Of a DNA stretch of 35,834 bases, positions 1 to 35,834 are shown one piece after another. The position numbers and the translations under genes were made by a program. Source of the stretch: Candidatus Ozemibacter sp. (GTDB taxonomy: Bacteria > Muiribacteriota > Ozemobacteria > Ozemobacterales > Ozemobacteraceae). The stretch is from positions 1 through 35,834 of the forward strand of contig JASURT010000009.1 of assembly GCA_030446435.1 (NCBI GenBank), read 5' to 3'. Numbering within the stretch: the first letter of the stretch is position 1; the number at the start of each line of letters is the position of its first letter. The notes below the pieces were generated by a model that was not told where the DNA came from, did not search any database, and worked only from the letters and a program-made list of their open reading frames with translations.

Positions 1-1542
1 GGTAATGCTGGTGGCAATCGAAATCACAAGCTGAGCAGAATTAACCCCATCTCTAACAGTTATGGTTATATCACCGGCGGCTGTGGCCATATAGCGACTA
101 AATCCCCATTCAACTGCGGTCTGATCTTTCTTGCCATCGACAAAGCCACTGTAAGTGCCTTCGAGGAAGCCAAGTGAAGCAGCCTGAGAAACAATGTTGC
201 CGATAACAACAGTGCTTGCGACAGTTGCCGAAGCCGAGGCAGGTCTTTCATAACTTATTCTCAGCTCGCCTTCAACTACAGAAGCATTCAACCCGGCTAC
301 GCCGACCGCGGTAGTATTGATAAGACGGGCCAGGCCTTCCATGCTGTGTAAACCAGCGCCCACATTTACGGTGATAACCGAACCACCCGCACTGATTTCA
401 AAGCTGGTGGCCGCGCCGGTTATACGAATGCCTTCTTCAAGACCCTGGGTACCGGCTATTTGAGCAGCCTGAGAAGTAAATTTAAGATCGACACCGTTCA
501 AAAGCGAATTGGCGACACTTCCTTCCGTTTTGACCTTTCTGACATTGCCGAAGTTGTCTTTTATCGACACTTCGACCCGATTTTCGACCGCCTCGCGGCT
601 TACCGAAAAGCCAAGCGCATCGACAACCTTCTGGTCAGAAGCCAGTGATACCCGCCCTGAATCACCAATGCTGCCTGAAATTATCTGAATGTAACCGCCC
701 AGCCCTGCAATCTGAGTCTGAATGGTATTAACCGTCGCCGACCTCGAGTTTTCGATGCCCAGACCAGACTTGCTGACAACTGCATTTTGAATTTCAGCAG
801 ACAGATTATCGAGAGTCATCTGGCCATCGAGGGTAATGCTGGTTGAATTACCGTTTCCGTTCAGGGTTATAATCTGCGGGGTATCAAGAACGAAGACCCC
901 GTTTGAATCGTAGAACTGGGCGATACTCTGCAGCTGGGTACCACCCGAAGCCAGTGCGCCCGTACCATCATTAATCGTGAAGATCTGTGATCGCTGCATC
1001 TCGGCGATGCCACCGCGCAACAGGGTTACGTTCACATCATAATCGCCGCCGGCCCCGTTCAAAGAACCCGAGACCATGCCTTTGGCCGAACTGCTGCTGG
1101 CACTTATCAGAGCGGTCTGACTGCCGTCGAGCAGCTTTTTCGTGTTGAATTCGGTATTGCGTGCAATTCGGTTCAGGTCGTCCCTGAGCTGAACCACCTC
1201 TTTCTGAATTTCGAGCCTGTCGTTACTGGTCAGAGTATCGTTCGAAGACTGAATGGCCAGTTCGCGCATTCGATGCAGAATGCTTTGCGACTCATTCAGA
1301 GCACCTTCGGCGGTCTGAATCATTGAAATACCGTCCTGGGCATTTAAAACTGCACGATTCAGACCCCTTATCTGGCGGCGCATCTTTTCACTGATCGCCA
1401 GACCAGCCGCATCATCGGCGGCACTGTTGATTCTCAGACCAGAGCTGAGTTTCTGAATAGATTTTTCGAGACGAGAAGAGCTTTTTGCGACAGAACTGTA
1501 TGTACCAATAGAAAGTACATTCTGATTAATGCGCAATGACAT
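1..1542 (-). CDS. fliC: Flagellin 1, giant, 3' end beyond window
   Basis: Structural protein of the flagellar filament, exported through the flagellar type III apparatus. I translated the frame from the ATG at 1542 to base 1: it is open for 514 codons, so the C-terminal part lies outside the window. The N-terminus starts [12 protein letters not shown] and contains the flagellin D0/D1 signatures [20 protein letters not shown] and [18 protein letters not shown], with LEIQKEVVQLRDDLNRIA following. The region after about residue 150 is a long variable insert (D2/D3), beta-rich and Ser/Thr/Gly-rich, and it includes the block GTYSGFVDGKKDQ shared with flagellins 2 and 3. Canonical flagellins are about 270-500 residues, so this one already exceeds that. 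The SD GGAGG lies 6 bases upstream of the start, inside a hairpin. No promoter was recognised close to the gene; readthrough from flagellin 2 is possible. Family assignment is secure; its exact role among the paralogues is unknown. Confidence 0.96.
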   Translation of the reverse strand, partial: MSLRINQNVLSIGTYSSVAKSSSRLEKSIQKLSSGLRINSAADDAAGLAISEKMRRQIRGLNRAVLNAQDGISMIQTAEGALNESQSILHRMRELAIQSSNDTLTSNDRLEIQKEVVQLRDDLNRIARNTEFNTKKLLDGSQTALISASSSSAKGMVSGSLNGAGGDYDVNVTLLRGGIAEMQRSQIFTINDGTGALASGGTQLQSIAQFYDSNGVFVLDTPQIITLNGNGNSTSITLDGQMTLDNLSAEIQNAVVSKSGLGIENSRSATVNTIQTQIAGLGGYIQIISGSIGDSGRVSLASDQKVVDALGFSVSREAVENRVEVSIKDNFGNVRKVKTEGSVANSLLNGVDLKFTSQAAQIAGTQGLEEGIRITGAATSFEISAGGSVITVNVGAGLHSMEGLARLINTTAVGVAGLNASVVEGELRISYERPASASATVASTVVIGNIVSQAASLGFLEGTYSGFVDGKKDQTAVEWGFSRYMATAAGDITITVRDGVNSAQLVISIATSIT

Positions 1543-1545
1543 CCT

Positions 1546-1590
1546 GATTCCTCCATGAATCTAAAACTTTAATATGCACGCATCCCTGCG
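1546..1590 (-). promoter_or_regulatory. Flagellin 1 leader: two GGA-loop hairpins (predicted CsrA sites)
   Basis: On the minus strand, CGCAGGGATGCG (1579-1590) can fold with GGGA in the loop and fits the CsrA core consensus CARGGAUG. Further on, GATTC-ATGGAG-GAATC (1546-1561) forms a perfect 5-bp stem with the Shine-Dalgarno GGAG in its loop. Two GGA loops about 24 bases apart, the second on the SD, is the layout known for CsrA-repressed leaders such as B. subtilis hag. CsrA binding is inferred from sequence only. Confidence 0.65.
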
Positions 1591-1925
1591 AGATTTATAC
1601 CGACACAACCCCTTCTATCACCACCTTTTCGACACAAACGCCTATAAATGCCCGTTTCATCAGGCGATACTTCACCTGGTCCATTCAGGACTCGCGATGA
1701 GCCTGACACCCATCCACGACTGGCCATCAGCCCTTCTAACAGGTCTCTGGTGCGCCGATTGACCCATCAAAGCAAAGCGACCAGGCGAAATAACACAACA
1801 AGCAATTGCATAAATCAATATTCAAAACTTTTTAAGCTGCATTTATCTGCATGACAAACCAGGTCAGGCAATCGAACAAACGACTGCAAGACGCAAGTTA
1901 ATATCGAGATTTTAGTTTGTCTTCC
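1591..1925. other. Noncoding spacer between flagellins 1 and 2
   Basis: About 335 bases with no ORF that has a ribosome binding site or a recognisable product. The candidate -10-like string GCAGATAA (minus, around 1843-1850) has no matching -35. I see no terminator and no convincing promoter here. Confidence 0.5.
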
Positions 1926-1963
1926 AGGCAAACTCAGAAGAAATCTTTCTTAAGAGTCTGCCT
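1926..1963 (-). other. Long hairpin 3' of flagellin 2
   Basis: Arms 1926-1935 and 1954-1963 (minus: AGGCAGACTC / GAGTTTGCCT) pair over 10 bp with one G-U, and the interior AAGAAA/TTTCTT can extend the fold. It starts 12 bases after the flagellin 2 stop. No T-run follows, so it is not a canonical intrinsic terminator. It may protect the 3' end or be a weak terminator that lets transcripts continue into flagellin 1. Confidence 0.5.
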
Positions 1964-1975
1964 GAAAGAATCTGC

Positions 1976-4246
1976 TTACTGTAGCAGCTGCAATACGCCC
2001 TGAGGCACAAGATTAGCCTGGGCAAGCATTGCTGTACCCGACTGAGAAACAATCTGATTTCTGGTGAACTCAATCATTTCCTGTGCCACATCAACATCTC
2101 TGATTCGAGATTCAGCAGCAGTGAGGTTAGAATGAGTATTTCTAAGGTTATTGATTGCATATTCGAGGCGATTCTGGAATGAGCCCAGCTTTGATCGTTC
2201 GGCAGAGACCTTGTCTATAGCCCGGTTCAGACGACCAATCGCTTTTTGCGCCCCTGAAACACTGGTGAGATCAATCTTGTCAACACCCAACGCAAGAGAA
2301 GTCATATCAGATATGGCAACCTCCATGTTCTGACCCTGGTCGGCACCGATATGAAACTGCGGAGTATTGTTAACAACATGCAATCGGAAATTCTTATCTC
2401 CGGTACCTTTTGCGGTTCCCTCGGACATGCCGAGATCCATCAAGAATGTTCGACCGGCCGAAACGGTACCGCCGGCAGTCGAAGTAAGCTGAAGCGAAAC
2501 CATGCTGGTATAGGAAGTTGCGGCGTCGCGATTTTCGTTACCAACCCTGAGAGAGGTAAAAGCCATTGTACCGCCGACCTGGTCAACTCTTACCGCCACG
2601 CTGGCAGCTGAAAGCTGATCGTTAACGGTTGCCTGGAAGTTGATAAACCTTACCATATCGGCCGCAGTAACCGAACCGGCCGCGGAGGAAGTTACGGTAA
2701 GTATGTTGACAGTAACGGTATTAACACCGTCTGAAATATTCATGTCGATGGTATCGCCTTGAAGCGACAGATCATCACGATAGGTGGTAAAGCCCCACTC
2801 TATTTTAGACTGGTCCTTGTTGCCGTCGACAAAGCCCGAATAAGTTCCATTAAGGAAGCCGAGAGTGTTATTCTGGGCGTTGTTTATAACAATCGCGCTG
2901 CTGACACTAGCGGCGGCTGTGGCTGGTTTCTCGTAAGAGAATCTGATTTCACCTTCCACGACCGCAGCAGAGAGACCCTGCAGACTCGATGCGCCCGTTG
3001 AGATGGCACTTGCAATCTGGTGGTTGAAAAGTCTGGTCAATCCTTCCATTGTCCAGTAGCCGGAACTGATAGATAACTGTACACTGTCGGTGCCGACACT
3101 GACGTTGAAATTCTGCCCGGCAGAAACATACAAACCGGCTTCGAGACCCGACACACCTGCGATTTGTGCTGCCTGTGACTCGAAGTGTACATCAACCCCG
3201 TTAAGCAAACCCACCGCCCGATTGCTTTCTGTTCTGACCTGCCTCAGGTTACCGAAATTGTCTTTCATGGTCACTTCGACCTGGTTGTTTTCTGATTCTC
3301 TCGCCACAGATAGTCCGAGAGCATTGATAACCTGCTGGTCTCCGCTGAAAGAAATTTCCCCTGTCTCTCCGACGTTTCCAGAAATTACTTCGAGATAACC
3401 ACCAAGGCCTGCCACGCCTGTTTGAGCAGTATTGACCACCGCAACTTTTGAGTTTTTAACCCCCAGACCTGTATCACTGTTAACCGCATTTTGAATTGCA
3501 GCAGCGATATTATCGAGAGTCATCTGGGCATCGAGCTGAATCGATGTTGATTTCGCGTTACCGCTTATTGTAATAGTAAGTGGAGTGTCTAATATAAACA
3601 CACCGTTTTCGTTGTAGAACTGCGAAATACTCTGAAGCTGGGTTGTACCCTGCGCCAGCGCCGAGTCTTCACCATTAAGGCTGAATATCTGAGTTCGTTG
3701 CATCTGGGAAACCCCGGATTGAACCAGGGCAATACTAACATCAAAATCGCCCGACCCATCTTTGGGGTACCCTGATACGATTCCTTTGACATAATGCGAG
3801 CTGGAACTGATCAGAGCAGTCTGACTACCATCGAGTAATTTCTTGGTATTGAATTCGGTATTTCGCGCAATTCGGTCAAGATCATCGCGCAACTGCAATA
3901 CTTCTTTCTGAATTTCGAGTCTGTCATTACTTGTAAGGGTGTCATTGGAAGACTGAATAGCCAGTTCACGCATTCGATGCAGAATACTGTGAGTTTCGGT
4001 AAGAGCACCTTCTGCGGTCTGGATCATGGAAACTCCGTCCTGGGCATTTAAAATAGCCCGGTTCAGACCCCTTACCTGGCGCCGCATTTTTTCGCTTATC
4101 GCAAGCCCTGCGGCATCGTCGGCAGCCCGGTTAATTCTTAACCCTGAGCTGAGTTTTTCAATTGACTTTTCAAGTCGATTTGAAGTCTGAGTGAGATTTC
4201 CATAGGTCTGAATAGAAAGAACATTTTGATTGATACGTAGTGACAT
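1976..4246 (-). CDS. fliC: Flagellin 2, giant (756 aa)
   Basis: Filament protein, complete. The N-terminal D0/D1 (about residues 1-150) has [20 protein letters not shown] and [15 protein letters not shown]. The C-terminal D1/D0 (about the last 100 residues) has [19 protein letters not shown] and [20 protein letters not shown], and the protein ends in VLQLLQ. The roughly 500-residue middle is a variable surface insert, about twice a common flagellin in total length. The conserved ends are nearly identical to flagellins 1 and 3, while the middle diverges. The ATG at 4246 is preceded by GGAGG with proper spacing, within a hairpin. The nearest well-formed promoter is the sigma-28-type one at 4556-4583, which would also transcribe the intervening orphan leader. 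A hairpin without a T-run follows the stop. High confidence in family; the number of flagellins in the filament and their order are unknown. Confidence 0.97.
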   Translation of the reverse strand: MSLRINQNVLSIQTYGNLTQTSNRLEKSIEKLSSGLRINRAADDAAGLAISEKMRRQVRGLNRAILNAQDGVSMIQTAEGALTETHSILHRMRELAIQSSNDTLTSNDRLEIQKEVLQLRDDLDRIARNTEFNTKKLLDGSQTALISSSSHYVKGIVSGYPKDGSGDFDVSIALVQSGVSQMQRTQIFSLNGEDSALAQGTTQLQSISQFYNENGVFILDTPLTITISGNAKSTSIQLDAQMTLDNIAAAIQNAVNSDTGLGVKNSKVAVVNTAQTGVAGLGGYLEVISGNVGETGEISFSGDQQVINALGLSVARESENNQVEVTMKDNFGNLRQVRTESNRAVGLLNGVDVHFESQAAQIAGVSGLEAGLYVSAGQNFNVSVGTDSVQLSISSGYWTMEGLTRLFNHQIASAISTGASSLQGLSAAVVEGEIRFSYEKPATAAASVSSAIVINNAQNNTLGFLNGTYSGFVDGNKDQSKIEWGFTTYRDDLSLQGDTIDMNISDGVNTVTVNILTVTSSAAGSVTAADMVRFINFQATVNDQLSAASVAVRVDQVGGTMAFTSLRVGNENRDAATSYTSMVSLQLTSTAGGTVSAGRTFLMDLGMSEGTAKGTGDKNFRLHVVNNTPQFHIGADQGQNMEVAISDMTSLALGVDKIDLTSVSGAQKAIGRLNRAIDKVSAERSKLGSFQNRLEYAINNLRNTHSNLTAAESRIRDVDVAQEMIEFTRNQIVSQSGTAMLAQANLVPQGVLQLLQ

Positions 4247-4251
4247 TGATA

Positions 4252-4291
4252 GATTCCTCCGTGAATCATTTTTAGTTGCGCGTCCTTGCGC
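4252..4291 (-). promoter_or_regulatory. Flagellin 2 leader: two GGA-loop hairpins (predicted CsrA sites)
   Basis: Minus strand GCGC-AAGGAC-GCGC (4278-4291) is a 4-bp stem presenting AAGGAC. Seventeen bases further, GATTC-ACGGAG-GAATC (4252-4267) puts the SD GGAG in the loop of a 5-bp stem. Stem sequences differ from those of the other flagellins while the GGA loop is kept, which is expected for selected RNA hairpins. CsrA as the ligand is inferred. Confidence 0.68.
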
Positions 4292-4356
4292 TCGAGTTTA
4301 AAGAGTATCGAGAATCAAATACCGGTCAAGCGGTTTTTTGCGAAAATTTCAGAACC

Positions 4357-4491
4357 TTATAGGCAAACACCCCCCAAAGTTGCGTCAGCAAAGCATTTGC
4401 CGGCAAATAAAAATTGGGGAAAACAGAATTTTTTGCCCAAACTGATGAAAAAAGCGGGCAAAATAAATTTGTTTAAATGCAAATTATTCAT
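4357..4491 (-). other. Short ORF (44 codons) downstream of orphan leader, probably not a conserved protein
   Basis: An ATG at 4491 stands 7 bases after a perfect GGAGG, giving MNNLHLNKFILPAFFISLGK and ending at a TAA at 4357-4359. It shows no flagellin similarity and no recognised domain. The start signals are good because the upstream leader copies a flagellin leader. I treat it as a possible leader peptide or a by-product of a deletion that removed a flagellin coding region. Confidence 0.25.
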
Positions 4492-4494
4492 TCT

Positions 4495-4532
4495 GATTCC
4501 TCCGTGAATCACAAAAAAGTGCTTCCTTGCAC
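4495..4532 (-). promoter_or_regulatory. Orphan flagellin-type leader with two GGA-loop hairpins
   Basis: Minus strand GTGC-AAGGAA-GCAC (4519-4532) and then GATTC-ACGGAG-GAATC (4495-4510). The SD hairpin is identical over 16 bases to that of flagellin 2, yet no flagellin follows; flagellin 2 starts about 250 bases further on. Together with the promoter at 4556-4583 it forms a complete late-flagellar, CsrA-type 5' unit. It is either a relic of a deleted flagellin gene, a tandem leader for flagellin 2, or the core of a CsrA-binding RNA. Confidence 0.6.
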
Positions 4533-4555
4533 AGGTTAATTTAAAACCTGTTTTT

Positions 4556-4583
4556 TGATCGGCAAGTTTCACGAGAAACTTAA
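4556..4583 (-). promoter_or_regulatory. Sigma-28 (FliA/SigD)-type promoter
   Basis: Minus strand TTAAGTTT (near consensus TAAAGTTT), then GCCGATCA at 4556-4563 (consensus GCCGATAA). The distance from the first four -35 bases (4580-4583) to the -10 is 16, the same as at flgK and flgM in this window. The transcript would start near 4549 and run into the orphan leader and then flagellin 2. It lies downstream of the flagellin 3 terminator, so it opens a new transcript. Confidence 0.65.
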
Positions 4584-4655
4584 CGATTTTTTTATTTTTT
4601 TAATTTTTCCGCCTCAATAATTATGTAAACCTCTTTGATTTCACTTGCCTGAAAT

Positions 4656-4692
4656 AAAAAAAACCGCCCGGGGGCCAAAGCCCTCCGAGCGG
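4656..4692 (-). terminator. Intrinsic terminator of flagellin 3
   Basis: Minus strand GC-rich hairpin (4664-4692; CCGCTCGGAGGG pairing with CCCCCGGGCGG, with one mismatch and one wobble, loop around CTTTG) followed by eight T (4663-4656), 41 bases after the flagellin 3 stop. Confidence 0.88.
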
Positions 4693-4732
4693 AATTTAAG
4701 CGAGAATCTCAGGTTGGAAAGGAAAAGTTCAT

Positions 4733-6919
4733 TTACTGACCAAGAAGCGAAAGCACACTCTGTGGCAACATGTTGGCCTGAGCCAACATTGCGGTACCCG
4801 ATTGTGCCACGATCTGATTTCTTGTGAACTCAATCATTTCCATGGCGATATCAGCATCTCTGATTCTTGACTCAGCAGCGGTCAGGTTACTTGAAGTATT
4901 TCTGATGTTGTTGATCGCATACTCGAGTCTGTTCTGGAACGCTCCCAGTTTCGATCTTTCTGCAGACACCATGTCGAGTCCCTTGTTTATTCTGACCAAA
5001 GCTTCCTGAGCACCCTTTATGGTGGTCATATCAAGATTGTTGACACCAAGAGCGTTTGCAGACATGTCACCCATGGCAACCTGCATATTCTGTCCGGGGT
5101 CTGCACCAATCTGGAACTGAGGCTTATTATCGACAATATGAACTCTGAAGTTAGTGTCGCCACTACCCTTGCTGGTTCCATTCTTAAGACCGAATGCATT
5201 TAAGGTTTCAGCATCGGCAATATTAAGCACCACCTGGCTTTTGATTGGCGAACCAGAGCTGACATTTTCCTGACCGACACGCTGTGCAGTGAAAGCAAGA
5301 GAACCGTTTACCGCATCCAGCTGCACATCGACGTTATTGGCAGCAAGCTGGCCATTTACCGCCGATTTGAATGCGCCAATTTCATAGAAGTCAGGAGTTG
5401 TACCGGCTGAAACCGTAGTAAAGGCTGTGAAGGCAATGGAGTCGGTACCGTCGCCGACATCGAAAGCGATGGCTGTTGCAGTGGCAACCCGATACATACT
5501 GAAACCGTCGATTGATTTCGATTCATCTTTCGCCCCATCGACAAAGCCGCTGTAAAGGCCATTCTGCAGACCGATAACATCTGCTGCGGCCGAACCGATG
5601 TTTATCGTAGAAGCAATCGAAGCGGCTGTGGGCTCGAAAGAGATTCTGAGTTCGCCATCGACAACAGCTGTATCCATGCCAGATATGGCGGTTGTCTGTT
5701 CATCTATCGCCCTGGCGATTCCTTCCATACTCCAGTTGCCTGCGCCGATAGTAACTGTGGCAACCTGGCCACCGGCAGATATCTGGAAAACCTGGGCGGC
5801 AGTAAGCTGAAGACCTGACTGCAAACCACCAACTCCTGCAATCTGTGCAGCCTGAGACGCGAACTGTATGTCAATTCCTTCCAGCAACCCTGAAGCACGA
5901 TCACTGCTGGTTCTGATGTTTCTCACGTTACCGAAAGAATCTTCAAGGGTAACCTGAACCAGCGATTCTGAAGAATCTCGCACGACTGAAAGACCCAGAG
6001 CATCGGTCAAATCCTGTGGACCCGCCACAGAAAAGTCACCTCGGTCTCCCACTGAGCCTGAAACAATCTGAAGATATCCACCCATACCGGAAATACCGGT
6101 TTGTGCGGTTCCAACGACTCCAGCAGATGAATTGGCAATATCGAGCCCTCTGGCACCGTTTAGAGCCTGCTGAAATTCTGCAGCAAGCTGGTCAAGAGTC
6201 ATCTGACCATCAAGAGTAACTTCGACAGACTCGGAATTACCCGAAATAGTCATCTTCTGCGGAGAAGAAAGGGCAAATATGCCGTCTTCATTGTAGAACT
6301 GAGCAATGTCTTCGAGCTTGGTGTTTCCCTGAGCGAGCTCACCAGTATCTTTATCGGTAAAGATCTGCGATCTCTGCATCTGAGAAATACCGCCACTGAT
6401 CAGGCCAATGCTGACACTGTAGTCTCCGCCGCCATTTGTGTTGCCGACCACAACTCCGCGCACGTATTTAGAGGTCGAGCTGATAGAAGAAGACTGACTG
6501 CCATCGAGCAGCTTCTTGGTGTTGAATTCGGTTGAGCGGGAAATTCGATCGATTTCATCACGAAGCTGATTAACTTCTTTCTGAATTTCAAGTCGATCGT
6601 TACTGGTAAGAGTGTCATTCGATGCCTGAATTGCCAGTTCACGCATTCTCTGCAGAATACTCTGCGATTCATTGAGGGCCCCTTCTGCTGTCTGGATCAT
6701 GGAAATACCATCCTGAGCATTCAGGGCTGCACGATTGAGACCTCGGATCTGTCGACGCATTTTTTCACTGATAGCCAGCCCAGCAGCGTCGTCAGCAGCT
6801 GAATTGATTCTTAGTCCTGAGCTAAGCTTTTCAATTGATTTTTCAAGCCGGCTGTTTGTCTGAGTAAGACTTGAGTAGGTTTTGATTGACAGAACATTTT
6901 GATTGATTCGCAACGACAT
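4733..6919 (-). CDS. fliC: Flagellin 3, giant (728 aa)
   Basis: Filament protein, complete. It starts [20 protein letters not shown], with [20 protein letters not shown] and [18 protein letters not shown] in the N-terminal D0/D1. It ends with [19 protein letters not shown] and [20 protein letters not shown] in the C-terminal D1/D0. The middle (about residues 150-620) is a long variable insert containing [14 protein letters not shown], homologous to the corresponding block of flagellins 1 and 2, so the three genes arose by tandem duplication. The SD GGAGG is 7 bases before the ATG, with a GGA-loop hairpin upstream. A strong terminator follows, making this a monocistronic unit. A candidate, imperfect sigma-28-like promoter is at 7069-7097. 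Confidence 0.97.
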
Positions 6920-6925
6920 AGTTTT

Positions 6926-6962
6926 CCTCCTTGATTGTCGTCTTTCAGCGCATCCTTGCGCT
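6926..6962 (-). promoter_or_regulatory. Flagellin 3 leader: GGA-loop hairpin plus SD
   Basis: Minus strand AGCGC-AAGGAT-GCGCT (6947-6962) is a perfect 5-bp stem with AAGGAU in the loop, an excellent CsrA-type site. Sixteen bases later lies the SD AAGGAGG. Unlike flagellins 1 and 2, the SD here is not enclosed by a matching stem. Confidence 0.65.
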
Positions 6963-7068
6963 AAAACTCCTTAATTTTTCAGACCGTAGCTCTGTATCTT
7001 TCTAGAACTTTCGCCTCCTTTCGCCAGGTTTCGATTCAAACAGGCCTATTTTTCCTTATCTATTAGGT

Positions 7069-7097
7069 TTATCGACATTAACCCCCGCATGTCTTTG
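7069..7097 (-). promoter_or_regulatory. Candidate sigma-28-like promoter for flagellin 3
   Basis: Minus strand GTCGATAA (7 of 8 to GCCGATAA, 7069-7076) with CAAAG about 16-17 bases upstream. Spacing is one base longer than at flgK and flgM, and the leader would be about 140 bases. Weak. The rest of 6963-7260 is AT-rich, includes an A/T palindrome near 7180-7194, and shows no gene. Confidence 0.3.
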
Positions 7098-7261
7098 GGC
7101 GATTTTCAGCGATTTAAGGCGTTTTTCAATCTTTAACTCACGAATACTCATCTTTTCTTTTCAATTTAGCTTATTTGCTTTTTTTTAAAAAAAATGAAGT
7201 TGTCCCATAAAAATCAGTAAACAGTAATTTTGAAAGTTCGCTGTTTTTAGAAAAACCTAAA

Positions 7262-7308
7262 GAAAAAACCGGCACTTCGACCTCTAAGAAGAGGCTCAGT
7301 GACCGGTT
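7262..7308 (-). terminator. Terminator of the trx / CoA-disulfide reductase operon
   Basis: Minus strand ACCGG-TCACT pairs with AGTG-CCGGT around an inner CCTC/GAGG hairpin and is followed by a T6 run (7268-7263). It begins about 45 bases after the reductase stop codon. Confidence 0.8.
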
Positions 7309-7353
7309 TTTAAAAGCCATTAAAGCCATAATACTGGCTCTGTCAGAAGATTA

Positions 7354-9801
7354 TCAGATAAACAGACCTGAATTACTTCGGCTCAATTCGTCGACATACA
7401 TTGCCACGCCGCCGATTTCGACACCATCGATGAGTTCAGACTCTTTGATTCCCATAACATCCATGCTCATAGAGCAGGCAACGAGTTTTACCTTATTTTC
7501 GATCGCGCTTTGAAGCAGGTCTTGCAGCGAAGTAACCTTTTTGTCTGCCATTACCTTATGCATCATGGCAGTGCCCATGCCGCCCATGTGCATTTTCGAA
7601 AGTTTAAGACCATCAACCCCCTTTGGCAGCATCATTCCAAACATTTTTTCGACCAGGTTTTTCTCTACCGGCTTTTCGGATTCTTTGCGCAGAAGACTCA
7701 GACCCCAGAAGGTAAAGAAGAGCGTCACATCATAACCGGCTGCGGCAGCACCATTTGCGATTATGAGAGCCGCCATGGCCTTATCGAGATCATTACTGAA
7801 AACCACGTTCGTCATCTTTTTCTGGCATGAAGTCATGGTAACGCATTCAGGCTTACCCAGTTTTTTTACTACGGCGCGATATTTTCCGCCGGCAATTTTA
7901 TCGATCGAAACGCATTCATTGCCGGTAGAATGGCACCAGGCCGGAACATCGGCGGCAAAACCGGGGTCAGTGGCAAGCACTTCAACAGCTTGTCCTTTAG
8001 ACAGCTCATCTACCGCAAGCTTAAGCTTGCTGATCGGGCCGGGGCATTGAAGACCGGAAACATCGATTTGTTTAACAATGTCGATCTGCCCTTCTGACTG
8101 TCTGGCGTGAGTTTCATTTTCACCACCGGCATCGTCGGACATTTCTCTCTTATCATAAAGCGCGTTTTTATTGACCATAGAGTAAGTTTTATAGCCACCA
8201 TCGAGATTGGAAGCTTTAAACCCTTTTTGATGAAGAATTCTATAAGCGAGATAGCCTCTTAACCCTGCCTGGCAATAAACCATATATTCTTTTTCAGGAT
8301 TCAGCTCAGAGATTCTTTCTCTGATTTCATGCAAAGGAATATGCATTGCACCAGGAATTGCGCCGGCCAGAACTTCTTCTTTAGTTCGAACATCGAGAAG
8401 CTTTTTGGCCGAATCGAATTTTTCGATATCTTCGGCATGAAAGTGCTTTGCAGCACCTCTGAGGAGATTTGCCGCGACCATACCCGCATAGTTCACAGGA
8501 TCTTTTGCCGAGCCATAAGGCGGAGCATAACAAAGTTCAAGTTCTTCAAGATCGTAAACAGTCATACCGGCGCGCACTGCAACTGCGAGAACATCGATTC
8601 TTTTATCGACACCATCGAGACCAACGGCCTGGGCACCGAGCACCTTTCCGTTTTCAGGATCAAAAATCAGTTTAAGAGAAATAGAAGTTGCTCCCGGATA
8701 GTAACTAGCGTGACTCGCAGGATGAACATAAACCTTGTCATATTTCAGAGAATTTTTCCTGGCCAGTTTTTCACTAAGACCAGTCATGGCAAAGGTAAGG
8801 TCGAAGACTTTGCATACTGCCGAACCCTGAGTATCCCGATACTCGCGTTCAAGTCCAAATATGTTGTCTGCAGCAATTCTTCCCTGTCTGTTAGCTGGAC
8901 CAGCCAAAGGAATAAGCGCGGGCTTCTGCGTTATAAAATCCGTTACTTCTACCGCATCGCCAACAGCGTAGATTGCAGGATCGCTTGTCTGCATGCGACT
9001 GTTAACCTTAATACCACCGGTAACACCAATATCAAGGCCGGCCTCTTTAGCCAAACCATTTTCGGGCTTAACCCCGATCGCCATAATGACTAAATCGGTT
9101 TCAAACTTTTCACCCGAACTTAAAACTGCAACCAGTCTATCTTTTGCTGATTCAAAAGAAGTTACCGACTGTCCCAGCTTAAGCTTTACGCCATTCATCT
9201 CGATTTCTGCATGCAGCATCGAAGCCATTTCAGGGTCAGATGGCCCCATTACCTGAGGTGCAAGCTCTACCAACACCACATTCATACCCATATGCCGCAA
9301 TGATTCAGTCATTTCAAGACCAATATAGCCGCCACCGACGACCACAGCATCTTTTTTACCCTGAGCGGCTTCTTTGATGCGGTCCATATCTTCCAGATTG
9401 CGCAGCGAAAAAATGTTTTTATTGTCAATACCCGGAATTGGGGGCTTAAAAGGGGCTGCACCAGGGCTTAAAATCAGATGATCGTAAGACTCTGTGTATT
9501 CTTCATCTTTAACGAGATTTTTGACGGTTACCTGTTTTTTTTCTTTGTCGATACTTAGAACTTCATTTCTGGTTCTTACATCGATATTGAATTTTGCATT
9601 CATGATTTCGGGAGTCGTAACCAGCAATTTGTCGCGACTGTCGATAACTTCACTTACATGGTATGGCAAACCACAGTTCGCGAACGATATGTGCTCGCCA
9701 CGTTCAAAAAGTATAATTTCTGCGTCTTCGTTAAGTCTTCTCGCTCTGGCCGCTGCGCTGGCTCCGCCTGCGACACCGCCAACAATTAAAATTTTCATCA
9801 T
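7354..9801 (-). CDS. CoA-disulfide reductase family fusion: CoADR-rhodanese-TusA-DsrE (815 aa)
   Basis: Cytoplasmic flavoprotein for thiol/persulfide chemistry. Domain 1 (about 1-445) is a pyridine-nucleotide disulfide oxidoreductase with the FAD motif GGVAGGASAAARARR, a second dinucleotide motif VVVGGGYIGLEMTE, and the single active-site Cys43 in SFANCGLPYH, typical of CoA-disulfide/persulfide reductases. Domain 2 (about 455-545) is a rhodanese with the loop VYCQAGLRG (Cys near 508). Domain 3 (about 575-650) is a TusA/SirA sulfur carrier with GLQCPGP (Cys near 586). Domain 4 (about 660-815) is DsrE/F-like with ACSMSMD (Cys776). The chain of cysteines suggests intramolecular sulfur relay to or from low-molecular thiols. 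It follows trxA by 13 bases and shares its promoter. The ATG at 9801 has GAGGAG upstream; the adjacent second ATG is equally possible. Substrate (CoA disulfide, CoA persulfide, polysulfide) cannot be told from sequence. Confidence 0.92.
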   Translation of the reverse strand: MMKILIVGGVAGGASAAARARRLNEDAEIILFERGEHISFANCGLPYHVSEVIDSRDKLLVTTPEIMNAKFNIDVRTRNEVLSIDKEKKQVTVKNLVKDEEYTESYDHLILSPGAAPFKPPIPGIDNKNIFSLRNLEDMDRIKEAAQGKKDAVVVGGGYIGLEMTESLRHMGMNVVLVELAPQVMGPSDPEMASMLHAEIEMNGVKLKLGQSVTSFESAKDRLVAVLSSGEKFETDLVIMAIGVKPENGLAKEAGLDIGVTGGIKVNSRMQTSDPAIYAVGDAVEVTDFITQKPALIPLAGPANRQGRIAADNIFGLEREYRDTQGSAVCKVFDLTFAMTGLSEKLARKNSLKYDKVYVHPASHASYYPGATSISLKLIFDPENGKVLGAQAVGLDGVDKRIDVLAVAVRAGMTVYDLEELELCYAPPYGSAKDPVNYAGMVAANLLRGAAKHFHAEDIEKFDSAKKLLDVRTKEEVLAGAIPGAMHIPLHEIRERISELNPEKEYMVYCQAGLRGYLAYRILHQKGFKASNLDGGYKTYSMVNKNALYDKREMSDDAGGENETHARQSEGQIDIVKQIDVSGLQCPGPISKLKLAVDELSKGQAVEVLATDPGFAADVPAWCHSTGNECVSIDKIAGGKYRAVVKKLGKPECVTMTSCQKKMTNVVFSNDLDKAMAALIIANGAAAAGYDVTLFFTFWGLSLLRKESEKPVEKNLVEKMFGMMLPKGVDGLKLSKMHMGGMGTAMMHKVMADKKVTSLQDLLQSAIENKVKLVACSMSMDVMGIKESELIDGVEIGGVAMYVDELSRSNSGLFI

Positions 9802-9814
9802 TTTTCTCCTCTCA

Positions 9815-10126
9815 TCAAGAAACAGCTCTTACAAGAGCTTCTTCTGTCTGCAAACCCTGAAAAACCTTAACCTGCTGGCCATCTTTGAACAAGATCAGGA
9901 TTGGAATCGAAAAGATATTGAATTTCGAAGCAATATCAGGGTTTTCTTCAACATTGAGCTTGGCGATTTTTGCTTTATCGCCGACTTTCTGTGCTACGCT
10001 CTCAAGAATTGGAAGTTGCATCTGGCAAGGACCACACCAGGGCGCCCAGAAATCTACAAGAACAGTACCTTTGCCGGTGAACTCGGAAAAATTTACAGAA
10101 TTTATTTTTTCAACACCAGTACTCAT
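9815..10126 (-). CDS. trxA: Thioredoxin
   Basis: Small dithiol reductant of 103 residues, the normal thioredoxin length. The active site WCGPC is at residues 30-34 within LVDFWAPWCGPCQ, the cis-Pro region reads FSIPILILFKDG, and the Asp in VDFW is present. There is no signal peptide, so it is cytoplasmic. The start ATG at 10126 has AAGGAG 9 bases upstream. It is first in a two-gene operon with the CoADR-rhodanese-TusA-DsrE fusion, so it likely reduces disulfides or persulfides formed by that enzyme. A sigma-54-type promoter stands about 37 bases upstream. Product certain; the partnership is inferred from linkage. Confidence 0.96.
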   Translation of the reverse strand: MSTGVEKINSVNFSEFTGKGTVLVDFWAPWCGPCQMQLPILESVAQKVGDKAKIAKLNVEENPDIASKFNIFSIPILILFKDGQQVKVFQGLQTEEALVRAVS

Positions 10127-10162
10127 GATATTACTCCTTAAAATTTAATTTGTGAAGTAATT

Positions 10163-10178
10163 AGCATGAACCGTGCCA
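10163..10178 (-). promoter_or_regulatory. Sigma-54 (RpoN)-type promoter of trxA operon
   Basis: Minus strand TGGCACG-GTTC-ATGCT: -24 element at 10172-10178 and -12 element at 10163-10167, with the invariant GG-N10-GC spacing. Only one base differs from TGGCACG-N4-TTGCW. The predicted start is near 10152, with a leader of about 25 bases that includes the SD. Confidence 0.7.
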
Positions 10179-10254
10179 GCTTCGACAAAAGCAAACAAGA
10201 CCGGCATCAATAGTGGTTTATCCACCAGAAAATTTTCAAATTTCTCAAACAGTG

Positions 10255-10296
10255 TTGCGCAACCTAAACCGCAACCCTCGCAACCATTGCGCAACC
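10255..10296 (-). repeat. Four GGTTGCG repeats upstream of the sigma-54 promoter (candidate enhancer)
   Basis: The heptamer CGCAACC (plus strand) starts at 10258, 10270, 10279 and 10290, a spacing of 12, 9 and 11 bases, close to one helical turn. The outer two are part of the palindrome TTGCGCAA. The cluster lies about 80-120 bases upstream of the -24 element, where activators of sigma-54 promoters usually bind. A further inverted repeat GTGG-TTTAT-CCAC lies at 10213-10225. Binding protein unknown. Confidence 0.5.
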
Positions 10297-10348
10297 AGTC
10301 AAAATTTCCCCTCGCCACTCAAACGATCGGCGCATATAAAACGCATAT

Positions 10349-10378
10349 AAAAAAAAGAGCTGTCTCTAACGAGACAGC
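10349..10378 (-). terminator. Intrinsic terminator of flagellin 4
   Basis: Minus strand GCTGTCTC-GTTA-GAGACAGC (10359-10378), a perfect 8-bp stem, followed by TC and T8 (10356-10349), 29 bases after the flagellin stop. Confidence 0.93.
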
Positions 10379-10407
10379 CCCTTGTGCAAACCTATGGGGG
10401 GATTTTA

Positions 10408-13029
10408 TTATCTGAGAAGGTCGAGAACAGACTGGGCAGAAACGTTAGCCTGACCGACCATTGCGTTACTTGCCTGCTGCAAGATCTGAGACTGAGTCAT
10501 TTCAATGACTTCAGCAGCCATATCTACGTCTCTGATACGTGATTCAGAAGCAGTCATGTTCTGCAGAGCCACGCGCAAGCTGTTATTGGTGTAAGTCATA
10601 CGATTTTCAATAGCACCGAGCTTGGCACGTTCTGAAGAAATGGTCTGAAGGGCCTTATCGATAAGACCGATTGCGATTTCAGAAGATTTTACGGTGGTAA
10701 GATCGAGATCTTCGATTCCCAGGGCGCGGCAGTCTGTTCTGATTATGTTCGACTTCGCTGTATGCCCCTGATTTGGACCAATCTGGAACTGAATCGAGGT
10801 ATCTTTAACATGCATTGTGAAGGCATACTGACCAACACCGTTTTCGTAAGCAACCGGGTCGATATCGAAGGTAGCCTTAAGAGTATTGAGTGAATCAGGG
10901 CTACCGAGTTCAGTCATGACGACCTTACCGCTCTTACCAGGAATTGTCGAGAACAGTCTCATTGTCTGAGCAGCAGTATTGATTTCGGCGTTAACCTTAA
11001 CCCCGTTGATACTGGCTTCAGAGTTGATAAGATTAGCGATGCTGGTAATCGACTTAAACGAAGCACCTGCAGTAGCCTGGCCTTCAGGAATTGTAATGAC
11101 CATTCCGTTTCCGTCAAGATCGGCAACATAGAACGACAGATTGTCAACCCCCGCAGAAACGGTATTAGCGGCAATTACATAACCAAATCGGCTCGATGCC
11201 TGGTCGTAGGCAAAGTTCTGATCAGCGGCGTTACCGTCGAAACCAGAGGTAGTTGTCTGTTCATGCATTCTAAGACCAACCGAAACATTCTGGCCGCCGC
11301 CGGCATCGGTGATATCAAAGTTTGATTCAACGCCGGTTTCGAGTGATCTGAATGAAAGCAGACCATTGTTGTTTTCGGCAACGATCTTAAGATTGTTGGC
11401 GCCAATCTGCATATTGATCGCTTCGACCAGAGAATTCATTCCGCCGGCACTGTAATTACCGGTAAGAGTAATTGTTGTCTGGGTGGTAGCAGAATGTCTG
11501 TCGGTAATGTTGAACGAAATATCGGTCAGACCAGCCTGAGAAAAGTCATAGCTGCTGATCAGATCGTATGAAGTCGCAACACCTGGATTGCCGCCGCTGC
11601 CGGTATATCGGCCGTTGGCGATTCCCAACGGATTGGCGGGATCAGAGTTTGAACTGATTGAAACGTATGCGGCAGAACCGGTATTGAGAGTAAAGAATTC
11701 GAGAGCATAGTGATCATTAACTCTTGCTCGAACCAGACTGTTAGCAGTAGTCAGTTCATCATTCATGATTGAAGCAATCTGACCCATGCTGAATACGCCT
11801 GTAGCAACAGTGATAGTAACGGTTCCGGCTGCAGTTGTAGAATCGTCGATATCGAAAGTGAAACCGCTGGCGATAGAAATGCCCAGTTCAGCCGAAATAG
11901 TGTTTACGTGAGCTGAAAGTGGCGGTTCAAATGTAAGATCGATACCTTCAATAAGGCCTGCTGCCCTGTGTCCGGCAATCTGGGTAGTCATCGTCTGTCT
12001 TGCTCCGTATGGAACACCGATGTTCGTTACCGCAATAGAATAGACCGGATCTTCAGGAACAACGACCTGCTGGAAACCAAGAGCTTTTACCAGCGCTTCT
12101 TCACCGGTAAAGTTGATTCTGCCAAGCTCACCGTTTCTGCCTGAGGTTACAAGAATCTGACCATTGCTTTCGCCATAAGTCATAAAAAGAGATTCTGAAC
12201 CATCGAAATGCAGGCCTTTACCAAGCTGATCTTCAGTCATGCCTTTGAGAATTCGATCGGTCAACTGACCAAGTGTAAGGTCTTTGCTGACGATGATTTC
12301 GCCCTGACTGTTATCACCCTGTAGATAAAGGGTCTGTGGCAGATCAAGAATGAAGTGACCGTTGTTGTCGTAGAAATTGGACAAAGATTGCAGCGTAGTG
12401 CTTGAAGAAGCAATTTCGCCTTCTACGGTAGTAAAAATGTTTGATCGCTGCTGTTCAGGGGTGCCACCATACACTTTTTGACCAATACCGGGAACATACT
12501 CGGATTTTGGCCATACAACAACAGAGAAATCAGAAAAAGTAAGAACCTCGCCAGTAACAACCGGGTCGAGGTTTTTGGGATCACTTGTTGAAATCTTGGC
12601 AGTTCCGCTTCCATCAAGAAGTTTTCTGGTATTGAATTCAGTACCATAAGAAATTCTGTTGATGTCTTCTTTGAGCTGCGCGATTTCTTTCTGAATTTCG
12701 AGTCTGTCAGTTGTGGTGAGGGTGTCGTTGCCTGATTGCAGTGCGAGTTCACGCATGCGCTGAAGCATGCTGTGAGTTTCATTCAGAGCACCTTCGGCTG
12801 TCTGAATGAGACTGATTCCATCCTGGACGTTCATGATGGCCCGATTAATACCACGCACCTGAGTGCGAAGCTTCTCGGAGATTGTCAGACCAGCAGCATC
12901 ATCAGATGCTCGATTAATTCTCAGGCCTGAGGACAGGCGTTCAATTGAGCTAGACAACCTGCTGTCGTTTTTTACCAGGTTGCTATGCGCATTTAGAGCC
13001 GTTACATTTGTGTTAATACGCAGGGCCAT
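10408..13029 (-). CDS. fliC: Flagellin 4, giant and divergent (873 aa)
   Basis: Filament protein, the largest of the four. The N-terminus starts MALRINTNVTALNAHSNLVK and contains SSGLRINRASDDAAGLTISE. The C-terminus has KLGAIENRMTYTNNSLRVAL and ESRIRDVDMAAEVIEMTQSQ and ends in VLDLLR. These differ clearly from the [11 protein letters not shown] type of flagellins 1-3. The central insert of about 600 residues is roughly three times a normal D2/D3. One cysteine is visible near the C-terminal region (RTDCRALG), unusual for flagellins. It sits directly after csrA, as hag does in B. subtilis, so it may be the ancestral copy. The SD GGAGG is 9 bases before the ATG; no GGA-hairpin pair like that of flagellins 1-3 is evident. 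A terminator follows. Confidence 0.96.
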   Translation of the reverse strand: MALRINTNVTALNAHSNLVKNDSRLSSSIERLSSGLRINRASDDAAGLTISEKLRTQVRGINRAIMNVQDGISLIQTAEGALNETHSMLQRMRELALQSGNDTLTTTDRLEIQKEIAQLKEDINRISYGTEFNTRKLLDGSGTAKISTSDPKNLDPVVTGEVLTFSDFSVVVWPKSEYVPGIGQKVYGGTPEQQRSNIFTTVEGEIASSSTTLQSLSNFYDNNGHFILDLPQTLYLQGDNSQGEIIVSKDLTLGQLTDRILKGMTEDQLGKGLHFDGSESLFMTYGESNGQILVTSGRNGELGRINFTGEEALVKALGFQQVVVPEDPVYSIAVTNIGVPYGARQTMTTQIAGHRAAGLIEGIDLTFEPPLSAHVNTISAELGISIASGFTFDIDDSTTAAGTVTITVATGVFSMGQIASIMNDELTTANSLVRARVNDHYALEFFTLNTGSAAYVSISSNSDPANPLGIANGRYTGSGGNPGVATSYDLISSYDFSQAGLTDISFNITDRHSATTQTTITLTGNYSAGGMNSLVEAINMQIGANNLKIVAENNNGLLSFRSLETGVESNFDITDAGGGQNVSVGLRMHEQTTTSGFDGNAADQNFAYDQASSRFGYVIAANTVSAGVDNLSFYVADLDGNGMVITIPEGQATAGASFKSITSIANLINSEASINGVKVNAEINTAAQTMRLFSTIPGKSGKVVMTELGSPDSLNTLKATFDIDPVAYENGVGQYAFTMHVKDTSIQFQIGPNQGHTAKSNIIRTDCRALGIEDLDLTTVKSSEIAIGLIDKALQTISSERAKLGAIENRMTYTNNSLRVALQNMTASESRIRDVDMAAEVIEMTQSQILQQASNAMVGQANVSAQSVLDLLR

Positions 13030-13098
13030 AGGTTTGCCTCCATGACTATTTGGGGTTCAATCCGTTTTTTTGCTTCGAAGCTTTTATTTTTCCCCATC

Positions 13099-13135
13099 TA
13101 TTTAAACCATCGGAATATCTAGTCAACAAACGTTA
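13099..13135 (-). promoter_or_regulatory. Candidate promoter for flagellin 4
   Basis: Two overlapping readings on the minus strand. Sigma-70-like: TTGACT (13121-13126), 16 bases, TAAATA (13099-13104). Sigma-28-like: TAACGTTT (its first four bases at 13132-13135), 17 bases from TAAC to TCCGATGG (13107-13114). Neither is perfect. Confidence 0.4.
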
Positions 13136-13184
13136 GCTCGATATTCGACAGTTATAGCCAAATAATGTTCCTTATCTTCGTTTT

Positions 13185-13460
13185 TCACGATTTTGCTTTG
13201 TTTTTTGGTTTAATATCTTTTTTTCCGAAGTTTTTAAGAATATCCTGAGGAAGACTCTTAAGCGGATCAAGAGACGTGATCTTAGCGGCTTCCTGGTTTT
13301 CTTTCTGGATTTCTTCGTAAACTTCCCAACGATGCACTTTTACACTTCTGGGTGCGTTAATGCCGATTTTTACCTGATCTTTTCCGATATCAACCAGAAC
13401 AATCTCGACATCATCGCCAATGATTATCTTTTCATTTATCTTTCTGGTAAGTACCAGCAT
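13185..13460 (-). CDS. csrA: Translational regulator CsrA with C-terminal extension
   Basis: RNA-binding dimer that blocks translation by binding GGA in hairpin loops; in flagellated bacteria with FliW it represses flagellin. The N-terminus [17 protein letters not shown] has the conserved Leu4 and Arg6; the C-terminal RNA-binding Arg44 is present in [14 protein letters not shown] (Trp where Glu is common). It is 91 residues against the usual 60-80, with an extra basic tail (about residues 63-91, ending KPKNKAKS). Its ATG overlaps the fliW stop (TAATG), so the two are translationally coupled and made together. Candidate targets, the GGA-loop leaders of flagellins 1-3 and the orphan leader, are in this same window. 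Identification is secure. Confidence 0.96.
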
Positions 13461-13957
13461 TATCCCTCACCCTCCTTTTGATCGGAGTCGAGAGAGTCCT
13501 GCACCTCTTTCAGTCTGGCCGCACGTTTTTCCATCTCATCGAGAATTCGCGCTTTAACCGAGTGACGGGTATTGCTGGAAATTATCTGCCGGCCTTTGCG
13601 GTTGGCAGCATTGATAACCAGTGGGCCCTGAAGATTTGCGGTCATATCCTGCGGGTTTTGCGGGATAGAAACTATTACATAGATGACTGCATCTTCTGCA
13701 CGCTTTAAACCAATAAAGTCAGCATCAGAATCTGAAATTTCGAGATCATATTCGAACATGAAGCTCAGGGGCTCAATGATTACGAATGCAAGATTCCCAT
13801 CATCAACACATTGCAACCAACGGAACGGGCTTCCGTCATCCGTATTGAAAACAACATATCGATGGTAATCCTCAAAGCCAAGTAAGCCTTCGTCGAAGGT
13901 TATAATCTCTTCTTCAGCAATGCTTATTTTTCCAAATCTGGATGTGGAAAGATTCAT
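13460..13957 (-). CDS. fliW: Flagellar assembly factor FliW
   Basis: FliW binds CsrA and releases flagellin mRNA from repression; flagellin in turn sequesters FliW, so secretion of flagellin is sensed. The 165-residue protein shows the family signatures [18 protein letters not shown] near the N-terminus and [18 protein letters not shown] in the C-terminal half. It has an acidic Asp/Glu-rich tail. It lies 22 bases after flgL and overlaps csrA by one base. The start at 13957 has AAGGAAATAAG upstream, a moderate SD. Established model from B. subtilis and Campylobacter; activity here is inferred from family and linkage. Confidence 0.95.
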
Positions 13958-13979
13958 ACTTAACGCTTATTTCCTTCGT

Positions 13980-16900
13980 TTATCTGAGAAATTCCATCAA
14001 GGTTGTCTGCATTACCCTGGCTCCTGTCTGAAGAGCTGCCTGATAGGCAGTTTCCAGTTCAGTCATCCGGACAATAGCTTCAGCCATATCTATATCTTCG
14101 ACACTTGACAGCATTTCCTTTAGGTTTAAAGTGATATTTTCTTGTTTTTCTTTTGTTGCAGTTACCCGATTGGCCTTTGTGCCCACTTCTGCGTGCAATT
14201 TAAGTATTCGATTAAGATCTGCATCGATCATCTTAAGACTTTCTTCAGAAATCGCTTTTGAATCGTTTCGCAACAGATTGTCACGCAAATCCATCAAAGT
14301 GGTGAAAACAGAAGGCGAATTACCCAAACCAAGCGAAGAAGCAACGTTCGGGTTACCTTCAGCCAGATCCCGAACCTTGATATAAGGCTCGCCCTTTGTG
14401 TTTGTAAGATTTATTCTTTTTCCATCATCAGAGATCCAGGCCTGAATATTGAAGTTTGCGTCGGTGTTCGAGAATCTGTCGATCATTTCGCCCACGGTTT
14501 TTACGCCGGTAAGATCAATTTCTCCTGAAAATTCGCCGCTCTGAACATAAAGCTTGCCCATTGTTACACCACCGTCATTAACCCTCAGTGCTTCTATGGG
14601 GGTCGTGGCGGTCATTCCCGGGTCAATATCCTTACCGATTAGATTGTGATCAACAGTTCTACCAAGAATGCCAAGATCGAAAGCAGAAGTGCTGTCGATA
14701 TCGATCACTTCCATTTTTCCGGTCGCACCGTGGTTTTTATCTATAAGTTCGATGCCGTTTTGATCCTGATTTATTCTGGCTTCTACATATATTCCGTTAG
14801 CGGGATCATTGATTTTATCGAGAACATCGCCGACCGTTTCACAACCTCTGAGATCTATGGCTTTGAAATGGCCCGCTTTGTCGGTTATGCGAATATAACC
14901 GAGGTTAACCCCGGAATTGAATGTTCTGCTGGAGTTCAACGCCTTGAGTTCGGTATCTTTGGTCACAGCCGGATTCATATCGAGTGAACCGGTAAGGGTC
15001 GGCAGAGCTTTAACCGTAATCGCTGAACCCGTAAGAGTATTTGGGGTATGATTACTGGTATTCAAAATCAGACCAAGATCACGACCGGTATTTGTCGATT
15101 CTTCAACGGTTATGCCGTAATTTCCTTCAACTGCATTAGGGTCAGATACGACGAATCGATTTGCCGCGGTATCCCAGGTTGCCACGAACTTTCCGGTATT
15201 GTTAATGGCATCGACGACGTCGCCGATAGTTGAAGCCCCGGTTAGATCTACCTGAACCGGCACATCGTCAGCGCCACGAATCACCATAAAACCAATTTCC
15301 GGTGGTTGCGCAAGACTTGAAAGAGGATCGGCAGTAGTAAGACCCATCGGCACGAGAGTATCGCCGACGATAGTGTTTCCCTGAGAAGACTTCAGAAGAC
15401 CGAGATTCTTGGTTACGGTTGTGGTTTCTTTTATTGAAATCGGGCCACCATCAAACACTTCTTCAATGCGAAAATCTTCTGGACCGACCGTATTATCGGT
15501 TATAACGATTCGTTTGCTCGACAAATCGAAACTCGCAGTTTGATTACCACCGGTTTGCAGATTGATTGCATCTATAACGTCCTGCGGGGTGTTTACCGCA
15601 GTGAGATCGACCCTGGTAGTAGTTCCATTGTGCCCGGTGATGTTTATAAATCCGTCTTCTACACCTTTGCCGCCGTTCAGAAATGACAGCGGGGTTGCTT
15701 CAGATTCCATATCGGAATCGAAGGTAGAATAAATCTGGTTTGCCGGACCGACATTGTTGAGCAAACCCAGGTCATCTGCCACATGCGGGTCGAGATCTTT
15801 TATATAAAGCTGAGTTCTGGTTGAATCGATCGAAAGATCACCATCACCACCGGTAATATCGGTTATATCAATACGTTTGTGAATCATGTCGAAGGTAGCG
15901 TTAATACTGGCTCCGCCGTCAATGGCGTTTAAACGGGCAACAACGTCACCCACCGTCACCGCACCACTGAGATCGACTCTGTGATTTCTTCCGTCTCTGG
16001 TGTTTACGTTGAGATAGCCATCAGGAACACCCAGCCCACCATTGAGATCAGTAAGATTGGTGAATTCAGAAAGCATTTTAGGGTCTGACAAACCAATCAG
16101 GGTCGAGGTTTTTCCGGCATTACGATAAAGCCCCAGCGCCGATGCCGTATCAGATGGCACAACTTCGATTCCGGCTTCGAATGAATTGGTGTCGTTTATC
16201 ATGCCGATAACATCATCGAGTGTGTGGGCCGAAGAAAGGTCTATCTTATGCGGCACCCCATTCTGGTCAGAAATGATTATATTGCCGCCCTGCACACCTT
16301 TTCCCAGGTTAAGCATCTCAAGGGGAAGGCTTTTTTCGAGAGGCGGATAAGTGTATTCAAACCCAGGGGTGGGCGTGATCACACTGCTGCCGAAGAAAAT
16401 TTCGTGACCGGTAACGCTTTTCTCAACAATGGTGCCACGATCAATTTCAACCCCAATGCGCTTGTTATCGCCATTATATGAAATGTCCATGGGATTGTTG
16501 AGATTGACATCTTCTCTTACTTCGCCAAGAGAATATGAAACCATACCGGTATTGGCGTTTGAATCGAGACCTAAAATTGTATTGAAAGGTTTTCTGTCAA
16601 CATCATGCCCGGCAAAGATGTATTGACCGGCGACATTGGTGTTGCCCACATCAACGAGATGAAGTAAAAGTTCGTTAATTTCTTCGGCGATAGCGTCTCG
16701 ATCTTCCTGAACCAGAGTATCGTTCGCGCCTTCGACCGCGAGTTCGCGAACTCTCTGAATTGCAGTTTCTATTGTGGTTAACGAAGTATCAATGTTGTTA
16801 TACCATTGACTTGCATTGTCGATATTGTTTGAATACTGCTTGTTTTCGACAATTTCTGTCTTGTAAAGCATAGAAAGGGCATTTGAAGTAGGATTTTCAG

Positions 16901-17018
16901 ATGGCGTGAGAAATTGCCTTCCGGAACTGACCTTCATCTGTGTTTTACTCAGCTCGGTATTATTTCTGTTTATCTGATTAACAAACGAGTTGATAATGTA
17001 TTGATTTGTTACTCGCAT
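13980..17018 (-). CDS. flgL: Hook-filament junction protein FlgL with six internal repeats (1012 aa)
   Basis: Junction protein between hook (via FlgK) and filament. The N-terminus MRVTNQYIINSFVNQINRNN and the motif SGRQFLTPSENPTSNALSM are typical of FlgL, as is the C-terminal helix MAEAIVRMTELETAYQAALQ. FlgL is normally about 300-400 residues; here the middle holds six divergent copies, starting near residues 232, 321, 443, 564, 689 and 807. Each has an LN-GG-G pattern, then a beta strand with D/N-G, then (V/I)DL(S/T)-A-T-(V/I)-DV--IN, like the flagellin hook-IN type repeats. This could form a thick, decorated junction collar. The SD GGAGG lies 10 bases before the ATG; the gene is 53 bases after flgK and ahead of fliW in one operon. 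The frame is unbroken. Confidence 0.95.
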   Translation of the reverse strand: MRVTNQYIINSFVNQINRNNTELSKTQMKVSSGRQFLTPSENPTSNALSMLYKTEIVENKQYSNNIDNASQWYNNIDTSLTTIETAIQRVRELAVEGANDTLVQEDRDAIAEEINELLLHLVDVGNTNVAGQYIFAGHDVDRKPFNTILGLDSNANTGMVSYSLGEVREDVNLNNPMDISYNGDNKRIGVEIDRGTIVEKSVTGHEIFFGSSVITPTPGFEYTYPPLEKSLPLEMLNLGKGVQGGNIIISDQNGVPHKIDLSSAHTLDDVIGMINDTNSFEAGIEVVPSDTASALGLYRNAGKTSTLIGLSDPKMLSEFTNLTDLNGGLGVPDGYLNVNTRDGRNHRVDLSGAVTVGDVVARLNAIDGGASINATFDMIHKRIDITDITGGDGDLSIDSTRTQLYIKDLDPHVADDLGLLNNVGPANQIYSTFDSDMESEATPLSFLNGGKGVEDGFINITGHNGTTTRVDLTAVNTPQDVIDAINLQTGGNQTASFDLSSKRIVITDNTVGPEDFRIEEVFDGGPISIKETTTVTKNLGLLKSSQGNTIVGDTLVPMGLTTADPLSSLAQPPEIGFMVIRGADDVPVQVDLTGASTIGDVVDAINNTGKFVATWDTAANRFVVSDPNAVEGNYGITVEESTNTGRDLGLILNTSNHTPNTLTGSAITVKALPTLTGSLDMNPAVTKDTELKALNSSRTFNSGVNLGYIRITDKAGHFKAIDLRGCETVGDVLDKINDPANGIYVEARINQDQNGIELIDKNHGATGKMEVIDIDSTSAFDLGILGRTVDHNLIGKDIDPGMTATTPIEALRVNDGGVTMGKLYVQSGEFSGEIDLTGVKTVGEMIDRFSNTDANFNIQAWISDDGKRINLTNTKGEPYIKVRDLAEGNPNVASSLGLGNSPSVFTTLMDLRDNLLRNDSKAISEESLKMIDADLNRILKLHAEVGTKANRVTATKEKQENITLNLKEMLSSVEDIDMAEAIVRMTELETAYQAALQTGARVMQTTLMEFLR

Positions 17019-17071
17019 TCAGGTTGCCTCCTGATATATCTGTTATGCGCCTGTTCTATTTATTGGATTTG

Positions 17072-19072
17072 TCAGATCATTCCATTGATGATTTTGTCGA
17101 GCATTTCATCAACGGTGGTGATTACTTTTGCTGCTGCGTTGTAAGCGTGCTGAAACTTGATAAGGTTTGCCAGTTCTTCATCGAGCGAAACCCCCGATAG
17201 TTCAGCACGTTTGGCATCGAGCTGAGTCATAAGGCTTTCGCTGTAATCAGCCTCTCTGCCATATCTTTCGCTGGTGGTCGCAACTTTGGTGATCATTTCG
17301 TTGTAAAAATCGTTAAAATTTGACTGGCCTTCATTGAAAAAGCTTTCAAACTTAAGCTGAGCAATACGTATCGCTACCGAACCATCGCCATCACCGTTAT
17401 AGGTTCTAAGACGATCGGTCGGGTGCTCGATAGTGCCACCGGCAGCCGCGATTTTTTCGATGTTTGTCTTAATCTCATCACTTACAGACATGCTTTGAAT
17501 GTAGTCTTTAAAAGCATTGTCAGGGTCTGCAGAAGTAAACGGACTGAAATAATTCCGACCGGTAACTTCATCGAGACCATAACCAACCCGGTGAATCTGG
17601 TTGGTTTCGGTAGCAAGTGTGTAAGCAAGCTTGTTCAGATCATGCAATATGGTATCGATTGTGCCGTCACGAACTTCGAGAAGGCCTTTCAAAGTGCCGC
17701 TGGTTACGATCGGTCGCAAATCAAGATTGGCGACCCCGGCTTTTTTAAGGTAAAGCGAAACACCATCGAGGGCATCGGTAACCACATTCTTCGAAGAATA
17801 ATATTCCTGGCCGCCAAAATTGAATCTTGCGTCCTGAGCGACCTTATTGGTTTGCAGATTAAGCACTGTAATGATGTTACTGGTGCCGTCTGCCGAGGTA
17901 ATTTCATATTCTTTACCGGTATGAGTCGATTCGAGTTCAAGCTGACCGGATTCGTTAATAAAAGCATGAATATTGAGATTGGCTTCGTCGATCATTTTTG
18001 CCAATCCCTGCATATCGGTATTTTCGGCATCGACAAAGAACTCACGTCCATTTATTTCAAAACTGCCGCTGGTAATACCAAAATCAGACAAAGGCCCGTT
18101 CAAAGGGTGAAAAGTCAGGTATGAATATTGCTCATGCGCCTGAGCCAGCTGCGAAACCGTCAGTGTAATGTTTCTGTTTTCGCCGGTATATTGAAGCGAA
18201 GCAGATGCAACTTCAGGGTTGTCTGATAATTCAGGGTAATTTGGTGACGAAGTTACACTGCTTGCACTTTCGCCATTTTTAACGGTAACAAAAAGCTCTT
18301 TAGCCACATTATCCTGCACCAGAGTATGAGCACCAACATTTACGGTCAAGACACCGGCTTCGTTATAAAATGAATCTACGTTTACAAGGCGCGCCAGATC
18401 TTCAAGTGCAAGTTGTCGCTGGTCGCGCAGATCATTGGCCACATTCACGTTTGTTTCAGAACGGCCGATCTGCTCATTCAAACTCGCAATCAGATTGGCA
18501 AGATTGTTAATCTCTGTTACCGTATCCTGAACCTGGTTTTCGATGCTTCCCTGAGCGCAGTAGCCCGGCGTGCCTTTCAGGTATCTCATCTGATAATCGA
18601 TTTCCTTGAAACTTTCGATAAGAGTTTCGGTTTCTTCGACCAGATTTCGTCTTAACGCGGTATTAGAAGCGTCTGTAGAAAGAGTTTCCCATGCTGACCA
18701 GTATTTATCGAGCTGATCTCGCAATGTCGCGGTACCGGGCTCATTGATAATTGCTTCGATCTGCTTGAGCAGGTCATCTGCGGTGGTATTCAAATTCAAA
18801 GTCGAAGTTTCCTTGGTAATCTTCGCATCGATGAATTCGTCGCGAAACTGTTCAATCTTGACAACTGAAGAACCTGTTCCAATCTGTTGAGCAGATACCG
18901 GGGCATTGAGGCTGGTAATCATATATGGCCGGGCAGCCTGAATAACAGCTCTCTGTCTTGAATAGCCTTCTGTATTGGCGTTGGCAATATTATGCGATGT
19001 AACATCCATCGCTTTTCTCTGGGTGAAGATACCAGATTTGCCGATCTGCAGCCCGAAAAAAGAACCAGTCAT
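17072..19072 (-). CDS. flgK: Hook-associated protein FlgK
   Basis: First junction protein at the distal hook end, exported by the flagellar apparatus. At 666 residues it is somewhat longer than the usual 450-600. The N-terminal signature GIFTQRKAMDVTSHNIANAN followed by TEGYSRQRAV is the rod/hook/HAP motif. The C-terminal D0 helix reads LDEELANLIKFQHAYNAAAK and ends VDEMLDKIINGMI. The SD GGAGG precedes the ATG at 19072. A well-formed sigma-28 promoter is 74 bases upstream and a terminator of the flgM-flgN unit lies before that, so flgK starts the flgK-flgL-fliW-csrA transcript, which may continue into flagellin 4 since no terminator follows csrA. Confidence 0.96.
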   Translation of the reverse strand: MTGSFFGLQIGKSGIFTQRKAMDVTSHNIANANTEGYSRQRAVIQAARPYMITSLNAPVSAQQIGTGSSVVKIEQFRDEFIDAKITKETSTLNLNTTADDLLKQIEAIINEPGTATLRDQLDKYWSAWETLSTDASNTALRRNLVEETETLIESFKEIDYQMRYLKGTPGYCAQGSIENQVQDTVTEINNLANLIASLNEQIGRSETNVNVANDLRDQRQLALEDLARLVNVDSFYNEAGVLTVNVGAHTLVQDNVAKELFVTVKNGESASSVTSSPNYPELSDNPEVASASLQYTGENRNITLTVSQLAQAHEQYSYLTFHPLNGPLSDFGITSGSFEINGREFFVDAENTDMQGLAKMIDEANLNIHAFINESGQLELESTHTGKEYEITSADGTSNIITVLNLQTNKVAQDARFNFGGQEYYSSKNVVTDALDGVSLYLKKAGVANLDLRPIVTSGTLKGLLEVRDGTIDTILHDLNKLAYTLATETNQIHRVGYGLDEVTGRNYFSPFTSADPDNAFKDYIQSMSVSDEIKTNIEKIAAAGGTIEHPTDRLRTYNGDGDGSVAIRIAQLKFESFFNEGQSNFNDFYNEMITKVATTSERYGREADYSESLMTQLDAKRAELSGVSLDEELANLIKFQHAYNAAAKVITTVDEMLDKIINGMI

Positions 19073-19145
19073 CGCCGGCCTCCTTATTAGTTGATGGCGC
19101 GTTTTATTTTTTTGCCATCTGGAAAATATTTTTTCCCTACTATCT

Positions 19146-19173
19146 TTATCGGCGATTAAAACAACTTAATTTA
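19146..19173 (-). promoter_or_regulatory. Sigma-28-type promoter of flgK operon
   Basis: Minus strand TAAA (19170-19173), 16 bases, GCCGATAA (19146-19153), a perfect -10. This is the best example of the motif in the window, in the intergenic region before a late-flagellar gene. Confidence 0.82.
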
Positions 19174-19182
19174 GCTAAAATA

Positions 19183-19233
19183 AAAAAAACATTTCACAAG
19201 CCTTGTATCTGAGCATGTCAGACAAGGCTTGTG
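19183..19233 (-). terminator. Terminator of flgM-flgN
   Basis: Perfect 12-bp inverted repeat CACAAGCCTTGT / ACAAGGCTTGTG (19195-19206 and 19222-19233) with a 15-base loop. On the minus strand it is followed by AAATG and a T7-8 run. It separates flgN from the flgK promoter. Confidence 0.78.
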
Positions 19234-19255
19234 AAAAGTCTTTTTACCTTTTAAA

Positions 19256-19738
19256 TCAGGCTTTTCTGTCGATCAACGATGGCCCTTTTTTTGTACTCTG
19301 CACACCGCCGGCACCGTAAGTTACATCTTTCGGAGCCCGAGTAATGAGCTTGATGGAATACTGGGTCAATTCAAGAGCCTGCTCGAGCAGACGTTGATTT
19401 TCATCGTTGATCTTTTTGATCGAAGCAACAACATCACGCAACTGCGAACCCACCATCCAGAGATCTGACTTACCATCTGACTCTGCCACGACTTCAACTG
19501 CCGCATCGAGATTGGCGTCTTCGCGACCGGTGATCTGCTTAACGCATTGTTGCCGTTCCGGTTCAAGATCAATCAATCTTTGCACCAGAACTTCTTCCTG
19601 GCTGACGATTCCCTGAAATTCGGTCGAAAATTTTTCCAGCAACAGCTTCTTCTTTTCATTGGCAAGACGATGCAGCTTCTGGTAAATATCCAATTCTTCA
19701 GAAAGAATCGCTTTAAGTTGATCAACTACTTCTTTCAA
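19256..19738 (-). CDS. flgN: FlgN-family chaperone for hook-associated proteins
   Basis: FlgN-type proteins are cytoplasmic export chaperones for FlgK and FlgL. The protein is 160 residues, almost entirely helical and heptad-rich: LKEVVDQLKAILSEELDIYQ, then LANEKKKLLLEK, then QEEVLVQRLIDLEPERQQC. This matches the family's size and profile, although the family is poorly conserved. The gene lies between flgM and flgK, the position of flgN (yvyG) in B. subtilis. The apparent start is TTG at 19738, 8 bases after the flgM stop; the SD GGGAGG lies inside the end of flgM, giving a slightly long spacing of about 12 bases and suggesting coupling. Assignment rests mainly on context plus helical pattern. 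Confidence 0.8.
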   Translation of the reverse strand: MKEVVDQLKAILSEELDIYQKLHRLANEKKKLLLEKFSTEFQGIVSQEEVLVQRLIDLEPERQQCVKQITGREDANLDAAVEVVAESDGKSDLWMVGSQLRDVVASIKKINDENQRLLEQALELTQYSIKLITRAPKDVTYGAGGVQSTKKGPSLIDRKA

Positions 19739-19746
19739 TTGAGGGG

Positions 19747-20127
19747 TCAGCCCTCCCAGGAATCTCTGATAGCTCTGTGGTTCCAGAGTTTTTCAGCCAC
19801 TGCTTCGGCAGGCACGTTATATTGACCTGCGTCAAACAGTTTCTTGATTCGATCAACCTTTTCGGCTCGTACGTCTGGTTCGCCGGCAACAACTTCAGCA
19901 GCGAACTTGACAGTCTCAACCGGGTCTGCCTGAGCCACAGGTGCGCCGGTTAATATGGGATTATTTGGATTAATCCCGCTGGGTGGGTGGAAAGCTTTGG
20001 TCTTGTTTTCGGTCTTTTCAGCTGAATCCTGCATCATTTTGCGGAATTCGCCGTCAACCTTGTCGCCCTTGGCCTTCTTAACCTGGTCCTGATAGATACT
20101 TGTTACATTAATATTGGAAACCTTCAT
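19747..20127 (-). CDS. flgM: Anti-sigma-28 factor FlgM
   Basis: FlgM holds sigma-28 inactive until the hook is finished and FlgM is exported. The 126-residue product is slightly longer than usual (about 90-100). The C-terminal third carries the FlgM pattern VRAEKVDRIKKLFDAGQYNV followed by PAEAVAEKLW (about residues 83-115), while the N-terminal half is polar and low in order, as expected. A sigma-28-type promoter stands 75 bases upstream, consistent with autogenous control. The SD AGGAGG is 4-5 bases before the ATG. It is followed by flgN and preceded by comF, as in B. subtilis. No sigma-28 gene is in the window. Confidence 0.9.
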   Translation of the reverse strand: MKVSNINVTSIYQDQVKKAKGDKVDGEFRKMMQDSAEKTENKTKAFHPPSGINPNNPILTGAPVAQADPVETVKFAAEVVAGEPDVRAEKVDRIKKLFDAGQYNVPAEAVAEKLWNHRAIRDSWEG

Positions 20128-20149
20128 GGTTCCTCCTGACTCCCTTGAA

Positions 20150-20188
20150 CGTCTCCCCCTGTGTTTTTAGTTTAGAAAGCGGGGGACG
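20150..20188 (-). other. Hairpin in flgM leader
   Basis: CGTCTCCCCC (20150-20159) faces GGGGGACG (20181-20188): a 5-bp G/C core that can be extended past a bulge. It lies between the promoter and the SD, 22 bases from the start codon. It could affect translation or mRNA stability; no known riboswitch is recognised. Confidence 0.45.
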
Positions 20189-20201
20189 CCTCCAAAACTG
20201 A

Positions 20202-20229
20202 ATATCGGACGAACAAGCGGGTTCATTTA
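20202..20229 (-). promoter_or_regulatory. Sigma-28-type promoter of flgM-flgN
   Basis: Minus strand TAAA (20226-20229), 16 bases, TCCGATAT (20202-20209), 7 of 8 to the B. subtilis SigD form GCCGATAT, with the same spacing as at flgK. Confidence 0.68.
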
Positions 20230-20271
20230 GCTAAATTAGCAATAATATTTTAAAACTCTTTTGCGTCATTG

Positions 20272-20976
20272 TCAATCACGCATCTGACGCGGACTTAAAA
20301 AAGCTGCTGATTTTCTAAAAGAATGCGTAACCACCAGTGCCGAAATTCTTGCGGGTTTAAGCAATGCCAGTTGTTCGCTGCATTTCTTTATGGTGGTGCC
20401 TGTTGTTGCTACGTCATCAACGATTACGATATCTTTTCCCTTGAATGATGAAGCAACCAGACCTTTTTCAAGGGCAAAAGCGTTGTCGAGATTGGTAAAT
20501 CGCTCTTCTTCGTCGCATTCAGCCTGTGGTCGGGTTGAAACAATTCTTGTCAAAGCCGGTGAAAACAAATTTGCTGACAATTCTGCAAAAGTTTCAGCAA
20601 TAACTTCTGCCTGATTGAAGCCGCGCTTGCCTCGCCGCAACCTGTGCATCGGCACGGGAACGAAAATTTTTTGCCGGTTAACCATTGGGCGCAACAGGCT
20701 TTTTTGCCCGATAGCATGGTGCAAATGATCGAGCAGCTTTCGCGAGGGTCTGTACTTGATCATTCTAATTACGTCAGAAACAAACGAATCATAACTGCTT
20801 AAAGTGAAAACGGGAAATTCGCAGATTGTATCTTCAACTAATTTCGGTTCGTGCAAAGCCTGCAAAAGTCTCTTCTGACAGACTAAACAAAGCACCTGGT
20901 TAAAGTTGGTGAGCTTTGAACAAGCATGACAGCGAAACGGAAAAAAGGCCTCGAAAAAATCTTTCAGTACTCTCAT
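20272..20976 (-). CDS. comF: ComF-family phosphoribosyltransferase-like protein
   Basis: ComFC/GntX-type protein of 234 residues, the usual size. The N-terminal zinc finger is formed by Cys16, Cys19, Cys30 and Cys33 (CHAC and CLVC). The C-terminal half is a type I phosphoribosyltransferase fold with the PRPP-binding motif IVIVDDVATTGTT (about residues 183-195). The family is required for DNA uptake in several naturally competent bacteria; its biochemical role is not settled. Here it lies upstream of flgM, repeating the comF-flgM linkage of Firmicutes. The SD GAGGA is 8-9 bases before the ATG. The -10-like TAAAAT about 30 bases upstream is a weak promoter candidate. Confidence 0.9.
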   Translation of the reverse strand: MRVLKDFFEAFFPFRCHACSKLTNFNQVLCLVCQKRLLQALHEPKLVEDTICEFPVFTLSSYDSFVSDVIRMIKYRPSRKLLDHLHHAIGQKSLLRPMVNRQKIFVPVPMHRLRRGKRGFNQAEVIAETFAELSANLFSPALTRIVSTRPQAECDEEERFTNLDNAFALEKGLVASSFKGKDIVIVDDVATTGTTIKKCSEQLALLKPARISALVVTHSFRKSAAFLSPRQMRD

Positions 20977-21123
20977 AAACTATCCTCTATATTCCTATTC
21001 TATTTTAACAGAAATCAGAGAATTTTTGAAATCACCAAAATAGCTTTCATCGGCATTTCGACTGGCCGAAAGAACTTAATTCATTGTAACTTAGCCGGTT
21101 AGAATCGCTAACCTACGGAGCAT

Positions 21124-21156
21124 AAAAAAAGCCGCCTCAGAAAAGGCGGCTTTTTT
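21124..21156. terminator. Bidirectional intrinsic terminator after lpxA
   Basis: GCCGCCT-CAGAAA-AGGCGGC (21131-21150) is flanked by A7 on the left and T6 on the right, so it works on either strand. It ends the minus-strand lpx operon about 20 bases after lpxA. Confidence 0.92.
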
Positions 21157-21170
21157 GGGTTTTATTGGTT

Positions 21171-21977
21171 TCAATCGTCGCTGGAAACGCTGCTTTTTCT
21201 GGTGCGCTTGTAGATTCCTCGATTCGATTTTTCAACGAAAGCGCGAAATTTCTGGATAAGAGGATCTGAAGAATCAACCAGGTCATCCCATTTTTCAAGA
21301 ATCTGCGAAACATTCATGTCAGATCTGAAAAAGACTTTAAACAGCTGGCGAATACGGGTAATGGACTCTTTGGAAACATCATTTCTTTTGAGTCCGACTG
21401 CGTTCAAACCAATTACTCTGGCCGGATTTCCATCGATTTTGATGAACGGGGGCACATCTTTTACAATTTTGCTCATGCCACCGACCATAACCATACAACC
21501 GACCTTACAAAACTGGTGAATTCCGGTGAAACCGCCAAGAACGGCCCTGTCGCCCACTTCAACATGACCAGCAAGTGTGGCGCAGTTAGACATGATGATA
21601 TTGCTGCCAACCGTGCAGTTATGAGCAATATGAACATAGGCCATAAAAAGATTGTTGTCGCCGATTACGGTAGAATTGCCTTCACCTTCGGCAAGATGAA
21701 CAGTTACGCATTCACGGAAATGGTTGCCGTCGCCGATTTTAACAAAAGATTTTTCCCCTTTGAATTTTAAATCCTGGGGGGGTTGGCCGATGTTAACCGA
21801 GGGCGAAAGCACATTGTTTTTTCCAAGTGTGGTGAATCCATCAATGGTGCAATTGGGACCGATTACGGTATTTTCGCCAATTTCAACATTAGGACCAATG
21901 ACTGTAAAAGGACCAACTTTTACTGTGGGATGGAGCTTAGCTCCAGGAGCTATGACGGCCATTGGATGTACAGACAT
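21171..21977 (-). CDS. lpxA: UDP-N-acetylglucosamine acyltransferase LpxA
   Basis: First enzyme of lipid A synthesis, moving an acyl chain from acyl-ACP to UDP-GlcNAc in the cytoplasm. The N-terminal two thirds are hexapeptide repeats of a left-handed beta helix (VKVGPFTVIGPNVEIGENTV and on), with the catalytic-His region AYVHIAHNCTVGSN and VGGFTG-like turns (LGGFTGIHQFCKVG). The helical C-terminus ends in a short Ser/Lys-rich tail. I prefer the second ATG (21977, 268 residues): the SD GGGAG is 6 bases before it, whereas it directly abuts the ATG at 21983. It follows lpxC-fabZ by about 20 bases and is last in the operon. Confidence 0.95.
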   Translation of the reverse strand: MSVHPMAVIAPGAKLHPTVKVGPFTVIGPNVEIGENTVIGPNCTIDGFTTLGKNNVLSPSVNIGQPPQDLKFKGEKSFVKIGDGNHFRECVTVHLAEGEGNSTVIGDNNLFMAYVHIAHNCTVGSNIIMSNCATLAGHVEVGDRAVLGGFTGIHQFCKVGCMVMVGGMSKIVKDVPPFIKIDGNPARVIGLNAVGLKRNDVSKESITRIRQLFKVFFRSDMNVSQILEKWDDLVDSSDPLIQKFRAFVEKSNRGIYKRTRKSSVSSDD

Positions 21978-22000
21978 TGACATCTCCCTTCTAAATCAGC

Positions 22001-23293
22001 TTAAACCAGCTGAAACATGAGTTCGCCACCGGTAACAAGCTCTCCGTCGACTCTTGCTTCTGCTTCAACCTTACCAGTATTTCCACGAACTTTCAAAACT
22101 TTTATACTGAATTCCAGGCGGTCTCCTGGCACGACCGGGCGTCTGAATCTTACCTTGTCTATACCGCAAAAGAAAGGAACTTTACCTTTGTTTTGGGGCT
22201 GTGAAAGAAAAAGCACCCCTGCTACCTGAGCCATAGCCTCAACGATAAGCACACCGGGCATTACGGGCTTTTCCGGAAAATGACCGTTGAAAAATTCTTC
22301 ATTGGCGGTAACATTTTTAATACCGATAATTGACTCTCCAGGAACAATAGAAAGAATTCTATCGACCAGCAGAAAAGGATAACGGTGCGGCAAAACCGCT
22401 TTGATGTCTTCAATATACATCATATCAGATTCCTTTCTTTGCTGAATCTGGCAATACTTCTCGAAAAGAGCCCGAGCAAACTTTACATTGAAACCATGAC
22501 CGGTTTTTTCTGCAATAAAATGCCCTTTTACTCTTCTGCCTATCAGCGAAAAATCACCTATAAAATCCAAAATTTTATGCAAGACAAACTCATCTGAATC
22601 CCGAAGTCCGTCTGGATTCTGAATTTTGCCATCATTACCGATAACTATGGCATTTTCAAGACTGCCACCTCGTGCCAGATTATTTTTAGCCAGCATATCA
22701 AATTCGTATTCAAAACCAAAAGTTCTGGCGCGACAGATTCTATTTTTAAAAGAATCAGAATCTATCTCGATATGAATGGCCTGGCGTTCGAGCAAACCGT
22801 TGTTATAATCGAGAGTGAAAGTTATTTCTAGCTTATCTGAAGGCAGATAGGCCATGAATTTATCGCCGGTCTTCATCCAGAAGCTGTGATCAAGCGTAAC
22901 AGGGTCCAGAGAGTCGGCTTGTTCAACCAGACCTGCATTCTGCAAATGCTGAAAATACACGCTTGCACTGCCGTCGCATGCCGGCGGTTCTTCACTTGAA
23001 AGATCAACTCTGAGATTATCGATGCCGCTGCCATATATTGCGGCCAAAACATGCTCTACGGTGTGAACCTGAGCATCACCCTGTTTTAAAACGGTGCCAC
23101 GATTTGTTGAAACCACATTATCGATGCTGGCTTTTATCTCGGGGTTTCCTGGAAGATCGGTTCTACGAAAGAAAATGCCTGTATTTTCATCTGAAGGATG
23201 AAATTCAAGAACCACAGGCTTACCTGTATGCAGGCCAATTCCTTCGATTTTAGTCGATCTGGCAGTGGTAAATTGTTTTGTTTCCGCTATCAT
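22001..23293 (-). CDS. lpxC/fabZ: LpxC-FabZ fusion: UDP-3-O-acyl-GlcNAc deacetylase / 3-hydroxyacyl-ACP dehydratase
   Basis: Bifunctional enzyme joining the committed step of lipid A synthesis to fatty acid elongation. Residues 1-280 are LpxC: GIGLHTGKPVVL, the metal-binding VEHVLAAIYGSGIDN, EEPPACDGSA, and EFVLHKILDFIGDFSLIG with the catalytic GHFIAEKTGHG. From about residue 290, FabZ begins: IKAVLPHRYPFLLVDRI, NGHFPEKPVMPGVLIVEAMA with the active-site His and Glu. Total length, 430, equals the sum of the two families. Such fusions are known in Bacteroidetes and a few other phyla. No SD is visible before the ATG at 23293, which lies 6 bases after the upstream stop, so translation may be coupled. 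All visible key residues are intact. Confidence 0.95.
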   Translation of the reverse strand: MIAETKQFTTARSTKIEGIGLHTGKPVVLEFHPSDENTGIFFRRTDLPGNPEIKASIDNVVSTNRGTVLKQGDAQVHTVEHVLAAIYGSGIDNLRVDLSSEEPPACDGSASVYFQHLQNAGLVEQADSLDPVTLDHSFWMKTGDKFMAYLPSDKLEITFTLDYNNGLLERQAIHIEIDSDSFKNRICRARTFGFEYEFDMLAKNNLARGGSLENAIVIGNDGKIQNPDGLRDSDEFVLHKILDFIGDFSLIGRRVKGHFIAEKTGHGFNVKFARALFEKYCQIQQRKESDMMYIEDIKAVLPHRYPFLLVDRILSIVPGESIIGIKNVTANEEFFNGHFPEKPVMPGVLIVEAMAQVAGVLFLSQPQNKGKVPFFCGIDKVRFRRPVVPGDRLEFSIKVLKVRGNTGKVEAEARVDGELVTGGELMFQLV

Positions 23294-23299
23294 CGATAA

Positions 23300-23932
23300 T
23301 CAAAATGATCTAATGTAATTGAGATTGTAAAGTTCTTCTTTGCGGTCTCTTTGTGCAATTTCGATACTAAGACCCGGATAAGGACTGAGCTTTATACCGA
23401 AAGTGTCAATTTCATCATTGCGTTCAGCACCAACTGTTACCAGAGGGAAAACCATTTTTTCGAAGCCGAAAAAAGTCTTTTTGTCGGTAGTTATGGGGTC
23501 TTTGTAAAAACCGGCATGAAGATGAACGCCAAAAGCTTCGATTGATTTCGAAGCAGCAAAATAGAAGATTTTCGAACCAAGCTGGGTGTTAACGTCAGAA
23601 ACGCCCCAGACTATGCTTGGAATAATCAGATCTTCTTCGATAAGCTTCAGCTTGAAGTTCATTACGCTTTTTCCGCTTTCGGCGTCGTTCATGTGGCGCA
23701 GCATTGAAACTTCAAGAAAATTGTTCATCAGCGACTGCGAGATTAGAACTGCAGAGTGGCCGCTGTCATTGATGTAGCTCATTGTGGACCGGGTAAAACC
23801 GGTAGGCATTGCAAAAATAGAGGTGCCCATATAATGAAATCTTCTTGGATTCTGGGCCCAGAGGTTTGTGGTCAAAAGCGTGACAAACAAAATTGCCAGC
23901 AAAACTATGCGTTTACCTGAAAAAGTCATCAT
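23300..23932 (-). CDS. Exported protein of unknown function, possible outer-membrane beta-barrel (210 aa)
   Basis: Signal peptide at residues 1-26 (KRIVLLAILFVTLLTTNLWAQ). The mature part alternates hydrophobic and polar residues (FLEVSMLRHM, KSVMNFKLKLIEE, IPSIVWGVSDVNTQLGSKIF, YFAASKSI, VHLHAGFYKD), which reads as paired beta strands. The block with a 'PSIVWGVSD...YFAASK...LHAGF' layout recalls YjbH/YmcA-like barrel proteins, but the resemblance is by eye only. The gene overlaps lpxD by 4 bases (ATGA-type) and precedes lpxC-fabZ by 6, so it is a fixed member of the lpx operon. A role in envelope or LPS export is inferred from context. Confidence 0.8.
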   Translation of the reverse strand: MMTFSGKRIVLLAILFVTLLTTNLWAQNPRRFHYMGTSIFAMPTGFTRSTMSYINDSGHSAVLISQSLMNNFLEVSMLRHMNDAESGKSVMNFKLKLIEEDLIIPSIVWGVSDVNTQLGSKIFYFAASKSIEAFGVHLHAGFYKDPITTDKKTFFGFEKMVFPLVTVGAERNDEIDTFGIKLSPYPGLSIEIAQRDRKEELYNLNYIRSF

Positions 23933-24978
23933 TCTTCCTTTTTTGAAACTAGTTTATCAAGTTCGCGAACTTTCTTCAGAGTCTCGGGAAGCTTTCTGAG
24001 AGCCGCGAGAATTCTGCGTTCTTCCTGGTGCGGTTTGCACGGAAAACCTGAAACGAAACTGTTTGGTTCGACATCATTGGTTACCACACCACGAGCGGCC
24101 ACAATCGTGCCTTTGCCAATGGTTACGTGACCAACGGTTCCCGTTTGTCCTGCCATGGTAACATTGTCTTCAAGAATCGTGCTTCCTGATATACCGACCT
24201 GGGCAACGATGGTGCAATTTTTGCCAACAATGACATTGTGAGCGATGTGAACCATGTTATCGATTTTGGTGCCGGCGCCGATTCGGGTCGAGCCCATTGT
24301 TGCCCGGTCAATCGTAACACATGCCCCGATTTCGACATTGTCTTCTACAATCACATTGCCAATTTGCGGCACTTTCAGCTGCTGTCCCTGGTGCGGGGTA
24401 AAACCAAAGCCATCACTTCCGATAACGGCATTGGCATGCACGATACAACCTTCTCCGATCTGACAGCCCTGAAGAATCCTTGCGCCTGAAAAAATCCTGG
24501 TGTTTTTTCCGATGCTTGTTTCGGTGCCGATATACGCCTGCGCATCGATCCATGCGCCTTCGGCAATTTTAGCGCCGGCTTCGACAACGGCGTTGGGACC
24601 GACAACGACATTTTCGCCAACAGCAGCATTTTCGCTGACGAAAGCGGTTGGGTGAATTCCGTATTCCGGGCGGTTTTCCGGGTGAAAAAATTCCAGGGCT
24701 TTTACCAGTCCGAAATAGGCATTCTTGAGTCGGATTGAAGGAAGTTGAAGTTCAGGAGCTTCTTCGGGGGCGATTACTGCAGCAGCCCTACTACGCTTAA
24801 GATTCTCAAGGTGTTGGGAAAAATTTTTGGCACCAGACAAAAAAGTAATTTCGCCTGGCTGAGCTTCTGTGATTGAAGCCACGCCGGAAATTTCAGTTGC
24901 AGCATCGCCAATCAGGCTGCCAGCCATCAATTCAGCCAGCGAACCCAACGTAATAGTCTTTCTTCTTTTTTCTGTCAT
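23929..24978 (-). CDS. lpxD: UDP-3-O-acylglucosamine N-acyltransferase LpxD
   Basis: Third step of lipid A synthesis (N-acylation). The N-terminal uridine-binding domain has ISGVASITEAQPGEITFLSG and the middle is a hexapeptide-repeat beta helix (AFVSENAAVGENVVVGPNAV). The catalytic-His block is DNMVHIAHNVIVGKN and the C-terminal helix ends LRELDKLVSKKEE-like. I choose the ATG at 24978 (MTEKRRKTITLGSLAEL, 349 residues) because it matches the family's N-terminus; the upstream ATG at 25008 lies inside a strong hairpin. No SD precedes either. It overlaps the next gene by 4 bases. Confidence 0.94.
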   Translation of the reverse strand: MTEKRRKTITLGSLAELMAGSLIGDAATEISGVASITEAQPGEITFLSGAKNFSQHLENLKRSRAAAVIAPEEAPELQLPSIRLKNAYFGLVKALEFFHPENRPEYGIHPTAFVSENAAVGENVVVGPNAVVEAGAKIAEGAWIDAQAYIGTETSIGKNTRIFSGARILQGCQIGEGCIVHANAVIGSDGFGFTPHQGQQLKVPQIGNVIVEDNVEIGACVTIDRATMGSTRIGAGTKIDNMVHIAHNVIVGKNCTIVAQVGISGSTILEDNVTMAGQTGTVGHVTIGKGTIVAARGVVTNDVEPNSFVSGFPCKPHQEERRILAALRKLPETLKKVRELDKLVSKKEE

Positions 24979-25015
24979 AAAAAAGTCAAAGCAGATGCCC
25001 GCAGGCATCTGCTTT
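24979..25015 (-). terminator. Strong hairpin plus T-run between skp and lpxD (terminator or attenuator)
   Basis: A perfect 12-bp stem (24988-24999 with 25004-25015; minus AAAGCAGATGCC-TGCG-GGCATCTGCTTT) is followed by GAC and T6 that touches the lpxD ATG. As a terminator it would limit lpxD-lpxC-lpxA relative to bamA-skp. As RNA structure it occupies the place of the missing lpxD ribosome site. Confidence 0.75.
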
Positions 25016-25025
25016 TATTGTTGTT

Positions 25026-25589
25026 TTATTTTTTGTTCAGAGCGGCAAGAACTTCATCAGTAATATCGATAACGGCCTTATCATCGCCATAATAGAAAAA
25101 TCTTTTTTCAAATACAGCTTTGATTTTGTGTTTTACGGCAACCTGTTTGATTACCTTGTCAACTCTTTCATCAAGACTTTTTGAAAGGTCACCCATTTCT
25201 TTTTCTTCCATCTGATAGAGTCTTTTCTGTGATTCTTCAAAGAATTTCTGCAATTCGCCGGTTTCTTTAGCAAGTTTTTGTCGCAAATCTTTAAGTTTGC
25301 TTTCAAGGGCTCTTGCATCAGATTCTTTCTTTGCATCACGCAAATCCTGCATTTTTTTTGCAGTTGCCACATAGTCGTCGTCAAGCTTTTTAACGGCCAA
25401 TTTTTTTGCTTCAAGTTCTTTCTGAAGCTTGGCTTTTTCTGATTCAAGAACCTGCTTGGTTTTCTGAGTTTCGCTGTATTTGTTAAAAATCTTGGCAGCA
25501 TCAACAACACCAAATTCAGCAGCGAAGGCCACCATTGGACTTACAGCAAGGCCTGCAGCAAGAGCTAATTTCAAGAAATGTTTTTTCAT
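25026..25589 (-). CDS. skp: Periplasmic chaperone Skp/OmpH family
   Basis: Holds unfolded outer-membrane proteins in the periplasm for BamA. Signal peptide at residues 1-23 (KLALAAGLAVSPMVAFAA); the mature protein begins EFGVVDAAKIFNKYSETQKT, the OmpH start pattern. It is followed by a long Lys/Glu-rich coiled coil (about residues 45-130) forming the tentacles and a C-terminal beta part (IKAVFEKRFFYYGDDKAVID). 187 residues is close to the usual 160-180. The SD AAGGAG is upstream of the ATG. It lies between bamA and lpxD, the classical bamA-skp-lpxD order. Confidence 0.92.
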   Translation of the reverse strand: MKKHFLKLALAAGLAVSPMVAFAAEFGVVDAAKIFNKYSETQKTKQVLESEKAKLQKELEAKKLAVKKLDDDYVATAKKMQDLRDAKKESDARALESKLKDLRQKLAKETGELQKFFEESQKRLYQMEEKEMGDLSKSLDERVDKVIKQVAVKHKIKAVFEKRFFYYGDDKAVIDITDEVLAALNKK

Positions 25590-25643
25590 CGGATAAGTTC
25601 TCCTTATATTTTTTACGCCTTAAAATCCTGGAATCTTAGTTAA

Positions 25644-27356
25644 TTAGAAAGATGAACCAAAATTGATGTAAGTGGTTCCGTCACCGCGATCAGTTGCTTT
25701 ACCATAGTCAAGAGCCACAGGGCCCAGTGGAGTCTGCAATCTGATACCGATTCCGTAACCCTGCTTCAGATCGAAATCTTGTTTTTTCCTGTCGTAGTCG
25801 GTTCCCCAGGCACTACCCACATCATAAAACAGAACTGCATCGAAATTCTTGGCAAAATTCTGTCTCAGTTCGAGGTTGGCATAAAACACCTTGGTGCCGA
25901 GAAATTCTCGTTCTTCGTAACCTCTGACCGTGTCGCTGCCACCGACAGAGAACATATCGTAGATAGGTACGAAACCTTCGCCGATTTCGGTCTGTCCGCC
26001 AACGCCCTGTATTGCCACAACGGTTTTGCGGTTCTGGGAAATGGCGAAATAGCGTCTCAGCGCGAGCATGTATTTTGTATACTGATTCGGACCCTTGAGC
26101 AGTCCGCCTGTGGTTTCAACCCAGAATGAATCGTGCAAACCGCGAGTTGGTCTGAAACGGTTATCTCTCGTGTCTTTATCAAGAATTGCGGCAAATGTCT
26201 GCAACCGGCCATTGAAGATGCCCGCCGGAGCCGTGGCGGTAGAATCGGTTGGAGTAAGTTTTACATCTTCATCTCTGAATCTGAAAGACAGGTCGACATC
26301 TCTTCTGATTCTTCTGCCCAGAGTGATCGCGCCGCCTTTTCTTCGTTCGTCATATTCGGTAAGGGTGTTGCCGCTATCGTAAAGATTGCGGGTATATTTA
26401 GTATTGTAAACATCGATTCCGAAGCTCTGAGGTCGGTTGTTAAGCCAGGGATCAAAATAACCGAGTTCATAGGTTTGCACTCCGCCAAATTCGGTTTTCA
26501 TGTAAACCCTTTTGCCTTCGCCCTGGAAGTTATTCTGAGAAAGATTAACAAAGCCAACCAGACCATTGAGAGAAGAATAGCCTGCACCCACACCGGCGCG
26601 ACCGGTTTTCTGTTCAACGACCTGAATGACCAGAACGATTTCTTCAGGAGTTTTGCCAGGCAGATGGTCTCGTTTTACTTCTTCAAAGAAACCAAGATTG
26701 TAGATTCTCTGTAAATCTCTGACGATTTTTTTATTGTCGTAAATCTCACCGGCTTTTACCGATAATTCACGGCGAACAACTTTTTCTTTTGTTTTCTTCA
26801 GGCCTTCGATACGAACTTCAGAAATAACGCCTTCAGTTATTTCAATGTTGATTTTGCTTCCCTGGTCCTGAACATAGGCATCAGAAACCTTTGAAAACAA
26901 ATAGCCTTCACGAGCCAAAGCTTCATTCAGGTGCTGAATATCCTGAGTAAGAAGTTTGCTGTTGAAAACAGAGCCTATCTTGCTTTCCATGGCAGCTTTA
27001 AGAACTTCATTCTTAATTTTGCTACAGCCTTTAATTTCGATATCACCGATAATCGCGTTTTCTTCAACTTTGAAAACGACTACTTTTCCCTGGCCCTTAG
27101 CCCGTATTTCTGCGCCAACATAAGAGAAATAACCCATTTCACCAAGCCGGGAAATTTCTTCCTGAACCGCTTCGGGGGAAACAATGTCTCCTTCTTTCAT
27201 TGCCAGATTCAGAAGAATTACATTTTCTTCAATCAATCTGTTGCCTTCGACTTCGAAGCCGACAACAACGTTGCTTTCATAGGCAAAAGCGCCTGGAATA
27301 GTGAAAGCCAGTAGAATAAAGGCCGTTATGATATAAAAAAGATTCGTTCTGTTCAT
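25644..27356 (-). CDS. bamA: Outer-membrane assembly factor BamA (short, three POTRA domains)
   Basis: Inserts beta-barrel proteins into the outer membrane. Signal peptide (LFYIITAFILLAFTIPGAFA), then three POTRA domains by eye: about residues 26-100 (VVGFEVEGNRLIEENVILL), 101-178 (IIGDIEIKGCSKIKNEVL) and 179-262 (ISEVRIEGLKKTKEKVVRRE). A C-terminal 16-strand-type barrel follows with GGSDTVRGYEEREF (the conserved VRGF/Y loop) and a final strand ending YINFGSSF. E. coli BamA has five POTRAs and about 800 residues; 570 here is short but complete. The ATG at 27356 is preferred since the SD AAGGAG lies between it and the ATG at 27368. It is first in the operon with skp and the lpx genes. Confidence 0.93.
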   Translation of the reverse strand: MNRTNLFYIITAFILLAFTIPGAFAYESNVVVGFEVEGNRLIEENVILLNLAMKEGDIVSPEAVQEEISRLGEMGYFSYVGAEIRAKGQGKVVVFKVEENAIIGDIEIKGCSKIKNEVLKAAMESKIGSVFNSKLLTQDIQHLNEALAREGYLFSKVSDAYVQDQGSKINIEITEGVISEVRIEGLKKTKEKVVRRELSVKAGEIYDNKKIVRDLQRIYNLGFFEEVKRDHLPGKTPEEIVLVIQVVEQKTGRAGVGAGYSSLNGLVGFVNLSQNNFQGEGKRVYMKTEFGGVQTYELGYFDPWLNNRPQSFGIDVYNTKYTRNLYDSGNTLTEYDERRKGGAITLGRRIRRDVDLSFRFRDEDVKLTPTDSTATAPAGIFNGRLQTFAAILDKDTRDNRFRPTRGLHDSFWVETTGGLLKGPNQYTKYMLALRRYFAISQNRKTVVAIQGVGGQTEIGEGFVPIYDMFSVGGSDTVRGYEEREFLGTKVFYANLELRQNFAKNFDAVLFYDVGSAWGTDYDRKKQDFDLKQGYGIGIRLQTPLGPVALDYGKATDRGDGTTYINFGSSF

Positions 27357-27381
27357 AGGCTCCTTCACAGAATAGACTAAT

Positions 27382-27404
27382 CAAAGTATCGGCATAATAC
27401 TTTG
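27382..27404. repeat. Inverted repeat overlapping the bamA -10 (candidate operator)
   Basis: CAAAGTAT (27382-27389), 7-base spacer, ATACTTTG (27397-27404). It covers the -10 and start region of the bamA promoter and adjoins a second inverted repeat, TTGACA-TGAGCT-TGTCAA (27405-27422), at the -35. Such placement suits a repressor, but no regulator is identified. Confidence 0.4.
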
Positions 27405-27422
27405 TTGACATGAGCTTGTCAA
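27394..27422 (-). promoter_or_regulatory. Sigma-70-type promoter of bamA-lpx operon
   Basis: Minus strand TTGACA (27417-27422), 17 bases, TATTAT (27394-27399): consensus -35 and 5 of 6 at -10 with ideal spacing. The predicted start is near 27387, about 30 bases before the bamA ATG. Confidence 0.8.
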
Positions 27423-27569
27423 GGACACTAACCTTAACCCCTGTATTTATGAGGTTTTCTCGGTTATTTTTATCTATCTGGCGATATTCTTTTTCAAAAA
27501 AGCGAGCTAAATGTTATTCTTTAGTTCTAATTAACAGGGACTTGTTTCAATTTACAACAGGAGGCAAAG

Positions 27570-29918
27570 GTGGCAAACTGCAACATCTGCAACAAAGAGA
27601 TACAGGAAGGCTATATTTGCGTTGAATGCGCACAAAAACAGCGTAATCAGCAGAGTTCGGAAACCCAGGCTACGCCGGCGAATTCAGGTTCATCTGGTTT
27701 TTCGCTGAATGGGCTTTTAAACAACCCGGCTTCCAATCCACCACAACCTGCTCAGGCAACCAGGCCTTCGCCACCTGTTCAACCACCACGTCCGGCTCAA
27801 CCAGCGCAGCCTGCTCAACCGACGCAGCCTTCTCAGCCGACACAACCAGCGCAACCAGGCCCGGCAACTTCACAAGGCGCAGCTTCAAGACCCGCATCGC
27901 CACCACAGCCTGTGTCACAGACCCCCCCGGCGGCTTCAGCAACTCAACCGCCAGCTCCACCGGTTCAATCTCAACCACCAGCGTTTGCAACCCAGCAGCC
28001 AGGGCAACCAAGACCAACAGCACCGGCGCAACCTGCCCCTGCTCAAAATCATGCTCCGCCCAGGTTGTCAGGAAGCGAGCCCTCTCAGATCTCTAAACCA
28101 TCTCCGGAAAACGCCTCCTTTTCACTGACTCCCCCAGCCGCTGATCCCGCCCCCGCCAAACCCGTCGCAGAGCATCCCGCCAACAGGCCTGCAGTATCAT
28201 CGTCAGCGCAACCAGGGGCGAACAACGTTCCCCCCAAACCCTCCGCCATAAGCCTAAATACGGAACAAAACAAGCCAAATTTGTCTAATAAAATAGAAAC
28301 GATGGCCGAAGAAACACACGAAGAAACTTTTACCTCTTCAGTAACGGGCTATGGGGATGAAGACCTCGAAATTTCAATCATGTCGGGAATAATGAAAGAC
28401 ACTTTTATTCTCGAAAACCTCAAGGGCAAGGGGCTCATCGCCGGGCTTTTTTCCACCAGATATTCCCGGGCAATTTACCGTTCAATTCTCGCATTAAGAG
28501 AAGAAAACCCCGAATTATCTTCGCTTGACAAGATTGTTATAAAAAACAAGCTCAAGCAGCTGAATTTATGGGATAAAACGATACAGGACTTTCTTGACCG
28601 TGTTCTGGGCGAAACGCCGCCAATGCTCGACCAGGCCCTGCATTACCTCGAACTGATGAAAGAACAGGCGCTGAAACGAAAATTAAAAGAAGTAGCTCAT
28701 GAAATTCATGACTTCATCGACGCGCCAACCCAGGCCGAGAATGAAAATCTTGAAACCTTCACCAATAAAGTTATTCAAAACGTAAGAAACATTCAAAAAG
28801 CCAGAACCACCAAAAGAATCAATCTTGTCAGAGAAGAGATGAAAGACATCATCACCGACATGGACAAGAGAGAAATTACCGGTGAGGTTGAAATCATCGG
28901 CTATTCTTTTGAACCGATGCATTACCTGAACATCGCCGTTTCAGGCTTCAGAAAGGGTTTCATGTATGCGATAGCCGGGGCACCGCGTCGGGGTAAAACG
29001 ACCTTCACTCTTGAACTGGCAACCAGGGTAGCTTCTCTGAACAAAATACCGGTTCTGTTTTTCACATACGAACAGACGAAAAAGAATCTGACCTATCGTC
29101 TTTTGGCAAAAGAAAGTCGCCTGAACCCTGACACTTTGCAGAGAAAGAAGATCAGATCCGACATGATTGCCGACGCAAAATTCATGGGCGGCTGGAAAAA
29201 GATGCAGGAATACATGGACTATTTCTACATTGTTGAAGCAACCAAAGAAGACACGGTCGACAGAATCAGATCTTACGCATACAACGTCATGCAGGACTTC
29301 AACACTGATGACATCATGATTTTCGTCGATTACATTCAGAAAATGCCACTTTCACGCACTTATATGGACGAGAAATTCAAGGTCGAAGAAATTTCAACCG
29401 AACTCAAAGGTCTTTCGATTGAACTGAACAACCCAATCATGACCATCAGTTCGCTATCAAAGGAAGGTTGTATGATCGATGCGACCCCGGACCCTGAAAG
29501 ACCGACCATGTATCACTGCAAAGGTTCGGGCGACCTTGAATACGATCTTGACTGCGCCATGATTCAGGCAAAAGACTGGGGAGACACGAAAGAGCTTTAT
29601 CAGCAGCTGCAACACAAAGCTGAAGAGCTTGGCAAAGACTCGACCCGTGTTCCCAAAGTTGATGTAGTAAATCTCTATCTTGATAAAAACAGAGATGCGC
29701 CTGAAGGCATTTTCTCGACAATTCAGTATCTTTTCTTCATTGAAGACAACAAATTCATCGAACTCGGTCCCAAATTCGATGATGACCGCTACCGCTTCAG
29801 CAAAATCGAAGAGCTTGTCGACAAGCTGATTGAAGCGAACTATATCATCTTTTATGACAAGCCCAAAGATTCAGGCTACAATAAAGGGCGCGTTTCGATT
29901 AAACTTAAAAACTTCTAA
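27570..29918 (+). CDS. DnaB-like helicase-family ATPase with zinc ribbon and proline-rich linker (782 aa)
   Basis: Start GTG with AGGAGG 5 bases upstream. Residues 4-20 form a CxxC...CxxC zinc ribbon (Cys4, 7, 17, 20). Residues 40-235 are a low-complexity Pro/Gln/Ala linker with PAQPAQPAQPTQP-type repeats. Residues 255-345 resemble the helical DnaB N-terminal domain (YRSILALREENPELSSLDKI). The C-terminal RecA-fold ATPase has Walker A GAPRRGKT (near 470), IPVLFFTYEQTKK, Walker B IMIFVDYIQKM, SSLSKEG in the place of the DnaB Gln-switch motif, GSGDLEYDLDCAMI, and LDKNRDAPEG matching the 'KNR-G' finger region. A variant replicative helicase or a DnaB-derived ATPase are both possible; the replaced motifs argue for a specialised paralogue. 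It is followed 29 bases later by a lipoprotein gene on the same strand. Confidence 0.8.
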   Translation: MANCNICNKEIQEGYICVECAQKQRNQQSSETQATPANSGSSGFSLNGLLNNPASNPPQPAQATRPSPPVQPPRPAQPAQPAQPTQPSQPTQPAQPGPATSQGAASRPASPPQPVSQTPPAASATQPPAPPVQSQPPAFATQQPGQPRPTAPAQPAPAQNHAPPRLSGSEPSQISKPSPENASFSLTPPAADPAPAKPVAEHPANRPAVSSSAQPGANNVPPKPSAISLNTEQNKPNLSNKIETMAEETHEETFTSSVTGYGDEDLEISIMSGIMKDTFILENLKGKGLIAGLFSTRYSRAIYRSILALREENPELSSLDKIVIKNKLKQLNLWDKTIQDFLDRVLGETPPMLDQALHYLELMKEQALKRKLKEVAHEIHDFIDAPTQAENENLETFTNKVIQNVRNIQKARTTKRINLVREEMKDIITDMDKREITGEVEIIGYSFEPMHYLNIAVSGFRKGFMYAIAGAPRRGKTTFTLELATRVASLNKIPVLFFTYEQTKKNLTYRLLAKESRLNPDTLQRKKIRSDMIADAKFMGGWKKMQEYMDYFYIVEATKEDTVDRIRSYAYNVMQDFNTDDIMIFVDYIQKMPLSRTYMDEKFKVEEISTELKGLSIELNNPIMTISSLSKEGCMIDATPDPERPTMYHCKGSGDLEYDLDCAMIQAKDWGDTKELYQQLQHKAEELGKDSTRVPKVDVVNLYLDKNRDAPEGIFSTIQYLFFIEDNKFIELGPKFDDDRYRFSKIEELVDKLIEANYIIFYDKPKDSGYNKGRVSIKLKNF

Positions 29919-29947
29919 TACTCCACCTACTATTCAAGAGGCAATTA

Positions 29948-31702
29948 ATGAAAGCGATTCTGCTAAAAGCTATTTTTCTGATTACACTGACTTTTGCGGC
30001 AATTTACATGTCGGGTTGCTCGGCCGGCCAGAACGGGCTTTTGCAAATTACACCGCAACAATACTTCTATTCAGCAAAAGAACAGCTTGAAACCATAGAC
30101 GAGCGCGATTATGAAATCAGAGATCTTGATGAAATAATCAGGGTTCTCGAAAATGCTGAAAAAGATGCAAAGAAAAGCGACATAATCGATAAATCACGCA
30201 TGTATCTTTGTCTTGCCAACACGCTTAAAGCGAGAAAGCAGTATCAAAACAGTTTATATAAAGGCAAATACGTAGCAAATCGAGCCGCGCCTTTTTTTAT
30301 TGTCGACACCAAAGACGTTAAAGAAACATTAAGGGCAGCCAAGAAATGGCTCAGATCATGCGATGCTCAATTCAAAACTTCTTCTCTGATTCCGGATCTA
30401 AATTATGTCCGCGGCCTTTATTATCAGCAAAAGATGCTTACTCAGCACACGAGAGAGAAGAAAGAAAGTCTCGACATCGCCGTGGAAAGCTTTCGACGGT
30501 GCCTTGGCATGGCCCCTGAGTTTAAAGCCGATTTCAGGTTGTTCGGCAAAGACCAGACGAACCGCGAAGTCAGACTTAAGCTGATCGAAACCCTTGCGCT
30601 CGGCAACCAGCAGGAAGAAGCTTACGCTCTGCTATCAGAATACAGCTTTGCGGCGATTTCACCGGTCGCCGGTTCAACCGATTACCATGATTTTGCCTGG
30701 AACCAGATGAAAGGATTTGTGCTTGCGACCATGGGCAAATACATGGAAGCAGCCAGCGTGCTTGAAAAATTCAAGATCGTCGCGCCCCAGGACTACCCTC
30801 TCGTAGACGAAGCACTCTGGATTCTGGAAGGAATTTATGACCGTCTTGGCGACATCGAGAAAGACGAGAAATGGAAAATGGAAGCCAGAATTGTCGCAGC
30901 CTTGCAAAAAAAGCTTAACGGTCCATTTTCAAAAGAGAAATATTCTACCTCGGCACATCTTTTTCCAAGAACTTTACCGGGCGATGAAAAATTCTTTTCA
31001 GCCGTTATCGATTTTTACGACGGAAAATTCAACCAGGCGCTTAACAAACTCAATGAGGTTAAAAACAAGGGTGCCATGTCAAGCCACAACCGCGTCTCGG
31101 CAGATCTTCTCAGAATAGAAGCCTCTCTTTATTCAGGTGCGGCAATATCTGACGATCTTCTTGAAGAATTGCTGCATATTACCGAATCGAGAATTTTAAC
31201 CCCTCTGCAGCTTGAAAAAACCGGCTATCTAATCGCCAGATATATAATGAACGACGAAGAAAGCTTTGAAAAAGGGCGAATCAATCATGAGGGGCAGAGC
31301 TTCGTAAAAAGCATCTGCTCGAAGCCCTGGGCTTTAACAATTAGATTCAAACGCGGTGAAATCAAAAGAGCGAAAAAACCTTTAAGACTAAGAAACGACA
31401 AAGAAGAAGAAGAAGAGCCTGAAACAAAACGTGAACCCAGCTCTTTAATCTGCGAGATATACGCCAACCGCAGCAACGATTGGGTGGTCAGTGCAAATCT
31501 TTATCTTTTTTCGATTCCTGAACTGAACCTTCTTGGAAAAGGCCGAACCGTCGGTCGTGAAAATGAAAAAGAAGGCTGGATTTTCAAAGACGAACAAATC
31601 GACGCTTTAAAAGCGAGAGATCGTTACCTGGCCGTTTTTGAATACGACAATTCAGACAGCGAAAAATCGATTCAGGGCCTTTTGTTCAAGCCCCTCAGAT
31701 AA
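29948..31702 (+). CDS. Large lipoprotein of unknown function, probable TPR-like helical repeats (584 aa)
   Basis: Type II signal peptide: Lys2, Lys7, hydrophobic core LIFLITLTF-like and lipobox YMSGC with Cys24 as the lipidated residue. The mature part is helix-rich with tetratricopeptide-like spacing (YFYSAKEQLETIDERDYEIR, LCLANTLKARKQYQNSLYKG, GFVLATMGKYMEAASVLEKF, DEALWILEGIYDRLGDIEKD). A charged stretch (KEEEEEPETKREP, about residue 485) precedes a C-terminal beta-rich domain (SLICEIYANRSNDWVVSANL). The SD GAGG is 7 bases before the ATG. Likely cotranscribed with the DnaB-like gene. The protein family is not recognised; envelope location is inferred from the lipobox. Confidence 0.8.
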   Translation: MKAILLKAIFLITLTFAAIYMSGCSAGQNGLLQITPQQYFYSAKEQLETIDERDYEIRDLDEIIRVLENAEKDAKKSDIIDKSRMYLCLANTLKARKQYQNSLYKGKYVANRAAPFFIVDTKDVKETLRAAKKWLRSCDAQFKTSSLIPDLNYVRGLYYQQKMLTQHTREKKESLDIAVESFRRCLGMAPEFKADFRLFGKDQTNREVRLKLIETLALGNQQEEAYALLSEYSFAAISPVAGSTDYHDFAWNQMKGFVLATMGKYMEAASVLEKFKIVAPQDYPLVDEALWILEGIYDRLGDIEKDEKWKMEARIVAALQKKLNGPFSKEKYSTSAHLFPRTLPGDEKFFSAVIDFYDGKFNQALNKLNEVKNKGAMSSHNRVSADLLRIEASLYSGAAISDDLLEELLHITESRILTPLQLEKTGYLIARYIMNDEESFEKGRINHEGQSFVKSICSKPWALTIRFKRGEIKRAKKPLRLRNDKEEEEEPETKREPSSLICEIYANRSNDWVVSANLYLFSIPELNLLGKGRTVGRENEKEGWIFKDEQIDALKARDRYLAVFEYDNSDSEKSIQGLLFKPLR

Positions 31703-31836
31703 GCAATTACCTGCACGAAAACTTTGCCACAATCAACAATGCCCTTTCGGGTTTTCGTACATTGCGGGCAAGGTCGATTTTTCTTATGATTAAAAAAGAT
31801 TGATTTAGATTTCTTTATAAAACCGGAGGGTGCTTT

Positions 31837-32589
31837 ATGATTTACCGACTAACGAGAAACAGAAGTTTCAACCTTCTTCTTGTCTTTTCAATACTTGCAG
31901 CCATATTCGTAATTCCCGGCACGGCAGAAGCCGGAATTCTCGGCAGCGTTCTCAGCGCCGTCAGACCATTCGCAAAATTCGCAGGTAAAATTGCCGGAGC
32001 CGTTGCAGGCGCGGCACTGTGTTCTGCGTTTGTGCCGCCTCTTGGCATGCTGGCAGGCGGGGTTGCAGGCTGGATAGTCGGCGGAATCGTTACCGGCTAC
32101 GGAACCGGTAGTTTAACCAACCTGGCCACTCTTGGCGGAGCGGTTGCAGGCGCAATGGGTCTGGCTTCATTTGGTCCGATCGGTTATGTTGCCGGCGCTT
32201 TGGCAGGCGGATTCCTTGGCAGAACCGCAATGCGATTTCTTCACAAGGCAGACAATGAAGCCACGGGCGGCATACTCTTTTTCAACAACAAGGGCGGCTC
32301 TTCTGGTAACGTTGTCGGTGGTGCACCGGCCCTGGCCCCAGAGCTTCCGGCCTCTTATGAAAGCAATGTAATTGCTCCGAAACCAGTTACCAACGGCACA
32401 GCCTTAGCTCCATCAGCGCCGACCTCTGAAGAAATCAGAGAAGCTGATGCAAAATACAAAGCTGCCTACGATGCATATATCACAGCAACAAGATCAAACA
32501 ATTCGCAAAACATCGCGGAAACTCACAAAAAATACATGGCTGCCTACGAAGAATACAAAAAACTTACCGGCAAAGAACCCAGCAAATAA
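31837..32589 (+). CDS. Exported glycine-zipper protein of unknown function (250 aa)
   Basis: Signal peptide at residues 1-31 (LLLVFSILAAIFVIPGTAEA). Residues 45-135 are Gly/Ala-rich hydrophobic segments with repeated G-x3-G spacing (GKIAGAVAGAALCSA, GMLAGGVAGWIVGG, GGAVAGAMGL, GYVAGALAGGFLG), the glycine-zipper pattern of membrane-inserting proteins. A flexible Pro/Ala linker follows, and then a helical tail with two similar segments (DAKYKAAYDAYITATRS and HKKYMAAYEEYKKLTGK). The SD GGAGGG is 9 bases before the ATG and a strong terminator follows. The spacer 31703-31836 holds only an 8-bp inverted repeat without a T-run. Function unknown; envelope integration is plausible. Confidence 0.78.
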   Translation: MIYRLTRNRSFNLLLVFSILAAIFVIPGTAEAGILGSVLSAVRPFAKFAGKIAGAVAGAALCSAFVPPLGMLAGGVAGWIVGGIVTGYGTGSLTNLATLGGAVAGAMGLASFGPIGYVAGALAGGFLGRTAMRFLHKADNEATGGILFFNNKGGSSGNVVGGAPALAPELPASYESNVIAPKPVTNGTALAPSAPTSEEIREADAKYKAAYDAYITATRSNNSQNIAETHKKYMAAYEEYKKLTGKEPSK

Positions 32590-32612
32590 AGCCATAAACT
32601 GAAATTTAAAGT

Positions 32613-32653
32613 AAAAAAGACCGCTCCGGAGAGCCTGGAGCGGTCTTTTTTTT
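32613..32653. terminator. Bidirectional intrinsic terminator
   Basis: GACCGCTCC-N9-GGAGCGGTC (32619-32627 and 32637-32645) is flanked by A6 and T8. It ends the plus-strand group and can also stop minus-strand transcripts from the pseudopilin genes. Bases 32654-32821 hold no supported gene. Confidence 0.92.
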
Positions 32654-32821
32654 GCTCTTCTGTTTAACCCGGTTTCTTTCAAAACTTATGATTTATGAGC
32701 TTCTATAAAACAACCCGACATCTCGCAGGCATGAAAGAAAAACAACTTCATGAATTTGCAAACCACCGGTTGAAAAGCGAAATAAAAGCGACTGAATCAG
32801 AATTTAAACCCTGTGATGAGA

Positions 32822-33448
32822 TCACTGAGTGGCCTGAAGAAGCCAGTTCACTTTTCGTGGCGTAATCATCATAAAAAATGCCTTAACTCTGGGGTCTGCA
32901 TCAGGATTTTTAAGAATCTCTTCTTTTTCAGCCTCAGAAAGCTTGTCGAATTTTTCTGAGTAAAGAATTTTCATCGAAACCTTGAACCAGATTTTTGAAT
33001 TCAAGGCCAGTTCAGACTGCACAAAAGCGTCTGAATCGCGATAACTCGAGTCATAATCAAAAGCGAGTATCTGGCCATCATTAAAGAGAAACGGCCGCAT
33101 CGCAGAAACATCAGGGTCAGGATCGTTGATGCCCGATTTTTTACCACGATAGAGTCGCCGGGTTTCTGTATCAAAGTAATACTGAACGGTCTCAGTCGAT
33201 GACAGGGGAATATTGAGCCGGTCATTGAAAACCTGTGGTTTTTCGGCGGCATTTCTGAGTTCGTTTCTTATGCCGGTCATGATAATTCTGGTTGTCTGCA
33301 AAATATCGAGCTTGTTCTGAGAATGCACGAATGTTTTATTGACAGTTCTCAGTAACTGAAACATCGAGCCTGAAAGCAAGAGAATCATGCCTGTTACAAA
33401 AACAAGCTCGACCATGGTCATACCAGAACTTTTCCGCTTAATAAACAT
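32822..33448 (-). CDS. Type IV pilin-like protein, PilW/GspJ-like (208 aa)
   Basis: Pseudopilin of a type IV pilus or type II secretion-like machine. The prepilin cleavage site is G9|MTMVE, with the required Glu at +5, followed by a hydrophobic helix LVFVTGMILLLSGSMFQLLR. The long globular part has the RLYRGK, PFLFNDGQILAFDYDSS and WFKVSMKI strands common in PilW/GspJ proteins. Its ATG overlaps the stop of the upstream pilin gene by one base (TGATG), showing translational coupling. The exact machine cannot be told from this window. Confidence 0.85.
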   Translation of the reverse strand: MFIKRKSSGMTMVELVFVTGMILLLSGSMFQLLRTVNKTFVHSQNKLDILQTTRIIMTGIRNELRNAAEKPQVFNDRLNIPLSSTETVQYYFDTETRRLYRGKKSGINDPDPDVSAMRPFLFNDGQILAFDYDSSYRDSDAFVQSELALNSKIWFKVSMKILYSEKFDKLSEAEKEEILKNPDADPRVKAFFMMITPRKVNWLLQATQ

Positions 33449-33888
33449 CAGTAAAAATTATACCTTGGGTCTGTAAGAATTGTGACAAAAGTCAAAACCG
33501 GCACGTCTGATTCTGCCTTTTTATGCTTTGAAATTACCGAGATTTTTATTCTCAGCAGAAACATTGGCTTGGCTTTGGGTGGCAAGGGGGTTACAGGTTG
33601 TAAAGTAGGTTCAAACCGCAATTCGAAGCCATTTTTATCTGCAGTTTTGGTAAGTTCGATAAAATCATCGTCTTTATGAAGCTTTTGCGCCTTGTCATAG
33701 CCCAGAGTTCGGGCAAGTTCGATTGCAGAAGTTCCGAAGAGGGTTGCCATGGTTCTGGTATCAGCGCGAACGATTCTTTTCTGCCCTGATCTCATCAAGG
33801 AGTAAATAGGCAAAATACCGGCAGAAATCATCATAATAACTATGAGAACTTCAACCAGAGAAAAACCCGTGTTTCGTCTTTTTCTCAT
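33448..33888 (-). CDS. Type IV pilin-like protein, PilV/GspI-like (146 aa)
   Basis: Minor pilin/pseudopilin. I take the ATG at 33888: MRKRRNTG|FSLVEVLIVIM gives a short basic leader, Gly8 before the cleavage site and Glu at +5; the longer frame start at 33930 would add an unsuitable leader. The short globular domain (SAIELARTLGYDKAQKLH, LRIKISVISKHKKAESDVPV) matches the size of PilV/GspI proteins. It is one base after the large upstream gene and coupled to the PilW/GspJ-like gene, so all three form one operon. Confidence 0.85.
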   Translation of the reverse strand: MRKRRNTGFSLVEVLIVIMMISAGILPIYSLMRSGQKRIVRADTRTMATLFGTSAIELARTLGYDKAQKLHKDDDFIELTKTADKNGFELRFEPTLQPVTPLPPKAKPMFLLRIKISVISKHKKAESDVPVLTFVTILTDPRYNFY

Positions 33889-33889
33889 A

Positions 33890-35834
33890 TCATTCCCGCT
33901 CGTATTTCCAGTCAAATTTACCCACCCCACCGGTAACGATCTTGGCTACATACTGCTTATCCATAAGACTTGGCATGACATTACGCCAGATTCCGTTCAA
34001 AGGGTTGTAAATAATAACATTTTCACCAGGCACTTTAAAATGCTCTTCGAGATTTAAAAATGGAGTTACCACAGTTCCTTTGATTGTAACCGGTTTATCG
34101 CCCACGACCTGAATTGGCTCTGAGACAGAAATCAGGTTGGCTTCAACGTAACATCTGCCACTCTGGGCATATGAGGTTTCGATTACAATCTGCGGCGCGA
34201 TAATTGTCAACAGATCGTTGCCGACCGATGAATTGAAAGACCCGTCTATAGGCGTTTCAGCCCCGACCAGGTCACCGGCAATGACAACCTTGCCGCCGCC
34301 CATCATCGGGCTTGAGTAAATGATTCCATGACCTTTGAATTTAAGATTTCTCAAACCGAGAGGTTCGGAATCATTCAGGGCAAGAATACCGTTCAGCTCG
34401 AGAGTCTGGTTATTCGCACCGGTTCGGTAAGCCTGAACATTGTTGATATACTTGAATTGAAAACGGTCATAAGATTCTCCGCCGACTGCAACTGTGGTTC
34501 GGCCCCTGAAGAAGTCTTCGGTGCTTCGAGGTATGAAATAAAAATCAAGCAGATACGAACTGTAGGCATCGGGCAACGCATACCACAAAGGCCCTTCGTA
34601 AAATTCGAGCATTGGGCTGCCCCTGATAACAGTGTCAAGACCGGCCGGCAAAGCGCCATATGGATATGGAAAGTTTTCAAGAAAGCCGCCAAGATGATCT
34701 TTTAAGGGACCTTCATACTCTGACTGCTTTTTCTGAAGTCGCTGCAGAAAATTTCCCAAACCACGGTTATAAAGTTCGACACCTGAGTCGCTCATAAAAT
34801 TGCCGTAGTTATCCAATTCTCGCATTTCATCGGGCAATAGTTCCCAGTTTTGATAAATCTTGTCACAAAATTCTTTGGTAACCCCGGCAAGTTCGAACAA
34901 GTCACGAGCCTGAGTGGCCGTAAGCTTGGTGTTGCCTTTCAAGCCGGGAATCATGGAAAGAATCGGACCGTTTGTGGCGATGAAGGGCATTTCAAACGGT
35001 TGCCCACCTTTTGGGTGAATCTGTACGCCCCGGAAATATTGGCGCATTGCGGGTCCATAAACAAGCGTGGGTGACAACTTCGAGAAATCAGCACCGCCAA
35101 GGGGAGCCAAAGGCGGCGTTGGTGGCGCCATGCCAAAGACATCGAGGCCGCTTTTATTCAGTTCAGGCATCAGGCGATACTTCATCTCACCTTCACTTGA
35201 CGCTCGGCCGCCCGGGGTCTGACTTACCAGCTGTCCTGTATGAACGGAATAACTTTGAAAACAGTTAATAAAAGAAGGTGGCCCATTGGTCGTGGGCTCG
35301 GTCAGCTCATCGCCGGCACCCAGATTGAACAGTCTTATCTTTGTATCATCGTTCCATTTGCTGCCGGTAAGAAACTTCAAAAATTTGCCTTTATCGGTTT
35401 TTGTCTGCCCCTGTAGTTCCATGAAATCATTTACGTATTTTTTCAGGCCGACCCAGGGCACATCAAATCTTAGGAAAAAGTTTTCCTGGGCGTTCATCTG
35501 CGAAAAAAGCTGGGTATTTGAATCGAGGTTATTGCCGAAAAGCAGTTTGGCGCCGTTTGTAGGTCTGACCAGAACAGCAGGGCCTGCCTGCATAAGGCTG
35601 TTGACATCCTGTCCGAGATACACTCGACCAGGTGGCGTCAATGCGCCATTACCGAGCTGGGCCAGATCTTTTTCCCAGTCGTTGTAATTTAGAGTGGGAT
35701 TAAAATCTTTTTTAACTGCGTTCCAGCCGTGATCCAGTCTTAGAGTTCTCTTCTGGCTGACAGATGAATCAAAAGTATTGAAATGCGATCCGCCATAAAC
35801 ACTGGCATCACGAATGAAAAGCGTGAAATAATTG
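33890..35834 (-). CDS. Large protein of unknown function in pseudopilin operon, 5' end beyond window
   Basis: The frame is open from the right edge (base 35833) to the TGA at 33890, at least 647 residues; I checked the last 190 bases and found no in-frame stop, so an apparent TTG start at 35641 is not the true start. The protein has no cysteine-rich or ATPase motif. The C-terminal 200 residues are beta-rich with Gly turns (GHGIIYSSPMMGGGKVVIAG, LTIIAPQIVIETSYAQSGRC), like a stacked-strand or adhesin-like domain; the middle has many Pro/Gly loops. It is one base upstream of the PilV/GspI-like gene. A large pilus-associated or pilin-like protein is the likeliest role, which only the missing N-terminus could show. 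Confidence 0.75.
   Translation of the reverse strand, partial: NYFTLFIRDASVYGGSHFNTFDSSVSQKRTLRLDHGWNAVKKDFNPTLNYNDWEKDLAQLGNGALTPPGRVYLGQDVNSLMQAGPAVLVRPTNGAKLLFGNNLDSNTQLFSQMNAQENFFLRFDVPWVGLKKYVNDFMELQGQTKTDKGKFLKFLTGSKWNDDTKIRLFNLGAGDELTEPTTNGPPSFINCFQSYSVHTGQLVSQTPGGRASSEGEMKYRLMPELNKSGLDVFGMAPPTPPLAPLGGADFSKLSPTLVYGPAMRQYFRGVQIHPKGGQPFEMPFIATNGPILSMIPGLKGNTKLTATQARDLFELAGVTKEFCDKIYQNWELLPDEMRELDNYGNFMSDSGVELYNRGLGNFLQRLQKKQSEYEGPLKDHLGGFLENFPYPYGALPAGLDTVIRGSPMLEFYEGPLWYALPDAYSSYLLDFYFIPRSTEDFFRGRTTVAVGGESYDRFQFKYINNVQAYRTGANNQTLELNGILALNDSEPLGLRNLKFKGHGIIYSSPMMGGGKVVIAGDLVGAETPIDGSFNSSVGNDLLTIIAPQIVIETSYAQSGRCYVEANLISVSEPIQVVGDKPVTIKGTVVTPFLNLEEHFKVPGENVIIYNPLNGIWRNVMPSLMDKQYVAKIVTGGVGKFDWKYERE

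Follow-up and report, generated by a model that had tools for sequence, protein, structure and literature searches.

Why would a complete flagellin leader stand in a flagellin array with no flagellin directly behind it? Such a unit was found on the minus strand of an Ozemobacteraceae (Candidatus Riflebacteria) contig, in a window (the whole stretch of DNA that was analyzed) of 35,834 nucleotides. It lies between the terminator of one flagellin gene and the next flagellin gene, hereafter flagellin 2 (Table 1). In minus-strand order, it consists of the upstream terminator, a sigma-28-like promoter, a 5′ hairpin, a GGA hairpin, a hairpin over a Shine-Dalgarno (SD) element, and a 44-codon ORF, followed by a sigma-70-like promoter and the ordinary leader of flagellin 2. 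A first-pass annotation had reported the promoter, the two CsrA-type hairpins, and the ORF, and had offered three explanations: deletion of a flagellin whose control region was kept, a tandem leader giving flagellin 2 four GGA sites, or a CsrA-titrating RNA. All the reported elements were found on the minus strand at the same coordinates, and the 16-base identity between the SD hairpins of the orphan and of flagellin 2 was borne out (4510-4495 and 4267-4252). Its promoter, TTAA-N16, is the same site as TAAG-N15-GCCGATCA but shifted by one base. Two elements were absent from that annotation: the conserved sigma-70-like promoter of flagellin 2 and the 5′ hairpin, which reaches into the GGA hairpin and covers its first two bases.

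Table 1. Coordinates of the flagellin-array elements in the window and of flaG leaders in related genomes
Feature	Position	Strand	Remark
Flagellin	4733-6919	-	gene upstream of the orphan unit
Flagellin	1542 onward	-	third flagellin of the array
Flagellin-type gene, fourth	13029-10408	-	further upstream
Intrinsic terminator of the upstream flagellin, CCGCTCGGAGGGC..GCCCCCGGGCGG + T8	4656..4692	-	stem 4692-4664, T run after; 11 pairs, 10 G-C, then 8 T
Sigma-28-like promoter, TAAG-N15-GCCGATCA	4556..4582	-	boxes 4582-4579 / 4563-4556
5′-terminal hairpin, ACAGGTT-N7-AACCTGT	4531..4551	-	fold; RNA form ACAGGUU-N7-AACCUGU
First CsrA-type hairpin of the orphan leader, GTGC-AAGGAA-GCAC	4519..4532	-	covarying stem, CANGGANG loop
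Second CsrA-type hairpin with SD, GATTC-ACGGAG-GAATC	4495..4510	-	same as that of flagellin 2
44-codon mini-ORF, MNNLHLNKF...GGVCL	4357..4491	-	ORF translation
Sigma-70-like promoter of flagellin 2, TTGACC-N16-TACTCT	4302..4329	-	conserved -35 spacing in relatives
First CsrA-type hairpin of flagellin 2, GCGC-AAGGAC-GCGC	4278..4291	-	identical in G001
SD hairpin of flagellin 2	4252..4267	-	16 bases identical to the orphan SD hairpin
Flagellin 2, 756 aa	1976..4246	-	gene 3′ of the tandem leader
csrA domain	13302..13460	-	PF02599, E 1.6e-24; one copy
fliW domain (CsrA antagonist)	13544..13903	-	PF02623, E 5.2e-39; one copy
flgM domain (anti-sigma-28)	19786..19905	-	PF04316, E 2e-10
flaG leaders	G001:C57:5400-5439 (L075), G004:C77:94807 (L033), G011:C41:31508 (L034), G016:C6:266088 (L038)		
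flaG leaders	G021:C141:17135 (L085), G023:C187:3898 (L084), G015/G018/G019/G020, G006:C8, G013:C9		

Flagellin/FlgL-type and FlgK-type genes also lie on the minus strand further upstream, and fliA is found in the same genome at G000:C244. Inside the flagellar cluster, positions 7354-9801 (minus strand) encode an 815-aa fusion of Pyr_redox, rhodanese, TusA, and DsrE2 domains, a sulfur transfer protein. Antisense to this oxidoreductase gene, a match to Rfam V_AS7 (9611-9779, plus strand; 68 bits, E 2e-11, under the gathering score) probably reflects conserved coding sequence. The Rfam search of 1400-14500 gave no relevant match.

The leader as an RNA element

Is the orphan leader a real RNA element? 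Behind the sigma-28-like promoter, it carries a CAAGGAAG hexaloop hairpin and the SD hairpin, that is, two GGA hexaloop hairpins with one of them over the SD; their spacing of 23 nt falls in the range of about 18-25 nt taken for leaders of the flaA/hag type. The 16-base SD motif has three exact sites in the 3.3 Mb genome, all within the flagellin array, and three more with two mismatches; the reversed control has none. A covariance model of the leader recovers the window orphan in a genome-wide search (E = 6.5e-9), and the fold of the 67-nt orphan leader beats 200 of 200 dinucleotide shuffles (z -3.3). Against this, the minimum-energy fold of the window leader has a competing structure, in which the first GGA pairs with a U run and not within the hexaloop hairpin; when a 39-nt leader is folded alone, the first hairpin forms and the SD hairpin does not. 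The entire 298-nt region from the orphan to flagellin 2 has no special long structure (z -0.97), and the intergenic region, used as a DNA query, has no second copy in its own genome. The sigma-28-like boxes score 10/12 (-10 box 7/8, -35 box 3/4) against TAAA-N15-GCCGATAA-like reference boxes. Since 21 of 300 single-base intergenic shuffles reach this score, the promoter match by itself is only mildly unusual.

The leader was followed through a family sample of 24 genomes, in which the window genome is G000 and its sister is G001. The pattern GATTCANGGAGGAATC, with at most one mismatch, occurs in 20 of them, almost without exception within a flagellin array or at flaG, and its reversed control matched once in total. 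Upstream of the flagellin starts in the family stand two hairpins, one with a GGA loop and one holding the SD. In 52 aligned leaders, standard pairs fill 93.8% of the cells of the two stems as against 81.6% in shuffles, and 62 cells are double-changed as against 18.5, a count reached by none of 500 shuffles. Sliding the stem partners abolishes this covariation signal. One csrA gene and one fliW gene are present in almost every family genome. Thus, the CsrA-type reading of the leader is well supported by the covarying hexaloop hairpins on flagellin leaders and by csrA and fliW within the window, and CsrA would be expected to bind it.

At a covariance-model threshold of E<=1e-3, the 24 genomes contain 90 leader matches, 61 of which lie directly before a flagellin, while 12 precede short ORFs that stand in front of flaG. 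Eight are free in the flagellin arrays of six genomes (one in the window, two in G001, one in G022, two in G023, and one each in G019 and G008). The others precede flagellin fragments or contig ends (five), an EF-hand-like gene (three), or a long repeat ORF (one). Caution is needed with the orphan copies of G023, since this genome is listed with 9% contamination. Around a flagellin-like fragment, its DNA (G023:C59:4642-4690) is near-identical to that of another genus (G006:C33:1240-1288), which suggests cross-contamination of a metagenome-assembled genome or recent transfer. The EF-hand-like case in the window genome (G000:C169:1584-1619, L204) is a weaker leader copy with a sigma-28-like site (GTGCCGATAA), and orthologous matches were found in G001, G011, and G018. 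The ORF of more than 300 codons behind it (MAIAAS...DLAGDGLNLTEAGKGAIFDVNADGKLDS) has an Asp-rich EF-hand-like motif and is probably a further late, CsrA-controlled gene. The long repeat ORF (G006:C26:28167 onward, L208) has 451 codons of repeats of about 18 residues (YDPGTTHRLKQSGLLGHP) behind a flagellin-type leader.

The flaG class deserves separate mention. In the genomes listed for flaG in Table 1, this gene is preceded by a sigma-28-like promoter, a flagellin-type CsrA leader, and a short ORF of 29-76 codons, which in several of them stops at, near, or over the flaG start. These short frames are kept open (joint P 1.6e-6, with kinship not corrected for), and their pN/pS is about 0.75-0.85; thus, the peptide hardly matters. 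The flaG class appears to be a good case for CsrA-controlled translational coupling, with the same cassette and a clearer logic. In the flaG leaders of G020, G015, and G018 (L076 near 11650, L077 near 3490, and L078 near 3470), a conserved TACATTCCTCAGAAAAATCCTTGAT downstream of the leader is complementary, with a bulge, to the SD hairpin GATTCAAGGAGGAATC; the two could pair in an alternative structure that masks the SD.

Conservation of the orphan leader at the same place

Is the orphan leader conserved in related genomes? G001, G022, and G023 repeat the arrangement of the window at the corresponding place, with a terminator upstream, a sigma-28-like promoter, the leader, a short ORF that starts with ATG or GTG at the correct spacing, and the flagellin 2 leader. 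The sigma-28-like sites are TAAT-N16-ACCGATAA in G001, TAAA-N16-GCCGAAAC in G022, and, by reading, TAAG-N15-GCCGACAG in G023. At the place of the 5′ hairpin of the window, G001 has a hairpin of different sequence, GAGCC..GGCTC. The sister genome has two orphan leaders, A and B, 240 and 238 nt apart, and B is a tandem duplication of a 240-bp unit (A/B spacers, z 19).

The first hairpin of the window orphan (GTGCAAGGAAGCAC) is identical to that of leader A at 14 of 14 positions, and the SD hairpin at 15 of 16, with the start codon kept. At four-fold degenerate sites, the flanking flagellins of the two genomes are only 33% and 31% identical, which means saturation, and the mini-ORF spacer of the window has no significant alignment with either sister spacer (z 1.6 and -0.6). 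Hairpin identity at such divergence argues for selection. Gene conversion does not explain the identity of the first hairpin, because GTGCAAGGAAGCAC is otherwise absent from the leaders collected in these two genomes. The first hairpin of flagellin 2 (GCGCAAGGACGCGC) is likewise identical in the window and G001; the matched first hairpins of both pairs indicate that these are orthologous and not homogenized. The first-pass annotation would have been contradicted by decay of the hairpins in close relatives. They are not decayed in the sister species, which supports a functional rather than a decaying element. On the other hand, G004, G011, and G021 lack the orphan and have only a terminator and a TTGACG promoter there; thus, the orphan is dispensable.

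How is the unit connected to its neighbors? The upstream terminator insulates it from the preceding flagellin. This terminator was detected in six of seven genomes, and G001 has a T-poor hairpin there. Between the orphan leader and flagellin 2, no convincing intrinsic terminator was found in the window, and none of the four orphan-bearing genomes has a strong one. Therefore, transcripts from the sigma-28-like promoter should reach flagellin 2 and carry four GGA hairpins. The sigma-70-like -35 box of flagellin 2 is conserved at a fixed distance in five genomes; TTGAC stands at -37/-38 from the hairpin in G022, G004, G011, and G021, and at -39 before leader B of G001. The -35 box adjoining flagellin 2 in G001 is degenerate (ATGATC), so flagellin 2 there depends on upstream promoters.

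Proposed function of the orphan leader and the rival explanations

Of the three options offered at first, the tandem leader fits best. The orphan may be a detached flagellin-type leader with a mini-cistron that selection has retained to give flagellin 2 an additional control module, a reading to which I give about an even chance. It draws on the hairpins, their covariation and conservation, the layout of promoters and terminators, and the csrA, fliW, flgM, and fliA genes, all read from the sequence; from these I infer transcription, read-through, CsrA binding, and an effect on flagellin 2. After hook completion, FliA (sigma-28) would start a transcript near 4549 with the 5′ hairpin and two GGA hexaloop hairpins, one of them over the mini-ORF ribosome site. 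With no terminator in between, the RNA would run on through the two GGA hairpins of flagellin 2 itself into flagellin 2. Both leaders would stay occupied by CsrA dimers until flagellin releases FliW, which then takes CsrA away. In this way flagellin 2, which the sigma-70-like promoter may already express, would acquire a promoter of the late class, and its CsrA dimer sites would rise from one to two. Against this, flagellin 2 is already equipped with a promoter and a leader, and a second set could be redundant.

Ribosomes on the mini-ORF would protect the stretch of RNA in front of flagellin 2, and the sequence of the peptide is probably unimportant. The stop codon of the mini-ORF lies 110 nt before the start of flagellin 2 (the ORF ends at 4357 and the start is at 4246), which is too far for classical coupling of the two. 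A 7-bp inverted repeat within the mini-ORF, TTGCCC/GGGCAA in the window and CTGCC/GGCAG in G001, may represent a hairpin with compensatory changes, with two genomes too few for the comparison. More broadly, leader and throw-away mini-cistron might form a movable cassette before flagellins and flaG in Riflebacteria, in which CsrA/FliW status gates polymerase or ribosomes via mini-ORF translation, the peptide being irrelevant and translation being the signal. This generalization is speculative, and I consider it rather unlikely.

Could the orphan instead be the relic of a lost flagellin, whose coding region was deleted and whose control region was left by inertia or later co-opted? The arrays of this family are in flux. 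Broken flagellins stand behind intact leaders in G006:C160 and G002:C98 as well as in G001 (C64:2503-2964), a decayed leader was found in G004:C77:99943-99988, and a clean tandem duplication created the second orphan of G001. The G001:C64 pseudogene (L032, 2360-2990) is decaying mid-array with the stops TGA, TAG, and TAA. Against a relic, however, the hairpin, SD, and start codon of the orphan are intact at saturated divergence, while the flagellin codons are gone; neither residual flagellin coding sequence nor a flagellin N-terminus was found in the 44-codon ORF, and the relics of related genomes either still contain flagellin codons or have lost the GGA. No flagellin stands at this place in any of the seven genomes with the same flagellin order. 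Thus, the deletion option found no direct support, although the family does make flagellin pseudogenes. A recent relic is unlikely given this conservation and the seven genomes, an ancient relic co-opted as a control region is possible, and the explanation as a whole seems doubtful to me.

The remaining option, a sigma-28-driven RNA that titrates CsrA and frees other flagellar mRNAs as the late genes switch on, perhaps after Rho termination or processing, has a precedent: the flaA leader of Campylobacter jejuni, also in the form of the 250-nt flaA_mini RNA with 17 codons, titrates CsrA (PMC4894983). The pair of high-affinity hexaloops at a 23-nt spacing and the two orphan copies in G001 would suit such a role. 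It is nevertheless improbable, since the orphan has only two GGA hairpins and no strong terminator in four genomes, its start codon and ribosome site are kept, the same sites are already on every flagellin mRNA of the array, and FliW, the expected CsrA antagonist, is present.

Least likely, indeed very improbable, is that the mini-ORF itself matters, its product being a small peptide, secreted or in the membrane, that is regulated together with flagellin. In favor of this, each of the eight array orphans has a start codon (ATG or GTG) 2-3 nt past the SD element, their frames are jointly open (P 0.007), and several products are hydrophobic with a basic patch. Against it, the ORF is not conserved as a peptide and cannot be aligned with those of the sister genome, leaders A and B there share DNA with shifted frames, the ORFs of two orphans are as short as 8 and 16 codons, the 44-codon length is not significant alone (p 0.20), and the flaG class has the pN/pS given above. 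Homology of the mini-ORF peptide with the sister products was considered and rejected, as the spacers are dissimilar.

Comparison with known systems

By sequence, CsrA-FliW control of flagellin extends to another phylum, one on which the papers searched contain little such work. Of nine publications pairing Riflebacteria with flagella, none is, by title, on flagellin regulation. On the strength of its covariation, the leader can be defined as an RNA element, one which is used apart from flagellin as well, and the locus offers a testable case in which a single flagellin would have two CsrA leaders in tandem and promoters of two classes.

The CsrB, CsrC, and RsmZ RNAs have many GGA hairpins and a terminator of their own. 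The orphan shares with them the GGA hairpins of the CsrA-binding type; unlike them, it has two hairpins (four if read through), a ribosome site, predicted read-through, and no strong terminator. Closer parallels are the CsrA-controlled flagellin leaders of C. jejuni flaA and Bacillus subtilis hag (cited in PMC4894983). In common with these, the orphan has a genome encoding CsrA and FliW, and its hairpin spacing of about 20 nt resembles that of flaA (23 here and 21 in flaA); its sigma-28-like promoter would be a further likeness. It differs from them in that no flagellin lies directly downstream, where an ORF of 44 codons and then another complete leader are found instead, and in belonging to a different phylum. 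The engineered flaA_mini, a leader-only CsrA antagonist, likewise combines a flagellin promoter, a leader, and a few codons without flagellin. The orphan may be regarded as a natural counterpart to this decoy, although it lacks a terminator like the one added to flaA_mini, which turned the latter into a discrete RNA. Finally, a short upstream ORF of iraD is repressed by CsrA, which acts on iraD via translational coupling (PMC5574718). Both loci have a CsrA site, predicted here, over the SD of a short ORF before the regulated gene. The stop codon of the iraD ORF overlaps the start of the gene, whereas that of the orphan lies well upstream; in the sister genome, a leader of the flaG class (G001:C57:5424) does show the iraD-like overlapping geometry.
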